Part shown: positions 1-58,302 of the stretch, piece by piece | Layout: every line of letters begins with the position of its first letter | Position numbering within the stretch: position 1 is the first letter of the stretch | NCBI GenBank assembly: GCA_038817485.1 | Contig: JAWAZL010000006.1 | Span: 1-58,302, forward strand | Length of the DNA: 58,302 nt | Direction: 5' to 3' | Origin: Nitrososphaerota archaeon | GTDB lineage: Archaea > Thermoproteota > Nitrososphaeria_A > Caldarchaeales > JAVZCJ01 | Notes under the pieces: generated by a model | The model's input: the letters and a program-made list of their open reading frames with translations, nothing else | What the model was told of the DNA's origin: nothing | The model's database searches: none | Program-made: the position numbers and the translations under genes

Positions 1-454
1 AACCAAGAATAGTTAAACCAACTGCTAAACCTCTTTTATCTGGAAACCATTTTCCAGATGTGACAATAGGACAATTGTATACAATTCCAACTCCTAAACC
101 TCCAATCAAGCCATATAGAAAAACAAGGCTTAATGAAGAACTAGCAAAAGAAGCTAAAAACCATCCAAGACTAACAAAAATAGCTCCAAGCCATGTTATT
201 TTTCTTGGACCATATTTTTCAATATATTTTCCCATTGCAGGCATTGTAAGAGAAAAAACGAGAAGAAAAACAATGAATGGTAATTGTATTTCAGTTGCTG
301 TAACATTTAATCCATAAACATTTTTAAAAAGCTTCATTAAATGTACTGCTATAATACTATATGCATATATTGCTCCAAGACAAAGATTTATAATAAAACC
401 GGAAATTATAAATAACCATCTATTTTTCTTTAGTTCCATTCTTATTTTTGCCAT
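1..454 (-). CDS. MFS transporter, oxalate/formate antiporter-like (3' end outside window)
   Basis: The reverse strand from 454 down to base 1 is one open frame that runs off the window, so only the N-terminal ~151 residues are present. It begins MAKIRMELKKNRWLF and continues as several hydrophobic helices. A loop with KYGPRKITWLGA lies between helices 2 and 3, and YGLIGGLGVGIVYN follows in helix 4. These fit the major facilitator superfamily, closest in feel to the OxlT/oxalate-formate antiporter group. Substrate cannot be told from this part. A TATA-like stretch (GTATAAAAAA on the reverse strand, near 485) lies about 30 bases before the ATG, which suggests a leaderless transcript. Confidence 0.8.
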   Translation of the reverse strand, partial: MAKIRMELKKNRWLFIISGFIINLCLGAIYAYSIIAVHLMKLFKNVYGLNVTATEIQLPFIVFLLVFSLTMPAMGKYIEKYGPRKITWLGAIFVSLGWFLASFASSSLSLVFLYGLIGGLGVGIVYNCPIVTSGKWFPDKRGLAVGLTILG

Positions 455-532
455 GATGATTATATTTTAAATGCTTCTCATTTTTTATACGATTAAGAAA
501 AAATTTAATAGATAGTAAAATATAGTCTTACC

Positions 533-1246
533 TTAATTTATTTTTTTTATTTCTTTGAACTTCTTTAAATAAAATTTTGGATCTTTATAGATTCTTGCCA
601 TTTCTTTTTCTTGCCTTAATAATTTTTTAGCATTCTCTAAAATTTCTCTTATTCTATCTGGTGGGAATTTTACAACTCCATTTATATCCATATGTACCAT
701 TTCTCCCGGCTTTACATTCATACCACCTACTGTTACTGGTACTCCAACATCTTTTATTATAAATTCTCCATGCGCAGCTGTTACACCTGTTGCAAAATAT
801 TGAACTTTTAATTTTCTAATTGCTTCTATATCTCTAATTGGACCATTTGTTACAACACCTACAACTCCTAAAGTTTTATATTGTGTAGTCATCATTTCAC
901 CAAAAAGACCAACTCTATTTGCTATTTCTTGTGGAAAATCTTGCTCAGCTACAAGAACAACTGGCTTTTTAGTATTATTTATATGCTCTAGGAGAGTAAA
1001 TTTATCTACACCAACATTATTTTCTTCTTTAATGCAAAAAATAGCTGTTGCTACATATCCAACTTTTGGTCCTAATTCAGGAAACATACATTTTATTGTA
1101 GAATCTGTATACCATTGCCCATACCATGGATCATAAAGTTTAAGACAAAGCTCAGATTTAGGATAAGTAGCTACAACATTACTTATTGTTGGAGTATCTA
1201 TTTTCTCTAATTCTTTAATAATCATTTTTTCTGAAATTTTTACCAT
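533..1246 (-). CDS. RraA-like / 4-hydroxy-4-methyl-2-oxoglutarate aldolase-fold protein
   Basis: The 237-residue protein matches the RraA/HMG aldolase-like family, with TNGPIRDIEAIRKL and the downstream VTVGGMNVKPGEMVHMD segment. Family members are metal-dependent aldolases/decarboxylases of 2-keto acids, or RNase E inhibitors in bacteria. In an archaeon a keto-acid role is more likely, but the substrate is unknown. The frame is open from a GTG at 1255. The ATG at 1246 is preferred because the GGGTGAG that contains that GTG lies at Shine-Dalgarno distance from it. The MFS transporter follows on the same strand 78 bases later and may act on the same compound. Confidence 0.75.
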   Translation of the reverse strand: MVKISEKMIIKELEKIDTPTISNVVATYPKSELCLKLYDPWYGQWYTDSTIKCMFPELGPKVGYVATAIFCIKEENNVGVDKFTLLEHINNTKKPVVLVAEQDFPQEIANRVGLFGEMMTTQYKTLGVVGVVTNGPIRDIEAIRKLKVQYFATGVTAAHGEFIIKDVGVPVTVGGMNVKPGEMVHMDINGVVKFPPDRIREILENAKKLLRQEKEMARIYKDPKFYLKKFKEIKKIN

Positions 1247-1376
1247 AAGGCTCACCCATTTTTATCCTTAACATATTTCTGAAATATTTTAAATTTTAGT
1301 TTTATATTTCTCTAATTAAGCTTTTTTCTGAAAAGCTTATAATATACTCTTGGAAGAATATAAAAAAGATTGCTTA

Positions 1377-2405
1377 ATGAAAACCATGAAAGGGAAAGAG
1401 GAAATAGAAAAATTATTAAAAGAAATAGAAAGAGAATATGGAAAAATTCCAAAAGATTTACATATAACTAGAATGCATGGTTCTTTAATTGCAATTTCAA
1501 ATGGAAAAATAATTAAATTAACAGAACCTTGTTTAAAATATTGCCCTCTTGCTTGGGAATTATACGATTTTAGTAAAGGCTTGAAAGAAGGGATAAAGAA
1601 AGGGGTTGAATTTAAAATAGAAAATTTTGGTTATTTTACTTGTAAAAGAGAATTATGTAAAGAAAGCATAGCAATACCTTATGGAGCCTCTGAAATGATG
1701 ATGTATGCTTTAATGAAAAGAGGAATAGATGCAACAGTTACTGTTTGTGATGGTGCTGGAACTGTTATAACTGATAATCCTAGTTTAGTGCAAGGAATAG
1801 GAGCAAGAATGAATGGCCTTTTTTATACTTCACCAATAAATGAAATTATAAGAAGGATAAAAGAAATGCATGGTTATGTTGTTTTTCCAGAAAAAGCAAA
1901 AATAGATCAAATTGAAGGTTTAAAAAAAGCTATTGAATTAGGTTATAAAAGAATTGCTGTAACAATAAATGGATTTGCTGGTGAGGATTTAAGTGAAATT
2001 AAGAAAATAGAAAAAGAAAATAATGTTTTAATTTTTTCTTTAATTGTTTGTACTACTGGAATTGAAAAAGAAAGAGCTGAAGAAATATCATGTTACGCAG
2101 ATTTAGCATGGAGTTGTGGTTCTTTTTTCATGCGTGAAATTGTTGGAAGAAAAGCAAGAGTACAAGTAGCAACTAAAATTCCTGTTTTTATTTTAACTGA
2201 AAAAGGAATAGATTTTTTATCATTCTATTCTTCTGAAAATTTAAAAAATTTTCTTCAAAAAGATAAAAAATATCTTATCTCTGGTTCTCATAAATTAATG
2301 AAAAATTATAGAAGAATAAAAATGGGAAATTTTGAAACTTACTTAGGTGAAATTGAAGAATTACCTATAAGAGTTGATAATGAGCCTAAACCTCTTGCTT
2401 CTTAA
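1377..2405 (+). CDS. DUF2099 family protein (methanogenesis marker protein 8-like)
   Basis: About 342 residues. The central segment VTVCDGAGTVITDNPSLVQG followed by IGARMNGL is highly characteristic of DUF2099, named methanogenesis marker protein 8 because it is found in methanogens. Several cysteines are spread through the N-terminal half (CLKYC, CKRELC) and a few more in the C-terminal half. Function is unknown. The frame is open from a TTG at 1350. A TATA-like TTATAATATA near 1337-1346 would place transcription start close to 1370, so the ATG at 1377 (or 1386) is the likelier start. No other methanogenesis gene is visible in the window, so the gene by itself does not show methanogenesis. 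Confidence 0.75.
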   Translation: MKTMKGKEEIEKLLKEIEREYGKIPKDLHITRMHGSLIAISNGKIIKLTEPCLKYCPLAWELYDFSKGLKEGIKKGVEFKIENFGYFTCKRELCKESIAIPYGASEMMMYALMKRGIDATVTVCDGAGTVITDNPSLVQGIGARMNGLFYTSPINEIIRRIKEMHGYVVFPEKAKIDQIEGLKKAIELGYKRIAVTINGFAGEDLSEIKKIEKENNVLIFSLIVCTTGIEKERAEEISCYADLAWSCGSFFMREIVGRKARVQVATKIPVFILTEKGIDFLSFYSSENLKNFLQKDKKYLISGSHKLMKNYRRIKMGNFETYLGEIEELPIRVDNEPKPLAS

Positions 2406-2532
2406 TATTATTTAGAAAACTATTTTTAAGAGAATAATTGAAATAGATAGGCATTAATATAATAGTAAAAATGAATATTTTGTATGAATTTTCTATTTTT
2501 ATTAGAAATGCTTTTAATTAATAAGTAAAGAT

Positions 2533-2934
2533 TTAGCATTTTATAATTTGCTTAATTATTTTTTCTATTTCATTTCTTTCTTTCTCTCCTTTTAATTTAC
2601 TACTATCAATTCTAAGAACATTAAATCCAATTCTCTTGAACCATTTATCTCTTCTTTCATCTTTAATCTTTGCTTGTTTAAAGAAATTATGCCAAATACT
2701 TCCATTTATTTCGATTATTAAATGCCATTTTGGTAAAAAGAAATCAACCCAAAAATATCCTCTCTTTTTATCATTTCTAAATCTATAATTATGAAAGAAA
2801 TCTCTATCTTTCTCTAAACCAATTTTAAATAAAATTTCTTCTAAAATTTTCTCTTCTTGAGTATATTTTCCAGCTTTAACATATCTTCTCATTACATCTT
2901 TTACAAAATTACTAAATATTTTTGATTTACTCAT
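2533..2934 (-). CDS. DUF559/Vsr-like endonuclease-fold protein
   Basis: 133 residues with the core WVDFFLPKWHLIIEINGSIWH followed by KDERRDKWFKRIGFNVLRID, the usual layout of DUF559 and very-short-patch-repair-like nucleases (PD-(D/E)XK fold). The acidic residues of VDFFLP and IIEING would be the metal ligands, and the His after the second could correspond to the Vsr histidine. It stands alone with no methyltransferase beside it, so a mismatch-repair or defence role cannot be assigned. The ATG start is clear. Confidence 0.7.
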   Translation of the reverse strand: MSKSKIFSNFVKDVMRRYVKAGKYTQEEKILEEILFKIGLEKDRDFFHNYRFRNDKKRGYFWVDFFLPKWHLIIEINGSIWHNFFKQAKIKDERRDKWFKRIGFNVLRIDSSKLKGEKERNEIEKIIKQIIKC

Positions 2935-3004
2935 TTTTATTTTTCATAATTAAATTGGTAAATTTAAACTTTAATTTTTTATTTATTAAAATTATTTAAG
3001 AATT

Positions 3005-3586
3005 TTAATTAGGAAGTATACGTATTCCTAAAAAGCTTCCAATATATCCGCATATATAAAATTGAATTAATAATGTGCACCAACATATTGGAATAAAAAA
3101 TATTGCTTTTGTACGAAAGCAACCAGATATAAGTGCTAATATGTCAACTGGAAAACCAGGAATAATGCTAAATAACACACATAATTTATAACCATTTTTA
3201 TTCCAGCTTTCAACATATTTATTAAACAATTCTTCACCCACTTTCTTTTTTACATAATATTCTCCAAAAAACCAAGCAGGAATATAGCTCGTTAATACTC
3301 CTATTGTGTATCCTGTAGCAGATATTAAAGCTAATTTTAAAATATCTAAGCCAAAACTTGCTGCTGAAGCAACAATTATTGGGCTTCCAAATGGAATTAT
3401 ACTTCCAGCTATTATTGTTGAAATAAAAATACCAAAATAACCATAATTTTGGATTAATGCTTTTATTCTTCTTAAAAATTCTGGATTTGCTCCACTTAAC
3501 CATGAAGCTAAAGTTAAAATTAATAATGCTAAAATTATTCCTGCAATTATGAAAGCTTTTGCTTTTAAAAATAAGCTTTTTCCCAT
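3005..3586 (-). CDS. VTT-domain (SNARE-associated / DedA-like) membrane protein
   Basis: 193 residues with an N-terminal membrane helix (residues ~12-30), then the VTT core: a glycine-rich re-entrant region (GIFISTIIAGSIIPFGSPII) and a second one near IIPGFPVDILALISGCF. The family (DedA, TMEM41/VMP1, TVP38) includes lipid scramblases and transporters. The PGFPVD segment matches the conserved second re-entrant loop. The gene is monocistronic and divergent from the downstream glyA gene. The family assignment is good but the substrate is unknown. Confidence 0.75.
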   Translation of the reverse strand: MGKSLFLKAKAFIIAGIILALLILTLASWLSGANPEFLRRIKALIQNYGYFGIFISTIIAGSIIPFGSPIIVASAASFGLDILKLALISATGYTIGVLTSYIPAWFFGEYYVKKKVGEELFNKYVESWNKNGYKLCVLFSIIPGFPVDILALISGCFRTKAIFFIPICWCTLLIQFYICGYIGSFLGIRILPN

Positions 3587-3705
3587 ATTATTTTCACTAT
3601 TTTTTCTTTTTATAATTTAATTAAAATTTAAAAGTTTTTCTAATTTTAGAAAAAGTATATATTTACTAAATAATTAGAAAAATAAAATAACTAGAAGTGA
3701 GGAAT

Positions 3706-5046
3706 TTGAAAGAAATTTTAGAGATTGCTATTGAATTAATTGAAGCTACTAAAGCTCATGAACATTATCGAGATATAGAATGTATAAACCTTATAGCAAG
3801 TGAAGGAATTAAATCTCCAGCTGTTAAAGAAATGCTTAAGCTTTCTATGGATCTTGAAAGTAGATATGCTGAAGGAGAAAATGATATTGAAGGACATGTT
3901 AAAGTAAGATATTATCAAGGTCAAAAGTATATAACAAAAATTGAAAATTGTGCAGTAGATTTAATTAAAAATTTATTTAAATGCAATTGGGCTGATGTAC
4001 GCTTAGTTTCAGGGACTCATGCAAATTTAGCAACTTTTAAAGGGCTTTCTTTAGCAACAGGAAATAAGAAAATGATTGCACCACCACTTAGTTGTGGAGC
4101 ACATATATCTCATGATTATACTGGATTAGCAGGAAGAGTTTTAGGATTAGAAGTAATAGATCATGCTTATGATATAAATGAAATGAATATAGATGTTGAT
4201 AATTCTATTCAAATAATAAAAGCAGTTAAACCTGGAATAGTTACTCTTGGTGGAAGTTTATTTCTCTTTCCACATCCAATTAAAGAATTGAAAGAAATTA
4301 CTGAAAAAGTAGGTGCGTACATAGTTTATGATGCAGCTCATGTTTTAGGATTAATAGCTGGGGGAGAATTCCAAGACCCACTTAAGGAAGGAGCAGATTT
4401 TGTAACATCTTCAACTCATAAAACTTTTCCAGGCCCTCAAGGTGGCCTTATAATTGCGAATGCTAAAGATGATAAAATGAAAAATGCTATAAGGTGGGTT
4501 CAATATGCAATATTTCCATTAAGTACTTCTAATACACATTTAGCTAGGTTACCAGCTTTAGGAATTGCAGCTCTTGAATTAAAAATTTTTGGTAAAGAAT
4601 TAGCTAAACAAACTGTTAAGAATGCTCAAACAGCTGGACAATACTTGTATGAAAAAGGAATTAAAGTTCTTGGTGAGAAAAAAGGTTTTACAATGTCTCA
4701 TCAAATAGCTATAGATGTTAGAGAATATGGTGGTGGTAAAAAAATTGCTCAAGAATTAGAAGAAGCTAATATAATTGTAAATAAGAATTTATTACCATAT
4801 GATGATCAAAATAATCGTGATAATCCATCTGGTATAAGAATTGGTTTTCAAGATGTAACACGTAGAGGATTTAAAGAAAGTGATATTAAATATCTTTGTG
4901 ACTTAATGATAAGTATCATAAAAGGTAAACGTGAACCTAAAGAAATTAAAGAAGAAGTTATAGCTTTCAAGAAGCAATTTAATAAAATAGAATATGGGTT
5001 TAATAGTATTGAAGAAGCTATAAAATATTTAAGAATAAATCTTTAG
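3706..5046 (+). CDS. glyA: Serine hydroxymethyltransferase
   Basis: PLP-dependent interconversion of serine and glycine with a one-carbon carrier (tetrahydrofolate or a pterin). The PLP-lysine motif is intact as TSSTHKTFPGPQGG, and the YDAAHVLGL segment carries the Asp and His that contact the cofactor. Other landmarks are INLIASE near the N-terminus and SGTHANLA. Length (about 447 aa) is normal for the archaeal family. The frame opens at GTG 3697. TTG 3706 is preferred because GTGAGG lies just upstream as a ribosome site. The 3' end overlaps a small reverse-strand ORF. Confidence 0.93.
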   Translation: MKEILEIAIELIEATKAHEHYRDIECINLIASEGIKSPAVKEMLKLSMDLESRYAEGENDIEGHVKVRYYQGQKYITKIENCAVDLIKNLFKCNWADVRLVSGTHANLATFKGLSLATGNKKMIAPPLSCGAHISHDYTGLAGRVLGLEVIDHAYDINEMNIDVDNSIQIIKAVKPGIVTLGGSLFLFPHPIKELKEITEKVGAYIVYDAAHVLGLIAGGEFQDPLKEGADFVTSSTHKTFPGPQGGLIIANAKDDKMKNAIRWVQYAIFPLSTSNTHLARLPALGIAALELKIFGKELAKQTVKNAQTAGQYLYEKGIKVLGEKKGFTMSHQIAIDVREYGGGKKIAQELEEANIIVNKNLLPYDDQNNRDNPSGIRIGFQDVTRRGFKESDIKYLCDLMISIIKGKREPKEIKEEVIAFKKQFNKIEYGFNSIEEAIKYLRINL

Positions 5047-5199
5047 AAAATTTTTATTTTTCCCATTTTTAATAAATTTTTCATAGAATTCTTCAACTTT
5101 TGGAACAACTGCAGTAAAATAATTTAAACCAATTGAAGTAAAAGCTACATCTATAATCATTAAAACTACATTTCCATTCATCTTTCTGTTCTTAAACAT
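5029..5199 (-). CDS. Candidate small membrane protein, 56 aa
   Basis: A short ORF on the reverse strand starts at ATG 5199 (second ATG at 5181) and ends 18 bases inside the glyA 3' end. The product has a hydrophobic central helix (VVLMIIDVAFTSIGLNYFTA) followed by a charged tail, VVPKVEEFYEKFIKNG. Amphipathic, lysine-rich ends around a single membrane helix look like a real small protein rather than random AT-rich translation. No family is recognised and no clear ribosome site is seen. This fills the 5047-5341 gap, where nothing else was found. Confidence 0.4.
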   Translation of the reverse strand: MFKNRKMNGNVVLMIIDVAFTSIGLNYFTAVVPKVEEFYEKFIKNGKNKNFLKIYS

Positions 5200-5341
5200 C
5201 TTTCACAATATTCTTTTAATCCAGGAAATTTTTTTCATATAATTATCGATTATATTTTTAAAAGAAGATTTTCAATTTCCATAAGAATTCATTTTTATAA
5301 TTTCAACTTTTAAAATAAAATGTTTTCTCAATGTTTTTACC

Positions 5342-5818
5342 TCATTCTTCTAAAATAAGAGAAGTATGATATTCTCCACCATCAGTTGTACGAATTGTTA
5401 TGTCCATCTTTTGTCCAGCGGATACTGCAGAGAATGGAATAACTATTTTTATTGCTCCACATTCTCCAGGTTCTACTGGTAAATGTGTTTTTTCATTTGA
5501 AGGATCTAAATCACAATCTGTCTTTTCATTACTTAAGGATACTATCGTTCCGGGTGCAAAAATTTTAAATGGTTTTCCATTTATTTCTATATTACATATT
5601 CTCAAAATTGTATTTCCAGTATTTTTAAAATTAATAAATATGTAGAAATCATTAATTTTCTTCTCACTCCATACACTTAAAATTTCTATCTTCTTAACAC
5701 TCGTATATTTTTCAGTAATTCCAGATATCCAATAAACTACAGCAATTGTAATAACTATGCAAATTGAAACTAAAATCACTGTTACTAGTATTTTACTTAT
5801 CCCTTTATTTTTATACAT
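5342..5818 (-). CDS. Type IV pilin-like secreted protein
   Basis: 158 residues beginning MYKNKGISKILVTVIL, a short positively charged leader followed by one long hydrophobic helix (to about residue 32). This is the form of archaeal type IV pilins/archaellins processed by a prepilin peptidase after KNKG. The rest is a beta-rich domain with NTGNTILRI and a C-terminal GGEYHTSL, typical of archaeal pilin-like DUF families. No pilus assembly ATPase is nearby. A similar protein lies at 7953-8447 on the other strand. Confidence 0.65.
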   Translation of the reverse strand: MYKNKGISKILVTVILVSICIVITIAVVYWISGITEKYTSVKKIEILSVWSEKKINDFYIFINFKNTGNTILRICNIEINGKPFKIFAPGTIVSLSNEKTDCDLDPSNEKTHLPVEPGECGAIKIVIPFSAVSAGQKMDITIRTTDGGEYHTSLILEE

Positions 5819-6076
5819 ATTCTTTCTCTCTTAAAAATACTTAATTTTAAAAGAATGATATTAAAATTTATTAAAATAGTAAAAAATAAAATAATTATTA
5901 GAAAAGGGAATTTAATAAAATCTATCAAATATTCCCCTCTTTCTATTCTTTAATTATAATGAGAAAATGAAAATATATAAATTTACCTTTTTTGCTAACA
6001 GGTAATTTCTAAAGATAAAAGTAAATATTTAAGACTCTTAAAAATTTAATTTTTAATAATGGAATATTCTAAAACT

Positions 6077-7306
6077 CTAAAATAAATATTCTTCTTTTTT
6101 TATTCTTTCTTTAAGTATTTCTTTTGCATATTTCTCTATTTCTTTTATATTCTTTAATTCAAGAGAAGAATCGTATGCATCTTTAATAGCATTAATATAT
6201 TTTTCTATCATAGGAATTATTTTATCTTCTTTTAATTCCTGAATTTCAATTTTTCCAATAAATTTAATTAATATGCGAGCTATTTCTATATCTAATTTAA
6301 CATCATATTTTCTATTTATTTTTCCTACCAATTCACTTAATCGCTTTATATCGTCCATTACTTCAGGCATTATATCCGAAAAACTATCCAATTCTTCTTT
6401 TTCTTTAATATTTAAAATTCTCCATAAAGAATCATTAAATTGTTTCCATCTCATTCTTTTTTCAATATTTTCAATAAATTTTTGAGAACTTTTATAAATT
6501 GTATAGTAATGCATAGCATTCCAAAGAGAATATATTGATTTACTTCTGATAATAATATCTTTAGGAGATATGTCAATACTAGAAATGAAAGAATCTTCTG
6601 AAAAAGGAACTATTGAAAAGATTGTGAAACTCTCCTTTTTAATAAGAAATTTAATTCTAATATTTTTTTCTAAAATAGATTTAATTTTTTTCAATAATGA
6701 GGATAAATCTTCACTCACTCTAATAGGTAAACTAAATTCATATGCTTTTCTGCATAAGCTATCATCTGCACCCATTATTTCATTCCAAACATTAATCAAT
6801 ATAGATACATACTTATTTATAAGAGAAAATTTTTCATTTATTGATAAATTTCTTGAATCAAATTTTAATATAATAGAATCCCCTAAATAATCTGAAATTA
6901 AACTTATATCTACATCTTCTCTTTTTGAAAAATCTTCAATTATTTTAACAGCTTTTCCATGAATAAAATCTATTAAATTTTCATAAATTTTACTTTTTAA
7001 TTCTTTAATAGCTTCACTTTTACTTTCTTCTTTAATTTCCATTAAAGCTATATTTGAAACAATTTCTTTTTCATTAAAAAGAAGGTTTGATTCAATATAC
7101 ACGATATCTTCAAATGTTTCATATATTGAAAATATTGGCCCCCTTGTAATTGGATAAATTTCCCATTTTCTATTTTTAGTATAGCGAAAATTTTTCTCCC
7201 ATGGAAAAGTAATGTCACTCATATATGCTACACATTTGCTTCCTAAGATATTTTCCAGCATTTTTTTAACATCTAAAACAAGAATTTCATCTGCTTCTAT
7301 TCTCAA
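6077..7306 (-). CDS. Hypothetical protein, 409 aa
   Basis: No family recognised. The protein is rich in Ile, Lys and Glu with long amphipathic helices, especially residues ~270-409, and a mixed alpha/beta N-terminal half. No signal peptide, membrane span or metal-binding pattern is visible. The start is TTG at 7306 with a strong GGGGAGG ribosome site. It overlaps the upstream gene (7287-7715) by 20 bases, so the two are translationally coupled and probably act together. Confidence 0.6.
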   Translation of the reverse strand: MRIEADEILVLDVKKMLENILGSKCVAYMSDITFPWEKNFRYTKNRKWEIYPITRGPIFSIYETFEDIVYIESNLLFNEKEIVSNIALMEIKEESKSEAIKELKSKIYENLIDFIHGKAVKIIEDFSKREDVDISLISDYLGDSIILKFDSRNLSINEKFSLINKYVSILINVWNEIMGADDSLCRKAYEFSLPIRVSEDLSSLLKKIKSILEKNIRIKFLIKKESFTIFSIVPFSEDSFISSIDISPKDIIIRSKSIYSLWNAMHYYTIYKSSQKFIENIEKRMRWKQFNDSLWRILNIKEKEELDSFSDIMPEVMDDIKRLSELVGKINRKYDVKLDIEIARILIKFIGKIEIQELKEDKIIPMIEKYINAIKDAYDSSLELKNIKEIEKYAKEILKERIKKEEYLF

Positions 7307-7715
7307 ATACTTCCTCCCCTTTTATATATCTAAAAACAAGTTCTGCTGCGATAGCTCTAGCTTTTCTAACAAATTTTGAAATTGTAATAGCAATAGAATA
7401 CATCCAAGTTTCATCTGAATAATCTGAATAAATAATCCCATTATTTAAATCATTTATAATTCCAGGATTTGCATTAAATATTTCTTCAGATATTCTGAAA
7501 TAAAATCTTAAAATATTTTCAAATGTATCTTGATTAAAAACTTTAATACAATTTTTTTCTCCTGCAATCATTTCTTCATCTGTTAAATAATTATAAAGAG
7601 AATCGATTATATGAAATCCAAATTTTCCAGATAAAGAATATAGATAATCGTTTGAGCCAATTTTTGCAGCATCTATAATTTTTCCATTTTTTTCTATTAA
7701 TACATACCAACTCAA
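7287..7715 (-). CDS. Hypothetical protein, 142 aa
   Basis: No family recognised. The N-terminus reads as two short beta strands (SWYVLIEKNGKIIDAAKIG), followed by helices and YRYIKGEEVFE-like charged sequence at the C-terminus. It starts with TTG and overlaps the following 409-aa gene by 20 bases. The pair lies between two pilin-like genes. The small first gene with a strand pair and the large helical second gene may form a complex, but no function can be given. Confidence 0.55.
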   Translation of the reverse strand: MSWYVLIEKNGKIIDAAKIGSNDYLYSLSGKFGFHIIDSLYNYLTDEEMIAGEKNCIKVFNQDTFENILRFYFRISEEIFNANPGIINDLNNGIIYSDYSDETWMYSIAITISKFVRKARAIAAELVFRYIKGEEVFENRSR

Positions 7716-7952
7716 TAGATAAGCACCGTTCTATAATCTTATTTTCAAAAAAAAGCACATTATTACTATTACAAAGTAATTTATAAATGTATTTAAATTA
7801 TGACTATAAAAAAATTAATAATTTTCTATACGGTTTTTTTATTTTCTCCATTTTTTAAAATATTACTTTATGAAAGAAAAATTTTTATAGAAAAAACTTT
7901 TTTTGAAGAAAAAATATTATATAGTAGTTTTAATTTATAGATATTAGAAAAA

Positions 7953-8447
7953 TTGATTAAACAATATAATGCTATAAGTCGGATAACTTCTACGCTAATA
8001 ATAGTATCTTTATTAGTGACTATTCTACTTATAACTCAAATATACCTAAGTAAAGGTGCTACTATAATCTTTGCTGGAATAAATGAAATAGAATTAAAAA
8101 ATACATGGATGAATAAAACAGCTTCAGGAGATTTTTATTTTAATTTAAAAGTTAGTAATATTGGCTCAGTTAATATTTATATTAAAGATATTAAAATAAA
8201 TGATAAATCTTATAAAGATTTTCATTCAAATGTAACAGTATACATATTTTATAGTAATAGAAAAATGGAAATTTTTAATAAAGAAAATCAAATACTTCCA
8301 TTAATAACTCCTGGAGATTATATCATAGTAGGAGTTAAAATACCTTATAATCCAAAACTTGAAGGAGAAAAAATAAGTGTTGGAGTACTTACTTCAAGAG
8401 GACAATATGATATAACTTTAACTCTTACATTTAAAGAATATACTTAA
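7953..8447 (+). CDS. Type IV pilin-like secreted protein
   Basis: 164 residues. After IKQYNAISRITS comes a hydrophobic helix (TLIIVSLLVTILLITQIYL), then a beta-rich extracellular domain (FNLKVSNIGSVNIYIKDI and later KISVGVLTSRGQYDITLTL). The layout is the same as the protein at 5342-5818: N-terminal helix, then a NIG-containing strand, then a closing strand with T-rich sequence. The start is TTG 7953. An AATATTATATAG TATA-like box near 7913-7924 supports transcription starting just upstream. The canonical prepilin cleavage motif is weak, so a simple anchored surface protein is an alternative. Confidence 0.55.
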   Translation: MIKQYNAISRITSTLIIVSLLVTILLITQIYLSKGATIIFAGINEIELKNTWMNKTASGDFYFNLKVSNIGSVNIYIKDIKINDKSYKDFHSNVTVYIFYSNRKMEIFNKENQILPLITPGDYIIVGVKIPYNPKLEGEKISVGVLTSRGQYDITLTLTFKEYT

Positions 8448-8448
8448 G

Positions 8449-9873
8449 TTATATTCTCACATTTCTTAATCTAATATGTGGTCCTCCAACCCATACTGGA
8501 CAACCTTGCATTGGATCCCCTTTTCCACAAATTGCAGCTGTGAATTTTAAGTCTTTTCCAATAGCATCTATTGCTGAGAAAAGTCCAGGTGTAGTTATTT
8601 CTAAAGCAGGATTACGTACCATTTCTTTCAATTCTCCATTCTCAATTCTATAAGCAATTGAACCAACATATTTTTGATTAAAACGTCTATCATCAATATT
8701 CCATTCTTGGAAAAATTTCATGTATATTCCATTTTTTATATCTTCTATTAATTCTTCGAATGAATAATCTCCTGGCTTCATATATGTATTAGCCATTCTT
8801 ATTATTGGTTCTCTATCATATGCTACAGCTCTAGAAGCTGCATTTGAATTTGTATTAAAAACTTTTGCGGTTTCTCTATTTTGTAAAAATTCATTTATTA
8901 TACCTTTATTTATTAAAACTCTAGGTCTAGCTTTTATCCCTTCATCATCATAAAGATAGAAACCATAACTATTTGGCAATGTTGGATCATCTATTATTGT
9001 TACATACTCACTCCCAACTTTTAAACCTATGTCTTTTGGTTTAAGATAAGTTTCTCCAGCTTGAGCAGCTTCTCTCCCAAGTATTCTATCAGCCTCTTGT
9101 GGATGCCCTGAAGATTCATGACATACTAATCCAACTATTTCAGGTCCAAGAACTACATCCATTATTCCTTTTGGTGCTTCTTTTGCTTCAAGTAAACTTT
9201 TTACTAAAATAGAAACTTCTTCATTAAAAACTTCTATTAAATTCCATCTTTCAATAGCTTCCCATCCATTTGCTTCACCAATTTCTTTAAATCTTTGTAA
9301 TACTCCTTTTTGTTGATGAAAAACTGTTAAGAATGCCTCAAGAAATACACGAGGTATATGACTAAAAATATTTGCCCCATCACTTGTTATCACATTTTTT
9401 ATAGTATTTATTAAAATTAAATTTAAAAATCTTGATGGAAGTTTTGCTCCTTTAGCTTCAACAGTTTTAACCATTTCATTATCTATTTCTTTTAAGAAAA
9501 GCATCCTATCTTCTGGATCTATCGATTCAAATTTTATTCTAGGTTTTAAAATCACTTTATCTTCAAAAAGTTTTTCATCACTTAATACTATTGGATTTTT
9601 TATTTTTCTTGAAGCTGCTTTTGCAGAATTAATAGCATCTAAAACAGTCTTCCTTATATCTCCTTTTGTTAATTTATTTATTGAAGAGAAAGCTAATGCA
9701 CCATTTACTATAACTCTTATAGCTATACCTTTCCTTATTTGTAATCCAGTTATTTCTGGAACTCCATTTTTTAATAAAGATATTTCTTTTATATCTTCTT
9801 GATATCTTGCTTCTGCATAACTTGCTCCTTTATTTCTTGCATATTCTATAGCATATTGAAGTAGATCCTCCAT
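8449..9873 (-). CDS. tldD: TldD-family metalloprotease
   Basis: 474 residues of the TldD/PmbA peptidase family. The zinc motif HESSGH (HExxxH) is intact in LVCHESSGHPQEADR, with the downstream GCPVWVGGPH region near the C-terminus. TldD usually pairs with TldE to form a heterodimeric protease acting on unfolded peptides. No TldE gene is next to it here. The frame opens at GTG 9882, but ATG 9873 is preferred because a GTGAGTGAT stretch precedes it as ribosome site. It converges with the pilin-like gene, one base apart. Confidence 0.9.
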   Translation of the reverse strand: MEDLLQYAIEYARNKGASYAEARYQEDIKEISLLKNGVPEITGLQIRKGIAIRVIVNGALAFSSINKLTKGDIRKTVLDAINSAKAASRKIKNPIVLSDEKLFEDKVILKPRIKFESIDPEDRMLFLKEIDNEMVKTVEAKGAKLPSRFLNLILINTIKNVITSDGANIFSHIPRVFLEAFLTVFHQQKGVLQRFKEIGEANGWEAIERWNLIEVFNEEVSILVKSLLEAKEAPKGIMDVVLGPEIVGLVCHESSGHPQEADRILGREAAQAGETYLKPKDIGLKVGSEYVTIIDDPTLPNSYGFYLYDDEGIKARPRVLINKGIINEFLQNRETAKVFNTNSNAASRAVAYDREPIIRMANTYMKPGDYSFEELIEDIKNGIYMKFFQEWNIDDRRFNQKYVGSIAYRIENGELKEMVRNPALEITTPGLFSAIDAIGKDLKFTAAICGKGDPMQGCPVWVGGPHIRLRNVRI

Positions 9874-9997
9874 ATCACTCACTCTTTTTATCCAATATGT
9901 TTAAATTTAGTATTATTTTAAAATTATAAAAATTTTTATTATAAACTTATTTTAAAGATGAATATGGATATTAAAAAATACTTAATTTAATAAAAAA

Positions 9998-10405
9998 TTA
10001 ATAAAATTCTATTTTTTCTTCTAAAAATTTTCCATTTTTATCTAATATAAATGATTTTACTTCTTTATCCCTAATTGAAATAACTACATATGAGCAATCA
10101 GGCCATGAGAAAGTTTCCTCATCTATTGATGAAAGAGAAGCTGACCAAAATGGATGGCTATGATATATTCCAACAAGTTCTAATTCAGATTTTTCTATAT
10201 CTCGAAGTATTTCATATTCTTCAATTGGATGAATTTGATATCTTCTAGGAGAATTAAAAGCATTCGTAGCTTCGTATACTTTTTTTACTATTTTTGAATT
10301 TCCAATTTTTATTCCTCCAAGCATTCCGCATGCTTCTATTGGATAAACTTCTTCACAATGCTTTAGAATCCTTTTAAAAAGTTCTTTACTAATTAATAAT
10401 ACCAT
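9998..10405 (-). CDS. Small JAMM/MPN+ metallopeptidase
   Basis: 135 residues forming a complete stand-alone JAMM domain. Glu24 (IEACGMLGG) is the catalytic acid. HSHP at 82-85, Ser92 and Asp95 make the HxH-x7-S-x2-D zinc motif. Single-domain archaeal and bacterial members (JAMM1, Mec/CysO peptidase) remove or mature ubiquitin-like and MoaD-like modifiers from a C-terminal linkage. It is distinct from the Rpn11-like JAMM protein at 30844. A MoaD-like protein ending Gly-Gly-Gly is encoded 6 kb away, so that is one possible substrate. Confidence 0.85.
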   Translation of the reverse strand: MVLLISKELFKRILKHCEEVYPIEACGMLGGIKIGNSKIVKKVYEATNAFNSPRRYQIHPIEEYEILRDIEKSELELVGIYHSHPFWSASLSSIDEETFSWPDCSYVVISIRDKEVKSFILDKNGKFLEEKIEFY

Positions 10406-10459
10406 TTTTATAATTAAAATTATTAAAAAAGATATTAATAAAATTTTTTAAAATAAAAT

Positions 10460-10741
10460 TTAGTAGTATGAATATTTTGCTTTACTATCTTCAAACATTT
10501 TAAGTAAAACTTGAGCTCTAAATAACAATATGTTTGCTTTATCTCTATATTTCTTGATTTTTTTCTTTTTATCAATGGGTATTGAAGGCTCATTAAGTAA
10601 TATATCTAAAGTATTTGAAAGTTCAGATAATGTTTCATAAACTAATTCAAGTCTATTTTCATTTTGAATAGCCATTTCGCAAAATTTTAAAGTTTCTTCA
10701 GCTTCTATTAAGACTCTTTCAATATATTTTGATACATCCAT
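10460..10741 (-). CDS. Small helical protein, 93 aa
   Basis: No firm family. It is predicted as three amphipathic helices, with the last two separated by a PSIPIDKKKK turn. The layout, with YRDKANILLFRAQVLLKMF in the last helix, loosely recalls MIT-type three-helix bundles that bind ESCRT-III tails, but the match is too weak to name it. It lies upstream of the JAMM gene at 9998 on the same strand (54-base gap) and could be cotranscribed with it. Confidence 0.5.
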   Translation of the reverse strand: MDVSKYIERVLIEAEETLKFCEMAIQNENRLELVYETLSELSNTLDILLNEPSIPIDKKKKIKKYRDKANILLFRAQVLLKMFEDSKAKYSYY

Positions 10742-10968
10742 TTCCCTATTTTCCTCACGCTTTTATTCTAAATATTCTTAATACATAATCCTTTATAAAA
10801 GTATCTTTTAAAATTTTTAGAACAATATATAAAATATTTATAGTTTTTTAATTTTAATAAAAGCTTAAATTTTTTTACTTACTTATATTCGAATTTTTTC
10901 TTTCTACTTAATTTTTATAAGAAAAATATTATATATCCCTCATTTTTATCTTAAAATAGAAGATAGTT

Positions 10969-11709
10969 ATGAATTATATAAAGGAAAATTTTAAGATAGA
11001 TCGTAGAATATGTGAAAATGAACTTTGGAATATATTAGTTGAAACAGTTCATTCTTTAATAATGTACCCTCATCATAAAGCATATTTAATAGAAAAAATT
11101 TTACCTGAAAACCCATTAATTACTCCAATAGAATTATCAAATCGTTTATCAATTCCTTTAGGTGAAGCAATAGTATTACTTTATGAACTTAGAATTACTG
11201 CAAAAGAGCTTGAAGAAGAATTAAAGAAACCTCTTCCAGAAAATAAAAAATATTCAAAAGTAGCTTTAGGAGGAACATTTAATGAAATACATTATGGTCA
11301 TTTATCACTTTTATGGACTGCTTTTAAAAATGGAGAAAAAGTTTTAATAGGATTAACAAGTGATGAATTTGCTAAAAATTTAAAGAAGCATTCTATTAAA
11401 CCATATTCTGAAAGACTTAATGATTTAAAAGAAACATTAAAAAAGTATAATTGGTTAGAATCTTCTGAAATAGTTGCTATAAATGATGCTTATGGCCCTT
11501 CAATAATAGATCCTACTCTAGATGCTATTATAGTTAGTCCTTTTACAGCAGGAGTGGCAAGTGAAATAAATAGACTTAGAATTGAAAAATTGCTTAAACC
11601 ATTAGAAATAGAAATATGCCCATTAGTTTTAGCTGAAGATGGAAAACCAATTTCAAGTACAAGAATAATTTCTGGAGAAATAACATTTAATGGAAAAATT
11701 ATAAAATAG
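10969..11709 (+). CDS. coaD: Phosphopantetheine adenylyltransferase with N-terminal extension
   Basis: Transfers AMP to 4'-phosphopantetheine in coenzyme A synthesis. The archaeal nucleotidyltransferase domain starts near residue 97 with VALGGTFNEIHYGH (HxGH signature, His108 and His111), followed by GLTSDEF and the C-terminal ISSTRI motif. Usual archaeal enzymes are about 150-160 residues. This one is 246 because of ~95 extra N-terminal residues. In that part, ITPIELSNRLSIPLGEAIVLLYEL looks like a winged-helix or helix-turn-helix segment. A TATA-like ATATTATATAT near 10927 lies ~35 bases upstream, so the transcript is close to leaderless. Confidence 0.88.
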   Translation: MNYIKENFKIDRRICENELWNILVETVHSLIMYPHHKAYLIEKILPENPLITPIELSNRLSIPLGEAIVLLYELRITAKELEEELKKPLPENKKYSKVALGGTFNEIHYGHLSLLWTAFKNGEKVLIGLTSDEFAKNLKKHSIKPYSERLNDLKETLKKYNWLESSEIVAINDAYGPSIIDPTLDAIIVSPFTAGVASEINRLRIEKLLKPLEIEICPLVLAEDGKPISSTRIISGEITFNGKIIK

Positions 11710-11747
11710 AATAATAGAATATTAATATTAAAGAATTTAAATATTTT

Positions 11748-12740
11748 TTAATCAGCAAGCCCAGTAAGAAGCATTATGAAAATAACAAGTAATGCAGCAA
11801 TTATTGATTTATTTCTAGAAACTAAATAAATTCTATTCAATCCTAATGCTCCTAAAATAGTAATCCAAATCCAAAGAATTTTTGGAAGATAAAAATATAC
11901 AATATTCAATACTTGAAAATATGGAATAGAAGATAATTCTTCTCCATTTGATAATGGAAAATCAAAATATTGATATTGCATATCAAATCTACTCATATTT
12001 AAATTATTAAGAAAAATTTTTGAAGCATTAATTTCTTCAATATAGTAATCTCCTATGTTAACATCTTTAATTGATGCATTATATAAAGCTACTAATCCTC
12101 TTGATGCATTTAAAAGTTCAGCATTAATTTCTTTGGAATACATTATAGTTGAATTAAGTAATTTAATTGCTTTTGAATCTCCTTTTATAGTTATAGGTTC
12201 TATAAATATTCCTTGCATAGTTACATTATTTATTGTTACATTTATTCCAATAGCTTTTTCAAAATTAAAATTTAATGTTGGGAAAGCAAATACTACACAT
12301 ATTAAAATTAAACCACCTATTAAAAGAATTGTGAAAGAATGTAATATTGAATTAAGAAATTTAAGTACGCTTGCATCACTTTCTTTCATTATTTGAGCTA
12401 ATAGCCAAAATAAACCAATGAATATTGCGAAAGAAATTAAAAACATCATAAATGTATTCATAATTAATGTTTGAACATCTAAGCTTGATAAAATAAAGTT
12501 TGGGATAGGTATCATTAATGAATTACTAAGAGTTATTTTATTACTTCCAAGATATGTTTTCCAAAAAATATTTACTATTATTGCTGAAATAAGTATTATT
12601 AATCCACCAATATATCCATTCCTTTCTTTTATATCATCTATTGTTTTTCTAGGCTTAATTATTATTCCAATAAACCTTTCTAAAAAATTCATTTTCTTAA
12701 TTTCTTCATTTTTTTCATAATAGTTTTCTACCATATTCAT
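11748..12740 (-). CDS. Yip1-like multi-pass membrane protein
   Basis: 330 residues. The N-terminal FLERFIGIIIKPRKTIDDI is the usual opening of Yip1-domain proteins, followed by five or six predicted membrane helices. A large extracellular insert (about residues 160-265, rich in Asn, Ser and Ile, with several NxS/T sites) separates helices. The final helix is NKSIIAALLVIFIMLLTGLAD. Function of archaeal Yip1-like proteins is unknown. The gene is single and convergent with coaD. Confidence 0.65.
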   Translation of the reverse strand: MNMVENYYEKNEEIKKMNFLERFIGIIIKPRKTIDDIKERNGYIGGLIILISAIIVNIFWKTYLGSNKITLSNSLMIPIPNFILSSLDVQTLIMNTFMMFLISFAIFIGLFWLLAQIMKESDASVLKFLNSILHSFTILLIGGLILICVVFAFPTLNFNFEKAIGINVTINNVTMQGIFIEPITIKGDSKAIKLLNSTIMYSKEINAELLNASRGLVALYNASIKDVNIGDYYIEEINASKIFLNNLNMSRFDMQYQYFDFPLSNGEELSSIPYFQVLNIVYFYLPKILWIWITILGALGLNRIYLVSRNKSIIAALLVIFIMLLTGLAD

Positions 12741-12860
12741 TATATAAATTAAAAAACTAATATTTAACTATTCATTTCCTTTTTTTTAATATCCTTATTA
12801 AAAAAGTTTACTTTATAATAAATGAAATGTATATTTTTATCCATTTTTAAGAAATAGATT

Positions 12861-13607
12861 ATGCTAACAATATTATTAATTGGACCAGCTGGAGCAGGAA
12901 AAACACTTTTATCAAAAAAATTGGCAGAATGGATGAGTAAAAATATGTATTTAAATGTAGGAATTGTCAATTTAGATCCAGGTATAGAAAATTTACCTTA
13001 TGAAGCCTCATTTGATATAAGAAAATATTTTACAATAAAAAGTATAATGAAGGAATTGAACCTTGGTCCAAATGGAGCATTTATTGAAGCAGCAAATAGA
13101 ATAGTTAAAATAGCTTCAAAAATTGTTAAAGAAATAGCAAACCTAAACCATGAATATATAATAGTAGATACTCCTGGACAAATGGAAATTTTTGTATTTA
13201 GAAATTTTGGACCAATAATATCAAAAGAATTTATTAAATATGGTCCAACAGAAGCAATTTTCCTAATCGATCCTGAAACAGCAGAAACAATTTCAGATAC
13301 AATAGTATTTCTTGGATTAAGTATAGCTACTAAACTTAGGCTTGGAATACCAGTTATACCAATATTAAATAAAATAGATAAAATTGATGAAGAAAAAGCT
13401 AAATTATTTAAAAATTGGAAAAATTTATATGAAAATATTTCAAAGGATCATGGTTTACTTTCGGAAATTTCAAAAGAATTATTAAAGATTTATATGAAAT
13501 ATATTCCTGAAACTTCTATAGCATTTGTTTCAGCAATTAATGGTGTAGGAATTGAATACTTATACGATAGAGTTAGAGAAGCTTTTTGTGAATGTGGAGA
13601 GATATAA
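12861..13607 (+). CDS. GPN-loop GTPase
   Basis: 248 residues of the archaeal GPN GTPase family (homologues of eukaryotic GPN1-3, RNA polymerase II assembly factors). Walker A is GPAGAGKT at residues 8-15. The GPN insertion motif is in LNLGPNGAFIEA. DTPGQME is the G3 motif and LNKIDK is G4. A TATA-like TATATTTTTAT near 12830 sits about 28 bases before the ATG, suggesting a leaderless transcript. It probably acts as a homodimer. Confidence 0.9.
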   Translation: MLTILLIGPAGAGKTLLSKKLAEWMSKNMYLNVGIVNLDPGIENLPYEASFDIRKYFTIKSIMKELNLGPNGAFIEAANRIVKIASKIVKEIANLNHEYIIVDTPGQMEIFVFRNFGPIISKEFIKYGPTEAIFLIDPETAETISDTIVFLGLSIATKLRLGIPVIPILNKIDKIDEEKAKLFKNWKNLYENISKDHGLLSEISKELLKIYMKYIPETSIAFVSAINGVGIEYLYDRVREAFCECGEI

Positions 13608-13651
13608 AGTATATAAATAATAGATACCATCATTTTAAAAGGTTTTGGGAT

Positions 13652-14134
13652 ATGTGGAAAAATATAATAATACATCCTGAAAAATGCACAGGTTGTCATT
13701 TATGTGAATTATATTGCTCTTTTCACCATTTTAAAATTAATAATCCATCAAGGTCTAGAATACATGTTATTAGAAGTGAACCATACATAGATTCTCCAAT
13801 ATTATGTATACAATGTGGTTTATGCATCGACTTTTGTCCAGTAGGAGCAATAATAAGGAATAAGAAAAATGGTGCAATAAATGTATTAATTGATAAATGT
13901 ATTGGATGTGCTCAATGCGTTTTTGTTTGTCCATATGGAGCTGCAACAATTGATCCAATAACAAAGAAAGCATTAATATGTGATTTATGCAATGGAGAAC
14001 CTGAATGTGTAAAAAATTGTCCAGAAAAAGTTTTAGAATACGTTGATGCTACAAAAGCAGTTTATTATAAGAATTTAATTATATCCAAATTATTAAAGAA
14101 AGAATCTATACCACTTGAACCATATCCTAAATAA
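13652..14134 (+). CDS. Polyferredoxin-type 4Fe-4S protein, partner of the aldehyde oxidoreductase
   Basis: 160 residues with four cysteine motifs: CTGCHLCELYC, CIQCGLCIDFC, CIGCAQCVFVC and CDLCNGEPECVKNC, enough for about four [4Fe-4S] clusters. This matches the HycB/AOR-associated electron-transfer subunits. It lies immediately upstream of the aldehyde ferredoxin oxidoreductase and should pass its electrons on. The frame is open from ATG 13592 inside the GPN gene. ATG 13652 is preferred because the family begins close to the first cysteine motif and a TATA-like TATATAAAT precedes it at about 13611. Confidence 0.88.
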   Translation: MWKNIIIHPEKCTGCHLCELYCSFHHFKINNPSRSRIHVIRSEPYIDSPILCIQCGLCIDFCPVGAIIRNKKNGAINVLIDKCIGCAQCVFVCPYGAATIDPITKKALICDLCNGEPECVKNCPEKVLEYVDATKAVYYKNLIISKLLKKESIPLEPYPK

Positions 14135-14144
14135 AGGTGGTTTT

Positions 14145-16061
14145 ATGAGTGAAAAAATTTTTGGTTATGCTGGGCAAATTCTTAGAATTGATTTAAGTAA
14201 AAAGAAGATTTTAAAAGAACCTTTAAGAAAAGATTTTATTAAAAAATATATTGGATGCACAGGTTATGCTGCTGCAATTCTATGGTATGAATTAAAACCT
14301 AAAATAGATCCTTTAAGCCCTAACAATAAAATAATTTTTTCAACTGGACCACTTACTGGAACATTTTGTCCTTGCTCAGGAAGTTATGAAATATGTTTTA
14401 AATCTCCTTTAACAAATGCATTTGGAGAATCCCGTTCAGGTGGAATATTTGGTCCTAAAATGAAATATGCAGGTTTTGATCATATAATAATTGAAGGGAA
14501 ATCTGATAAGCCTGTTTATATATGGATTAATAATGGAGAAGTAGAAATTAAAGATGCTCAACATTTATATGGAAAAACAGTTCATGAAACAACTGAAATA
14601 ATTTTAGAAGAAATTAAAGAACCGAAAGCATCGGTTGCATGTATAGGTCCTGCAGGAGAAAAATTGGTTAGGTTTGCAGCAGTTATGAATGATAGAGATA
14701 GAGCTGCTGGAAGATGTGGTGGAGGAGCAGTAATGGGCTCTAAAAATTTAAAAGCTATAGCAATAAATGGAGAAAAAGATATTGAAATTGCAAATCCGGA
14801 AAAATTTTATGAATTTGTTACAGAAGCTAAAAATGCCCTTCTTAAAAAAACTGCTTTAAGAAGGTTTGGAACAATTAATGCAATAACAGTTTTAAATGCT
14901 ATGGGAGCATTACCAACAAAATATGGTTATACTGGGTTTTTTGAAAGAGCTGAAGATGTTTCAAGTGAAAGATTATTGAGTAAATATTTAATAAAAAGGA
15001 GAGCATGTTTTGCATGTCCAATAGGTTGTGGAAGATATTCTGAAGTTAAACATGGAATATGGGCAACTCCACCTCATGAAGGACCTGAATTTGAAACAAC
15101 AGATATGCTTGGTCCATGGATAAATATAAGTAATTTAGAAGCAATAATAAAAGCAAATTATTTATGTAATAATTATGGATTGGATACCATTTCAACTGGA
15201 AATGTAATAGCATTTGCTATAGAATGTTATGAAAAAGGATGGATAAAAGAAGATTTAGTTAAAGGAATAAAGCTTGAATGGAATAATCCTGAAACTATGA
15301 TAGAATTAATAAAATTAATAGCTAAAAGAGAAGGAATAGGAGATTTATTAGCTGAAGGAGTTATGAGAGCAGCTGAAAAAATAGGGTATGGAGCACCTGA
15401 ACTTGCTCTTCATACAAAAGGGCTTGAAATGCCTGCTCATGATCCTAGAGGAGAAACAAGAATATTAGCAATAAAATATGCTGTAGAATATAGAGGAGGA
15501 TGTCATGTACATTCAGGGTTTCCAGGTTTATATGATAGAAGCCCAGAAAGTTTAAACGATTATGGTTTAAAAGAATTCGGATTACCATGGCCTCCAAAAG
15601 GTAAATTTATTGAAGAAGGGAAAGGTATAGCATATAGATTTTTTGCAATATTTGGTCAAATTCCAGAAATAATGGGTATGTGTCAATTTGCTTCAATGGG
15701 TTCTGAAGGTAATATGATAACTATTAAAGATTATGCAAAAATTTATTCTTCACTTACTGGAATAGAAATGGACGAATATGAATTAATGAAAATTGGTGAA
15801 AGAGTATATAATCTAAAAAGATGCTTTAATGTAAGAGAAGGTTTTAATAGGAAAGATGATAAACTTCCAAAAAGAATGTACGAACCAATAGCTACTGGTC
15901 CAGTAAAAGGGGAATGTGTTAAAAACTTAGATTTAATGCTTAATGAATTTTATGAATCAATGGGTTGGGATATTAAAACAGGGATACCAACTTTTGAAAA
16001 ACTTAAAGAATTAGGATTAGAAGATGTAGCTGAAGAGTTAAGGAAAAATTCAATATTTTAA
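14145..16061 (+). CDS. aor: Tungsten-containing aldehyde ferredoxin oxidoreductase family enzyme
   Basis: About 638 residues. Oxidises an aldehyde (or related substrate) with reduction of ferredoxin, using a tungsten bis-pterin and one [4Fe-4S] cluster. The N-terminal domain begins GYAGQILRIDLS. The cluster cysteines are CFACPIGC plus a later Cys in LKRCFNV. DPRGETR and the RCGGGAVMGSKNLKA segment match pterin-contact regions. The start is ATG 14145 with GGTGG ahead of it. The encoded polyferredoxin upstream and MoaD-like protein downstream form one operon. The exact substrate class (AOR, FOR, GAPOR or BamB type) cannot be settled from sequence alone. Confidence 0.92.
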   Translation: MSEKIFGYAGQILRIDLSKKKILKEPLRKDFIKKYIGCTGYAAAILWYELKPKIDPLSPNNKIIFSTGPLTGTFCPCSGSYEICFKSPLTNAFGESRSGGIFGPKMKYAGFDHIIIEGKSDKPVYIWINNGEVEIKDAQHLYGKTVHETTEIILEEIKEPKASVACIGPAGEKLVRFAAVMNDRDRAAGRCGGGAVMGSKNLKAIAINGEKDIEIANPEKFYEFVTEAKNALLKKTALRRFGTINAITVLNAMGALPTKYGYTGFFERAEDVSSERLLSKYLIKRRACFACPIGCGRYSEVKHGIWATPPHEGPEFETTDMLGPWINISNLEAIIKANYLCNNYGLDTISTGNVIAFAIECYEKGWIKEDLVKGIKLEWNNPETMIELIKLIAKREGIGDLLAEGVMRAAEKIGYGAPELALHTKGLEMPAHDPRGETRILAIKYAVEYRGGCHVHSGFPGLYDRSPESLNDYGLKEFGLPWPPKGKFIEEGKGIAYRFFAIFGQIPEIMGMCQFASMGSEGNMITIKDYAKIYSSLTGIEMDEYELMKIGERVYNLKRCFNVREGFNRKDDKLPKRMYEPIATGPVKGECVKNLDLMLNEFYESMGWDIKTGIPTFEKLKELGLEDVAEELRKNSIF

Positions 16062-16072
16062 CTTTTTAAAGC

Positions 16073-16372
16073 ATGATAAAAGAATTAAAAATGATGAAAA
16101 TAAAAATAATTTATGGAGCTCCAATTACTTCAATAACTGGAAAACATATAGAAGAAATATCCATTGAAAAAGGAATGAAACTATCAGAATTAATAAATAT
16201 CCTTATAAATAAGTATGGATTTAATTTTAAAAATATTTTATTAACAGAAAAAAATGAAATAAAGCCTGATGTATTACTTATACTAAATGGAAGAACTATA
16301 TCAAAGTTAAATGAAGAAGAAATAAATAATGATAGTATACTATCAATTACAGGAATAATTGGTGGGGGATAA
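16073..16372 (+). CDS. MoaD/ThiS-like ubiquitin-fold sulfur carrier
   Basis: 99 residues (shorter if the start is ATG 16091 or 16094) with a beta-grasp pattern and a C-terminus ending in IIGGG, as needed for adenylation and thiocarboxylation. MoaD provides sulfur for the pterin dithiolene of molybdenum/tungsten cofactor. Position right after the tungsten enzyme supports that job. In archaea such proteins can also serve as protein modifiers (SAMPs), so a second role is possible. The JAMM at 9998 could then process it. Confidence 0.82.
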   Translation: MIKELKMMKIKIIYGAPITSITGKHIEEISIEKGMKLSELINILINKYGFNFKNILLTEKNEIKPDVLLILNGRTISKLNEEEINNDSILSITGIIGGG

Positions 16373-16390
16373 ATTTTAAATAATAGATTT

Positions 16391-17602
16391 TTATTTTCTT
16401 GCTTTTGCAGAAACTATTGTTATAACGTCTCGATCTCTTAATTGATAATTTACTGGGAGTCTAAGTTTACTTCTAGCATCTATTGCATATAATACTCCCT
16501 TAGCAAGTTCTGTATGAATTTGTTTTGCTAAATCTATTACTGTTGAATTTGGAGGCATTAAGAATACATCTGGTAAAACATTCCCTTCTTTATCACTAAG
16601 TCTTTCAGGATCATAAACTGGATAAACAGTATTCATTCTTAATAATTTAAAAACAGCTACATTTACAGCAAATTGTACTCCTGTTCTTAAATATTCTCCA
16701 AATATTTTTAAATTTATTTGATTCAAAGCCCATTTTTGTTTTTCAGTTAACATTTCTTCATTTATTATCTTAAAGGTTTCATCTCCTGGAACATATTCTA
16801 TTAATCCCTTTTTTTCTGCCTTTCTAAGTATTAATTCAGCTTCTGAGCTGCATGGCACAATTATTTTATCCGGAAATTCATTTCTTAATCTTTCAAAATT
16901 TTCTTTTGCAGTTGGTAAATCCATTTTATTTGCTACTATTAATGTTGGTTTAGATATTTCTCTCAATTTCTCAATAAATCTTCTATCATCTAATTGATTC
17001 CAATTTTCAAAATCCTTTTTTTCTAAATTACTTTCAATTAAAGCCATTTTTACATGCTCCTCATTTATTTTTAACCCTCTTAAAGCATTTGTTATTGAGG
17101 ATACTAAATCTTTTCCACTTTTCAAATCTCTTATTATCTTTTCTTCATTTTTTCTTAAATTTTTCAAAAACCAAAGTATAAGTTCTTCTTCTATATCATA
17201 ATAATCTGCTATCGGATCTCCTGCACCGGGTTCAGTTATAACTCCTTCAGCATCAATACTTCCTGATGCATCTACAAAATGAAGTAAAGCATCTGATTGA
17301 GAAGCAACTCCTAAAAATTCATTCCCAAGTCCTTTTCCAGCCCATGCTCCTTTTATTAATCCAGGTAAATCTATTATTTCTATCGGTATTATTCTCCACC
17401 CATTTTTGCATGTAGAATTTTTAGGATTGTCTTTTACATTAAATTCTTTACATACACAAAGAGTTATTGCATTTCCAATTCCTATATTTGGAGCTTTTGT
17501 TGTAAATGGATATGACGATACTTCTGCTGACTTCATAGTTATTGCATTAAAAAAAGTTGTTTTTCCAGTATTTGTTTTGCCTATTAATCCAATCTTTATC
17601 AT
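16391..17602 (-). CDS. Obg/YchF-related GTPase with TGS domain
   Basis: 403 residues. The G1 motif is GKTNTGKTTFF, DLPGLIKGAW is G3 and ANKMDL is G4. The cysteines near residues 48-65 (CVCKEF...STCKNGW) and the broken N-terminal insert are typical of the archaeal YchF-like/OBG GTPase family (COG0012/COG1163). The C-terminal domain, about 80 residues and ending LRDRDVITIVSAKARK, is a TGS domain. It probably binds ribosomes or RNA. It is divergent from the following maturation protease gene. Confidence 0.87.
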   Translation of the reverse strand: MIKIGLIGKTNTGKTTFFNAITMKSAEVSSYPFTTKAPNIGIGNAITLCVCKEFNVKDNPKNSTCKNGWRIIPIEIIDLPGLIKGAWAGKGLGNEFLGVASQSDALLHFVDASGSIDAEGVITEPGAGDPIADYYDIEEELILWFLKNLRKNEEKIIRDLKSGKDLVSSITNALRGLKINEEHVKMALIESNLEKKDFENWNQLDDRRFIEKLREISKPTLIVANKMDLPTAKENFERLRNEFPDKIIVPCSSEAELILRKAEKKGLIEYVPGDETFKIINEEMLTEKQKWALNQINLKIFGEYLRTGVQFAVNVAVFKLLRMNTVYPVYDPERLSDKEGNVLPDVFLMPPNSTVIDLAKQIHTELAKGVLYAIDARSKLRLPVNYQLRDRDVITIVSAKARK

Positions 17603-17677
17603 TATATTTTCATTTCTTATTCCCTTATTGTTAAATAAAAATTTTTAAATTATAATTAAAAATATTACGTGTATTTC

Positions 17678-18193
17678 ATGTCTATTGAGAAGAAATACAT
17701 TAAAGAAAATTTAATAAAATGGTTAAAAAATGCAAGAAAAATTATTATAATGGGTGTTGGAAATCCTTTAAGAGGAGATGATGTAGTAGGATTAAAAATT
17801 GCTAAAAAATTGGAAAAATATTCTTCTAAGTATTTAAAAATAATTATTTCAGAAACTGTTCCAGAAAATTTCATTGGTCAAATAAGAAAATTTAAACCTT
17901 CCCATTTAATAATAATAGATGCTGTTGATTTTAAAGGAAATCCTGGAGATATAAGACTAATATTACCTGAAGAATTAAGCAAGGCTGGGATAATTTCAAC
18001 TCATACTTTACCATTATCACTTTTATCTAAATTTTTATATGAAAGTATGGGTATAAAAACAATAATTATTGGCATTCAACCAAAATCTATAGATTTTGGA
18101 TCTAATATCTCTCCAATAGTAGAAAAAACAATTATTAAAGCTACTAAAATTATTATAAATGTTTTAGTAAATCTAAATTTTATTAATTTTTAA
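17678..18193 (+). CDS. [NiFe]-hydrogenase maturation endopeptidase
   Basis: Peptidase of the HycI/HyaD/HoxM family that cuts off the C-terminal tail of the hydrogenase large subunit after nickel insertion. The signature GVGNPLRGDDVVG is intact, with downstream DAVDF and STHTLPL carrying the other two metal ligands. GTG 17669 is open, but ATG 17678 fits a TATA-like box at 17644-17655. The gene lies just upstream of the complex I-like operon, whose large subunit has the matching DPCxxC motif and a 30-residue tail. This supports a joint function. Confidence 0.88.
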   Translation: MSIEKKYIKENLIKWLKNARKIIIMGVGNPLRGDDVVGLKIAKKLEKYSSKYLKIIISETVPENFIGQIRKFKPSHLIIIDAVDFKGNPGDIRLILPEELSKAGIISTHTLPLSLLSKFLYESMGIKTIIIGIQPKSIDFGSNISPIVEKTIIKATKIIINVLVNLNFINF

Positions 18194-18521
18194 TTATTTA
18201 TGAAAATCAGAATTTTTTCATAAAGGTCATTTTCTACATATCTAATATATAAATTAAGCATCATGAGTAACATTTTATTTTCAAAAATATAAATATGTTA
18301 TGTATCGAATAAATCGAATAGAATATTTTTTACAAAATCAATCAAAATAATAAAGATTTTTTAAAATAATTATAAAATTAAATTTTATTTTTCTTTTATA
18401 AAGCATTTTTAAATATATTTAAAACTAGCTTAATAATAATTCCTTTTTTAACACTTTTGCTATGGAAAAACTTTTATTTGATTTAAAATTTATTTGAAAA
18501 ATGTAATTGAGGCGCTTAAAT
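18194..18521. promoter_or_regulatory. Upstream region of the hydrogenase/complex I operon
   Basis: About 328 bases, very AT-rich, without a convincing gene. Candidate archaeal TATA boxes include TTTTAAATATATTTAAAA near 18408-18424 and one near 18478. A GAGG ribosome site precedes the ATG at 18522. No tRNA or stable RNA is visible. Confidence 0.5.
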
Positions 18522-18869
18522 ATGCTGGGCGCTATAACCTCTCCTATAATTATTTTCATTTTTTCACTTTTTATTACAATTATTATATATGTATTATCTG
18601 GAAAAATTGCTCCTAATCCGCCTAAATCAAAAGATAAAATCTCTTCATATGCATGTGGAGAAGATGTTCCAATTGAAAAAGTTCCTGTTGTAATTCATTT
18701 ATTTGATTATGCTGCTCTTTTCATGGTTTTTGATATTGTTGCTATGATTCTAGTTTTATCTATGGGTTTTCCACCTGAAAATCCTTTTAAACCAATTTTA
18801 TTAACTCTTACATCAATTTATTGTTTTCTATTATTTATTGCATTATTTATTTTAAGAAGGAAAAGTTAA
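18522..18869 (+). CDS. nuoA: NuoA-like subunit
   Basis: Membrane subunit of about 115 residues with three helices and the subunit A signature SYACGEDVPIEK followed by FDYAALFMVFDI. NuoA/FpoA is normally found in complex I and F420H2 dehydrogenases but not in ordinary membrane-bound hydrogenases. TTG 18507 is also in frame, but ATG 18522 has a GAGG ribosome site. It is the first gene of a 12-gene operon on this strand. Confidence 0.9.
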   Translation: MLGAITSPIIIFIFSLFITIIIYVLSGKIAPNPPKSKDKISSYACGEDVPIEKVPVVIHLFDYAALFMVFDIVAMILVLSMGFPPENPFKPILLTLTSIYCFLLFIALFILRRKS

Positions 18870-18885
18870 AAAAGGTTGAAGTAAC

Positions 18886-19308
18886 ATGGGTATTATAAGT
18901 TGGGCTAGATCAAGAAGCCCTTGGATAGTGCATCTTTGTACAGGAGCATGTAATGCATGTGATATAGAAATTTTAGCAGCTTTAACTCCAAGATATGATT
19001 TAGAAAGGTTTGGTGTCCTTCTTAAAGGAAGCCCAAGACATGCGGATATATTCATTGTAACTGGTCCTATTACAAGACAAATGAAAGATAGAGTTGTTAG
19101 AATATATGAACAAATCCCTGATCCAAAATTTGTTGTTGCAGTAGGAACATGTACCATAAGTGGAGGAGCATTTAGGGGTTGTTATAATGTTTATGAAGGG
19201 CTAGATGCTGTAATTCCAGTAGATGCATATATTGCTGGTTGTCCAGTAAAACCAGAAGCAATAATTCAAGCTGTTGCAGCTCTTGTAAAAAAGATTAGAA
19301 GTGGTTAA
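18886..19308 (+). CDS. nuoB: NuoB-like / hydrogenase small subunit with CxxC proximal-cluster motif
   Basis: 140 residues. CNACDIE (Cys22, Cys25) and the later GTC (Cys89) and AGCP (Cys119) give the four ligands of the proximal cluster (N2 in complex I). The first motif is the hydrogenase form (CxxCDxE, as in Hyc/Mbh/Ech small subunits), not the CC pair of true complex I NuoB. This subunit passes electrons between the cluster chain of NuoI and the active site in NuoD. AGGT ribosome site before the ATG. Confidence 0.93.
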   Translation: MGIISWARSRSPWIVHLCTGACNACDIEILAALTPRYDLERFGVLLKGSPRHADIFIVTGPITRQMKDRVVRIYEQIPDPKFVVAVGTCTISGGAFRGCYNVYEGLDAVIPVDAYIAGCPVKPEAIIQAVAALVKKIRSG

Positions 19309-19310
19309 AA

Positions 19311-19772
19311 ATGAATGATGAAGAATTTTTAAATAAATTAAAAGAAGCTTTTAAAGAGAAAATAATAGAATCTTCTATACCTAGGAAAAATATAATCAAT
19401 ATAGTTGTTCCTAAAGAATCTTATAAAGAAGTTATTAAATTTATTGTTGAAAATTTCAATATCCCTCATATACAAACCATAACTGGAATAGATATGGGAA
19501 ATGAAATACAAATAATTGCACATTTAGGGAGAAGCACTACGATAAATGTTAAAACCTCTGTAGATAAAAATAATCCTGAAATAGATACTATTACTGATAT
19601 TATTCCAGGTGCAAGCTTTTATGAAAGAGAAGTGTATGATTTACTTGGTGTAAAATTCAGAGGTCATCCAAATTTGAAAAGAGTAGTTCTTCCTGAAAAT
19701 TGGCCAAAAGGAGTATATCCATTAAGAAAAGAGTATAAACCTGAGCATCCTAAACCTTTAAGAGGTGTATGA
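19311..19772 (+). CDS. nuoC: NuoC-like 30-kDa subunit
   Basis: 153 residues with the conserved C-terminal part YEREVYDLLGVKFRGHPNLK followed by LPENWPKGVYPLRKEY. Subunit C supports the catalytic module NuoBCD/I. It starts two bases after nuoB and overlaps the next gene by four bases. It is not fused to subunit D. Confidence 0.92.
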   Translation: MNDEEFLNKLKEAFKEKIIESSIPRKNIINIVVPKESYKEVIKFIVENFNIPHIQTITGIDMGNEIQIIAHLGRSTTINVKTSVDKNNPEIDTITDIIPGASFYEREVYDLLGVKFRGHPNLKRVVLPENWPKGVYPLRKEYKPEHPKPLRGV

Positions 19773-20962
19773 AAATGTCATCATTTACTGTACCAATAGG
19801 CCCACAACATCCAGCTCTTCCAGAGCCTATCCTTTTAAAATTGGAAGTTGAAGGGGAATATGTTATTGGAGTAGATGTGGATGTAAGCTATATGCATAGA
19901 GGAATAGAGAAAGCAATGGAGTATAGAAACTATATTCAAAATATTTATTTAGCTGAAAGAATATGTGGAATATGTAATGTTGCTCATACTATATGCTATA
20001 CTTTGAATGTTGAAAAACTTTATGATAAAGAAATCCCTCTTAGAGCTCAATATTTAAGAGTAATAATTGAAGAATTAAATAGAATTCATAGCCATCTTTT
20101 ATGGCTTGGAGTAGCTGGTCATGAAATAGGTTTTGATACATTGTTTATGTATGTTTGGAGAGATAGAGAAAGGGTTATGGATTTAATTGAAACAATAACT
20201 GGCAATAGAGTTAATACTGCTTATACAACGATTGGGGGAGTTAGAAGGGATATTACAAGCGATATTGAATATAAAATAAGAAAAACAATGGATATAGTTG
20301 AGGAGCGTACAAAATATTATAAAAGTGTTGCAGCAGCTGAACCAACAATACTTACTAGAACTAAAGAAGTAGGAATACTTAAAACTACAGATGCTGTTAA
20401 ACTTTGTGCTGTAGGCCCTCTTTTAAGAGCCTCGAATGTTAAACATGATGTGAGAGCAGATGCTCCTTATGCGGCTCATGATGAAGTACCATTCAATGTA
20501 ATAACTTATCCATACTGTGATGTTTTCTCAAGAATTTTAGTACGTGTAGATGAAACATTAGAATGTGTAAATATGATTAGATATTGTTTAGATCATTTAC
20601 CTAAAGGGCCTATAAGAATTAAGCTCCCTCTTAAACCTCCAAAAGGTGAAGCGATTACTAGAGTTGAAGCTCCAAGAGGAGAGCTTTTACACTATGTTGT
20701 ATCTGATGGAAGCGAAAAGCCTTATAGATATAAAGTTCGTACTCCAACATTAGCAAATATTCCAGCTTTATGTCGTATGCTTACTTCTAGTGGAGATTAC
20801 ATTGTTAAAATAGCTGATGTTCCAATAGCATATGCTTCTATTGATCCTTGTCTTTGTTGTACAGGTAGAGTACAAATAGTAGATATTGAAAAGAATAAAA
20901 AATGGATATGGTCATGGGAAGAGTTAAAGGAATATTCCAAAAAGGAATGGAAAAAGAGTTGA
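19769..20962 (+). CDS. nuoD: NuoD-like subunit with intact [NiFe]-hydrogenase cysteines
   Basis: 397 residues (or from ATG 19775). The fold is complex I subunit D/hydrogenase large subunit: GPQHP near the start and VNTAYTTIGGVRRDI in the middle. Both nickel-binding pairs are present: RICGIC (Cys66, Cys69) and DPCLCCTGR (Cys361, Cys364). In true complex I these are lost and a quinone pocket is found instead. After Arg367 comes a 30-residue tail, as in group 4 hydrogenase precursors that need cleavage by a maturation protease. The predicted reaction is ferredoxin-driven H2 formation or its reverse. Confidence 0.93.
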   Translation: MKMSSFTVPIGPQHPALPEPILLKLEVEGEYVIGVDVDVSYMHRGIEKAMEYRNYIQNIYLAERICGICNVAHTICYTLNVEKLYDKEIPLRAQYLRVIIEELNRIHSHLLWLGVAGHEIGFDTLFMYVWRDRERVMDLIETITGNRVNTAYTTIGGVRRDITSDIEYKIRKTMDIVEERTKYYKSVAAAEPTILTRTKEVGILKTTDAVKLCAVGPLLRASNVKHDVRADAPYAAHDEVPFNVITYPYCDVFSRILVRVDETLECVNMIRYCLDHLPKGPIRIKLPLKPPKGEAITRVEAPRGELLHYVVSDGSEKPYRYKVRTPTLANIPALCRMLTSSGDYIVKIADVPIAYASIDPCLCCTGRVQIVDIEKNKKWIWSWEELKEYSKKEWKKS

Positions 20963-20968
20963 TGAAAA

Positions 20969-21946
20969 ATGTTTGAAATAGAATTCGCATTAAAAATCCT
21001 TGAAATTTTCATTTTTCCTGGCTTTTTATTTATAGGGATTATCTCATTATTATATGAATGGATTGATAGAAAATTCTACGCAAAACTTCAAAATAGAGTC
21101 GGTCCTTTATATGCAGGACCATTTGGAATACTTCAACCTTTAGCAGATTTTATAAAACTTATTGCAAAAGAAGACATCGTACCAAAAGCAGCTGATAAAA
21201 CACTTTTCACTTTAACTCCAATATTCTCTTTCTCAATAATTCTTACAGCAACCCTTTTACTTCCAATAATAAATACTAGTGGAATTTTATCTTTTAATGG
21301 AGATATAATATTTGCTATTGCAATTATGACTTTATTTTGTATATTAGTTTTTTGTGCTGGTTTATCTTCAAATAATAGATTCTCAGCAGTTGGTGCTGAA
21401 AGAGCAGTATTACAATTACTTGGATATGAAATACCTTTAATGCTTTCAATAGTTGGTGTTGCATTGAATGTTGGATTTTTAAGGATTTCAGAAATAGTTA
21501 AATATCAATCAACACATCCTTGGCTTATATTTGGTCCGCAAGCATTAGGTTTTGCAATTTATGTTATTGCTGCTCAAGCTGAACTTGAAAGAATTCCTTT
21601 CGATATTCCTGAAGCTGAACAAGAAATTGTTGCTGGTTGGTTAACAGAATTTTCAGGTAGAAAATTAGCTTTATTTAGATTTGCTAGAGATTTAGAATTA
21701 GTTTATGTTTCTGGTTTAGCTGTAGCACTTTATCTTGGTGGCCCATTAGGGCCAGTCATACCTGGCTTAGAACCTCTCCTTTATACGATCTACTTCATAA
21801 TAAAAACTATTATTGTTTTATTAATTTTATCAACAATTAGAGCTTTATTTGCTCGTCTTAGAATAGATCAAATGATTAGTTTTTCATGGAATTATCTTCT
21901 TCCATTATCAGTTTTACAATTCTTTTTAGTTAGATTGGTGATTTAA
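20969..21946 (+). CDS. nuoH: NuoH-like membrane subunit
   Basis: 325 residues, about eight membrane helices. QNRVGPLYAGPFGILQPLAD and PFDIPEAEQEIVAGW are the classical subunit H loops that line the connection between the catalytic module and the ion pump modules. It corresponds to the hydrogenase membrane anchor HycD/MbhM as well. It follows nuoD with six bases between them. Confidence 0.95.
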   Translation: MFEIEFALKILEIFIFPGFLFIGIISLLYEWIDRKFYAKLQNRVGPLYAGPFGILQPLADFIKLIAKEDIVPKAADKTLFTLTPIFSFSIILTATLLLPIINTSGILSFNGDIIFAIAIMTLFCILVFCAGLSSNNRFSAVGAERAVLQLLGYEIPLMLSIVGVALNVGFLRISEIVKYQSTHPWLIFGPQALGFAIYVIAAQAELERIPFDIPEAEQEIVAGWLTEFSGRKLALFRFARDLELVYVSGLAVALYLGGPLGPVIPGLEPLLYTIYFIIKTIIVLLILSTIRALFARLRIDQMISFSWNYLLPLSVLQFFLVRLVI

Positions 21947-21947
21947 A

Positions 21948-22286
21948 ATGGCAATGTTTAAAGAATTATATAAACATTTATTTAAAAAGAGAGCTACAGT
22001 ATTATATCCATTTAAAGAAAGAGAATTGGTACACATTCCTGAAGGATATAGAGGGAAAATTTCTTTTCATAGAGATAAATGCATTGGTTGTGGGATATGT
22101 GCAACAGTTTGCACATCTGGAGCATGTGAAATGACTTCTGATGAGAAAGGTAAAAGGCCAATTTTCTATTTAGATCGTTGTACTTTTTGTGCTCAATGTG
22201 CAGAAAGTTGTCCAAAAAATGCTATTGAACTTACAAAAGATTTTGAGATTATAGCATTCGATAGAAGAACTCTTGTGGTGAAATAA
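21948..22286 (+). CDS. nuoI: NuoI-like two-cluster ferredoxin subunit
   Basis: 112 residues with CIGCGICATVCTSGAC and CTFCAQCAESCPKNAI, holding two [4Fe-4S] clusters that carry electrons from ferredoxin to NuoB. The spacing is normal for NuoI/FpoI. No NuoE, F or G genes are present, so an NADH input module is lacking and ferredoxin or another single-step donor is the likely partner. GGTGAT ribosome site. Confidence 0.93.
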   Translation: MAMFKELYKHLFKKRATVLYPFKERELVHIPEGYRGKISFHRDKCIGCGICATVCTSGACEMTSDEKGKRPIFYLDRCTFCAQCAESCPKNAIELTKDFEIIAFDRRTLVVK

Positions 22287-22287
22287 A

Positions 22288-22536
22288 ATGAATGATATAA
22301 TATTACATTTAGTATTAATATTCTTTTTATTATTGTTTGCTTTATTATCAATTGAATCAAAAGATTTAACTAAAGCTATTCTTTCATTTTCTATATTTAG
22401 TATATTTTTAGCAATAATTTTCTATATTTTAGGAGCACCGTATGTAGCCGTTTTTCAATTAGCTATTTATGCAGGTGCTGTAACAGTTCTATTCCTAGCT
22501 GCTATGCATACTATAAAAAGGAGGAGAATAGAATGA
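22288..22536 (+). CDS. nuoJ: NuoJ-like subunit, N-terminal half
   Basis: 82 residues with about three membrane helices; YVAVFQLAIYAGAVTVLFLA is the highly conserved NuoJ motif. It covers only the first part of NuoJ. The rest is encoded by the next ORF, which overlaps by four bases (ATGA-type overlap). A split subunit J is known from some Fpo and Mbh/Mrp systems. Confidence 0.9.
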   Translation: MNDIILHLVLIFFLLLFALLSIESKDLTKAILSFSIFSIFLAIIFYILGAPYVAVFQLAIYAGAVTVLFLAAMHTIKRRRIE

Positions 22537-22841
22537 GAATAGAAAAAATTTTCTCAATAATAATTGTAACTCTTTTATTAATAATAGCATCTTTTTATGT
22601 GATAGATTTTTCAAAATTTATTCCAATTCCGCAAAGTCTAGGAAACCCTCCTCTTGAAGAAAAACCATATTTCATTTGGACATATAGATCTATTGATGTT
22701 TTTATACAAGGTTTTATTGTATTTGCCTCTGCTGCAGCTATTGCTGCATTATTTAGGATCGAGAAAGGTGAAGGAGCACTAGAAGAAGCAGTTATTGAAG
22801 AACCTATTATTGAAGAAAAGGAGGAAGAAGAATATGAATGA
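22533..22841 (+). CDS. NuoJ-like subunit, C-terminal half
   Basis: 102 residues. An N-terminal helix, a loop with PQSLGNPPLEEK and a second helix (VFIQGFIVFASAAAIAALF) correspond to the second half of NuoJ or to MbhE-type proteins. The C-terminal tail is very acidic (IEEPIIEEKEEEEYE). Its last codons overlap the start of nuoK by eight bases. GGAG ribosome site before its ATG. Confidence 0.8.
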   Translation: MRIEKIFSIIIVTLLLIIASFYVIDFSKFIPIPQSLGNPPLEEKPYFIWTYRSIDVFIQGFIVFASAAAIAALFRIEKGEGALEEAVIEEPIIEEKEEEEYE

Positions 22842-23145
22842 TGTATTAAGTATATATTTAACTACTTCTATTTTACTTATAATACTAGGTTTTTATTGCA
22901 TTTCTTCTAAAAGAAATATGATTAAAACAATTATTGGAATAGAAATAATTACTTCAGCTGTAAATCTAAACTTTATTACACTTGGTATTTCAAAAAATGG
23001 TGTAGATTATTTTGCTCAATCAATTGTTATAATTTCTATTTCTATTGCTGCATGCATTGCTGCGATAGCTTTATCATTAATACTTAATGCTTATAGACAT
23101 TATGGAAGTATAGATTTAAGAAAATTAAGGAGGTTAAGGTGGTAA
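22834..23145 (+). CDS. nuoK: NuoK-like subunit
   Basis: 103 residues, three membrane helices with IGIEIITSAVNLNFI, the NuoK motif with the glutamate needed for proton transfer (membrane-buried Glu of the E channel). The preferred start is ATG 22834 with a GGAGG site; an earlier in-frame TTG at 22795 would add a charged tail that the family lacks. MnhC/MrpC is the closest antiporter relative. Confidence 0.92.
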   Translation: MNDVLSIYLTTSILLIILGFYCISSKRNMIKTIIGIEIITSAVNLNFITLGISKNGVDYFAQSIVIISISIAACIAAIALSLILNAYRHYGSIDLRKLRRLRW

Positions 23146-23147
23146 AA

Positions 23148-24674
23148 ATGTTAATTCTGCAACCTATAATTGTTTTATTAGGAGCAGCCGCTATAATTCC
23201 ATTAATTGATTTATTAAGTAAAAAAATAGGATTTGAGAAAATTAGGGATATTATTGCTATAGTTGCATTTTTAATAGCTTTTATTATTCTTTATAGCTTT
23301 TTTGGAAATCTTCCACAAAGTTTTTCAATAGATCCTTATGGCCCTCCACTTGGAGTTGAATTAAGAGTAGATAATCTTAGTTTATACATGGCAATCATAT
23401 TTTGTGGATTAGGATTGCTAGTTTCAATATATTCTATTAAATACATGGAAATTGATAGTGGATTAGATAAATATTATTCATTACTTTTAATTCTTGTAGC
23501 TGGAATGATTGGAGTAGCTTTTTCAAATGACTTCTTTAACTTATATGTTTTTTGGGAAATGATGTGTATAGCATCTTATACGCTTGTTTCCTTTAGAAAA
23601 TATAAATGGGAACCAGTTGAAGCAGGATTTAAATATTTAGTTATGAGTACTATTGGATCTTTAATTTCTCTATATGGTATTTCTCTATTATATGGTTTGG
23701 TAGGAACCTTAAACTTTACGCAATTACACTCAGCAATTGAAAAAATATATAGAAATGGCTCAGCTCCATTATCTCTCTTATATCTTATAATATGTATGAT
23801 AATTGTTGGATTTGGTGTAACAGCAGCAATGGTTCCATTACACACATGGTTACCTGATGCTCATCCTGCAGCTCCAAGCTCTATAAGTGCTATGCTTTCA
23901 GGAGTTGTTATAAAAACTGGAGTTTATGCTATGTTTAGAAGTTTATTTACAATATTCCAACCAAAAATATTTGATTTTGGAACAATTTTAATGCTTTTTG
24001 GAGTTTTAACAATTACTGTAGCTAATTTTATGGCTTTAATGCAAAAGGATATAAAAAGATTATTAGCTTATTCAAGCATTGTTAACATAGGTTATATACT
24101 TGTTGGAGGAGGAATAGGTGCCTATGTTTTAACTCATTATGGTTTAAAAGAAGCTTCAATTGCTGGAATAGCTATTATTGGATCATTATTGCATATATTA
24201 AATCATGCAATTAGTAAAGGACTACTCTTCTTATGCTCAGGATGTTTTACTCATGAAGCTAAAACTAGAGCAATTTCTAAGCTTGAAGGTATTGGTAAGA
24301 GAATGCCATTAAGTGGGCTATCTTTATCTATTGGATTATTTAATTTAGCAGGAATTCCTCCATTAAGTGGATTTTGGAGTAAGCTATTTATAATTCTAGC
24401 TGGTTTAAGCATTCCTGAAAATAATTTTATGTTAGCAATTTCCATAATTGTTATTTTAAATAGCATTTTTGCAGCTTCTTATTATTTATGGTTAACTCAA
24501 AGAATAATGTTAAAAAAGCCTACAGAAATAGTTGAAAAAGTTCATGAAGCACCTTTATCAATGGTATTTCCAATAATTGTTTTAGCAATATTATGTATTT
24601 TAATAACAATTAAATTGGATTTATTTATTAAAATTGTCGAATTAGCTTCTAATAATCTTTTAGGAGGTGTATGA
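23148..24674 (+). CDS. nuoN: NuoN/MrpD-type antiporter-like subunit
   Basis: About 508 residues, 14 or so membrane helices. The proton_antipo_M domain includes MVPLHTWLPDAHPAAPSSIS. The Glu of the TM5 region is in FWEMMCIASY and the Lys of TM7/8 in VVIKTGVYAMF. This is one of three antiporter-like subunits in the operon. GTG 23139 is in frame, but ATG 23148 follows an AAGGTGG site. N versus M type cannot be settled without a tree. Confidence 0.88.
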   Translation: MLILQPIIVLLGAAAIIPLIDLLSKKIGFEKIRDIIAIVAFLIAFIILYSFFGNLPQSFSIDPYGPPLGVELRVDNLSLYMAIIFCGLGLLVSIYSIKYMEIDSGLDKYYSLLLILVAGMIGVAFSNDFFNLYVFWEMMCIASYTLVSFRKYKWEPVEAGFKYLVMSTIGSLISLYGISLLYGLVGTLNFTQLHSAIEKIYRNGSAPLSLLYLIICMIIVGFGVTAAMVPLHTWLPDAHPAAPSSISAMLSGVVIKTGVYAMFRSLFTIFQPKIFDFGTILMLFGVLTITVANFMALMQKDIKRLLAYSSIVNIGYILVGGGIGAYVLTHYGLKEASIAGIAIIGSLLHILNHAISKGLLFLCSGCFTHEAKTRAISKLEGIGKRMPLSGLSLSIGLFNLAGIPPLSGFWSKLFIILAGLSIPENNFMLAISIIVILNSIFAASYYLWLTQRIMLKKPTEIVEKVHEAPLSMVFPIIVLAILCILITIKLDLFIKIVELASNNLLGGV

Positions 24675-24675
24675 A

Positions 24676-26802
24676 ATGAGTGAATTTATTTATCAAGCTT
24701 GGCTTTGTTGGATTTTCCCAATTTTAGGAGCCTTATTAACTCCTATATTAGCTAAAATTCATTCTAAAGCTAGAGATTATGGAGCAATTTTCTTTTCTTT
24801 ATTAGCAATGCTCTCAACAATTTCTCTAATTCCTCTACTTTTTGAGCATGGAATACATTGGCCAATAAATAATCAATTGGATTGGGTAAGGATTCCGAAT
24901 GCACCAATATTAAGTGAACTTAAAGTAGGAATTTTACTAGATCCATTAAGCATAATCATGGCGAATATTGTTGCTATAATTTCTTTTCTAATAATGGTCT
25001 ATTCATTAGCTTATATGCATGGAGACCCTGGTCTTACAAGATATTGGTTTTTCATGAATTTCTTTATAGGAAATATGCTATTGTTAGTAATGTCTGATAA
25101 TTTAATACAAATGCTATTTGGATGGGAAGGAGTAGGATTATGCAGCTATGGTTTAATTGGTTTTTGGTATAGAGATTCTAAAGAGGATTGGCTTAAGTGT
25201 TGGGTTGGAGAAGAACCTGAAGCATATCCTCCATCACATTGTGGAATGAAAGCTTTCATAACAACTAGAATTGGAGATATATCGATGCTTATAGGAATGT
25301 TTATGATACTTGCATTTAGTGGCACATTAAACTTTATAGAACTTCAAGAAGGAGCTATAAATAAAGTTCCTATTAATATATTGATTCCAGCTACTATTTT
25401 ATTATTTGGTGGCCCAATAGGTAAATCTGCTCAACTTCCATTAATGGAATGGCTTCCAGATGCTATGGCTGGGCCAACAACAGTTAGTGCACTCATACAT
25501 GCTGCTACAATGGTTAAAGCAGGAGTATATCTTGTTGGAAGAATTTTCCCAATAATTTATAAAGCTACATGGATTGGAGAATTTCCAAACGATTTAATAA
25601 TTTTCTTTTATGTAGTAGCTTGGATAGGTATTATTACAGCTTTTATAGCTGGTTCTCAAGCAATTGTTTCAAAAGAAATAAAGAAGGTTCTTGCATATTC
25701 AACTGTTAGCCAGCTTGGTTATATGATGACTGCTCTTGGAGTTGCAGGTTTAACTGCTGATTTTATAATAGGATATGTTGCAGGAGTTTTTCATTTAATG
25801 AGTCATGCATTATTTAAAGCTGCATTATTTTTATCTGCAGGAGCTATAATTCATGCATGTGAATCAAGATTTATGACAGATATGGGTGGATTAAGAAAGA
25901 ATATGCCAATAACTTTCTGGGTTACTCTATTAGCTGCTTTTTCATTAATGGGATTCCCATTCTTATTCAGTGGTTTCTGGAGTAAAGATATGATTCTTGA
26001 ATCTACTTTATTAGCTAATCAATATTTAATATTCTTATTAGCAGCTATAAGTGCTATTATAACAAGCTTTTATAGTATTAGAATGATAGGAATCGTATTC
26101 TTTGGAGAAAAAAGCCATCATTTGAAAGAACTTGAAAAAGAAGGGCACCATATTCATGAAGCTCCAAAAATAATGTGGATTCCTTATGCTTTACTTGTAT
26201 GTGGAACAATATTCTTTGGTATAATAGGACCATTTGCAAAAAGTTGGCTTGAAGAAACATTTCATGAATATTTAGGAGAAGCGATTATTTTCTCTAAATT
26301 GAGTAGTGCTGCTTCAGAAGAACTTTTATCATTAATTGTTCCAATAACTTCAATAATAGTTTTAGCTATAGGTGCAATTCCATCATACTACATATACGTG
26401 AAAAGAAGTATTGATATTAAAGGAATAATGGAACGTAATCCATTCTTAAATAATATTAGAGAATTTCTGTATAAGAGATACTATTTAAATAGATTTTATT
26501 ATAATTTCTTTGTTTATCCTTTAATAAACTTAAGTAAAGCGATATGGAGAAAAATAGAATTGAATATAATAGATAAATTCAATTATGTTTTAGCAAACTT
26601 TGTTGTAAGCTTTAGTAAATGGTCCTTAAGGGTTATAGAATTGTCCGGTATAGATAATTTCAATTATATTTTAGCTAGAGCTGGAGCTGCTTTTTGTGAT
26701 AAATTTAGGAGAACTCATACAGGAATATTAAACTATAATTTATTAGGGATTATGATAGGTATGATTATAATCCTTTTAATTATTAAAATCATGGTTATTT
26801 AA
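24676..26802 (+). CDS. nuoL: NuoL-like antiporter subunit
   Basis: About 708 residues. The Proton_antipo_N region starts near residue 80 (LDPLSIIMANIVAIISFLIM). The pump domain has MEWLPDAMAGPTTVSALIH and AATMVKAGVYLV, typical of NuoL. The C-terminal ~180 residues form the long lateral helix and last membrane span. It is the distal proton (or Na+) pump. GTG 24667 is in frame, but ATG 24676 follows AGGAGGTG. Confidence 0.93.
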   Translation: MSEFIYQAWLCWIFPILGALLTPILAKIHSKARDYGAIFFSLLAMLSTISLIPLLFEHGIHWPINNQLDWVRIPNAPILSELKVGILLDPLSIIMANIVAIISFLIMVYSLAYMHGDPGLTRYWFFMNFFIGNMLLLVMSDNLIQMLFGWEGVGLCSYGLIGFWYRDSKEDWLKCWVGEEPEAYPPSHCGMKAFITTRIGDISMLIGMFMILAFSGTLNFIELQEGAINKVPINILIPATILLFGGPIGKSAQLPLMEWLPDAMAGPTTVSALIHAATMVKAGVYLVGRIFPIIYKATWIGEFPNDLIIFFYVVAWIGIITAFIAGSQAIVSKEIKKVLAYSTVSQLGYMMTALGVAGLTADFIIGYVAGVFHLMSHALFKAALFLSAGAIIHACESRFMTDMGGLRKNMPITFWVTLLAAFSLMGFPFLFSGFWSKDMILESTLLANQYLIFLLAAISAIITSFYSIRMIGIVFFGEKSHHLKELEKEGHHIHEAPKIMWIPYALLVCGTIFFGIIGPFAKSWLEETFHEYLGEAIIFSKLSSAASEELLSLIVPITSIIVLAIGAIPSYYIYVKRSIDIKGIMERNPFLNNIREFLYKRYYLNRFYYNFFVYPLINLSKAIWRKIELNIIDKFNYVLANFVVSFSKWSLRVIELSGIDNFNYILARAGAAFCDKFRRTHTGILNYNLLGIMIGMIIILLIIKIMVI

Positions 26803-26817
26803 GAGGTGATATGGAAA

Positions 26818-28338
26818 ATGATAGATTCAGGACAATTTTTAATACAAGCAGTATTTGCACCACTAGTTTTTTCAGTAATAGCTTTAATAGCTGGAAAATA
26901 TTTAAAGAAATATACTGGAATAATCGTCGCTATATCCCTTTTGTATAGCACTATTTTGCTTGCAATAGTAATGGTTAGTCTTCCTATAGCTCCAGATGCA
27001 AAAATCGAAGCTAGATACAAATGGGCTCCATATGTAGGAGATTTTACTCTTGTAGCTGATGGAATAAGTACACCAATTGCTTTAACAATTGCTTTATTAT
27101 CTCTTGTAGTGGCTATATATTCTATACCATACATGGAACATGAACATGGTCTAAGCTCATATTTTGCTTTATACTCTCTGTATGCAAGTGGAATGATAGG
27201 TACTGTGTTAACAACAAATCTGGCAGCATTCTTCCTATTCTTTGAATTTATGTTAATACCATCATGGGCTTTAGTTGGAATATGGGGAACAGGACCAAAG
27301 GAAATGATAGCATTCAAATACTTTATGTTTACTGAAGCAGGTGCTTTATCTCTTTTAGCTGGAATAGTTGCAACATATTCTTTAGCAGGCACATTTGATA
27401 TCTTTGAAATTGCAAGTAGGGTTGCTGGAGTAGATTTAACATTGATAATTGCTATAGTAATAGCAATACTCATAGGTTTCTTTGTGAAAATGGCAGTGTT
27501 CCCATTGCATACATGGCTTCCAGATACTCATGCTGAAGCCCCAACTCCTATAAGTGCATTGTTATCTCCTGCAATGATCGGGATAGGAGGATATGCTGCA
27601 ATAAGAATAATATACTCTGCTTTTCCAAGAGTTTTAGATTCTTGGCCTTTCATGACTTCTTTGTCTATTTTAGCTTTAATTACAATGATTTATGGTGGAT
27701 TAATGGCTTTAGCTCAAGATGATCTTAAAAGACTTTTAGCTTATTCTAGCATTTCTCAAATGGGCTATTTGTTATTTGGAATATCTTCTCTTTCATTTAT
27801 AGGAATTGTAGGCTCAGTACTTCTTTATGTAAGCCATGGACTTTGCAAAGCAGTCCTTTTCATGGTTTCAGGGATTTTCATGCATGAATTTAAAACTAGA
27901 AGAATAAGCGATTTACGTGGATTAGCCAGTAAAATGCCTTATACAACAATTTTCTCTTTAATTAGTTTCTTAGGATTGGCAGGAGTCCCTCCATTACTAG
28001 GCTTTTGGGGAGAATTGTTTATATTTGCAGGCTCTATGTATACTGCTTTATCAAGTAGCACAGATTTTGTAAGAGCAGTAATTACTGCTATAGCTGTTAT
28101 AGCTGCTATTTTAACTGCAGGATATGGTTTATGGACTATTCGTAGAGTTTTCTTTGGTGAACCAAATGAACTTGTAAAAAATGCAAAAGAAGCACCAGCA
28201 TTAATGATTATTCCAATAGGAATATTAGCAACTCTTGCAGTAATCTTAGGTGTTTATCCAACAGCAATAACAGAAGTTATTAGTCCTACTATAGAAGCAA
28301 CTCTTAAAGCAATTGCTTGCATTGGCTGCGGCAAATAA
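26818..28338 (+). CDS. nuoM: NuoM-like antiporter subunit
   Basis: About 506 residues with FFEFMLIPSWALVGIWG and PLHTWLPDTHAEAPTPISAL followed by LAYSSISQMGYLLFGI, the normal NuoM motifs, and the key Glu and Lys in place. GTG 26806 is also in frame; ATG 26818 is preferred for its GAGGTGAT site. It ends the operon: its stop codon abuts the stop of lysS, which is on the opposite strand. Confidence 0.94.
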   Translation: MIDSGQFLIQAVFAPLVFSVIALIAGKYLKKYTGIIVAISLLYSTILLAIVMVSLPIAPDAKIEARYKWAPYVGDFTLVADGISTPIALTIALLSLVVAIYSIPYMEHEHGLSSYFALYSLYASGMIGTVLTTNLAAFFLFFEFMLIPSWALVGIWGTGPKEMIAFKYFMFTEAGALSLLAGIVATYSLAGTFDIFEIASRVAGVDLTLIIAIVIAILIGFFVKMAVFPLHTWLPDTHAEAPTPISALLSPAMIGIGGYAAIRIIYSAFPRVLDSWPFMTSLSILALITMIYGGLMALAQDDLKRLLAYSSISQMGYLLFGISSLSFIGIVGSVLLYVSHGLCKAVLFMVSGIFMHEFKTRRISDLRGLASKMPYTTIFSLISFLGLAGVPPLLGFWGELFIFAGSMYTALSSSTDFVRAVITAIAVIAAILTAGYGLWTIRRVFFGEPNELVKNAKEAPALMIIPIGILATLAVILGVYPTAITEVISPTIEATLKAIACIGCGK

Positions 28339-29988
28339 CTATTCAATAAGTCTAAGCCTATTTATAACAAAATTTTTATCTAAAATTGCTAGGAATGGCC
28401 CTAAACGTGGCCCTTCATTCTTCCCAAGAAACAATCTATAAATTATTTTAAAGAAATCACTTGGATTAATTCCATATTCCTTTGCTATAGAAAATATTTT
28501 ACTATGAATTTTTTCACCATCACTTTCTATTTCAATATATTTAGATAATTCTTCAAGAGCTTTCTTCATATCGTTTGATATATTTAATTCTTCAATTGGA
28601 ATTTTTTCTAATAATTTAATTTTATATTTTTCATTTGCATATTTCCTAATCCATTCTCCAGAAATCTCAATCCTCTCAATTATATAATCTATTTCTTCTT
28701 GTGTAATATTAGGATTAACCATTTTACTCCTTATAAGTGCATTTATTATTTGTTCTCTTGACATTTTTAATTGAGCAATAGTTGCAGCATGAGTATATGA
28801 AATTCTTATCTTACGAACTCTATTTTTCATAACAATGGGATATATTCTTTTAGCTAATTTATACTCTCTTTCATTTGCAGGTTCTATTTCTTCATAAAAT
28901 ACTTTTTCCATTCTATCAAATTCATCTACAAGTAAATTCAAATTCGATAAATCTAAATTTCTTTGTTTTTCAGGATTTTTAGAATAAAAATATAATATTA
29001 CTTCTGGTTCAAGAATTTTAAGTAAATCTTGAGTAATATATACATTTCCTAATCTACTAGACATTTTTTCTCCATTAACTAAAAAGAATTCATATACATA
29101 TGGTAAAGGTGGTTTGTGATTAAGTATTTTAATACAAATTTCTTTTCCAGATGGCCATGATCCTTCATAATGATCTTTACCAAATGGTTCAAAATGTACA
29201 TTGAATAATTTCCATTGACTAGGCCATTCAAATCTCCATGGAAGTTTTCCCCCTCTAAAATTTGTAATTCCTTTATGTCCGCATCCTTTTATTAAATATT
29301 CTCCAGCCAATTTCCTATCAATACACTCATACTCTAAAATTTTTTCTTCCAAATTGAAATTGGTTATTTTTCCAGTTAATTTTCCACAATTTTCACATAT
29401 TGCAATAAATGGTACATAATCTTTAGGAATATTTTCTTGAAATTTAGATATTATTTCTCTTGCTTCATTAATTTTTAAAAGAATTTCTTTTATAATAGGA
29501 TCGAATAAACCTTCTTTATATAAATCATCATTATTATAATTTTCTATATCTACTCCTAATGCTTTTATACCATCTAACCATATATTATTAAAATGTCTTG
29601 CCCAATTTTCACAACATCCAAATGGATCAGGAATATTTACATATGGAAATCCAATATATTTTTTTAAATATTTTATCTCTTTTTCAGAAAATTCATACCA
29701 TCTACCATCTCTATCAGGTACTTTATTAGGTATTTTTCTAAGAGGGTCTCTATCATCACAAGTATGTATGTGTCTAACATTTACATTCTTAGATTTTAAT
29801 ACTTCAACTACAAAAAAACCTCTTAATACATCATTTAAATTTCCTATATGTTTTGCTCCTGATGGAGAAGCTCCTGCTTTAACTATAATAGTTTCTTCTT
29901 TTGGGTACTCTTTTAATATATTTTCAGCTATTTCATCTGCCCAAAATAATTGAATATTATTTTGTAAATTCTTTTTAATTTTCACCAT
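28339..29988 (-). CDS. lysS: Lysyl-tRNA synthetase, class I
   Basis: 549 residues, class I (archaeal type) LysRS. HIGN in GAKHIGNLNDVLRGF is the HIGH box and KMSSRLGN is the KMSKS loop. Zinc-like cysteines are CENCGK. The class I form is found in many archaea and a few bacteria. A TTG at 29994 is in frame; ATG 29988 fits a TATA-like TTTATAATAG near 30020. It follows the coiled-coil gene of the JAMM operon after 66 bases and may be read from its own promoter. Confidence 0.95.
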   Translation of the reverse strand: MVKIKKNLQNNIQLFWADEIAENILKEYPKEETIIVKAGASPSGAKHIGNLNDVLRGFFVVEVLKSKNVNVRHIHTCDDRDPLRKIPNKVPDRDGRWYEFSEKEIKYLKKYIGFPYVNIPDPFGCCENWARHFNNIWLDGIKALGVDIENYNNDDLYKEGLFDPIIKEILLKINEAREIISKFQENIPKDYVPFIAICENCGKLTGKITNFNLEEKILEYECIDRKLAGEYLIKGCGHKGITNFRGGKLPWRFEWPSQWKLFNVHFEPFGKDHYEGSWPSGKEICIKILNHKPPLPYVYEFFLVNGEKMSSRLGNVYITQDLLKILEPEVILYFYSKNPEKQRNLDLSNLNLLVDEFDRMEKVFYEEIEPANEREYKLAKRIYPIVMKNRVRKIRISYTHAATIAQLKMSREQIINALIRSKMVNPNITQEEIDYIIERIEISGEWIRKYANEKYKIKLLEKIPIEELNISNDMKKALEELSKYIEIESDGEKIHSKIFSIAKEYGINPSDFFKIIYRLFLGKNEGPRLGPFLAILDKNFVINRLRLIE

Positions 29989-30054
29989 TTTCAAATAGCT
30001 AAAGAATAAAACTCTATTATAAATCTTTTAAATGATCATTATAATAATAAAAGA

Positions 30055-30828
30055 TTAGCCACTTTTAAGTCTTTTCCATACTAGTATTATAGCATATTCT
30101 CTTGGAATTCCTTCACTTTCAGCTATATTTGCTATATTCCCTTTTAAAATACTTTCCCATTTATCTCCATATATTGCTCCATATCTTTTTCTAAGTTCTT
30201 CATAAAGTTCTGAAGGAATTTGAGTTGAAGTAGTTAATTCATTAATTCTTTTTGGTAAATCGTTTAGGAAATTAATTTTTTCATCTATTTCTTTTATTTT
30301 ATTTCTTAATTGAAACAATTTTTGTCTTAAAAGTGGTATTTTTGCTTCCAATTCTTCTATTTTTCCAACTTTTTTAGTTTCTCCCTTCTCTTTGAATTTT
30401 AATTCCATAGTATTTACTTCAATAGTAGCTAAATAAAGATCTTCTTCAGTTTTTGAAAATTCATCCTCAATCAAACTTTTTGTAACAATTAATTTTTCCC
30501 TAATCCTTTTTGCATCTTCTAAAACTTGACTTTTTAAATCATTCCATTTTAAAAGAATCTTTTTTATAACCTTTGGATGTATATCCTCATCTCTAACAAG
30601 TTTTTGAAATACATGATCTCTAAGCTTAATTTCATTAATTTTACTCTCTATTTCTTTATATGCTTTATCTATTTCATCTAATTCTGGCCCTTCTTTTATT
30701 TCTTCTTTAATTTCTTTAACTATTATTGCTTCCTCCTCTTTAACTTCTTTTTCCTCTTCTTTTACCTCTTTAACTTCTTCTCTCTTCTCTTCCTCTTCAA
30801 TAGGCTTAATAACTATTTTTTTAGGCAT
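30055..30828 (-). CDS. Acidic coiled-coil protein next to the Rpn11-like protease
   Basis: 257 residues, no named family. The first ~50 are highly charged (repeated KEE/VKE). Long coiled coil helices follow at about residues 50-215, and the last ~40 (YEELRKRYGAIYGDKWESI through WKRL) look like a small globular domain. ATG 30828 follows the JAMM stop by 15 bases with a GTGAT site, so it shares the JAMM operon. It resembles nothing I can name with confidence. A scaffold for the protease or its membrane partners is possible. Confidence 0.65.
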   Translation of the reverse strand: MPKKIVIKPIEEEEKREEVKEVKEEEKEVKEEEAIIVKEIKEEIKEGPELDEIDKAYKEIESKINEIKLRDHVFQKLVRDEDIHPKVIKKILLKWNDLKSQVLEDAKRIREKLIVTKSLIEDEFSKTEEDLYLATIEVNTMELKFKEKGETKKVGKIEELEAKIPLLRQKLFQLRNKIKEIDEKINFLNDLPKRINELTTSTQIPSELYEELRKRYGAIYGDKWESILKGNIANIAESEGIPREYAIILVWKRLKSG

Positions 30829-30843
30829 TTTTTATCACTTTAT

Positions 30844-31644
30844 TCATGGAATACTTAAAATAAAACTTTTAATAATAATTATTATGAATGTTATTATCAA
30901 AGCTATACTTAAAAATTTAATTAATAAAAACATATAATTTTTATCTGCTTTTTCGAATTTTATTTTTGAAAAAATTTTTGAAATTTTTAATAAAATATAT
31001 TTTTTAAAAGAATTAGGAAAATATTCTATATTATTAATTTCCTTTAAAAAATATTTATTCACATCATTATCATTTATCTTATAATTTTTATCAACTTTTA
31101 AAGCATCTTGATTAGAATCTATATCTATTATATGTCTTAAATCAAGCGTATCCATTGCATATATAGTACTTTCTAAAAGTTTTGACTTTCTTATTCCAAT
31201 AGTAGTAGGTACAGTAATTACTCTATCATTTTTTCCAATTCTAAATATTTTAAATTTTATATCCATAATTTCTTTTGTTTTACTATATAATAATGGATCA
31301 ATAACTAAAGCTACTGCTTTAGGATAAAGTTTTTGATAAATTTTTTGAGTAGAAATATCTGTTCCTGAAAGAAATACACCTAAACCTGGATGAGAATGAT
31401 ACCAACCAACAATAGTTAATCCTTTTTTTTCTTTTTGCAATTTTTCAGCAATTTGTGCTTGAATTTCCTCATTTAATTCTACAAATCCTTGCTTTCCATA
31501 TTGTTCTCCAGTTACTGCATCCCATATTTCTAAAACTTGTCCTTGCATTTTCCCAATAAGTAATCCTATTACTTCTCTTTCTAAATTTGTTAAAGAATGT
31601 TTTAATATTTTACCTAATGCAAGAGGATAAATTCTTGCTTTCAA
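30844..31644 (-). CDS. Rpn11-like JAMM deubiquitinase with C-terminal membrane anchor
   Basis: 266 residues. The MPN+ domain (1-150) has Glu24 in REVIGLLIG and HSHPGLGVFLSGTD (His83, His85, Ser93, Asp96), very close to eukaryotic Rpn11, including the VGWYHSHPG context. Related archaeal enzymes process pro-Ubl and remove Ubl from targets. Unlike a simple JAMM, it ends with a hydrophobic helix (LIKFLSIALIITFIIIIIKS, about 241-264), so it is expected to be membrane-bound with the catalytic domain in the cytoplasm. TTG start; divergent from the Ubl gene. Confidence 0.93.
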   Translation of the reverse strand: MKARIYPLALGKILKHSLTNLEREVIGLLIGKMQGQVLEIWDAVTGEQYGKQGFVELNEEIQAQIAEKLQKEKKGLTIVGWYHSHPGLGVFLSGTDISTQKIYQKLYPKAVALVIDPLLYSKTKEIMDIKFKIFRIGKNDRVITVPTTIGIRKSKLLESTIYAMDTLDLRHIIDIDSNQDALKVDKNYKINDNDVNKYFLKEINNIEYFPNSFKKYILLKISKIFSKIKFEKADKNYMFLLIKFLSIALIITFIIIIIKSFILSIP

Positions 31645-31737
31645 GTTTAGCCACTTTTATTAATTTAAATAAATAAAAACATAAATTAATATATTTATCC
31701 TTAAATTAATTTAAATTAATAATTAAGGGGTAGGAAA
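31645..31737. promoter_or_regulatory. Divergent promoter between Rpn11-like protease and Ubl genes
   Basis: 93 bases, nearly all A/T, shared by the two operons of the modifier system. TATA-like elements: TTAATATATTTAT at about 31687-31699 facing right, about 40 bases before the Ubl ATG, and TTTAAATAAATA near 31665 facing left. The Ubl gene has AAGGGG as ribosome site. The repeated AATTAATTTAAATTAA at 31703-31722 is partly self-complementary and could be an operator, but is too AT-simple to be sure. Confidence 0.55.
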
Positions 31738-32001
31738 ATGAAAATAAAAGTTATTCCAGCAGTAGGTGGAGGTAGTCCATTAGAATTAGAAGTTTCTCCA
31801 GAAGCTACTATTGGAGCTATAAAAGCTAAAGTTTGCGCTATTAAACGTCTTCCACCAGATACAACTAGATTAACTTATAGAGGTAGAGCTGTAAAAGATA
31901 CCGACACTCTTGCAAATTTAGGAGTTTCAGAAGGGGATAAATTAGTTTTGATAACAAGAACTGTAGGGGGCTTTATTAATGCAAACTGCAGAGCTCCCTG
32001 A
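31738..32001 (+). CDS. Ubiquitin-like modifier, precursor with nine-residue tail
   Basis: 87 residues. The fold is the ubiquitin beta-grasp: MKIKVIPAVG, then EATIGAIKAKVCAIKRLPPD for helix 1 and LTYRGRAVKDTDTL for the loop before strand 5. Gly77-Gly78 (RTVGG) is the conjugation end, followed by nine residues, FINANCRAP, which must be removed. Lysines at positions 2, 4, 29, 31, 36, 53 and 68 could in principle form chains. The last 23 bases overlap the E2 start, so the two are translationally coupled. Resembles the Caldiarchaeum subterraneum Ubl. Confidence 0.95.
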   Translation: MKIKVIPAVGGGSPLELEVSPEATIGAIKAKVCAIKRLPPDTTRLTYRGRAVKDTDTLANLGVSEGDKLVLITRTVGGFINANCRAP

Positions 32002-32458
32002 AATAATGTGGGAGAAAAGACTTGCATTAGAATATAAATTAATGAGAGAAAATGAACCATTATTTGATATAGTTGATAATGATTTAACTCATTATATGGG
32101 TGTTATAGTAGGCTCAGGAATATATGAAAATGGATACTTCAGAGTAGAAATCATTGTACCTAGATCTTTTCCATTTACTCCACCAGAAATTATTTGGCAT
32201 ACAAGAATATGGCATCCTAATTTTTCTGATGAACAACCGGCTAGAATATGCGAATCTCTTTTAAAAGCAGATTGGTCCCCCTCAATTCATCTTTTTTCAA
32301 TTATAGAAACTTTAAGAAATTTACTTAATGAACCTAATCCAGATGATCCATTAAATTCTATTGCTGCTATGGAATTAAAATATAATCCAGAAATTTTTAA
32401 AGCACATGTTAGACAATATATTCTTGCTTTTGCAAGAGAAGAACAGGCTTTTATTTAA
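31979..32458 (+). CDS. E2 ubiquitin-conjugating-like enzyme
   Basis: 159 residues with the complete UBC fold layout: PRSFPFTPPEI, HPN at 79-81, the catalytic Cys91 in ARICESLL, then ADWSPS and LLNEPNPDDPLN. The HPN and the WSP motif downstream of the cysteine match eukaryotic E2 enzymes. It accepts the Ubl from E1 on Cys91 and passes it to the target with a RING protein. ATG 31979 follows a GGGGG site within the Ubl tail codons. Length and motifs suggest an active enzyme. Confidence 0.95.
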   Translation: MQTAELPEIMWEKRLALEYKLMRENEPLFDIVDNDLTHYMGVIVGSGIYENGYFRVEIIVPRSFPFTPPEIIWHTRIWHPNFSDEQPARICESLLKADWSPSIHLFSIIETLRNLLNEPNPDDPLNSIAAMELKYNPEIFKAHVRQYILAFAREEQAFI

Positions 32459-32480
32459 GTTTATTTGAGGATATTAATAA

Positions 32481-33647
32481 ATGTCATCTATGGAAAGATA
32501 TGATAGACAAATTATTATTGAAGGTTGGGATCAAAATAAAGTAAGTTCAGCTAAAATATTAATTGTAGGTGTAGGAGCTACAGGATGTGAAGTAGCTAAA
32601 AATCTTGCTTTAGTTGGCATAGGTAAATTAATTCTTGTTGATATGGATGTTATTGAATTATCAAATTTAAGTAGACAAATGCTTTTTCATAAAGGAGATA
32701 TAGGTAAACCAAAAGCAGAAGTAGCTAAAAAAAGAATTAAAAGAATGAATCCGTATGTTAAAGTTGAATCATATAATATAGATGTGCATTTTCTTGAAGG
32801 TAAAATTTTTGAAGAAGTGGATGTTATATGTTCTTGTGTTGATAATTGGCCTACTAGAAGATGGTTAAATTCCTTAGCTGTAGAATTAAATAAGCCATTA
32901 GTAGATGGAGCAATGGAAGGTTTTTATGGAAATGTTCAAGTTGTTATTCCTGGAGTAACTTCATGCATTGAATGCCATGGAGAAAATTTAATTCCAAATG
33001 AAGTTCAATTAGCTGAATGCACTTTGAAAAGAAGAACACCAAAAGATTTATTCAACGATTTAATTCAACAAGGCTTAGAAATAGATTTTGAGATGGTCTC
33101 AAAAATTTTCGATAGTGGCTTTAAAACTATATATGATATTAAATATGCTTCTATGGAACATCTTAAAAAAATTGATGAAGAATCAAGAAATTTTATATTA
33201 AACCTACAAGAAAAACTTAAACCTAAGCTTCCTGCTCTTCAAACAATTGCTGCAACAATTGCTGGTATACAATCACAAGAGGTTCTTAAAATTATTCATA
33301 AAGAAAGTATTGGTGAAATAATTAAAGGATTATTGGTTTATGATTCTAAAGCAAATTCATTTTCAATAATCGATCTTGAAAAAAATGAGAATTGTTTTGT
33401 ATGTGGAAAAGCTTTTAGAACAGGATATGTTGAATTTAGAGTTTCTCTTAATGAAACAATTCTAGATTTAAAAGAAAGAATAGCAAAATCTTTTAGTTTA
33501 CCAGACCCAGAAATACAATATAAAACAAAACTTTTAAGAGATGATCAAAAGCTTTCAGAATTAAATATTAAAAATGGAGATTTCATGCATATAAATACAA
33601 CAAGAAGATTTTCTCCTCTTACAATTAAAATTATTATTGAAGATTAA
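32481..33647 (+). CDS. E1-like activating enzyme with HhH-like insert and C-terminal ubiquitin-fold domain
   Basis: 388 residues. The adenylation domain has the ATP loop GVGATG (30-35) and VDMD; CIEC (162-165) and CFVC (305-308) hold the zinc. Cys180 in AECTLKRRTP is the likely catalytic cysteine. Residues ~190-246 contain SGFKTIYDIKYASMEHLKKI, a helix-hairpin-helix-like segment where other E1s have a catalytic-cysteine half-domain. Residues 316-374 form a ubiquitin-fold domain like the UFD used by eukaryotic E1s to recruit E2. It activates the Ubl at its Gly-Gly end. Start ATG 32481 with GAGG upstream. Confidence 0.93.
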   Translation: MSSMERYDRQIIIEGWDQNKVSSAKILIVGVGATGCEVAKNLALVGIGKLILVDMDVIELSNLSRQMLFHKGDIGKPKAEVAKKRIKRMNPYVKVESYNIDVHFLEGKIFEEVDVICSCVDNWPTRRWLNSLAVELNKPLVDGAMEGFYGNVQVVIPGVTSCIECHGENLIPNEVQLAECTLKRRTPKDLFNDLIQQGLEIDFEMVSKIFDSGFKTIYDIKYASMEHLKKIDEESRNFILNLQEKLKPKLPALQTIAATIAGIQSQEVLKIIHKESIGEIIKGLLVYDSKANSFSIIDLEKNENCFVCGKAFRTGYVEFRVSLNETILDLKERIAKSFSLPDPEIQYKTKLLRDDQKLSELNIKNGDFMHINTTRRFSPLTIKIIIED

Positions 33648-33728
33648 AAAGGAGTTTAAATAATAAAAATTTTTTATTTAAAAAACAATATCTTTAATAA
33701 GAAGTATTAATAAAAGATTTTAGAGAAA

Positions 33729-33971
33729 ATGAAGATTATTTTAAAAGAAGGGAGAAGTTTAGGTTTTTGGGATTGGACTATTAAAAAAAAGGCTTTTATT
33801 AAAGAAGAATTAAAATGTGTTATATGCATGTTAGAAATAAATCCTAATGATAGCATATATAAATGTCCAAATTGTGGAGCAATAGGGCATCGTGCATGTT
33901 TCCTTGAATGGAATAGATTAAGAGGAACATGTCCTATATGTAGAAGATCTATTCTTGAGGTGGTTGTTTAA
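33729..33971 (+). CDS. Small RING finger protein (candidate E3)
   Basis: 80 residues. Eight zinc ligands, spaced C30-x2-C33-x12-C46-x2-C49-x4-H54-x2-C57-x10-C68-x2-C71, form a RING-like domain with Trp61 in the conserved hydrophobic spot and a CPIC at the end. The Caldiarchaeum locus encodes a similar small RING. It should help E2 transfer the Ubl to targets. The 81 bases upstream contain an AT-rich inverted repeat, which may hold an internal promoter. Its stop overlaps the next ATG (TAATG). Confidence 0.92.
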   Translation: MKIILKEGRSLGFWDWTIKKKAFIKEELKCVICMLEINPNDSIYKCPNCGAIGHRACFLEWNRLRGTCPICRRSILEVVV

Positions 33972-34303
33972 TGGAAGAAAATAGTGAAAGTAAAAATAGT
34001 AGCGAAGTATATGAAATAGAATTGTCTTATATAGATACTCCTAAAGGTAAAGTAGCTACATATGAAAGTAGTAAAAAAATAGCAGAAGCATTAATGCTAA
34101 TATCTAGTGAAAATGAAAAAATAATTGAAAAAATTTCTCAAATTGAATCCTCAGGCATTAGTCCTGAAAAAATATCTTTTATAGAAAATAGTTTAAAAGA
34201 AATTAAAGAAATGCTAATAGAAATAGCAGCTCAATTAGATGTATTAAGTGATACCTTACAAGAATTAACAGAAATTGTTACTAAAATTAAAAAAGAAGAA
34301 TAA
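33971..34303 (+). CDS. Coiled-coil protein coupled to the RING gene
   Basis: 110 residues, no family. It is acidic, with a short strand region (VYEIELSYIDTPKGKVATY) and then a coiled coil from about residue 35 to the end. Translation is coupled to the RING gene by a one-base TAATG overlap, so it could be a partner that forms or positions a RING complex. Alternatively it is a small structural protein unrelated to ubiquitin work. Confidence 0.6.
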   Translation: MEENSESKNSSEVYEIELSYIDTPKGKVATYESSKKIAEALMLISSENEKIIEKISQIESSGISPEKISFIENSLKEIKEMLIEIAAQLDVLSDTLQELTEIVTKIKKEE

Positions 34304-34304
34304 G

Positions 34305-35150
34305 TTAAGGTTTTAATATAGCACTTCTCATATCTTTTACAATTTTTTCTAATCTATTCCTTTCTTCTTCTAATCTTTTTATCTCCTTTTCTAAAGCTTC
34401 CTTTCTTTTCTCTAATTCTTGGACTTTTAATTCAAGAGTCGAACTTTTTTCTTCAATAGCTTTAAATTCCTTCTCTTTTTCTTGCAATTTAGTTATAGCT
34501 TCAGTTAGTTCTTTCTCTTTTTTAATAAGTCTTTCAAGTCTTATTTCTCTAAATTTAAGAGATCTATCCATTTTTCTAATTTGCTCTTCAAGCATTAATG
34601 AAGTATTTTTTATTGTTTGAAGATAATTTGAAGAAAGTTCTTTAATTTCTTCTTCCAATTTTAATTTCTTGTCTTCTAATTCTTTTATTGAAGATTGTAA
34701 TAAATTAAAACTTTCTTCCTTTTCTTTTATTTCATTCATCCACTTCTTTATTTCTTCTTTCATATTTACTAATTCAGCTTTTTCTTTAGAAATTTTTTCT
34801 AAATCTCCTCTAATAATTTCTCTTTCTTTTTGAAGAACATCAAGTAAATGTTGTAAACCTTCTTGAATAGATACTATTCTTAATTCATAATCTTCAACTC
34901 TTGTTAATATTGAAGATAATTTTTCAGCTTTAGTAGTAATGTTTTCAATTTTACTAAATACTTCTGGATTATAATTTGTATAATTACTTATTTTTTCCGA
35001 CAATTCTAAAACTTTATTTTCTAAATCCTCAATTCTTCCATTAAATTTACTTATTTCTAATGATATAGTCTCTTTTAATTCAGATAATTTTGCACGTATT
35101 TCTTTTAATATTGCTTCATCTCTTTCTTTAGTTGATCCTAGTATCCCCAA
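34305..35150 (-). CDS. Long coiled-coil protein, 281 aa
   Basis: Nearly the whole sequence is predicted coiled coil (heptads with Leu and Glu/Lys), beginning MGILGSTKERDEAILKEIRA. No family is recognised; SMC-like or myosin-like hits would be compositional. No signal or membrane helix. It converges with the coiled-coil gene coupled to the RING, with stops one base apart. Three coiled-coil genes surround this modifier locus. Confidence 0.65.
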   Translation of the reverse strand: MGILGSTKERDEAILKEIRAKLSELKETISLEISKFNGRIEDLENKVLELSEKISNYTNYNPEVFSKIENITTKAEKLSSILTRVEDYELRIVSIQEGLQHLLDVLQKEREIIRGDLEKISKEKAELVNMKEEIKKWMNEIKEKEESFNLLQSSIKELEDKKLKLEEEIKELSSNYLQTIKNTSLMLEEQIRKMDRSLKFREIRLERLIKKEKELTEAITKLQEKEKEFKAIEEKSSTLELKVQELEKRKEALEKEIKRLEEERNRLEKIVKDMRSAILKP

Positions 35151-35293
35151 AATCTAGCACCTTTATCCTAAAGAGATATAGTTTTTTAACCATAATATAA
35201 AACTTACTGTCATTTTTTAGCTTTAAAATAGAAAAGCTTTAATACTATTTTTTTATTTTGTCTTTAAGAATCTTACTGGAGTTGAAATAAAAA

Positions 35294-36019
35294 ATGTATT
35301 GGAGTATTGAAGAAGCTGAATCTAGATTATTTAGAATGGGTTCTCTTACAGCTATAATTGGAGCTGTACATATTTTTTCACTTATTTTAAATTGGTATGT
35401 TTATACAAGCGATAGTATTCAATCTATTGCAATTCAAGGATATATGATTAATGAAGTTTTATTTTTATCTGTTTTTGGTGGAGTTTTAGCTGGTTTAGCT
35501 GCTCTTTCAACATTTTTAACAAAAAAATTATCTCAAATGAAGAATGTTGAAGCATTTTGCGCATTTGTAGGAGGAATTATAGCTTTAATATCTCCTATAT
35601 ATATGATATTTATAAAAATACCTAAACTTGGAACAGGATATTATGATGTAGGTTTATTCATTTCTATACTTTCTGCAATTAGCTTATTAATTTCAGGCAT
35701 AATAATATCTTTTATACCAACAAGATTCGAAGTAATACCTGCACCTGCTCCAAGTACAACTTTGCCTACTGGAATTCCTTCTCCAACTCCTCAAACTCTT
35801 ACTCAAATTCCTAGACAAACTACTGTAATGATTCCTACTGATGATTTTCCAATAGGTGCTATGTGTACAATTTGTCTTCAACCACTTGAAGTTGGCTCAA
35901 CTGCTAAATGTAAAGCTTGTGGAGCATTATTCCATCAAGGATGTATAGATGCATGGGTTGAATTAAATAGAGTTTGTCCAAATTGTAATACTCCTGTTGA
36001 ATATTATTCAATAGAGTAG
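35294..36019 (+). CDS. Membrane-anchored RING protein (candidate membrane E3)
   Basis: 241 residues: four predicted membrane helices (about 15-35, 50-72, 85-107, 118-141), a Pro/Thr-rich linker (145-180), and a C-terminal RING with ligands C191-x2-C194-x11-C206-x2-C209-x4-H214-x2-C217-x10-C228-x2-C231. Apart from one gap length this matches the small RING at 33729 exactly, including Trp221. It is expected in the cell membrane with the RING inside the cell. The GlyRS gene follows on the same strand. I recognise no named family for the membrane part. Confidence 0.85.
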   Translation: MYWSIEEAESRLFRMGSLTAIIGAVHIFSLILNWYVYTSDSIQSIAIQGYMINEVLFLSVFGGVLAGLAALSTFLTKKLSQMKNVEAFCAFVGGIIALISPIYMIFIKIPKLGTGYYDVGLFISILSAISLLISGIIISFIPTRFEVIPAPAPSTTLPTGIPSPTPQTLTQIPRQTTVMIPTDDFPIGAMCTICLQPLEVGSTAKCKACGALFHQGCIDAWVELNRVCPNCNTPVEYYSIE

Positions 36020-36031
36020 GAGAGAAAAAAT

Positions 36032-37753
36032 TTGAATAAAGAAAGCAAAGATAAATTCCTATCTCTTTTAAAAAGAAGAGGCTTCCTTTGGCCTTCTTAT
36101 GAAATTTATGGTGGATTAGCAGGATTTATAACATATGGTCCTTTAGGAGTTAAATTGAAGAGAAAAATAGAAGATTTATGGCGTAATATTTTTATTAAAA
36201 AGCATGGATTTATTGAAATAGATGCTCCAACTATTGGACCAATTGAAATGTATGAAGCAACAGGCTTTTTAGAATCTTTTAAAGATAAAGTAGGTACTTG
36301 TATTAAATGTAATAGAAAATGGAGAATTGATCATTTAATTGAAGAACAAACAAAAATACCTTCTTTAGAAATTGAAAAATTACCTATTGAAAAAATACAA
36401 GAAATTATAGAAAATGAAAATGTTAAATGTCCAATTTGTGGAGGAGAAATAAGAAATATTTCATTCCATAGCTTAATGTTTAAAACTACTGTAGGGCCAT
36501 TTGAAGATAGGATAGATTTTTTAAGACCAGAAACCGCGCAAGGTATTTTTACAGAATTTATAAAAGAATATGAATTATCTAGAAAAAAACTTCCGATAGG
36601 AGTAGCTCAAATAGGTAAGTGTTTTAGAAATGAGATTTCTCCAAGACAAGGACCAATACGTTTAAGAGAATTTACAATAATGGAATTAGAATTAATGTTT
36701 GATCCTGAAAATCCTGAATGTCCATATCTAAAAGAAGTAATAAATGAGAAAGTAAAAGTTCTTACAGCTTCTCAAAGATTAAACAATATTAATGAACCTA
36801 AAGAATATTCTTTAGAAGAATTAATTTCTAATAAAATTGTTAAACAAGATTGGCAAGCATACTTTATGTATTTATCAAATAAATTCATTAATATGCTTGG
36901 TATTCCAAATGATAAAACATTCTTTTTAGAAAAACTTCCAGAAGAAAGAGCTCATTATGCACAACAAGTATTTGATCAACTTGTTTATAGTGAGATATGG
37001 GGATGGATTGAAGTTTCTGGCCATGCATATAGAAGCGATTTTGATTTATCCCGTCATTCTTTAAAAAGCGGAATTGAATTGAAAGCTTTTAGAAAATATT
37101 CTATTCCTAAAAAAGTTAAGAAAATTAATATTAAACCTAATATTAAAAAAATCAAAGAATTTTTTGGAGATAAATCAAGTATAATTTTATCAAAATTAAG
37201 TAATATTGATAATAAAGAAATTGAAGAAAAAATTAATAAAAATGGATATATAAAAATTGATGATATTGTTTTATCTAAAGAATTATTCGAAATTATAGAA
37301 ATAGAAGAAACTTTACATGGAGAAAGCTTTATTCCACATGTTGTTGAACCATCTTTTGGAGTTGATAGAGTTACTTATATTACTTTAGAATATGCTTATA
37401 GTGAAAAGGAAAATAGAATAGTAATGAATATTCCTAAAGAAGTAGCTCCTATAGAAATTGCAGTATTTCCTTTATTAGAATCAAAAAATCTTATTGAAAA
37501 ATCCATTGAAATCTATAATTTAATTATGGAAAATGGTTTTGAAGCTATATATGATGAATCTGGATATATTGGTAGAAGATATATGAGAGCTGATGAACAA
37601 GGGATACCTATTTGTATTACAATAGATCATCAAACTATTGAAGATAATACTGTAACTTTTAGAGATAGAAATACATGGCTTCAAAAAAGGGTTCCTATAA
37701 AAGATATTATAAAAGAATTAAATATTATTTTTAAGAGAGAAAGACATTTATAA
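36032..37753 (+). CDS. glyS: Glycyl-tRNA synthetase
   Basis: 573 residues, class II GlyRS of the archaeal/eukaryotic type. GGLAGFITYGPLG near the N-terminus, ATGFLESFKDKVGTC with two CxxC pairs, RPETAQGIF, and the C-terminal anticodon domain (FRDRNTWLQKRV) are all in place. The start is TTG with a purine-rich site upstream. It follows the membrane RING gene with 12 bases between and could be read together with it. Confidence 0.95.
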   Translation: MNKESKDKFLSLLKRRGFLWPSYEIYGGLAGFITYGPLGVKLKRKIEDLWRNIFIKKHGFIEIDAPTIGPIEMYEATGFLESFKDKVGTCIKCNRKWRIDHLIEEQTKIPSLEIEKLPIEKIQEIIENENVKCPICGGEIRNISFHSLMFKTTVGPFEDRIDFLRPETAQGIFTEFIKEYELSRKKLPIGVAQIGKCFRNEISPRQGPIRLREFTIMELELMFDPENPECPYLKEVINEKVKVLTASQRLNNINEPKEYSLEELISNKIVKQDWQAYFMYLSNKFINMLGIPNDKTFFLEKLPEERAHYAQQVFDQLVYSEIWGWIEVSGHAYRSDFDLSRHSLKSGIELKAFRKYSIPKKVKKINIKPNIKKIKEFFGDKSSIILSKLSNIDNKEIEEKINKNGYIKIDDIVLSKELFEIIEIEETLHGESFIPHVVEPSFGVDRVTYITLEYAYSEKENRIVMNIPKEVAPIEIAVFPLLESKNLIEKSIEIYNLIMENGFEAIYDESGYIGRRYMRADEQGIPICITIDHQTIEDNTVTFRDRNTWLQKRVPIKDIIKELNIIFKRERHL

Positions 37754-37789
37754 AAGGAATTAATAATATTATATAAGGTGTTTTTATAA

Positions 37790-38455
37790 ATGGTTTTTCC
37801 AATAGATAGGGAAGAAGAAATACATTCTAGACTTATATCCCTTATTCAAGATCAAATTAGAAAAGTAGTTGAGACAGTTAAATCTTTATCTTTACTTATT
37901 GAAAGTTCAGTATATATGCAAAGTGAAAAAATTATAGAAGAAAAATATTTAACTGTTATAAAAAATGAAGAAGAAGCAAAAAATGTGAAAAGACAAATAG
38001 AAGAGGAAATAACTAAAGTAGGTGCAATACTTCCAAATAGGGAAGACTTTCTAAGACTTTCAGATCAAATAGATAAAATGGCAGATCTTTCAGAAGGAAC
38101 GGCTTTTAGAGTATTAAGTTTTGTAAAAGCTCAATTAAAAGCTGATAAAGATATTTTAGAAAAAATAAATGAGCTTGGTAATCTTGTTTTAAAAGTTGTT
38201 ACAAAGCTTAGAGAAGCTTTACTTGTCGTAACACTTGATGCTGAAACTTTTAATGCAAGAATAAAAGAAACAGAAAAAGCTGAGAAAGATGTAGATGAAT
38301 TTTATAGAAATTTATCAGTAACAATTCTTCAAAGAAATTTAAAAATAGCACCAATGCTTCTTATAAGAGAAATAGCATCAATGCTTGAAGATATTTCAGA
38401 TGAAGCTGAATCAGCTGCAAATACTTTAAGAGCTCTTTCATTAATACTTCTTTAA
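37790..38455 (+). CDS. PhoU-like DUF47 family protein
   Basis: 221 residues, all helical, with two repeated three-helix-bundle halves. NREDFLRLSDQIDKMADLSEG is the DUF47 motif with metal-binding acidic residues. DUF47 proteins usually work with the Pit phosphate transporter, but no transporter gene lies next to this one. The family assignment is good and the specific role unknown. Confidence 0.82.
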   Translation: MVFPIDREEEIHSRLISLIQDQIRKVVETVKSLSLLIESSVYMQSEKIIEEKYLTVIKNEEEAKNVKRQIEEEITKVGAILPNREDFLRLSDQIDKMADLSEGTAFRVLSFVKAQLKADKDILEKINELGNLVLKVVTKLREALLVVTLDAETFNARIKETEKAEKDVDEFYRNLSVTILQRNLKIAPMLLIREIASMLEDISDEAESAANTLRALSLILL

Positions 38456-38465
38456 GGGGGTTAAA

Positions 38466-39014
38466 TTGGAAAAAATTGAAGCTCAATTAATTGAAGGTAA
38501 TATAATTGTTTGGGATATAGAAAAAGGTAGAGAACTTTATAAAAATGGTTTTTATGGAAAGCCTTTAGGTATTCCAAAACCAAAAACACCAGATTTTAAT
38601 GCTCCTTTAATACTTGATTTAATAGAAGCAGTTTATTTAGTTGAAAAAAATATTTTATCAATATTTCAAGGGGATAAAAAATTAACTATAGAAGAATTAA
38701 TAGAATATGGAACGAAAAATTATGAATTATTTTTAATAAAATATCTTGTTTATAAAGATTTAAGAGAAAGAGGGTTCGTAGTTACTCCTGGAATAAAATT
38801 TGGAAGTGATTTTGCAGTATATAAATATGGACCAGGGATAGATCATGCACCTTTCATAGTTCAGGTAAAAAAACCTGAAGATGAAATTTCTGCTCTTGAA
38901 ATAATTAGAGCAGGTAGACTTGCAACTACTGTTAAAAAACATTTTACTTTAGCAATACCAAATTTATCAACAAAAGAAGTAGATTATTTAATATTTTCAT
39001 GGTGGCGTCCTTAA
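38466..39014 (+). CDS. endA: tRNA-splicing endonuclease subunit
   Basis: 182 residues. Cleaves introns from pre-tRNA and other RNAs with bulge-helix-bulge motifs. The C-terminal catalytic domain has the Tyr in FAVYKYGPG, the His in DHAPF and the Lys in TVKKHF, the normal triad. The single-domain length indicates an alpha-4 homotetramer or a form with a paralogue elsewhere. TTG start. Confidence 0.93.
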   Translation: MEKIEAQLIEGNIIVWDIEKGRELYKNGFYGKPLGIPKPKTPDFNAPLILDLIEAVYLVEKNILSIFQGDKKLTIEELIEYGTKNYELFLIKYLVYKDLRERGFVVTPGIKFGSDFAVYKYGPGIDHAPFIVQVKKPEDEISALEIIRAGRLATTVKKHFTLAIPNLSTKEVDYLIFSWWRP

Positions 39015-39031
39015 ATTAAAAAAATTGAAAA

Positions 39032-39640
39032 ATGTTTAATATGGAAAAAGTTGATATTTCAGGAAAAATAAATTGTTATATTCAAAAAAGAAAATATTTT
39101 AAAGATTTAAAAGAATATTGGTTTTATTTATTAGAAAATATAAATAAGAATATTCCTATTGAAAAAAGGGAAATGGATAAAATTTTTTTAAAAGGAGGAG
39201 AATTATCTCTTTTTCAATATCCTTTTATAGAAAATGATTATGTCTCCATTACAATAAATTTTAATAAAATTAAAGAACCTTCCTTTCTTGATTCCTTGAT
39301 AGAAAATATTATGAAAATATCTAATAAATGCTTTTTAACATGTAGTATCAGAAAAAAAATCGATTTTAATGAATTGAAAGAAATTGGAAAAAAAGGAATT
39401 TTTTCAAAATGGTTAGGAGAAACAAGTGAAGGAAATTATAGTTTTATAGCTTATATTGATAATATTCAATTAAAAATTTCAGCCTATCCAAATATAGAAA
39501 TGATTAATATTAATACATTAATAGATAGGGATATTGAGGGAAGAGAAATTTTTAAAAAATTATTTAAAAAATTAAAAATTTTAAAAATTGAAGAAAAAGG
39601 CTTATTTAGTAAAATTAAAAGCATATTAAAGAAATCATAA
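39032..39640 (+). CDS. Hypothetical protein upstream of the actin gene
   Basis: 202 residues, mixed alpha/beta, no family or motif recognised. A conserved-looking GIFSKWLGETSEGNYSFIAY lies in the middle; the C-terminal ~40 residues are basic. ATG 39032 or ATG 39041 is the start. It lies between endA and the actin-like gene with small gaps, and its position suggests a role with the actin. Confidence 0.55.
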   Translation: MFNMEKVDISGKINCYIQKRKYFKDLKEYWFYLLENINKNIPIEKREMDKIFLKGGELSLFQYPFIENDYVSITINFNKIKEPSFLDSLIENIMKISNKCFLTCSIRKKIDFNELKEIGKKGIFSKWLGETSEGNYSFIAYIDNIQLKISAYPNIEMININTLIDRDIEGREIFKKLFKKLKILKIEEKGLFSKIKSILKKS

Positions 39641-39666
39641 GTTTAAATTTAAGAAAGGGGAATTTT

Positions 39667-40947
39667 ATGTATGGGATGAATGAAGAAGAATATAAAAAAA
39701 TGTATGTTTTTGGAGCAGATTATGGTACAAGCGATTTTAAATATGGTCCTATAACATGTGGTGAAATACCTGAAAAGATTGAAAATAGAGGTTATTTTCC
39801 AGATAAATCTTCTATAATGTATAAAATTACTGGTATTGAAAAAGATATTATTGTTGGAAAAGATATTCCACTTTATTTAGAAGCTAGAGAAGATTTATCG
39901 ACTAGACTTATTTATCCAATGAAAAATGGTATAATAGAGAAGAATGATGAAAAATCTTGGAAAATTGTTAAAGAAATTAGTAAATATGCTTTAGAATCTT
40001 TCAAATCTATTGATGAAAAATTCAAAGGTTTTTATTTAGTTGCCTCACTTTCAGCAATTGCTCCAAAATATATGTATGAAAAATTATTTGAAATTTATGA
40101 TAATATAAATAAAGAAGAAAAATTAATAAGAGCTGCTACGATAATTCCACAAACATTAGCTGTTGCAATCTCTCATAAGGTTCCTACTTGCGTAGTAGTT
40201 GAATCTGGACATGGGAATACTCAAGTTTGCCCAATTTCAAGATATCCTATAAGAAATGCTATTCTTGCAATAAATAGAGGAGGAGGGGATGCTAATGCTT
40301 TAACAGCTGAAATATTAAAAGATTCTGGTTATGGAGATTTAGCAAAAGAAGAAATTGTTGTTAGAAAAATTAAAGAAGATTTAGGGCTTATTCCAAGAGA
40401 TCTCGATAAAGCTATAGAATATGCTAAAAAAAATCCTGAAAAATTTATTATAAAATATAAAATTCCAGGAACTAGAATAATAGTAAATCTTGATAATTAT
40501 TCTTGGGCAAGATTTTTAATAGGTGAATATGTTTTTAATCCTAATCATGAAATTTTCCAAAGCTATTTTAGAAGAGGAATGCCTAAACCTAGTGATATTA
40601 AAATAGGAGATTTTTATTTTAGAGGAATGTTAGATTTTGGTGAAGCAATAGCAGAATCTATTGAAAAATGTCCAATTGAATTACAACCTTATTTATATAA
40701 ACAAATACTTTTATCCGGAGGGAACTTTAATTGGAATGTTCCAGAACAATTAAAAGATATAGCAATAGATTCTGCTACTAAAATAAAATTACTTCTTGAA
40801 GAAAAAGGAATAAAAGATACTAATGTTATTCTTACAGAAAATCCTCAATTTTCTGTTTGGCGTGGTTGCATAGTTTATGGATATGCTGTTCCATATGATT
40901 ATACATGGAGTTGGGATAAAATGGAAGGTTGGCTTAAATATTATTAA
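39667..40947 (+). CDS. Crenactin-like actin
   Basis: 426 residues of the actin/Hsp70 ATPase fold. Phosphate-1: GADYGTSDFKYGP at residues 17-29. Gln162 (PQTLAVAI) is in the place of actin's Q137. Phosphate-2: ESGHGNTQVCPI at 179-190. The ATP-binding C-terminal motif is LLSGGNFNW, and ENPQFSVWRGCIVYGY aligns with the actin C-terminal region. Family members form cytoskeletal filaments in crenarchaea. Compared with actin, D154 and D157 are replaced by Glu and His. The next gene carries an arcadin-2-like tail. Confidence 0.9.
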   Translation: MYGMNEEEYKKMYVFGADYGTSDFKYGPITCGEIPEKIENRGYFPDKSSIMYKITGIEKDIIVGKDIPLYLEAREDLSTRLIYPMKNGIIEKNDEKSWKIVKEISKYALESFKSIDEKFKGFYLVASLSAIAPKYMYEKLFEIYDNINKEEKLIRAATIIPQTLAVAISHKVPTCVVVESGHGNTQVCPISRYPIRNAILAINRGGGDANALTAEILKDSGYGDLAKEEIVVRKIKEDLGLIPRDLDKAIEYAKKNPEKFIIKYKIPGTRIIVNLDNYSWARFLIGEYVFNPNHEIFQSYFRRGMPKPSDIKIGDFYFRGMLDFGEAIAESIEKCPIELQPYLYKQILLSGGNFNWNVPEQLKDIAIDSATKIKLLLEEKGIKDTNVILTENPQFSVWRGCIVYGYAVPYDYTWSWDKMEGWLKYY

Positions 40948-40972
40948 AATTTTATTATATTAAGTGATTTTT

Positions 40973-41617
40973 TTGTACGAGAAAATAAAAGATTATTTTT
41001 TATCAAAAGGATGGAAAGAATTAGAAAAAGAATTTAAATATAAAAAAAGTTCAGATTTCATTTTTAAAGATAAATTAGATTCTATAATTTTCGTTAGAAT
41101 TTTATCCAAAGATGAGTTGATTGATAGAAATTCTCTTTTAGAAAATATTTTAGAGCTTTCTTCATTAAAAGAAGAAGTAAATAAAATATATATTGCAATG
41201 CCTAAAATATATATTTCAATAATTGATAGCGCTCCATTTGAAGAATATGGGATAGGTATAATCTCTTATGATGAGAAAAAAGTTATGGAAATTTCTCCAG
41301 CTAAATTTTTTAAAACAGAATTTAAAATTAAGGAAGAAAAAATGGAAAAATTAATTTCTCTTGAAACTTTAAAATTTAAAGAAGAATTAGATAATATTAA
41401 AAAACGTTTAAATAATTTAGAAGAAATAATTCAATCTTTAAATAATGAAATTAAAATTTTAAAATCTCAATCTAAGCCTATTATTGAAACGAGAATATCT
41501 AAAAAAGAAGAAATAATAATAACTCCTCCTTCTGAGAATATCCCTTCTTTCTTGAAAGATAATCCATGGATTGAAATACTTGCTAAAAGAGGGAGGGAAG
41601 AGAAAATTGCAATCTAA
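40973..41617 (+). CDS. Arcadin-2-like actin partner
   Basis: About 214 residues: an N-terminal alpha/beta domain (~1-110, with a KIYIAMPKIYI strand), a coiled coil (about 128-168), a linker and a C-terminal short helix in SFLKDNPWIEILAKRG. Arcadin-2 of crenarchaea has a coiled coil and a C-terminal helix that binds crenactin. The order here and the position right after the actin gene support the match, but the sequence is too divergent to be certain. GTG 40964 is in frame; TTG 40973 follows its GTGAT as ribosome site. Confidence 0.6.
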   Translation: MYEKIKDYFLSKGWKELEKEFKYKKSSDFIFKDKLDSIIFVRILSKDELIDRNSLLENILELSSLKEEVNKIYIAMPKIYISIIDSAPFEEYGIGIISYDEKKVMEISPAKFFKTEFKIKEEKMEKLISLETLKFKEELDNIKKRLNNLEEIIQSLNNEIKILKSQSKPIIETRISKKEEIIITPPSENIPSFLKDNPWIEILAKRGREEKIAI

Positions 41618-41882
41618 TTTTCTAAGCACTCAAAAATCTTCTTTAATTAGATCTTTTAAAATTGTAATAGATACAGAAAATATTTTTACTCCTGAATTAA
41701 CATTGGAGGATTTTATAAAAACTTATGGAAAAGAACCTTCATTACCTAGATATAGAATAATAAAAATAGAAGTTGTTACATGTCCTGAAGATCAACAACC
41801 AGTATTGGTAACTGAATGTGCAAAATGTTCAAAGTTTATAAGAAGGTTTAAGAATCAAATTTATTGTTATGAAATTATATAG
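41607..41882 (+). CDS. Small protein with C..C zinc-like motif after the actin cluster
   Basis: About 91 residues. The body has FKIVIDTENIFTPEL and a C-terminal TCPEDQQPVLVTECAKCSKF, with a further Cys nearby (YCYE), likely a zinc site. TTG 41607 is preferred over an earlier ATG at 41571 because GGAGGGAAG precedes it; the gene overlaps the preceding one by 11 bases. Unknown family; possibly one of the small arcadins. Confidence 0.5.
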   Translation: MQSNFLSTQKSSLIRSFKIVIDTENIFTPELTLEDFIKTYGKEPSLPRYRIIKIEVVTCPEDQQPVLVTECAKCSKFIRRFKNQIYCYEII

Positions 41883-41964
41883 CCATATATACTTCTAATT
41901 ACTTTAAAACTTTCTTCTTTTTTATTATATATTCCAATTACTTATTTATAATTACTTATTTATA

Positions 41965-42390
41965 CTATACTCTATCTCTTCTAGGCATACCTCTTCCTTT
42001 TTCGCGTGAGAATCCAGTTCTAAAAGGTTTTCTTTCAATTTCCTTTTCAGAAAGATTATTCTTTGTATTAACTTCTTTTACTTCTTTCTCAGAAACTTTT
42101 AAAGTTCCATACCTTCCAATATTAAGCTGCATACTTCTTCTAAAGATTTTTACAAAAGCATTTTCTAATTCTATAGTATCTCCTTCATTTATTTTATCGA
42201 TATTGTCATCCCAAAGTACTAATGTTATTGCTCCTGTTTCATCAGCAATTGTTGCTTCTACTATTCTATGTTCTGTTCGATCAAATTTTGAAAGAACAGT
42301 TCTTTCAGGTGTTTTTTCAATAACTTTTGCTAATACATTTACTCCGCGCGAAAAAGGAGTAAGGTTTGCTATTTTATATACTTTACTCAA
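41965..42390 (-). CDS. Single OB-fold ssDNA-binding protein
   Basis: 141 residues. The OB-fold (about 12-97) has VEATIADETGAITLVLWDDN and the INEGDTIELENAFVKIF strands, typical of archaeal SSB/RPA-like proteins. The C-terminal tail is basic and Arg/Gly-rich (REKGRGMPRRDRV) rather than acidic as in bacterial SSB. TTG start with an AGGT site. Probably binds single-stranded DNA. Confidence 0.82.
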   Translation of the reverse strand: MSKVYKIANLTPFSRGVNVLAKVIEKTPERTVLSKFDRTEHRIVEATIADETGAITLVLWDDNIDKINEGDTIELENAFVKIFRRSMQLNIGRYGTLKVSEKEVKEVNTKNNLSEKEIERKPFRTGFSREKGRGMPRRDRV

Positions 42391-42456
42391 ATTTTACCTC
42401 TCTCTTTTCTATATTTGCACCTTTAAAGTGCAATTTATTTTTCTATTTTCTACTAT

Positions 42457-43146
42457 TTAAACCTTTGTTAGAGTTAACTCTTTCTCAATTTCTTCAATAT
42501 CTTTATGAGTATCTATCGATTTCCAAATAATATCTTTATATTTAACTACTTTTAATTTTCTTTCATTTGCTAATCTTGGAAAAGTAAATACTTCTATATC
42601 TCCTTTTTCAGGCAAATAATCAAATATTTTCGAAGTAAAACAATAAATTCCAGCGTTTATCCAATAATTTTCTATTAATGGCTTCTCTTTAAAATACTTA
42701 GCGTATCCTTTTTCATCTACGTCCACAATTCCATAAGGTGATCTAAGTGGTGTGACAGCAATAGCACCAACTTCATTATTAACTTCCTCGATTAATTTTA
42801 AAGGATTTAAATCAGTAATTATATCTCCATTTAATACTAAAATTTTATCTTCATTTCTTAATAATGCTTCAGCATTTTTTATTCCACCACCTGTTCCTAA
42901 TGGTTCATCTTCTACAGTATAGCCTACTTTTATTCCAAACTTCGTACCACTTCCAATGAATTCTATAATTTTTTCTTTTTGATATCCAACACATAAAATT
43001 ACTTCATTTACATTATATTTTTTTAACCATTCTATTTGCCAAACTAATATTGGTTTTCCAGCAACTTCTATTAAAGGTTTTGGCTTTTCATAAGTTAATG
43101 GCCTTAATCTTTTACCCATTCCACCTGCTAAAATTAAACTCTTCAA
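42457..43146 (-). CDS. Sugar-1-phosphate nucleotidyltransferase
   Basis: 229 residues. LAGGMGKRLRPLT with KPKPLIEVAGKP is the nucleotide-binding signature of NDP-sugar pyrophosphorylases; EPLGTGGGIKNA and LNGDII are the sugar-phosphate and metal sites. Mannose-1-phosphate guanylyltransferase-like members in archaea use similar sequences, but the sugar is not certain. TTG start with a GTGAG site. Confidence 0.85.
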   Translation of the reverse strand: MKSLILAGGMGKRLRPLTYEKPKPLIEVAGKPILVWQIEWLKKYNVNEVILCVGYQKEKIIEFIGSGTKFGIKVGYTVEDEPLGTGGGIKNAEALLRNEDKILVLNGDIITDLNPLKLIEEVNNEVGAIAVTPLRSPYGIVDVDEKGYAKYFKEKPLIENYWINAGIYCFTSKIFDYLPEKGDIEVFTFPRLANERKLKVVKYKDIIWKSIDTHKDIEEIEKELTLTKV

Positions 43147-43178
43147 TTTTTCTCACATTATATTTTATTTTTTAAAAT

Positions 43179-43595
43179 TTATAATTTTCCATATATTTTT
43201 TCAATTTCTTTATTTATAATTTCTTTTGGAACTAAACCTATTATTCTATTTACTTCTTTTCCATTTTTAAAAAATATTAATGTAGGGATACTCATAATAA
43301 AAAATTTTGCTGTTATTTCTCGATTTTCATCAACATTAATTTTTCCAAAAATAATTTTTCCTGCATATTCTTTAGCTAATTCTTCTATAATCGGAGCTAT
43401 TGCTTTACAAGGTGCACACCATTCAGCCCAAAAATCTATTATTAAATTATTATATTTTTGAAGATTTTCATTAAAATTTTCATTATTTATTTCAATAGGA
43501 TTATTCAATATTTCTTCTTTAATATTTTTAAATAATAATTCGCGCATCTTCTTGTAACGTATCTTTTCTATTTCTATATCTTCTTCATCCTTCAT
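43179..43595 (-). CDS. Thioredoxin with N-terminal extension
   Basis: 138 residues. FWAEWCAPCKAIAP holds the redox pair and the cis-proline is in FIMSIPTLIFF. The first ~45 residues are an extra charged stretch not found in ordinary thioredoxin. ATG start. It follows the nucleotidyltransferase gene on the same strand upstream with about 32 bases between. Confidence 0.88.
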   Translation of the reverse strand: MKDEEDIEIEKIRYKKMRELLFKNIKEEILNNPIEINNENFNENLQKYNNLIIDFWAEWCAPCKAIAPIIEELAKEYAGKIIFGKINVDENREITAKFFIMSIPTLIFFKNGKEVNRIIGLVPKEIINKEIEKIYGKL

Positions 43596-43666
43596 TTTAT
43601 TTAAGAATCTAAAAGACTTTAAAATAAAGTTTATCTTAAAGATTTTTCAATATATTGTTGAATTGT

Positions 43667-44458
43667 ATGGAAATCGAAAGGCTTTCAACAGGCATCGAAA
43701 TGCTTGATAAAATGCTTTCTGGAGGAATACCTAGAGGTTTTTTTGTAGCTGCTACCGGAGAACCTGGTACAGGTAAAACAATTTTTTGTATTTCATTTAT
43801 TGCTCAAGGGATTAAAGAAGGAGATAAATGTATATATGTTACTACTGAAGAAAGTCGTAATAGTATTATAATACAAGCAAAACAATTTAACATAGATTTT
43901 GAAAAAGCAATTAATGATAAAAAATTAATAATAATAGATGCTTTAATGGGACTTGAAGATAAATGGTCTTTAAAAAGTTTAGAAATAGAAGAACTTGTAA
44001 ATAAAATAATTGAAGCGAAGAAGGAACTTGGATATGGAAGAGCAAGAGTTGTAATAGATTCACTTTCTGCATTTTGGCTTGATAAACCAGCTATGGCTAG
44101 AAGATATTCTTATTTCATTAAAAAAGTTCTTTCAAAATGGGATTTTACGGTTTTAGCAACTTCACAATATGCCATAAGCACATCAGAAGCTTTTGGATTC
44201 GGTGTTGAACATATAGCTGATGGGATAATTAGATTTCATAGAGCTGTTAGAAATGGTATATTGAGAAGATATTTACTTATAGAAAAAATGAGGCAAACTC
44301 CCCATAGTCTTTATTTACATGAAATAAGTATAGAAAATGGAAAAGGTTTAAGAATTTTAGAAAAGTCTCAAGAAAGAAAAGAAGATATTTCTCTTCCTAA
44401 ACCTGTTTTAAATAAAATAATTGAAGCAAAAAAGAAGAAGGAAGAGAAAATTTCTTAA
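43667..44458 (+). CDS. KaiC/RadA-type RecA-fold ATPase, single domain
   Basis: About 263 residues. LSTGIEMLDKMLSGGIPRG is the usual KaiC N-terminal signature, Walker A is GEPGTGKT, Walker B includes ARVVIDSL, and TVLATSQYA follows. Single KaiC domain proteins in archaea have varied signalling or DNA-related roles. TTG 43655 is in frame; ATG 43667 is preferred. The primase-like gene starts 16 bases after the stop. Confidence 0.82.
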   Translation: MEIERLSTGIEMLDKMLSGGIPRGFFVAATGEPGTGKTIFCISFIAQGIKEGDKCIYVTTEESRNSIIIQAKQFNIDFEKAINDKKLIIIDALMGLEDKWSLKSLEIEELVNKIIEAKKELGYGRARVVIDSLSAFWLDKPAMARRYSYFIKKVLSKWDFTVLATSQYAISTSEAFGFGVEHIADGIIRFHRAVRNGILRRYLLIEKMRQTPHSLYLHEISIENGKGLRILEKSQERKEDISLPKPVLNKIIEAKKKKEEKIS

Positions 44459-44474
44459 TAAATGGTTAATTATA

Positions 44475-45392
44475 ATGTATTCATATAGGATAATTAAAGA
44501 ACATTATTCTCGTGAAGAAGTTCAAAATGAAATATTAAAATTTGCTGAATCTAGATGGATAGGAATACATTGTGAAAAAACTGATGAAAAGAAAAGAAAT
44601 ATTTTAATTAGATATGATAAAAATAAAAAACCTCTTAAAATAAATAATAAAAATCAAATATTGAATATTATTAATGAATTTGAAGAATATAAACCAAGAA
44701 CATTTTATGCATCTATAAATATTTATAGAAAACTTGATTTTATGGAAAATGTTTTAAATAGAGGAAATATAATTGCATGTACACCAACCTGGGATATAGA
44801 TAATGATTTATCAAAATGGCCTGCAACAATTTCTATAGTTGAGGAAATAATTTCTTTTTTATCAAATTATAATATTGAAAAATCTATTTATATTAAATGG
44901 TCTGGTAATGGTTGCCATATTCATTTGCATGAAAAATCTTTCTCTTCTGAATTATTAAATAAAATTCATCCACTAGATTTGGCATATTCGATCGTTGAAT
45001 ATGTAAATAACAAATTGTATGAAAAATATTTAGATATAAAGAATCGTTTTAAAGCAGAAGAATTAGTAGTTGAAAATAAAATAGATCCTCAAAGATTATA
45101 TACTTGCCCATTAAGTATACATCGTAAACAATATTTAACATGCGTGTGTATAGATAAAAATAAATTAAATGATTTTTCTCCAGAATGGGCTAAATTAAAT
45201 GAATTTAAACATTTTTATGATTGGAACAATTTTTTAATTGGTGAAGCAGATGAACTTGCATTAAAAGCATATGAAAACATAGGACCATATCCATATTATC
45301 CAAAATTGAGAAAAAGGAAAACAATTCCATTAGATATGCAAATTATAAAATGGTTAAAAAAATTTGAAGAAGAAAAAATTAACCTTTCTTAG
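44475..45392 (+). CDS. Primase/polymerase-like (AEP superfamily) protein
   Basis: About 305 residues. CTPTWDIDND (Asp107, Asp109) resembles the metal-binding DxD and WSGNGCHIHLH (His148-152) the nucleotide-binding sxH motif of archaeo-eukaryotic primases. The length is shorter than PriS. It could be the catalytic small primase subunit or a PrimPol-type protein. ATG 44475 is chosen. The 3' end overlaps the reverse-strand secreted protein by 14 bases. Confidence 0.72.
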   Translation: MYSYRIIKEHYSREEVQNEILKFAESRWIGIHCEKTDEKKRNILIRYDKNKKPLKINNKNQILNIINEFEEYKPRTFYASINIYRKLDFMENVLNRGNIIACTPTWDIDNDLSKWPATISIVEEIISFLSNYNIEKSIYIKWSGNGCHIHLHEKSFSSELLNKIHPLDLAYSIVEYVNNKLYEKYLDIKNRFKAEELVVENKIDPQRLYTCPLSIHRKQYLTCVCIDKNKLNDFSPEWAKLNEFKHFYDWNNFLIGEADELALKAYENIGPYPYYPKLRKRKTIPLDMQIIKWLKKFEEEKINLS

Positions 45393-47985
45393 TTTTTTCT
45401 TCTATCATTTTTTCAAGTTTATCTATTTTTTCTAGAATTTTTGATGTATCTATTTCTTCTATTTCTCTTTCTCTTCTCTCTTTTCTTATTCTTCCTACAA
45501 TTAAAATAAAGACTACTAAAATTAAAACAATAATTATAAAATTATATATGTCAAAATAAATCATAGGTTTTTCTATTTCTTCTTCAATTGGAATTTCTCC
45601 AATTAATACTTTAGATAAAGAGAATATATGTGGCAAATCAATGTATGTTTTTATTGTACTATCCATTTTTTCAATCAAAATTTCTTTTGGATAAAAAGCA
45701 GCATCTATCTTACATCTAACTTCAGGATCATTTTCACTTCTAATTATAATTTTTAATTGACTTCCAGTTATGCTATTTAAAATATTGACTTTTTTATTTA
45801 CCTCTACTTCTTTATAAATTGGTAAGTATAATGTATTACTTGAAATATTATAGAAAATTTTTAATGATGTAAAGTTTCCAACATTAATCCATTCATCATT
45901 ATATAACATTTTAATGGACTCTATAGTGACTTCTTTATTAAATTGTATTGAAGTCCAATAAATAAATATAGATGAATTAGGAGAAGCACGTGCTATAGAA
46001 TCAATATATATTCCATCAATGGTCCATATATTTGAACTATGTTTTATTGATGGAGCAACAGCAATATCAATCTTAGAATCTATCAGTCTTATTTCTACTC
46101 CACTATAATTAATCTTTTTAGAATAATAAGATAATGCATTTTTAATTTCCTTAAGATTAGCAATATTTTCATTCATTTTATTTATATTTTTGCCTAATTC
46201 TTCTTCTGATATTTTTAATCCATTTATAATAAGATTAAATGAATAATCTAATTTATTTAAATTCTTTGATATTTCATTCGTTGCTTCTAATGATTTTTCT
46301 AAACCTAGATTTAACTTATCCATATAGTTTATTACAATGAATGTTTTATTAATTAAATCTTTTTGTGTATTAATAATTTCTCTAAATCCCTCTAGAAGAT
46401 ACTCTGTACTATTTGATAATATCTTTAAACCATCTAATGTTTTTTCTATTATGGAATTTGAAGTTTTTAAACCATCTCTAATAGCATTAATTCCACTTGA
46501 AGCTTGCTTCATGCCATCGATTAACTGCCCCATATTACTAACGATCATTTTTAAACCTGTTGTCATTAAAGTCATATTATTTTTCATTTGTTGCAAAATG
46601 CCTTGCGAAATAGTCAGATTAGATAAAGCATTTTTTACAATATTTTGCACATCTGGATAATTTAACAAGGGTTGAAGTATTGTTATTGCTGTATTCTCAT
46701 AATTTATAGCAAGTGTAATACCTTGATTTAATCCATTTAAAGCTAAAATCGTAGCATTTAAGTTACTTCTAATAACTTCAAGTGCTGAAATAATGCTTGG
46801 ATATCCTGAAGCCATAGCATCTAATCCATTCAAAATATTTTCATTTATTAATTTTGTTGCATTCAATGCTTCCTCTATATTTTCCATAGCATACTTTGTT
46901 ACATTTACTCCTGAAAATATTCCTTCCAAACCCTCATCGACTAATTTATTTGATGCGTTCGATAACATTTTTAGGCTATCTATGGATTTTTTTAACCCAT
47001 AAGATATTGTCGAACTTTTATCAACAATTGATGATAAACCTGAATTTAATGAATTTAAAGCTTTAGAAACTTCTTCTAAAGAACTTCTCATTTTTATGGA
47101 AGATAAATAAATTTTATCATATGCTTCTTTACTAATTTCTAAGCTTTTAATATTACTATCTATTTGTTTTAAAACCATTTCTTGATTCTCACTTATTTGA
47201 ACAAGCATAGAATCTATTGATACCACTCCAAAAGTTCCAACTGAAGCAACTTTAGCTGTAAGATTAAGTGTTACTTCATTCTCTCTTAAAAGGATAAGCC
47301 AACTTATTCTATTAGTACCTGCTAAAGTTATAGTTGTATTTGCTTCAGGATTGGTGCGTATCGAACTAAAAGTTTTTTCATCAAGAGATAATGTTACTGT
47401 TACTAATAAAGGCTCTAAAACATACGTTTTTCCACTTAAAATTCTATTAACCTTTCTTTTTAATTTTATTGACCATAAGATATTATCAGAAACATTCGCT
47501 TTTATGAATTGCGTTCCTTTAACATATATTTTTTCAGCTTCTTTTCCATTAACATATATCTTTTTTTCAATATCTAAAGGAATATTTTCTTTTGTTTCAG
47601 CTGAATATTCATATGTTAATGTTTCTTCAGATAAAATTTTTAAATTCTTCCATATTATTATTGTTATATTTCCAAAATTTTCTATCATTGAAGGTTGAGG
47701 AGTCCCTCCAAGCATTGTTAATGTATTAGGGAGTATATTTTCAACTCTATCTATTAAATCTATAATTCTATTTACATCTTTATTATCTATCTTTAATGTT
47801 ATAACAATTTTCTTAGATTTTATGAATCCTTCTGTATCATAACTTATTTCAATTGTTTTACTTTTTTTAATAATTATTTTTCCTATATTTTCTCCTTTTA
47901 CAAAATTTATTGGTAATAAACTTATTAATAAAAATATTATTAAGAATAAATTTAATACTTTTAGCATTTTAAAATTTTTAATCAT
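45379..47985 (-). CDS. Large secreted/anchored coiled-coil protein of the ABC operon
   Basis: 868 residues: signal peptide (LNLFLIIFLLISLLPINFVKG), a beta-rich N-terminal domain, a very long helical region (about 280-640) with Asn- and Ser-rich repeated helices, a second beta-rich domain, and a C-terminal membrane helix (FIIIVLILVVFILIVGRI) with a charged cytoplasmic coiled-coil tail. It is the last gene of a five-gene operon with a MacB-like ABC system. It could be an extracytoplasmic partner of the transporter. Family not recognised. Confidence 0.65.
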   Translation of the reverse strand: MIKNFKMLKVLNLFLIIFLLISLLPINFVKGENIGKIIIKKSKTIEISYDTEGFIKSKKIVITLKIDNKDVNRIIDLIDRVENILPNTLTMLGGTPQPSMIENFGNITIIIWKNLKILSEETLTYEYSAETKENIPLDIEKKIYVNGKEAEKIYVKGTQFIKANVSDNILWSIKLKRKVNRILSGKTYVLEPLLVTVTLSLDEKTFSSIRTNPEANTTITLAGTNRISWLILLRENEVTLNLTAKVASVGTFGVVSIDSMLVQISENQEMVLKQIDSNIKSLEISKEAYDKIYLSSIKMRSSLEEVSKALNSLNSGLSSIVDKSSTISYGLKKSIDSLKMLSNASNKLVDEGLEGIFSGVNVTKYAMENIEEALNATKLINENILNGLDAMASGYPSIISALEVIRSNLNATILALNGLNQGITLAINYENTAITILQPLLNYPDVQNIVKNALSNLTISQGILQQMKNNMTLMTTGLKMIVSNMGQLIDGMKQASSGINAIRDGLKTSNSIIEKTLDGLKILSNSTEYLLEGFREIINTQKDLINKTFIVINYMDKLNLGLEKSLEATNEISKNLNKLDYSFNLIINGLKISEEELGKNINKMNENIANLKEIKNALSYYSKKINYSGVEIRLIDSKIDIAVAPSIKHSSNIWTIDGIYIDSIARASPNSSIFIYWTSIQFNKEVTIESIKMLYNDEWINVGNFTSLKIFYNISSNTLYLPIYKEVEVNKKVNILNSITGSQLKIIIRSENDPEVRCKIDAAFYPKEILIEKMDSTIKTYIDLPHIFSLSKVLIGEIPIEEEIEKPMIYFDIYNFIIIVLILVVFILIVGRIRKERREREIEEIDTSKILEKIDKLEKMIEEKTKKG

Positions 47986-47995
47986 TCTTTATCAC

Positions 47996-48898
47996 TTATT
48001 TACTTCCTTTTAAGAAAGCTTCAATTCTATCAATTTGTTCAGCTATTTTCTTTTTTGTTTCATTATAAGAATTATAATTAATGTCCCCTCTTCTTAACCT
48101 TTCTTCAAGTAGGTATATTGAATGCCTAAGTATTTTTAATTGAGATAAAATTAAACTATATTCTTCTTTTTTATCCATTGCTATATCAAAACTAAGTAAT
48201 TCTTTAGGAGGATTTTCAAATATTTTTCCATCTCTAATATAGAACATTTTATTTGCAATCATAGCGACTGATGGATTATGTGTAACAACTATGAATGTTT
48301 GACCAAGATATTCATTAAGAATTTTTGTAAGCTTCATGACTCTTGCTCCAGTAGCAGTATCTAAAGAGCCTGTTGGTTCGTCCATTAAAATTATTGCAGG
48401 TTCATTTGCTAAAGCTCTTGCTAATGCAACTCTTTGTCTTTCCCCTCCACTCATTTGTATTGGTCTATTTTTAAATATTTTTTCTCCTATACCTACAAGT
48501 TGAAGTAATTTTATAGCTCTCTCTTGTGCTTCTTTTTCAGTATATTTTCCTGAAAGAATCATTGGAAGCATAACATTTTCTAAAGCATTTAAAGTTGGGA
48601 TTAAATTAAAGAATTGAAATAAATATCCAATTTTATTGCATCTGAAATCTGTTAATTCTTTTTCACTCATATTTGTAACATCTATTCCATCTATTATTAC
48701 TTTCCCAAAAGTAGGTTTATCCATTGTTCCAATTATATTTAGCAAAGTTGTTTTTCCACTTCCAGATGGTCCCATTATAGAAATATATTCTCCTCTATTT
48801 ATTTTTAAATTAACTCCTTTAAGAGCTTCTATTTCTACTCCTGGAGCAAGTTTATATATTTTAACTACATTCTTTAATTCAACTGCTATGCTACTCAT
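47996..48898 (-). CDS. ABC transporter ATPase, MacB/LolD type
   Basis: 300 residues. Walker A is GPSGSGKTT, the Q-loop is in GYLFQFFNL, the signature is MSGGERQRVALARAL and Walker B is ILMDEPTGSLD. The last ~75 residues are a helical coiled-coil tail. It powers the FtsX-type permease encoded before it; the two overlap by 8 bases. Confidence 0.93.
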   Translation of the reverse strand: MSSIAVELKNVVKIYKLAPGVEIEALKGVNLKINRGEYISIMGPSGSGKTTLLNIIGTMDKPTFGKVIIDGIDVTNMSEKELTDFRCNKIGYLFQFFNLIPTLNALENVMLPMILSGKYTEKEAQERAIKLLQLVGIGEKIFKNRPIQMSGGERQRVALARALANEPAIILMDEPTGSLDTATGARVMKLTKILNEYLGQTFIVVTHNPSVAMIANKMFYIRDGKIFENPPKELLSFDIAMDKKEEYSLILSQLKILRHSIYLLEERLRRGDINYNSYNETKKKIAEQIDRIEAFLKGSK

Positions 48899-50057
48899 AT
48901 CTAAGAGCCTCTATTGGTCTAATATTTGCTCCTTTCCATGAAGGTTGAAAGCCTGCAAGTAAACCTATTGTAATTGCTATGATTATACCATATGCTAAAA
49001 TTGTAGGTGATATAACAATTAGTAATTGAATACGAATTAATTGTTGGATAAATTCTCTTATAAAGTATACTCCTATTATTCCAAGAATGCAACCAAATAT
49101 TCCTCCTAAAAGACTTAATATTCCTGCTTCAGATAAGAAAATTGCTAATACATGCCATCTTTTTGCTCCTATTGCTCTTAATGTTCCTATTTCTCTTGTT
49201 CTTTCTCTAACAACCATCATTATAGTATTCATAATGCTTAATCCAGCAACAAGTAAACTTATAGAAGCTATTGCAAGTAAAACTCCATTTATTATATCCA
49301 TTATAGAATTTATTCTTTTTAATATTTCTTCTTGTTTAGTAATTCTAGCTCCAGGATACATTTCTTTTAATACTTTCTCTATATAATCTACTTTGCTTCT
49401 ATCACTTACTCTTACTATAATTGATGAAACATATCCTTCTCTTCCCAATACTTTTTGAGCAGTTTTAATATTTGTAGCAATTATTCCTATTTGTCCAGCA
49501 ACAACTACTGTTCCAACATCAAATACTCCTACTATTTTAAAAGTCCTTTTTCCAACATTTTCTATATCTATTGTCATAAAATCTCCTGGATGGAGATTTA
49601 ATCTTTCAGATACCATTCTTTGAATTACAATCACATTTTCTTCTTCTGGATAAAATCCTCTTCCTTCTAAAATCTCTAATCCAGTTAAATAATTCCTTAT
49701 TTGTTCAGCTGGCACTCCTAAAAAAACGCATGCTCCAGTTTTTATTTGGCCAATCATTATAATTACAGGATATGCATCTGATACGTAATTTATGCTTTTA
49801 ACATTTTCTAATATTACTTCTGGAACATCTGCAATTGAACTTCCTTGAAGCATCATTCCAGCTCCAAGCAATTCATTCAATTGTTCTTCTATTTGTTGCC
49901 TCATTCCAAGTCCAATAGACATTAATGAAACTAAAGTTGCAATTCCAATAGTTATTCCAAGAATTGTTAAAATAGCCCTGCCTTTTCTAGCAGCTATGTC
50001 TCTTTCAGATAATTTTAAGAAATGACGTATTATGCGTAATTGTGCAATTAAAGACAT
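48891..50057 (-). CDS. FtsX/MacB-type ABC permease
   Basis: 388 residues. An N-terminal membrane helix (GRAILTILGITIGIATLVSL) is followed by an extracellular MacB periplasmic core-like domain (~60-230) and three C-terminal helices of the FtsX domain, with RTREIGTLRAIGAKRW as coupling region. It forms a mechanotransmission or lipoprotein-export type system with the ATPase. Role in archaea is not known. Confidence 0.9.
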   Translation of the reverse strand: MSLIAQLRIIRHFLKLSERDIAARKGRAILTILGITIGIATLVSLMSIGLGMRQQIEEQLNELLGAGMMLQGSSIADVPEVILENVKSINYVSDAYPVIIMIGQIKTGACVFLGVPAEQIRNYLTGLEILEGRGFYPEEENVIVIQRMVSERLNLHPGDFMTIDIENVGKRTFKIVGVFDVGTVVVAGQIGIIATNIKTAQKVLGREGYVSSIIVRVSDRSKVDYIEKVLKEMYPGARITKQEEILKRINSIMDIINGVLLAIASISLLVAGLSIMNTIMMVVRERTREIGTLRAIGAKRWHVLAIFLSEAGILSLLGGIFGCILGIIGVYFIREFIQQLIRIQLLIVISPTILAYGIIIAITIGLLAGFQPSWKGANIRPIEALRYE

Positions 50058-50060
50058 TTT

Positions 50061-51611
50061 TTATACCTTTTTCTTCTTTCTTAAAAATAAAATTATCGAT
50101 AAAACTATAATTACTATTACTAAGATTATTGTAATTTGTGTAGTAAAGATTTTTTCAATCTCTTCAATTAAAGAATAAGTTTTCTTATTTACATTCAATT
50201 TTATTGGCATTGTTTCAGCTCCATAATATTCTTCATTGCTTTCTAAAACTGCTTTAATATAGTATGTGCCCTCCTTTTTAGGTTCCCAATTATATTCGAA
50301 TTTTTCTCCATTTTCAACATTTATTATTGAAATAATATCCCATTTTTCTTTATCTAAACTATAATAAAGAATTACTATTGCTTTTTCACGATTAGGAATT
50401 ATTTCACCATTAATAATTGCTTTTTCATTTTCAAAAATATTATTAGAATTAAGTATTAAAGTTATTTTACTATATTCTTTATTAATTTCTACTTTTACTT
50501 CTTTACTTTCTGAATTTAAATAATATTCATCTCCATCCCATTCAGCTTTTATAAGATATTCTCCTTTTTTATTAGGTTTCCAATAATAATAGTAACTTCC
50601 ATTTTCAATAGTAAATGTTTCTCCAAGATTATTCCATGTTTTTCCATTATCAAAACTATAGCTTAAAAATATTTTTTCATTAGATTTTTTAGGATTAAGA
50701 ATTCCATATATTAAAATTTTTCCATCATTTTCTACATTTGCTTTACATGTTAATTCACTTCTCCCTCTAACATTAATCAATATGCTTTCAGACTTTGTTA
50801 CATTATATCCTCCAAAGCTCTTATATGCTAAATCTATATTTATTGTATAAAATCCCATTTGTTTTATTCTTATTGGGAAAGTAATTTCTGCATAATTATT
50901 TGCTTCAATAACATTTATTCTCTTATAACTATTCGTAAGAACCTCTACTTTATATCCATAAATGTATAAAGCTACATCTTTTATTGGATAATTTCCTTCA
51001 TTAAGAATTCTTATTAAAATATTAAAATCTTCCCCCTCTTCTATTATTTCAGGAACTTTATAATCAATTGTTACTATTGATTTAGGTGAATATAATATTA
51101 CGTTAATTGTTCTAAAAGTTTCCATTTTATAAGTTTCATTTTTCTCATTTCTTATTTGCCCATAAATTTTTAGATATAATTGATATATTTTCTCTTCACC
51201 AGGTTTTATCTCATTAAAACTAGGATCACTTAAGTATAATGATAAATCAATTTTAGTTTCATTTTCTATAGAAGTAAAGTTTTTCAATATTGGTTTGAAA
51301 GCTATAACATTTGTATTCAAAATTCCTGTTTCAAACGAGTAAAAGTATATAGAATTATTTTCTTTTAAATATATGGCTTTTATAACTACTTCAATATTAA
51401 CTTTAGTATTTATAGTAAAATTATCGCCTATCGTGACATTTAACCAAAATAATGAATCATGCCAATTTTCTATAAATGAATAATTTTCCTTTTCAAAAAT
51501 ATTTTCTAAACAAGAAGCAGATGGCATTATGATATTTATCGTAATTGTAAGTAATATCACAATAATAAATAAAGATAAATAGTTTTTTCTATTTATAACT
51601 CTTTTTTCCAT
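50061..51611 (-). CDS. Surface protein with Ig-like domains and C-terminal anchor
   Basis: 516 residues: signal peptide, N-terminal beta domain, a CARDB-like part (EEGEDFNILIRILNEGNYPI), then two similar Ig-like repeats (YSFDNGKTWNN and YSLDKEKWDI, each followed by WKPNKKGEYLIKAEW or WEPKKEGTYYIKAVL), and a C-terminal membrane helix with KKKKV. It is presumably outside the cell and is the second gene in the PadR-led operon. Confidence 0.75.
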   Translation of the reverse strand: MEKRVINRKNYLSLFIIVILLTITINIIMPSASCLENIFEKENYSFIENWHDSLFWLNVTIGDNFTINTKVNIEVVIKAIYLKENNSIYFYSFETGILNTNVIAFKPILKNFTSIENETKIDLSLYLSDPSFNEIKPGEEKIYQLYLKIYGQIRNEKNETYKMETFRTINVILYSPKSIVTIDYKVPEIIEEGEDFNILIRILNEGNYPIKDVALYIYGYKVEVLTNSYKRINVIEANNYAEITFPIRIKQMGFYTINIDLAYKSFGGYNVTKSESILINVRGRSELTCKANVENDGKILIYGILNPKKSNEKIFLSYSFDNGKTWNNLGETFTIENGSYYYYWKPNKKGEYLIKAEWDGDEYYLNSESKEVKVEINKEYSKITLILNSNNIFENEKAIINGEIIPNREKAIVILYYSLDKEKWDIISIINVENGEKFEYNWEPKKEGTYYIKAVLESNEEYYGAETMPIKLNVNKKTYSLIEEIEKIFTTQITIILVIVIIVLSIILFLRKKKKV

Positions 51612-51613
51612 TT

Positions 51614-52009
51614 TTATTTCTCACCTTTCCATAATTTTCCATAATTTTTTTGAGCTAAGATAATCATTTTATTAAATATTCTTCCATATTTTCTAATAAC
51701 TTCTTTAAGAATTTGATCTCCAAAATTTGTTAATTTATATATTCTTCTAGGAGGACCTTTTGATGATTTTTCCCATATACTTTCTATCAATCCTCTTTTC
51801 TCTAATCTATGAAGAATTGGATAAAGTGTCCCTTCTCTTACTATTATTATATTTTCCGTTGTATTTTTTACTTCACGTGTTAATTCATATCCATACATAG
51901 TTTTCCTTTTTAATAATAATAAACAAAGAATAGTTAATATTCCTTTATGGATTTGAATTTCCAATTTTGGAAGGCTTTCCTTTATTATTTTAGCGTTGGT
52001 ATAAGACAT
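51614..52009 (-). CDS. PadR-family transcriptional regulator
   Basis: 131 residues. A winged-helix PadR domain: LLKRKTMYGYELTREVKN, REGTLYPILHRLEKRGLIES and GPPRRIYKLTNFG. It is the first gene of the ABC/surface protein operon and probably its repressor. GTG 52018 is in frame; ATG 52009 with a GTGAT site is preferred. A 14-bp palindrome just upstream could be its operator. Confidence 0.85.
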   Translation of the reverse strand: MSYTNAKIIKESLPKLEIQIHKGILTILCLLLLKRKTMYGYELTREVKNTTENIIIVREGTLYPILHRLEKRGLIESIWEKSSKGPPRRIYKLTNFGDQILKEVIRKYGRIFNKMIILAQKNYGKLWKGEK

Positions 52010-52028
52010 CTTAATCACTATATTGCTT

Positions 52029-52042
52029 TAAAGTATACTTTA
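52029..52042. promoter_or_regulatory. 14-bp perfect palindrome, candidate PadR operator
   Basis: TAAAGTATACTTTA, a perfect inverted repeat 20 bases upstream of the PadR start, overlapping a TATA-like TTATAAAG on the reverse strand. A repressor bound here would block the PadR operon promoter. It also lies in the divergent region to the epimerase-like gene. Confidence 0.5.
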
Positions 52043-52137
52043 TAACTACTATATTAACTTTTAATCTTATTATTTTAATGAGTATTTTAGGTATGGAAAA
52101 ATATTTATAGATATTCCTTAAAGTAATAGTGATAAAA

Positions 52138-53619
52138 ATGGTGGAAGTAAAGGAAAGTATTGGGCCAAGATATTTAGGTGTAGTACATCATCCAGCAATT
52201 GGTATAAGAATTCCAGAAGTTTTCTTAACAGGAATATTAAAAGCATTTAAGAAGAAAAATGTTGCAGGAGGATTAATGCTTTCTTTTGGAAGAGAAACTG
52301 CTACAGAAGAAGTTATAAATGCTCCACCTGGGAAATATGAAATAACTAAAGGACATACTGGCACTTCTATTAAGAAATATATTACAATGAGTGCTGAAGC
52401 TGCTTTAAGAGAAGGATTGATTATTGAAATTGAAGCAGATCATATAATGATAATCGGTTCTTCTATTAAAGCAGTTAAGAGAATTGCTGGTATTCATGAA
52501 GAAACTAAAATTGATATGGAAGAATTGAAAAAATCAATTGAATATGCTAAAAATGAAATAGATGAAGCAATTTCAACAAATTTTGTAAATAGTTTTACAA
52601 TAGATACTTGTGATTTATTTAATTTAGATGTACATAAGTGGGATAATGAAAAATTAAAGAATGAATTTGAAAAAAATTTTTCAAAGAATGAAAAGGAAAG
52701 ATTATTAAATCAATATATTGGGAAAAATTTTAAATTTAATACAGCAATTGGTAAAGAAATAGTATATAAATTTAATGAAAATGAAATAATGCAATTTGCA
52801 TTAAAATTTAATGATAGTTTGAAAATAAGTAAAGAAATATATGATTATATAAAAGGAAAAATGAATAAACCTTTTGGATTTGAAATTGCTTTTGATGAAA
52901 CGATTGAAGAAACAAAAGATAAAGAAATGCTATTCTATTTAAATGAATGGAAAAATCTTGGAGCACACGTAGATTATATTGCACCAAATATAGGTTTTAA
53001 GAAAAGAATGGATTTTAGAGGAGATTTAAAGGAACTTAAAGAAAAAGTTTCTAGATTAGCAGCAATTGCTAAAAATTTTGGAGCTCTTTTATCTATACAT
53101 TCTGGAAGTGGCACATCTCCATATAGTGGAAAAGGACCTGGAACATATAAAGCATTGCTTGAAGCAACAGGAGGAGAATTAAAATATAAAATTTCAGGAG
53201 TTTATTACGAATTACTTATGGAAATTCTTTCATCATTTCCACCTAAATCTGAAGAAAGGAAACTTTATAACAAAATATTTGATGAAGTATACAATTATCT
53301 TAACAAACAAATCATTGAAAATGGTCCTTTAGCTTCACCTTTATTAAAAAAACAAATTGAAAAATATAAAGAAGAAGTAAAAAAAGGTATTAGGAAAAAG
53401 AGAGATCCTAGAGCAACATTCTTTAGATTCTATTCTTATCTTGCATTAAATTTTAAAGATAAAAATGGAAAAAGGTATTTTAGAGATAAAATTGTTTCTC
53501 TATACAATAAAAATAAAAAGCTTCATGAGATAGTTGATAAAGAAGTTGAAAAGCTTACACTTAGATTGATTAATGGCTTAAATTTCACTAATAATATTTC
53601 TAAAATTTCTTTTCAATAA
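52138..53619 (+). CDS. Tagaturonate/fructuronate epimerase-like protein (UxaE family)
   Basis: About 493 residues. The C-terminal half (FGFEIAFDETIEETKDKEML, VDYIAPNIGFKKRMDF, LLSIHSGSGTSPYSGKGPGT) matches the UxaE epimerase family of hexuronate metabolism, and the N-terminal part has SFGRETATEEV and ADHIMI. The family name is a recollection, not a search. GTG 52129 is in frame; ATG 52138 follows a GTGAT site. With the TIM-barrel isomerase at 56235 it may be part of sugar-acid use. Confidence 0.6.
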   Translation: MVEVKESIGPRYLGVVHHPAIGIRIPEVFLTGILKAFKKKNVAGGLMLSFGRETATEEVINAPPGKYEITKGHTGTSIKKYITMSAEAALREGLIIEIEADHIMIIGSSIKAVKRIAGIHEETKIDMEELKKSIEYAKNEIDEAISTNFVNSFTIDTCDLFNLDVHKWDNEKLKNEFEKNFSKNEKERLLNQYIGKNFKFNTAIGKEIVYKFNENEIMQFALKFNDSLKISKEIYDYIKGKMNKPFGFEIAFDETIEETKDKEMLFYLNEWKNLGAHVDYIAPNIGFKKRMDFRGDLKELKEKVSRLAAIAKNFGALLSIHSGSGTSPYSGKGPGTYKALLEATGGELKYKISGVYYELLMEILSSFPPKSEERKLYNKIFDEVYNYLNKQIIENGPLASPLLKKQIEKYKEEVKKGIRKKRDPRATFFRFYSYLALNFKDKNGKRYFRDKIVSLYNKNKKLHEIVDKEVEKLTLRLINGLNFTNNISKISFQ

Positions 53620-53706
53620 TTTTATTCTAACATTATAAATATTTTCCACTATTATTGAATTATTTTTTTATTAACAATGAAGTAAAAATATAAATGAAAT
53701 TTTTGT

Positions 53707-53991
53707 TTATTTTTCCATTAATTCTTTAACTTCTTTTTTTCCTTCTTCTAATTCTTTCATTTGTTCTTTATCTTTTAATACTAATAATGCTTGAAATTCT
53801 CCTACATGAGTTTTCTCTTCTTTTGCTATATCTAAAAGAATTTCCTTAATATTTTTATTTTCAGTCATATTTGCTAATTGTTCATAAAGATTTATAGCAT
53901 CCAATTCAGCTATTATTCCAATTCTTAATATTTCTTTATCTATATCTTCCTTTTTTATTTTATTAAGATTTATGGGTATTGTTGATAACAT
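53707..53991 (-). CDS. Ferritin-like (rubrerythrin/encapsulated-ferritin type) small protein
   Basis: 94 residues. AELDAINLYEQLA and DIAKEEKTHVGEFQALL carry the Glu and His ligands of a ferritin-type di-iron site, in two helices. Short proteins like this form dimeric di-iron centres, and some are cargo of encapsulins. No encapsulin gene is in the window. A 20-bp palindrome lies upstream. Confidence 0.72.
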   Translation of the reverse strand: MLSTIPINLNKIKKEDIDKEILRIGIIAELDAINLYEQLANMTENKNIKEILLDIAKEEKTHVGEFQALLVLKDKEQMKELEEGKKEVKELMEK

Positions 53992-54044
53992 TTTTCTAAA
54001 CCTCTTTCATTTAATTTATTAATTAACTTTATTATTCTCAAATT

Positions 54045-54064
54045 TTTATGAAATATTTCATAAA
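54045..54064. promoter_or_regulatory. 20-bp perfect palindrome upstream of the ferritin-like gene
   Basis: Half-site TTTATGAAAT followed by its exact reverse complement. It lies 54 bases upstream of the ferritin-like start on the reverse strand, near where the promoter would be. It may bind a dimeric repressor such as an iron or oxidative stress regulator. The AT-rich background makes palindromes more likely, but 20 bp exact is long. Confidence 0.45.
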
Positions 54065-54237
54065 TATAATTTTTAATCTTATAAAGTAATTCTTAGGAAT
54101 GAAGTTTTTACGATTATTTAATTGCTCTAAAATTCCATTATAAGTTTCATTTTTTCATTCTTTTTTATCTATAAAACTTTTAAATATAATCGATAAACTT
54201 TTTATAGTGGTACGCTTTCTATTTTTAGTGTTCAACT

Positions 54238-54966
54238 TTGAATGCTTTAAAGAAAGAATTCTTAGAACTTCTTGATAAAGATATTGAATTTAGATATGCT
54301 ATTGCAGGATATCTTGGATTATCAGAAATTTTAAAGAAACTTGATGCTTTAAGTGAAGAGCAAGTTAATCTTAGAAAAGAGCAAGTTAAATTAAGAGAAG
54401 AACAAATAAAAATTTGGAAAGAAATTGAAGGAATTAAAGAAGAACAAGTAAAAATTTGGAAAGAAATCAAAGGAATTAGAGAAGAACAAGCAGAGCTTAG
54501 AAAAGAACAAATAAAACTTAGAGAAGATTTTAATAAAATGCTTGAAGTGATAAATAGAATGGATATTAGACTTAATAGAGTTGAAAAAACATTAGAAAAG
54601 CTTACAGTTGATATTGAAGATGAAGCAAGATCGATTATAAAATATAGAATTAAAGAAGAATTAGGTATAGATATGAAAATAACTTCTTTAATATTACCAG
54701 AATTAGAATTAAATGTTTATGGAATCTCAAATGATATTTGTGTTATTGGTGAAGCAACAGTTAGAGGTGGAGCTAAACTTGTCGACGAACTTTTAGAGAA
54801 ATTCGAAAAACTTAAAACTAATTATCCAAATCTTTTAAGAAAAAAAGTTATATTTGTAATTTATGTTTCTTTACCTTTAATTGAGCTTATAGAAAAGGCA
54901 AAAGAAAAGAATATATGGTTATTGAAAGCTACGGAAGAATTCTTTAAACCAGAAAGAATATTCTAA
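54238..54966 (+). CDS. Coiled-coil plus nuclease-like domain protein (DUF3782 type)
   Basis: 242 residues. Residues ~38-125 form a coiled coil built from near-repeats (EEQVKIWKEI, RKEQVKLREEQIK); the C-terminal ~100 (LELNVYGISNDICVIGEATV) recall the PD-(D/E)XK-like fold seen in DUF3782 proteins of thermophilic archaea. The GEAT segment holds a possible metal Glu. TTG start. It stands alone; function unknown. Confidence 0.65.
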   Translation: MNALKKEFLELLDKDIEFRYAIAGYLGLSEILKKLDALSEEQVNLRKEQVKLREEQIKIWKEIEGIKEEQVKIWKEIKGIREEQAELRKEQIKLREDFNKMLEVINRMDIRLNRVEKTLEKLTVDIEDEARSIIKYRIKEELGIDMKITSLILPELELNVYGISNDICVIGEATVRGGAKLVDELLEKFEKLKTNYPNLLRKKVIFVIYVSLPLIELIEKAKEKNIWLLKATEEFFKPERIF

Positions 54967-55024
54967 ATCTAATTCCAAATTATGTCTTTGTTTAACTTTA
55001 TCGATTGAAAAATTATTGAGTTTT

Positions 55025-56051
55025 TTAAATCGTCTTTTGAACTTCTATTAATAATGCAACAACATTTTTCTTCAAGTTTATTTCTGAAATATTTTTACAT
55101 TTTTCCCATATTATTGGATGGTCTATCATAATATGGGATATTACTCTATTAAGGATTAATGTATGTTCTTAGGCACATTTTAAGTATTCTTTTCCCATTT
55201 CTGCTGTCTTATGTAATTCGTTTAAAACTTCTTCTTTTGCATCCTCTGGAATTTCATATAGCTTTCTTTCTTTTATTTCTCTTATTTCTTTCTTTTCTTT
55301 TTCTATTTTCCTTCTAGCTTCTTTAAATTGCGGCTTTTTTATATTTAAAAATAAATAACCCTCCAGGCTTAATATATTGTAACTCATATTTTGACGTTGG
55401 AGAATATTCTCCAATATCTGATTTTGTTACTAAGCCTTCTCCAATAAACTTATCAACTTTATGTTCTAAATATTCAATAAGTGCTTGATAATTTGTTATT
55501 AAATTTTGTTCTTCAATTTTACATAATTTATTCCTAAATTTGAGAGCATATTATATTTTCTTGGAGGTGGAATCCAAGCTTTTCTTTCTCCAACTTCAAA
55601 TACTACAATAGTATATGGTTTTGGATAATTTTTATGAACACCCATTGGTGTATAAGCTGAGCCAAACATTTCTATTGCAAATGTGTAGTCATCTATGTTT
55701 TTTAGTATGGGTTCCATGTAATTCGGTTCCATATGTGCTATGTATAATAATCCAGCCAATTGGTCTTTTGTAACTGGGTCGTCATTATGCTTAAATATTC
55801 CATTTTTACAAAAAAGCATATGAGTCCCATCATATTTTTGATTCAAGAAAAATTGGAGTTTTTAATTTTGGTAATATGTTAGAGAATAATGGATGTGGGG
55901 TGTCTATATGATAAGGTTTTATATCTGGCTTAGTTGAAAGTAAGAATGACTTTTCAAGTTTCTCTATGATATCTCCTAAAGGTTTTATCTTATATTTCAT
56001 TCTTAAGTAATTATAAGTTTCTTCTAATGTTTTTTCGAGAACATTTTTCAT
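55025..56051 (-). pseudogene. Decayed ATP-dependent RNA-ligase-like gene with three frameshifts and an internal stop
   Basis: On the reverse strand, frame segments 56051-55830, 55846-55499, a piece around 55535-55340 and 55414-55025 join to a protein of ~340 residues. Ligase motifs appear in order: ESKYDGTHM (motif I, Lys nucleophile), FAIEMFGS (motif III), EGLVTK (motif IV) and LFIFKYKKP (motif V). The shifts are an extra A near 55837, a missing A near 55530 and an extra A near 55335, each in a run of A. A TAA at 55169-55171 breaks the last part, after which the frame continues to 55025. The family could be RNA ligase; a DNA ligase relative is less likely. Confidence 0.65.
55104..55138. repeat. 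Inverted repeat with 11-bp perfect stem
   Basis: TCCCATATTAT at 55104-55114 and its exact reverse complement at 55128-55138, separated by 13 bases. It lies in the decayed ligase 3' part, in both orientations downstream of the nearest genes, so it may act as a hairpin in RNA or be chance in degenerating sequence. Confidence 0.45.
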
Positions 56052-56234
56052 AATATTCTCTCTTTTTATTTTTGTTTTTAATTTTTATTATTCTCATTTT
56101 TATAAAAATAATTCATAGATATAAATCTTAATCTCATAAAGCTTTTTTAAAAATGATGCTAGACAAGTAAGTATTAATAAAAACTTAAGTATTGGAGAAA
56201 AATTAAAATTTTAAAGTTAATTTGGTGATTTAAA

Positions 56235-57152
56235 ATGGGTTTTTCAATAGATATAATAAAAAATAATCTATGTTTTTCTGCCAAATTTCCTTGGAAAATA
56301 GGGATTGTAAGCTTTATGGCATATCCATCAATGATGGAAGGAAAAGAAGTATATTCTTCTATTAAAAAAATTGCTGAAGATAATTTCTTTGATTTAATAG
56401 AATTACCAGTTCTTTCTAATGAAGAATTATCTTCAATAGCTCCATTATTAAAAAATAAAAATGTAAGCATTGGTCTTCAACCATTTATATTTAAAGAAAA
56501 ACTTGATATAAATTCTCTTAATTCAAATGAAAGGAAGAGAGCTATAGATACAATAAAGAAAGAAATAGATAAAGCATCAAAACATGGAATATGCACAATA
56601 GCTTTATGTTCTGGTCCAGATGTTGAAAAAGGAAAAAGAGAAGAAGCAAAAAAATTGCTAGTAGATTCTTTAAATGAAATTTGCAGTTATGCTGCAAAAT
56701 ATGGTATAAATATTGTATTTGAAACATTTGATAGAGCTCATGATAAAAAACTTTTAATTGGTCCAAAAGATGAAGCATTAGAAATAATTAAGAAAGTGCG
56801 TGAAAAAAATAAAAACATAGGATTACTATGGGATTTAAGCCATGCACCTTTATTAAATGAAAAACCAGAAGATGTTAAAGAGATTAAAGAATATCTTTTC
56901 CATATTCATATTGGTTGTGGTAAAGAAGTTAATGGTAAGCTTTATGATTGGCATCCAGTTTTTCATACAAAAGGAGCATTAAATACAGAAGAAGATATTG
57001 CAAAACTTTTAAAAGTTTTATCTGAAATAAATTATTGTGGAGCTATAAGTTTTGAAATAAAACCTGAAGCAGATCAAACAAGTGAACTTGTAATAAATGC
57101 TGCAAAAGGTGCATTAATAAAAGCTTTTCAAATATTTATTGAGAAACTATAA
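56235..57152 (+). CDS. Sugar phosphate isomerase/epimerase-like TIM barrel (AP endonuclease family 2)
   Basis: 305 residues of the xylose-isomerase-like TIM-barrel superfamily. Metal-ligand positions look present: FETFDRAHD, LLWDLSHAP, FHIHIGCG, and the final ISFEIKPEA. Enzymes of this group isomerise or epimerise sugars or sugar acids (hydroxypyruvate isomerase, tagatose epimerase). Substrate unknown. A strong GGTGAT ribosome site is seven bases before the ATG. Confidence 0.8.
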   Translation: MGFSIDIIKNNLCFSAKFPWKIGIVSFMAYPSMMEGKEVYSSIKKIAEDNFFDLIELPVLSNEELSSIAPLLKNKNVSIGLQPFIFKEKLDINSLNSNERKRAIDTIKKEIDKASKHGICTIALCSGPDVEKGKREEAKKLLVDSLNEICSYAAKYGINIVFETFDRAHDKKLLIGPKDEALEIIKKVREKNKNIGLLWDLSHAPLLNEKPEDVKEIKEYLFHIHIGCGKEVNGKLYDWHPVFHTKGALNTEEDIAKLLKVLSEINYCGAISFEIKPEADQTSELVINAAKGALIKAFQIFIEKL

Positions 57153-57266
57153 TTTCCTTTTTTATTTTATTTTTTTTAAATATAAAAAACAATAGTGAAA
57201 ATTTTTAAGAAATACAGAATTAAACTTAGTAACCACATAATAATTCTTTTATCTCCTATAATTGTT

Positions 57267-57980
57267 TCATTCAATTCTCTCACTATAATAAAAATTTTTT
57301 AAAATTTTAAATAATTTACATAAATTCTTTACTCTCAAATCTGGATTGCATGGAAATTTCCAAGCTTCCTTTAATATACTTTCAAAATCTATTTTTATTG
57401 TAGAAAAACCAGATTTTGTAGCTTCATTAATAGGTCTTGGTTTATCATTAATTAAAACACATTCTTTTCTTTTCAAATTGTATTTATTTGCTAATTTTCT
57501 TAATGCTATCGTTATACTTTCCACATCTTCACCTACTATAATGATATCATTGAAAAAATTTGCTAAACCACTAGCTTTAATTCTATTCTTTTTCAAGGAT
57601 GGTAATCCATCACTTTCTGATACACTTGTGATTATGCATTTTTTATTTTTAAGGAATTCAAGCAATTTAATAGAACAAGATAAAATTTTAGTGCTATAAG
57701 TTCTTTCTTTCCAATAAATCATGACTGCTTCTTTTAAATTAAATTCTTTTTCAGAATAACCTAATTTATTTAAAGCATTTTTAATATAAATGCTTCTATC
57801 GTATTTTTTAAGAAGATCACCTTTATCTTCTTCTTTCAATGCTATTTTTATAAAATTATTAAGATCTTTATTTTTTAAACCTAAATTTTTACCTACTTTT
57901 TTCCATACATTATTTAAACAAGAATAGCTATCAACAAGTGTGCCATCAAAATCAAATGCAAACAATTTCCAATTTTTCAT
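57267..57980 (-). CDS. HAD-superfamily hydrolase
   Basis: 237 residues. FAFDFDGTLVDS is motif I (both catalytic Asp), ITSVSES is motif II, and KECVLINDKPRPINEA carries motif III/IV acidic residues. The helical cap between them is of the phosphoglycolate-phosphatase type. Substrate unknown. ATG start. Confidence 0.85.
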   Translation of the reverse strand: MKNWKLFAFDFDGTLVDSYSCLNNVWKKVGKNLGLKNKDLNNFIKIALKEEDKGDLLKKYDRSIYIKNALNKLGYSEKEFNLKEAVMIYWKERTYSTKILSCSIKLLEFLKNKKCIITSVSESDGLPSLKKNRIKASGLANFFNDIIIVGEDVESITIALRKLANKYNLKRKECVLINDKPRPINEATKSGFSTIKIDFESILKEAWKFPCNPDLRVKNLCKLFKILKNFYYSERIE

Positions 57981-58213
57981 AATATAAACTTAATAATAAT
58001 GAATTAAATTTTTTTATTAAAATTGATAGCTCTCTAGTTTTTTATAGAATTATTGCTAGAAATTTTTTAATAATTAGCTTTAATTAAAAATATTTAACAA
58101 ATAGTAACTTTTTTATATTGAATTTATTTGAACTTTATTAAACCATTTTAAACTATTTTAAGATTTTTCATGAATTTAAAGTCTTTATTTGAATTTTTTA
58201 TAAAATATTGGAA

Positions 58214-58302
58214 ATGAATGAAGAAGAATTAATGTATGATGGAGCAAGTATTAATGGGATTAATAATTTAGAAATTGAAAATATTGAAAAAGATATGAAA
58301 TT
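58214..58302 (+). CDS. 5' end of an unidentified ORF, cut by the window end
   Basis: The first 29 codons of a frame that continues beyond the window: MNEEELMYDGASINGI. A TATA-like TTTTTTATAAAATAT near 58193-58207 would put transcription start close to 58230, so the second ATG at 58232 could be the true, leaderless start. Too short to identify. The 230 bases before it hold nothing else I can see. Confidence 0.4.
   Translation, partial: MNEEELMYDGASINGINNLEIENIEKDMK

What the first reader, a model, noticed from the sequence alone, without database searches (positions are those of the whole stretch)
18522..28338. A complete 11-subunit-type complex I-like operon that kept an active [NiFe]-hydrogenase centre
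The operon encodes A, B, C, D, H, I, split J, K, N, L and M in complex I-type order, including NuoA, which ordinary group 4 hydrogenases lack. Yet NuoD has all four nickel ligands (Cys66, Cys69, Cys361, Cys364) and NuoB has the hydrogenase-type CxxCDxE. In true complex I the position of RICGIC is occupied by quinone-site residues. This reads as a hybrid between membrane-bound hydrogenases and complex I, a candidate for the form that gave rise to complex I or a separate lineage with four pump modules on a hydrogenase.
Basis: partly seen in the sequence, partly recalled or inferred. Interest (0 to 1): 0.9.

Follow-up and report, generated by a model that had tools for sequence, protein, structure and literature searches.

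The report
Complex I-shaped hydrogen-making membrane enzyme
This hot-spring-type archaeon carries a membrane enzyme built almost exactly like the first enzyme of our own respiratory chain, but its core still makes hydrogen gas; the operon is real and informative, though enzymes of this kind were reported in 2018 and 2021.

Summary
Bases 18522-28338 encode a tightly packed 12-gene operon (A B C D H I J1 J2 K N L M) with a HycI maturation protease upstream. NuoD keeps all four nickel cysteines, the MBH-type catalytic glutamate (E19) and a HycE-like cleavage tail. NuoB has the hydrogenase CxxCDxE. NuoA is genuine: its family profile matches only complex I ND3/NuoA chains in the PDB. The complex is a mosaic: B, D, J and N are closest to Mbh-type hydrogenases; A, H, L and M to complex I. 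D falls among [NiFe] hydrogenases, never inside quinone-reducing complex I. Best reading: a ferredoxin-driven, H2-evolving, ion-pumping group 4 hydrogenase (4g/Hfo type). The novelty claim fails: Loh et al. 2021 described the same 11-subunit hydrogenase ('Hfo') and argued it bridges to complex I; Hua et al. 2018 noticed CxxC in nuoD in this lineage. New here: NuoA-bearing [NiFe] clusters in at least 60 of 80 named loci across archaea and many bacterial phyla, a YACGE loop signature, half-NuoA/MbhI-like intermediates, and outgroup-rooted trees in which complex I arises from inside these hydrogenases (not significant: AU p 0.15-0.44).

The parts
17669..18193 (+). HycI-type [NiFe] hydrogenase maturation endopeptidase
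   Evidence: TIGR00142 hycI 127 bits, above cut-off 119; PF01750; conserved upstream of orthologous operons
18522..18869 (+). NuoA (ND3-like), loop motif YACGED
   Evidence: PF00507 27.4 bits over cut-off; profile of 39 relatives matches only ND3/NuoA chains in PDB, best E 9e-9; three-helix AlphaFold model, pLDDT 85; the only PF00507 match in the genome
18886..19308 (+). NuoB/MbhJ small subunit with hydrogenase-type CNACDIE proximal-cluster motif
   Evidence: best PDB match MbhJ 164 bits versus 127 for the best quinone-reducing complex I-type homologue; CxxCDxE in hydrogenase-type rows, CC type in complex I
19311..19772 (+). NuoC/FpoC subunit
   Evidence: NF040611 FpoC 97 bits
19769..20962 (+). 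NuoD-type [NiFe] large subunit; RICGIC (19958-19975), DPCLCC (20843-20860), proton-relay Glu19, C-terminal extension after Arg367
   Evidence: HycE 270 bits, MbhL 264, Nqo4 241; AlphaFold pLDDT 84, top PDB fold match FHL HycE
20969..21946 (+). NuoH with complex I-type acidic loop (FDIPEAEQEIVAGW)
   Evidence: best PDB matches NuoH 180 and Nqo8 177 bits, MbhM 120, HycD 84
21948..22286 (+). NuoI, two [4Fe-4S] cluster subunit
   Evidence: TIGR01971 and related
22288..22536 (+). J1: first half of NuoJ, MbhD-like
   Evidence: PF13244 MbhD and PF00499; PDB MbhD 40 bits versus 17 or less for complex I J-type chains
22533..22841 (+). J2: presumed second half of NuoJ (MbhE position)
   Evidence: position and conservation in relatives; no family or PDB match of its own
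22834..23145 (+). NuoK
   Evidence: PF00420 84 bits
23139..24674 (+). antiporter-like subunit in N position, MrpD/Mbh-type
   Evidence: NF006240 351 bits; NuoN TIGR01770 241, below cut-off
24667..26802 (+). NuoL with C-terminal extension
   Evidence: TIGR01974 513 bits, above cut-off 407.5
26806..28338 (+). NuoM
   Evidence: TIGR01972 328 bits, above cut-off 263.8
13592..14134 (+). 4Fe-4S ferredoxin-like protein, possible electron carrier
   Evidence: Fer4 families
14115..16061 (+). aldehyde:ferredoxin oxidoreductase, likely source of reduced ferredoxin
   Evidence: PF01314 437 bits, PF02730 274 bits; same arrangement in the sister genome G001
16073..16372 (+). small MoaD/ThiS-like protein ending in GG (inferred)
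   Evidence: no Pfam match; named from position and from the Azospirillum cluster, where an annotated MoaD/ThiS gene follows AOR

Best explanation
[quoted passage not shown] Reduced ferredoxin, probably from the neighbouring aldehyde oxidoreductase, gives electrons to the [4Fe-4S] clusters of I, then to the single cluster of B, then to the Ni-Fe site in D, where protons become H2 with Glu19 as likely proton relay. The energy released is passed through the loops of D, H and A into a charged axis that drives ion export by H/J/K and the antiporter-like subunits N, L and M. HycI cuts the D tail after Ni insertion. Shown: genes, order, ligands, catalytic glutamate, maturation motif, homology of each subunit (J2 by position only). 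Inferred: ferredoxin as donor, direction towards H2, ion pumped, coupling path.
For: Four Cys ligands, Glu19 and His73 in 61 of 61 hydrogenase-type D rows, none of the complex I rows with the set. D C-terminus DPCLCCTGR|VQIVDIEKNK aligns residue by residue with HycE DPCYSCTDR|MTVVDVRKKK, with a HycI gene next door and HypD in the genome. B hydrogenase-type. No NuoF NADH module in the genome; only one NuoA. Complex I-type A, H, L, M. AOR and ferredoxin genes upstream; an Azospirillum plasmid links ferredoxin-AOR-MoaD directly to an Ech-type hydrogenase. Wolframiiraptor, same order, needs tungsten and is modelled as AOR to ferredoxin to Mbh to proton motive force (PMC9246946).
Against: No expression, activity or structure data. 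The AOR block is separated from the operon by a GTPase gene on the other strand and lies upstream only in the sister genome G001 among the relatives examined. The quinone biosynthesis gene set was not tested. J2 has no family match. The middle residue of the L2 motif (DPCLCC) is Cys instead of the usual Ser/Ala/Thr, though shared with close relatives.
Confidence: 0.8

Rival explanations
1. The same enzyme normally runs backwards: it spends the ion gradient to reduce ferredoxin with H2, as proposed for Bathyarchaeial Hfo.
For: Loh et al. 2021 propose this direction for termite-gut Bathyarchaeia (PMC7886697); group 4 enzymes are reversible.
Against: The neighbourhood here offers a ferredoxin-reducing AOR and a fermentative setting. 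Presence of a Wood-Ljungdahl pathway was not tested.
Confidence: 0.2
2. A quinone-reducing complex I with leftover hydrogenase residues.
For: Gene order and A, H, L, M are complex I-like. Fpo-like D proteins do keep one Cys of each pair.
Against: All four ligands plus Glu19 and the HycI tail are present; quinone-site His38 and Tyr87 of Nqo4 are Pro18 and Gly67 here. D is on the hydrogenase side in every tree.
Confidence: 0.03
3. Evolution: a patchwork made by joining complex I membrane genes onto an Mbh-type hydrogenase, rather than a form from which complex I descends.
For: Subunits differ in closest solved relatives: B, D, J1, N Mbh-like; A, H, L, M complex I-like.
Against: The same linked set occurs in at least 60 of 80 named loci over archaea and bacteria. 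The concatenated D+B+H and D+B+H+C+I trees and the D tree place the rows alike.
Confidence: 0.25

Closest known systems
Hfo, the Fpo-like 11-subunit [NiFe] hydrogenase of Bathyarchaeia (Loh et al. 2021, PMC7886697)
   Same: Same 11 subunits in complex I-type order, [NiFe] motifs kept, no NADH or F420 module; already argued to be closer to complex I than Mbh.
   Different: The Bathy-6-type clusters seen here (e.g. L110, L112, L128, L130) have fused C-D, no C-terminal tail and J as a single longer gene; the window has separate C and D, a tail with HycI, a split MbhD-like J and an MrpD-like N.
CxxC-bearing nuoD cluster of Aigarchaeota bins GMQ_10 and JZ_10 (Hua et al. 2018, PMC6053391)
   Same: Same archaeal lineage; near-complete nuo set with MrpC/MrpD-like genes in place of NuoK/NuoN and CxxC in NuoD.
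   Different: Reported in one sentence and a supplementary figure; sequences not compared here.
Mbh-Mrp hydrogenase of Wolframiiraptor gerlachensis (PMC9246946)
   Same: Same order; Ni cysteines, AOR/ferredoxin model, group 4.
   Different: Described as 10 subunits and likened to P. furiosus Mbh; NuoA not mentioned in the passages read.
P. furiosus MBH (group 4d; PDB 6CFW)
   Same: Catalytic module and J1 closest; same ligands and Glu21.
   Different: MBH has no full NuoA, only MbhI with the NuoA-like TM1 and loop (PMC7684303).
Fpo/Nuo complex I
   Same: Gene order, NuoA, NuoH, NuoL, NuoM.
   Different: No Ni ligands and no maturation tail in complex I; quinone-site residues differ.

Membership tests
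Group 4 [NiFe] hydrogenase | L1 and L2 motifs with four Cys ligands | tested here: met
   RICGIC and DPCLCC aligned with HycE and MbhL
Group 4 [NiFe] hydrogenase | Small subunit with CxxC...E proximal cluster motif | tested here: met
   CNACDIE
Group 4 [NiFe] hydrogenase | Maturation by protease and Hyp proteins | tested here: met
   HycI adjacent and cleavable tail; HypD in genome; other Hyp genes not tested
[quoted passage not shown]
Group 4 [NiFe] hydrogenase | H2 turnover | not testable with these tools
   no biochemistry available
Hfo / subgroup 4g 11-subunit hydrogenase | A B C D H I J K L M N all in one cluster, no NuoEFG or FpoFO | tested here: met
   no PF10589 in genome; FpoF/FpoO not searched genome-wide
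Hfo / subgroup 4g 11-subunit hydrogenase | HydDB class 4g | not tested
   HydDB not available here
Complex I (quinone-reducing Nuo/Fpo) | Quinone-site His38 and Tyr87 (Nqo4 numbering) | tested here: not met
   Pro18 and Gly67
Complex I (quinone-reducing Nuo/Fpo) | Full NuoA subunit | tested here: met
Mbh (group 4d) | MbhI-type subunit instead of full NuoA | tested here: not met
   window has full three-helix NuoA
Ehr (hydrogenase-related, Ni-less) | Loss of Ni ligands | tested here: not met
   all four present

The most novel reading that the evidence does not exclude
NuoA-bearing [NiFe] hydrogenases are the paraphyletic stock from which complex I arose, with archaeal Caldarchaeal/Thermoproteota forms like this one among the nearest living relatives: complex I would be a hydrogenase that lost nickel, with Fpo-type D proteins still keeping one Cys of each pair.
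Probability: 0.3. Interest if true: 0.75.

Novelty: new member of a known kind. Interest (0 to 1): 0.42.

Why it matters
How a hydrogenase became respiratory complex I is a long-standing question. Enzymes with full complex I membrane architecture and an intact Ni-Fe site are the nearest testable stand-ins for the intermediate. This operon adds a compact archaeal example, in an order that already has an enrichment culture, and the survey here shows the kind is much broader than the Bathyarchaeia in which it was named. It allows a direct test of what NuoA does when there is no quinone.

Tried and rejected
AU test on the 71-row concatenation did not finish; reduced sets were used instead. None of the AU tests rejects NuoA-hydrogenase monophyly or complex I outside all group 4, so no strong evolutionary claim is made. 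Fold search with the NuoA monomer was inconclusive: ND3 chains among the top hits but E 0.46 or worse; identity rests on profile matches. Fold search with D puts FHL HycE first but complex I 49 kDa chains score nearly as well, so fold alone does not discriminate. J2 could not be assigned by any library. The regex for R.CGIC marked L104 as Ni-less; inspection shows HICGIC with all ligands. The claim 'four pumps' was rejected. Four proteins first counted as NuoA (L079, L116, L122, L126) are half-NuoA/MbhI-like and were counted apart. Named Methanosarcina Fpo, Ehb/Eha and methanogen Ech sequences could not be reached, so group 4 sampling in the trees is partial. HydDB and Marreiros et al. 2013 were not readable here.

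Full report
Check of the observation. The window encodes, all on the + strand, HycI (17669-18193) and then A (18522), B, C, D, H, I, J1, J2, K, N, L and M, ending at 28338. From A onward neighbouring genes overlap by up to 8 bases or are at most 16 bases apart, so this is an operon. Family searches name every subunit except J2. The D subunit carries Cys66, Cys69, Cys361 and Cys364. In the alignment with solved structures these columns coincide with the Ni ligands of E. coli HycE and P. furiosus MbhL. In Thermus Nqo4 the first pair is replaced by Asp86 and His89, with the quinone-site Tyr87 at the window's Gly67 and His38 at Pro18. Across 61 hydrogenase-type and 16 complex I-type D sequences all four Cys are invariant in the former and never present together in the latter. 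Glu19, the equivalent of MbhL Glu21 that Yu et al. [quoted passage not shown] B has the hydrogenase-type CNACDIE. The D tail DPCLCCTGR|VQIVDIEKNKK matches HycE DPCYSCTDR|MTVVDVRKKK, the HycI substrate (established knowledge of HycI), and hycI is the upstream gene. HypD is in the genome; NuoF is not.

NuoA is real. The single sequence passes the Pfam cut-off, and a profile of 39 hydrogenase-linked relatives matches ND3/NuoA chains of complex I and no other PDB protein, best E 9e-9. It is the only NuoA in the genome. Hydrogenase-linked NuoA has a loop signature Y-A-C-G-E (Ala 81%, Glu 100% of 74) where complex I has Y-E-C-G (Glu 88% of 16). Reference group 4 clusters (E. coli hyc and hyf, Azospirillum hyf and Ech-type, Butyrivibrio Ech-type) have no NuoA. 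M. jannaschii and T. maritima have D homologues but no PF00507 match.

Anatomy. By closest solved relatives the complex is a mosaic. D: HycE 270, MbhL 264, Nqo4 241 bits. B: MbhJ 164, best quinone-reducing complex I-type chain 127. J1: MbhD 40, complex I J-type chains 17 or less. H: NuoH 180, Nqo8 177, MbhM 120, HycD 84. L and M exceed the curated NuoL and NuoM cut-offs; N is MrpD/Mbh-like. There are therefore three antiporter-like pumps, not four. AlphaFold of D (pLDDT 84, pTM 0.84) gives FHL HycE as the first PDB match, with complex I chains close behind.

Relatives. In the same order, the sister genome G001 (96% identity in D) and genomes in two other families carry the operon with all ligands, mostly in the same order with HycI upstream; some have the J-J-K-N-L-M half divergently transcribed. 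Many of these genomes also have a separate Ni-less complex I, whereas G000 does not. A scan of named genomes gave 80 loci at 46-70% identity: Bathyarchaeota, Asgard groups, Methanomassiliicoccales, Methanomethylicota, Omnitrophota, Elusimicrobiota, Bacillota, Acidobacteriota, Aminicenantota, Chloroflexota, Planctomycetota, Spirochaetota, Bipolaricaulota, Armatimonadota and others. In 60 a full NuoA lies in the cluster and in 4 a half-NuoA; several of the remaining 16 are truncated contigs. The half-NuoA proteins (L079, L116, L122, L126) join the NuoA TM1 and YACGE loop to a lateral-helix segment, and their profile matches MbhI (E 4.6e-6). This agrees with the structural equivalence of MbhI and Nqo7 loop 1 reported by Yu et al. 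2020.

Phylogeny. D alone, D+B+H and D+B+H+C+I all put the window with the NuoA-bearing [NiFe] hydrogenases, and complex I as one group on its own branch (in the quick D tree two Ni-less D-like rows join the complex I side). When NuoA-less hydrogenases or group 3 hydrogenases are the outgroup, complex I comes out inside the NuoA-bearing set (for example 98/94, 98/93 and 96/96 for complex I plus archaeal NuoA-hydrogenases). In the 33- and 38-row sets the window's own group is among its nearest neighbours (82/90, 92/88). AU tests do not reject the alternatives: NuoA-hydrogenases as one clade p 0.148 (D+B+H), 0.444 (five genes), 0.415 (D with outgroup); all Ni group 4 as one clade p 0.311. Outgroup and NuoA-less branches are long, so attraction is possible. 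Fpo-like D proteins (L203-L206, L209) keep the first Cys of each pair, a remnant consistent with hydrogenase descent.

Function. The likely route is ferredoxin to I, B and D, with H2 made at Ni-Fe and the energy passed through the loops of D, H and A to the pumps. The AOR and ferredoxin-like genes at 13592-16061 fit a ferredoxin source. Azospirillum lipoferum AZO_p4 links ferredoxin-AOR-MoaD directly to an Ech-type hydrogenase. Wolframiiraptor, same order, is tungsten-dependent and is modelled as AOR to ferredoxin to Mbh (PMC9246946). Donor, direction and ion remain inferred.

Known or new. Loh et al. 2021 (PMC7886697) described Hfo, an 11-subunit Fpo-like [NiFe] hydrogenase in Bathyarchaeia, with similar clusters in Pyrodictium delaneyi and Methanomethylicus, and concluded that it is a closer link to complex I than Mbh. 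Hua et al. 2018 (PMC6053391) noted CxxC in the nuoD of near-complete nuo clusters in Aigarchaeota bins. Asgard complex I-like group 4 hydrogenases are in PMC11291895. The window operon is therefore a new member of a known kind, with local differences (separate C and D, cleavable tail, split MbhD-like J, MrpD-like N). The breadth of NuoA-bearing hydrogenases, the YACGE signature and the half-NuoA forms are additions that I did not find stated in the papers read. Placement of the window in Caldarchaeales (Aigarchaeota) is inferred from its ubiquitin operon and kin, not from a named record.

Noticed in passing
window 13592-16372; L165 818-10442: 4Fe-4S protein, AOR and a small MoaD/ThiS-like gene upstream of the hydrogenase; Azospirillum lipoferum plasmid AZO_p4 has ferredoxin-AOR-MoaD directly joined to an Ech-type hydrogenase and hypA.
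   Followed up: partly
L005 7458-13062 (G000 contig C13): Second group 4 [NiFe] hydrogenase in the same genome: B, I, H and fused C-D with all ligands, no A/J/K or antiporter subunits, next to an HdrB-like CCG protein (PF02754) and a 4Fe-4S protein; resembles the HdrB-linked Drh/Ehd complexes.
   Followed up: partly
window 30844-33647: Ubiquitin-like system: JAB protease, ubiquitin-like protein, E2 and a ThiF/E1 protein with a C-terminal ubiquitin-like domain, as known from Caldiarchaeum.
   Followed up: partly
L079 1191-1526, L116 2446-2772, L122 4160-4492, L126 4427-4741: Half-NuoA proteins: NuoA TM1 and YACGE loop joined to an HTG-containing lateral-helix end; their profile matches MbhI of MBH. 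Possible intermediate between NuoA and MbhI.
   Followed up: partly
L203-L206, L209: Fpo-like D proteins keep the first Cys of both Ni-ligand pairs (RLCY..., D-x-C...), a remnant of hydrogenase origin.
   Followed up: partly
L054, L062, L085: Hydrogenase clusters B-C-D-I (HycI detected in each locus) with no NuoH, NuoA or pump genes detected within about 10 kb; possibly without a membrane part.
   Followed up: no
L122 467-2500, L153: Ni-less 668-678 aa D-like proteins; the L122 one lies beside A/H/N/K/J homologues. They group with complex I in the first tree and may be a separate Ni-less lineage.
   Followed up: no
L106, L124, L125, L131: Hermodarchaeota-type [NiFe] D genes with no recognised complex partners nearby.
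   Followed up: no

Follow-up and report, generated by a model that had tools for sequence, protein, structure and literature searches.

The ubiquitin systems of archaea are regarded as precursors of the ubiquitin-proteasome system of eukaryotes; no proteasome lid is known from archaea. A biochemically tested archaeal enzyme that removes ubiquitin is CsRpn11 of Ca. Caldarchaeum subterraneum (PDB 6FJU/6FNN), a JAMM protease that cleaves pro-ubiquitin after Gly-Gly and takes ubiquitin off proteins (PMC6043591, PMC5654768). It crystallised at full length as a soluble protein, with residues 174-202 unresolved (PMC6043591). Eukaryotic Rpn11/PSMD14 shares the JAMM fold and the catalytic residues but is held in the proteasome lid through its N- and C-terminal helices and Ins-2 (PMC6043591) and has no membrane anchor; Ins-2, the N-terminal helix and lid partners such as Rpn8 are the eukaryotic differences from CsRpn11 (PMC6043591). 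Deubiquitinases also work at eukaryotic membrane surfaces, among them the transmembrane (TM)-anchored isoform of USP19 and the ESCRT-bound JAMM protein AMSH, the latter being recruited by MIT/STAM binding rather than by an anchor of its own (PMC5484354). Here we compare with these systems a JAMM protein encoded in a 58,302-nucleotide stretch of DNA (the window) from a hot-spring archaeon of the same class as C. subterraneum.

A CsRpn11-type JAMM with a hydrophobic C-terminal helix

The window JAMM has 266 residues, reading from a TTG codon at 31644, which aligns with the starts of its orthologues (alignment A1), to a stop codon at 30844-30846. Pfam recognises a JAB domain (E 2e-20), and the best solved relative is CsRpn11 (6fju, E 6e-68), followed by yeast and human Rpn11, CSN5, BRCC36 and AMSH; a Foldseek search with the predicted model likewise ranks 6fju first (E 4e-25, 60% identity over 168 columns, TM-score 0.90 by target). 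The catalytic E24 together with the HxHx7SxxD motif makes up a complete JAMM zinc site, and E24, H83, H85, S93 and D96 are invariant over 20 homologues in alignment A1 and 44 in alignment A2. The protein thus combines a JAB/MPN fold whose best match is CsRpn11, the intact catalytic residues and a gene adjoining those for ubiquitin, E2, E1 and a RING protein, as expected of a CsRpn11-type archaeal JAMM. Because its nearest match in the PDB is CsRpn11 and the divergent gene order is shared across the class, the window JAMM is, on sequence grounds, an orthologue of this tested deubiquitinase; from that orthology it would be expected to cleave pro-ubiquitin and ubiquitin conjugates as CsRpn11 does. 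An earlier note on this DNA, made from its letters and open reading frames, had called the protein an Rpn11-like JAMM, and the domain, the structural match and the five active-site residues bear this out; its further claim of the same chemistry as Rpn11 holds for the match in domain, catalytic residues and predicted fold to soluble CsRpn11 and to Rpn11.

What sets the window JAMM apart is its tail. CsRpn11, 202 residues long, lacks a membrane segment and ends in a short basic helix, whereas the window JAMM carries the hydrophobic span MFLLIKFLSIALIITFIIIII at residues 238-258, confirming the strongly hydrophobic stretch of the earlier note, which had placed it at about 241-264. Its best 19-mer has a Kyte-Doolittle mean of 3.04, the biological-scale dG summed over the 21 residues is -4.5, and the N-terminal flank carries net positive charge. 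This hydropathy score was reached in 10 of 20,000 shuffles of residues 151-266 and in 6 of 5,000 draws of random codons with the AT-rich composition of the gene. Of the 59 window genes, no other has its TM-like sequence restricted to the C-terminus; as in tail-anchored proteins, the sole TM segment is a hydrophobic helix at the very end of the chain. AlphaFold2 models residues 235-264 as one 30-residue helix (pLDDT about 79-85), beside a confident JAMM core (mostly above 90) and a linker that is poorly modelled around 170-190. The linker (about 166-234) does precede the helix, as had been noted, but it is not simply hydrophilic: it has two predicted helices, 192-204 and 211-227, the second basic and amphipathic. 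Hydropathy, dG, charge and the AlphaFold2 structure together make it very likely that the C-terminal helix is a membrane anchor, and the net positive charge of the flank before it suggests an N-in topology with the catalytic domain in the cytoplasm.

A match to the window JAMM is present in all 44 genomes of the class, and the tail in two of them, those of the window and of the other species of its genus. The earlier note had implied that the anchor is shared by the family, a view to be given up if most homologues lacked it, and within the class the comparison of homologues found just that: 41 orthologues (one cut by a contig end), soluble CsRpn11 included, have no tail and score at most 1.21 in that region. 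A class-wide TM tail is thereby ruled out. Most of the tailless orthologues finish with a short basic helix, for example LLGKAKKLFGA, LFERAKKLLK or IVKFFSKTKKLL; locus L055 matches the aligned CsRpn11 sequence and, like it, encodes 202 residues. The window JAMM retains the counterpart of this helix at 211-227, with the TM helix appended after it, and is a variant of the known CsRpn11 kind with an added membrane tail. The sister-species protein is 90% identical and has the same tail with its stop codon at the homologous place, which rules out a frameshift or an assembly artefact as the source of the tail. Across 32 codons of the tail, the two species differ by five nonsynonymous and two synonymous changes (dN/dS about 0.6), too few to demonstrate strong purifying selection; a point against an anchor is K243 inside the span, which is T in the sister species. 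Despite these substitutions the hydrophobicity is unchanged (3.04 vs 3.02).

The ubiquitin gene cluster and its membrane RING

The JAMM gene is divergent from genes for ubiquitin, E2, E1 with a ubiquitin-like (Ubl) tail, a small RING protein, two further proteins and a four-TM RING protein (Table 1). This order is conserved across much of the class in our neighbourhood survey, and the same core gene order has been described for C. subterraneum (PMC5654768), where CsRpn11 has the same divergent position beside ubiquitin, E2, E1 and srfp and the same kind of pro-ubiquitin substrate. The two proteins before the membrane RING are mostly uncharacterised and are kept in the cluster across much of the class. 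The charged protein downstream of the JAMM gene has no Pfam or NCBIfam match. After the membrane RING comes a glycyl-tRNA synthetase-like gene, whose counterpart frame at the same place in relatives is only 36-39% identical.

Table 1. Features of the JAMM and ubiquitin locus, with coordinates in the window
Feature	Position	Strand	Basis
Rpn11-like JAMM metalloprotease with very likely C-terminal membrane anchor	30844..31644	-	ORF; Pfam JAB; CsRpn11 6fju; Foldseek
JAMM core, residues 1-150	31195..31644	-	AlphaFold pLDDT about 87-98; alignment A1
E24 of the JAMM zinc site	31573-31575	-	alignments A1 and A2
HxHx7SxxD motif, residues 83-96 (H83, H85, S93, D96)	31357..31398	-	alignments A1 and A2
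Basic amphipathic helix (residues 211-227), corresponding to the helix that ends the soluble orthologues	30964..31014	-	AlphaFold; alignment; helical moment (single-sequence shuffles: not significant)
Predicted transmembrane helix, residues 235-264 (core 238-258), N-in by charge	30853..30942	-	hydropathy, dG, shuffles, AlphaFold, conservation in sister species (G001)
Charged 257-aa protein, downstream of the JAMM gene in many class genomes	30055..30828	-	neighbourhood survey
Ubiquitin-like modifier with pro-peptide FINANCRAP (nine residues) after Gly-Gly, expected JAMM substrate	31738..32001	+	Pfam ubiquitin E 2e-12; tail comparison
E2 ubiquitin-conjugating enzyme	31979..32458	+	Pfam UQ_con E 4e-29
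E1-like activating enzyme with C-terminal Ubl domain	32481..33647	+	Pfam ThiF E 2e-65, ubiquitin E 3e-9
Small RING finger protein (E3, srfp)	33729..33971	+	Pfam zf-RING_2 E 3e-10
110-aa protein	33971-34303	+	
281-aa coiled coil	34305-35150	-	
Four-TM membrane protein with C-terminal RING-H2, class-wide	35294..36019	+	Pfam zf-RING_2 E 8e-11; TM counts
Glycyl-tRNA synthetase-like gene	36032-37753	+	
Second JAB gene, 149-aa frame	10001-10447	-	

The window genome has two JAB genes only. The second is remote, and an initial hydrophobic stretch in its frame may precede the true start. Since this other JAB protein is short and remote and the ubiquitin carries a pro-peptide, the window JAMM is probably the ubiquitin processor and deconjugase of its genome. 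Several genomes of the f3 and f4 families keep the JAMM gene but have a ubiquitin that already ends in Gly-Gly (loci L035-L038, L040-L042, L059, L061-L066 and L068-L070), and therefore the JAMM cannot be needed for maturation there.

The earlier note had read the membrane RING and the anchored JAMM together as a hint of a membrane-centred system, a link that our survey leaves weak. The four-TM RING is found in all nine genomes searched and at many cluster loci, in every family of the class that was checked, whether or not the JAMM there is anchored. The sister species has its copy, 98% identical, on a separate contig. Because of this breadth the four-TM RING is independent of the anchored JAMM, and a co-evolved pair is ruled out. 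In its own right, the four-TM RING is a candidate archaeal membrane E3, and we saw neither a second RING nor a membrane RING mentioned in the paper on ubiquitylation in C. subterraneum. ESCRT-III-like (Snf7) genes are also present in the window genome; nothing ties them directly to the JAMM.

A proposed role for the anchor

The domain, active-site residues, fold, helix, operon and distribution were all established computationally, and from them we propose, as the account we think fairly probable, that the window JAMM serves as the ubiquitin protease of the adjacent operon, a CsRpn11 orthologue that a single C-terminal TM helix holds on the cytoplasmic side of the cell membrane, where it would process pro-ubiquitin and deubiquitinate proteins near the membrane. 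In this scheme we infer catalysis from CsRpn11, as well as membrane insertion, topology and substrate bias. E24, H83, H85 and D96 of the JAMM domain would hold zinc and water; the enzyme would trim the nine-residue pro-peptide after the Gly-Gly of ubiquitin and remove ubiquitin from substrates. The helix, most likely gained in this genus and placed behind the one that ends the soluble orthologues, would insert in the membrane with the JAMM domain facing the cytoplasm, and the linker, about 70 residues long, would give that domain room to range over the inner surface. Held in this way, the enzyme would favour conjugates of membrane proteins: the anchor may bias it towards targets at or close to the membrane, including membrane proteins ubiquitylated by the RINGs of the operon. 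Such a bias would be comparable to that of AMSH and of USP19, a cysteine protease of another fold, at eukaryotic membranes.

An addition to this model, compatible with it and put forward tentatively, is that a weak membrane contact is ancestral, made by the short basic amphipathic terminal helix (H5 of CsRpn11, e.g., LLGKAKKLFGA), and was strengthened in this genus by the TM helix. Such a helix forms the C-terminus of most of the 41 orthologues in the class, the window JAMM retains its counterpart just before the TM helix, and the membrane RING of the operon is class-wide; the helix is disordered in the CsRpn11 crystal, falling within the unresolved residues 174-202 (PMC6043591). Against this, the helical moments are mostly not above those of shuffles for single sequences, the helix could instead bind a protein, and full-length CsRpn11 crystallised as a soluble protein (PMC6043591).

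It would be less likely, in our estimate, that the anchor is a recent and near-neutral addition, so that the protein sits at the membrane with no role beyond that of its soluble orthologues. The restriction of the anchor to two closely related species is a point against a role for it and in favour of this reading; the substitutions are few for judging selection, and soluble orthologues serve the same operon elsewhere. The anchor must be dispensable for the chemistry, because soluble CsRpn11 processes pro-ubiquitin and deubiquitinates without a membrane. On the other hand, hydrophobicity has been maintained in both species despite the changes, and the same design is repeated in Asgard archaea (see below).

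We regard it as improbable that the hydrophobic helix packs on a partner (within an oligomer, on the proteasome or on some other subunit) instead of being embedded in the membrane. Eukaryotic Rpn11 does sit in the lid via its C-terminal helices, and CsRpn11 forms a crystal dimer through H1 and H4 (PMC6043591). A stretch of 21 residues with one charge, rich in I, L and F, at the extreme C-terminus and with a basic N-flank is not what such packing would predict, and the Asgard counterparts, similarly hydrophobic yet unrelated in sequence and all near the C-terminus, fit a membrane. Lid-type helices are amphipathic, which also counts against packing on a partner.

Tailed JAMMs in Asgard archaea and the origin of the anchor

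Named genomes and then 227 Asgard genomes were scanned for Rpn11-like JAMMs, and 80 Asgard loci were fetched, 63 of which encode a terminal hydrophobic (TM-like) helix. The tails score 2.0-3.1, their best 19-mers stop 0-12 residues short of the C-terminus, and they occur in Heimdall-, Hel-, Frey- and Wukongarchaeota, among others (e.g., Ca. Heimdallarchaeum endolithica L135, Helarchaeota L133 and Freyarchaeota L132). Tailed loci of the scan include L217, L218, L220-L238, L240-L269, L271-L277, L279, L282, L283, L288 and L289 (not L219, L239 or L270). Like the window JAMM, these are Rpn11-like proteins with a single C-terminal hydrophobic helix and an intact active site, its residues being invariant in nine aligned tailed proteins; of the eukaryotic families, their profile matches Rpn11 best (1.9e-32), ahead of CSN5 (7e-25), AMSH (6e-15) and BRCC36 (2e-12). 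They differ from it in having unrelated tail sequences, a separate position in the tree and no adjoining ubiquitin, E1 or E2 gene found: profiles of these matched in the flanking DNA of 0 of the 63, a provisional count given that some contigs are short, and none of their several lineage-specific gene neighbours matches them. The Asgard JAMMs that do adjoin ubiquitin, E1 or E2 genes lack the tail, and three genomes (G401, G402 and G480) have both a tailless operon JAMM and a tailed one. In at least five others (G399, G435, G468, G476 and G573), the tailed protein is the sole JAB gene found, the absence of a paralogue being provisional since these metagenome-assembled genomes are incomplete; E2 genes are nevertheless present in them. 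Two archaeal JAB proteins of 500-600 residues (L149 and L166) show a different architecture, with an internal TM segment after the JAB domain, and a plasmid search gave only a remote cyanobacterial JAB.

A tree was computed from 149 columns of the JAMM cores, with yeast Rpn11, taken from a PDB alignment, as the only eukaryotic input. Within the class, the genus falls inside a set of tailless proteins (support 95/85 for the clade of 15 rows), apart from the tailed Asgard groups, and tailless proteins of family f3 (Calditenuaceae-type) branch outside it; no common ancestry of the genus with tailed Asgard JAMMs to the exclusion of tailless ones was recovered. Tail state needs eight changes over the whole tree set, and the AU test rejects a single clade of tailed Rpn11-like rows (p-AU 4e-39). 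Together, tree and AU test rule out a single origin with the Asgard tails, and by these sequence comparisons an independent gain of the anchor in the genus is the most likely history. We are unsure of the deep branching order, because columns are few, branches long and the root not inferred. Even allowing for an unrooted tree of so few columns, a tail inherited from the ancestor of archaeal Rpn11-like JAMMs, common to the Asgard proteins and lost many times in the class, is very improbable: tailed is the majority state among the fetched Asgard loci, but the nested position of the genus with tailless f3 proteins outside it, the rejected single clade, the several losses that retention would require in the class and the tailless operon-linked Asgard JAMMs all stand against it.

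The published JAMM map could not show such tails, because its sequences were trimmed to the JAMM core before clustering (PMC6043591). In the literature we searched, with most subscription-only papers and bioRxiv preprints outside it, we found no description of a tail-anchored archaeal JAMM.

CsRpn11 has so far been studied as a free soluble enzyme, and Asgard archaea are the closest known relatives of eukaryotes. The anchored window JAMM is not a one-off, since by sequence the same tailed design recurs, apparently independently, in most of the fetched Asgard Rpn11-like loci. Because the tailed protein is the sole JAB found in several Asgard genomes, a bolder idea, which we hold to be speculative and somewhat unlikely, is that tail-anchored Rpn11-type JAMMs are a widespread and repeatedly evolved archaeal solution, and that a pre-eukaryotic Rpn11-type enzyme may have acted at membranes, alongside ubiquitin and ESCRT, before recruitment to the lid, COP9 and ESCRT (AMSH). 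The window JAMM and the dozens of separate Asgard proteins make early ubiquitin removal at membranes, besides degradation, a testable proposition.

Follow-up and report, generated by a model that had tools for sequence, protein, structure and literature searches.

The eukaryote-like ubiquitin locus of the archaeal order Caldarchaeales raises the question of whether a second RING protein, encoded close to it and carrying a membrane domain, serves as an E3 ligase next to the small soluble RING. Reconstituted archaeal ubiquitin systems have, to our knowledge, contained a single RING, small and soluble. The window, i.e., the whole stretch of 58,302 nucleotides that was analysed, comes from a Nitrososphaerota archaeon of this order.

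The ubiquitin locus and the mRING gene

On the forward strand of the window, a ubiquitin-like protein extended at its C-terminus beyond GG (31738..32001; PF00240, 2e-12), an E2 (31979..32458; PF00179, 4e-29) and an E1-like protein with a C-terminal ubiquitin-like domain (32481..33647; ThiF 2e-65, ubiquitin 3e-9) are encoded in succession. They are followed by srfp (33729..33971, forward; zf-RING_2 3e-10), a small RING orthologous to the biochemically proven E3 of Candidatus Caldarchaeum subterraneum. An Rpn11-like JAMM protease (30844..31644; JAB 2e-20) is encoded on the reverse strand. Two coiled-coil proteins recognized by synteny, the small cc110 (33971..34303, forward), conserved between srfp and mRING, and cc281 (34305..35150, reverse), divergent from mRING, separate srfp from the gene in question, designated mRING (35294..36019, forward). 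The ubiquitin, E2 and E1 genes lie about 2-4 kb from mRING, and 12 bp downstream of it is a forward-strand gene (36032..37753) which we take, from synteny and from a family assignment based on sequence and established knowledge, to be glycyl-tRNA synthetase (GlyRS). The ubiquitin precursor (31738-32001) ends with a FINANCRAP tail after GG, the end of its gene overlapping the start of the E2 ORF. The precursor therefore needs processing, presumably by Rpn11.

The mRING ORF begins with ATG, encodes 241 aa, and has exactly the boundaries that had been given in a sequence-only reading of this DNA. That reading had described four membrane helices, a Pro/Thr-rich linker and a C-terminal RING with the ligand spacing of the small RING except for one loop, and all of these features were confirmed. 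Pfam zf-RING_2 matches mRING at aa 190-232 (35861..35989, forward) with E = 8.1e-11 and 42.5 bits against a cut-off of 27.3, and it also matches all 28 aligned orthologues. The ligands are C191-x2-C194-x11-C206-x2-C209-x4-H214-x2-C217-x10-C228-x2-C231. The spacing in srfp is C-x2-C-x12-C-x2-C-x4-H-x2-C-x10-C-x2-C, so that the first loop, with 11 residues against 12, is the single difference. All eight zinc ligands are invariant in the alignment of orthologues down to about 25% identity, and the dN/dS of mRING relative to the sister species is about 0.09, with zero amino-acid changes within the RING. Thus, the RING is well beyond chance.

The domain has the eight invariant zinc ligands of a cross-brace RING. 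Their order is C4HC3, with a CxxCG knuckle where classical RING-H2 has CxH, and mRING is therefore outside the RING-H2 (C3H2C3) subclass. Nor does it belong to the RING-CH/MARCH type, which has C-x-C and about x7 before His, since mRING has C-x2-C-x4-H and RINGv matches only with E = 0.85. A zinc ribbon or a PHD finger was rejected for the C-terminus because zf-RING_2 scores far better and the Ile and Trp positions are conserved. NCBIfam contains no model for mRING.

The best PDB sequence matches of the mRING RING, and its closest solved relatives, are the active E3s RNF111/Arkadia (2e-11) and RNF165/ARK2C (3e-10), the latter solved with E2~Ub. With Foldseek, the RING of the mRING model aligns to RNF165 in the UbE2D2-Ub complex. 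Unlike mRING, both are soluble and have a classical C3H2C3 RING with the linchpin Arg. This likeness could be read as a recent horizontal acquisition of a eukaryotic membrane E3. That origin is extremely improbable, being disfavoured by the presence of mRING in all four families of the order, by its conserved position, and by the grouping of mRING and srfp as two separate groups with a common C4HC3 variant; the membrane domain also has no eukaryotic sequence match in Pfam.

Membrane domain, topology and tether

Family-averaged hydropathy shows four hydrophobic cores in mRING, centred at about aa 25, 64, 95 and 131. The AlphaFold model, built from 28 orthologues (mean pLDDT 86), has a confident RING, a disordered linker, and four helices that agree with these cores. 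Helix 1 (aa 5-31; 35306..35386) contains the invariant residues R11, H26 and L30 of the alignment. It is followed by a predicted extracellular beta hairpin (aa 33-48; 35390..35437) with the invariant W34, next to the invariant G49. Helix 2 (aa 53-75; 35450..35518), helix 3 (aa 79-112; 35528..35629), which is preceded by a K/R-rich, predicted cytosolic loop, and helix 4 (aa 119-139; 35648..35710) are supported by both hydropathy and model. Two of the modelled strands lie between helices 1 and 2 and one before helix 4. The tether between helix 4 and the RING (aa about 142-187; 35717..35854; all on the forward strand) is disordered, with pLDDT <50 at aa 153-173. Its length across the family is 38-87 residues, and its composition is rich in P/T in the window protein and in P/E/A/T over the family.

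The outer loops carry a family mean of 0.5 and 0.75 K/R, compared with 2.3 for the N-terminus and 2.6 for loop 2. This positive-inside distribution puts the predicted N- and C-termini both inside, so that the RING would face the cytosol, where the E2 is.

No Pfam family is supported for the membrane part of mRING, and no eukaryotic sequence in Pfam matches it. Foldseek searches against PDB with two separate models, that of the window mRING and that of a 34%-identical orthologue of the C. subterraneum type, gave claudins and TARPs as top matches with a probability of about 1.0; the target TM-scores are mostly about 0.5-0.58 and the E-values only 3e-3 or worse. As modelled, mRING may resemble members of the claudin/TARP superfamily in its four helices, predicted extracellular beta strands and a Trp starting the first loop, the likeness being one of fold only. 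A Pfam claudin model was not found among the listed Pfam matches, and mRING lacks the first-loop cysteine pair of the claudin signature W-GLW-C-C. Given the weak E-values, the modelled membrane domain is best described as having a claudin/TARP-like fold resemblance, not as a claudin.

The layout had been compared to that of eukaryotic membrane E3 enzymes. HRD1/synoviolin, gp78/AMFR, ZNRF and RNF13 indeed have membrane helices followed by a cytosolic RING, and the RINGs of HRD1, AMFR, ZNRF and RNF13 are among the PDB sequence matches of mRING. The comparison holds for the architecture but not for the membrane domain, which is unrelated in sequence to those of HRD1, gp78 and MARCH. A homologous domain of the HRD1/gp78 type is indicated neither by Pfam, where there is no match, nor by Foldseek, which leads with claudins and not with HRD1. 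The RINGs of the eukaryotic enzymes also differ, being C3H2C3 versus C4HC3 in mRING.

E2-contact residues and the linchpin position

The E2-contact residues expected of a RING E3 are all present in the window mRING as I193, W221 and P229, while the position after the last ligand, occupied by the linchpin Arg/Lys in such enzymes, is Asn (N232). The conservation was examined in 40 distinct mRING RINGs, after leaving out one srfp row mis-sorted among them. The Ile is found in 39/40, with one Leu, and the Trp in 37/40, the three exceptions being Tyr and all from the C. subterraneum genus. The Pro of the CP-x-C motif is conserved in 40/40. At the linchpin position, 22 RINGs have K/R, 15 have Gly, 2 have Gln, and 1, that of the window species, has Asn. 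Not every RING E3 depends strictly on a linchpin Arg/Lys.

For the C. subterraneum srfp, James et al. (2017) reported that I30Q abolished ubiquitylation and that W58A and R69A impaired it; the protein has out-of-register ligands and an extra cysteine (PMC5654768), as does mRING. The srfp orthologue at locus L032 carries exactly I30, W58 and R69, matching the published numbering. The C. subterraneum srfp (PMC5654768) and mRING share the C4HC3 order with the CxxCG knuckle, the E2-contact Ile/Trp/Pro and the locus. They differ in that srfp is soluble, about 75-80 aa in length, and retains R/K at the linchpin, whereas in mRING a four-helix membrane domain is added and the linchpin is often missing.

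In one of the four families, designated f3, all zinc ligands and the R/K are kept in srfp, but the Ile is replaced by Ala/Ser/Val and the Trp by Leu. Thus, Ile and Trp are not simply requirements of the fold. In the f3 mRINGs, Ile and Trp are kept and the linchpin position is Gly in every case. The simplest reading of these alignments is that mRING is probably the E2-binding RING under the strongest constraint, with the f3 srfp either dependent on it or diverged.

The complementary patterns of the two f3 RINGs, one without Ile/Trp but with R/K and the other the reverse, are also what would be expected if mRING were a membrane platform and not a strong E3, recruiting the E2 and pairing or forming a complex with srfp (and cc110/cc281), so that the soluble ligase is brought to the membrane. 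The gene order in f3 fits this as well, because srfp, cc110, cc281, mRING and GlyRS remain together in 8/8 genomes outside genus g7 although the ubiquitin, E2, E1 and Rpn11 genes have been relocated. In g7, however, srfp and mRING are unlinked, and most mRINGs of family f4 have their own Lys at the linchpin position. In known RING-E2 structures, moreover, the linchpin is located on the E2-binding RING itself, and therefore complementation across a pair is not textbook geometry. A platform role is rather unlikely on balance, and a ligase activity of mRING itself is the preferred reading.

The E2 of family f3 (e.g., at loci L071, L121 and L130) has a change of loop 7, the RING-binding loop, from WSPS to WYPN or WHPN; this is the same family in which srfp has lost Ile and Trp.

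Gene neighbourhood

The sequence-only reading had proposed to look for the gene next to the ubiquitin locus in related genomes. The gene order around mRING is conserved in three families and partly in the fourth. In f1, f2 and f4, Rpn11 (preceded in some cases by cc257) is divergent from the ubiquitin-E2-E1-srfp-cc110 series, which converges on cc281, and mRING then leads into GlyRS and in some cases PhoU. In C. subterraneum-type genomes, where 14 kb was examined, cc257 and GlyRS are the outermost of the known neighbours, one at each end. In f3 (G009 and G014-G020), the position is kept only relative to srfp and its companions, the ubiquitin, E2, E1 and Rpn11 genes having moved 86 kb away in G015 and about 310 kb in G020. 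In g7, GlyRS alone still adjoins mRING. In these gene orders, mRING is linked more closely to srfp than to E2, and GlyRS, ahead of the ubiquitin genes, is its most constant neighbour of all. Part of the conservation of mRING may thus reflect an operon with this housekeeping gene, though in G008 GlyRS has the inverted orientation next to mRING.

The constancy of GlyRS, g7 included, could mean that the C-terminus of mRING forms a zinc module that has the shape of a RING but acts outside ubiquitin, for example in a membrane protein of a GlyRS operon; small proteins with RING-like C4HC3 fingers do occur in other archaea without a detected E2 (G380, G072). Such a role appears improbable, considering the surface-type E2-contact residues that are invariant in mRING and lost in the f3 srfp, the strict co-occurrence of mRING with E2, the E3s as best PDB matches, and the inversion of GlyRS in G008.

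At complete loci, the coiled-coil pair cc110 and cc281 nearly always separates srfp from mRING. A conserved ETPKGK-type motif is found at the N-terminus of cc110. These two proteins are possible adaptors.

Distribution of mRING

In a full-length search covering both membrane domain and RING, mRING was found in 41/44 genomes of Caldarchaeales, in all four families, and in 0/354 other Thermoproteota, where matches were weak and restricted to the linker/RING region. Candidatus Caldarchaeum subterraneum carries mRING as a named match. A single-protein scan of genome contigs with the window mRING gave no relatives, and with the C. subterraneum orthologue as query one named relative. E2 is present in 44/44 genomes of the order and above the cut-off in 6/354 other Thermoproteota. 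Every genome with mRING also has E2, as expected for a RING E3. Homologues with this RING in genomes lacking the ubiquitin-like protein and E2, which had been named as evidence against an E3 role, were looked for and none was found. As the co-occurrence is confined to one clade, it represents one evolutionary event, not many.

Two of the genomes without mRING, G001 (81% complete) and G040 (76%), are fragmentary. In the third, G036 (95% complete), E2 and srfp were found but mRING was not detected; the contig concerned begins just beyond cc281, and its sequence shows no mRING gene at that place. In nearly all Caldarchaeales genomes, the zf-RING_2 model finds srfp and mRING and no other protein; a few fragmentary genomes have a single match, and G006 and G007 have additional weak partial matches. 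Both srfp and mRING appear specific to Caldarchaeales within the phylum sample.

Small RING-like C4HC3 proteins are encoded at L140 4190-4522 (G380) and L141 2744-2950 (G072), in Thermoproteota genomes without a detected E2. They are a caution that a RING-like fold alone is no proof of E3 function. At four Thermoproteota ubiquitin/E2/E1 loci (L136-L139, from G067, G229, G160 and G342), most of which include a JAMM gene, a RING-like pattern was not found nearby.

Proposed function of mRING

It is likely, with a probability of roughly two in three, that mRING serves the ubiquitin system of Caldarchaeales as a second RING E3 ligase, embedded in the membrane, as judged from sequence conservation and structural models. 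The proposal that a membrane-anchored RING acts as an E3 near the ubiquitin locus is partly supported in silico by the topology, the E2-contact residues, the co-occurrence with E2 and the position; a membrane-bound Rpn11 as a general component is not. Points against an E3 role are the missing linchpin R/K in 18/40 RINGs, GlyRS as the most constant neighbour, the genome G036, and the co-occurrence within a single clade.

The RING of mRING would dock the only E2 of the locus, charged with ubiquitin by the E1-like enzyme, beside the membrane, while the membrane domain, predicted to be claudin/TARP-like, would select substrates or partners sideways in the membrane. Ubiquitin would then be transferred to membrane proteins, at lysines exposed on their cytosolic side, and Rpn11 might reverse the modification or free ubiquitin before proteasomal or Cdc48 handling. 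Soluble substrates may be handled by srfp, or srfp may act with mRING via cc110 and cc281.

The C-terminal membrane helix of the window Rpn11 is strong (Kyte-Doolittle 3.04), and it is also present in the sister species G021 (L131 11049-11852). It was found in 0/20 other orthologous ORFs examined in the order. The membrane-bound protease noted earlier is thus real in this genus, but the helix is genus-specific; a membrane Rpn11 was rejected as a general partner of mRING, and the membrane-bound deubiquitinase is outside the general model. A paired centre of conjugation and deconjugation at the membrane is at most a local elaboration. Of the quality control or turnover that the sequence-only reading had suggested, a turnover role is possible, given that the same genome encodes 20S proteasome subunits and two ATPases of the Cdc48 type.

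Fuchs et al. (2018) mentioned in one line that the C. subterraneum operon adjoins "a second E3 protein" (PMC6043591). This protein is almost certainly the mRING orthologue, because srfp and mRING are the only two RINGs of the genome in which the srfp residues agree with the published numbering. In the part of that article (PMC6043591) consulted, the mention comes without membrane anchoring, conservation, topology or E2-interface analysis, and it was the only trace of an archaeal membrane RING in the literature searched. As far as these sources go, the existence of a second E3 next to the C. subterraneum operon had been mentioned by 2018, and its membrane anchoring, conservation and E2 interface are new.

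Membrane proteins are suggested as natural substrates by the order-wide presence of a membrane-embedded second RING. In srfp and mRING, moreover, a minimal system with two E3s and one main E2 would have specialised its ligases into a soluble and a membrane form. The presence of mRING in an order of hot-spring archaea suggests that ubiquitin tagging of membrane proteins may be older than eukaryotes, and mRING offers a concrete thermostable protein for asking whether this is so. It can be proposed only tentatively, and with more doubt than confidence, that the order has a complete module for membrane-protein ubiquitylation, in which a RING with a fused claudin-fold membrane sensor would operate together with a soluble RING and a pair of coiled-coil proteins. 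Such a module would be, in functional terms, an archaeal forerunner of ER-associated membrane E3s or a parallel to them, with a membrane RING that recruits the E2 and a small RING dividing the labour.

Genus g7 has a second operon, divergent and carrying E2-like and JAMM genes (L132 7226-8531; L134 3044-5869), and an E1-like gene is also present in L134. This operon is a second ubiquitin-like system. A third RING-like protein of g7 is encoded about 3 kb from it.
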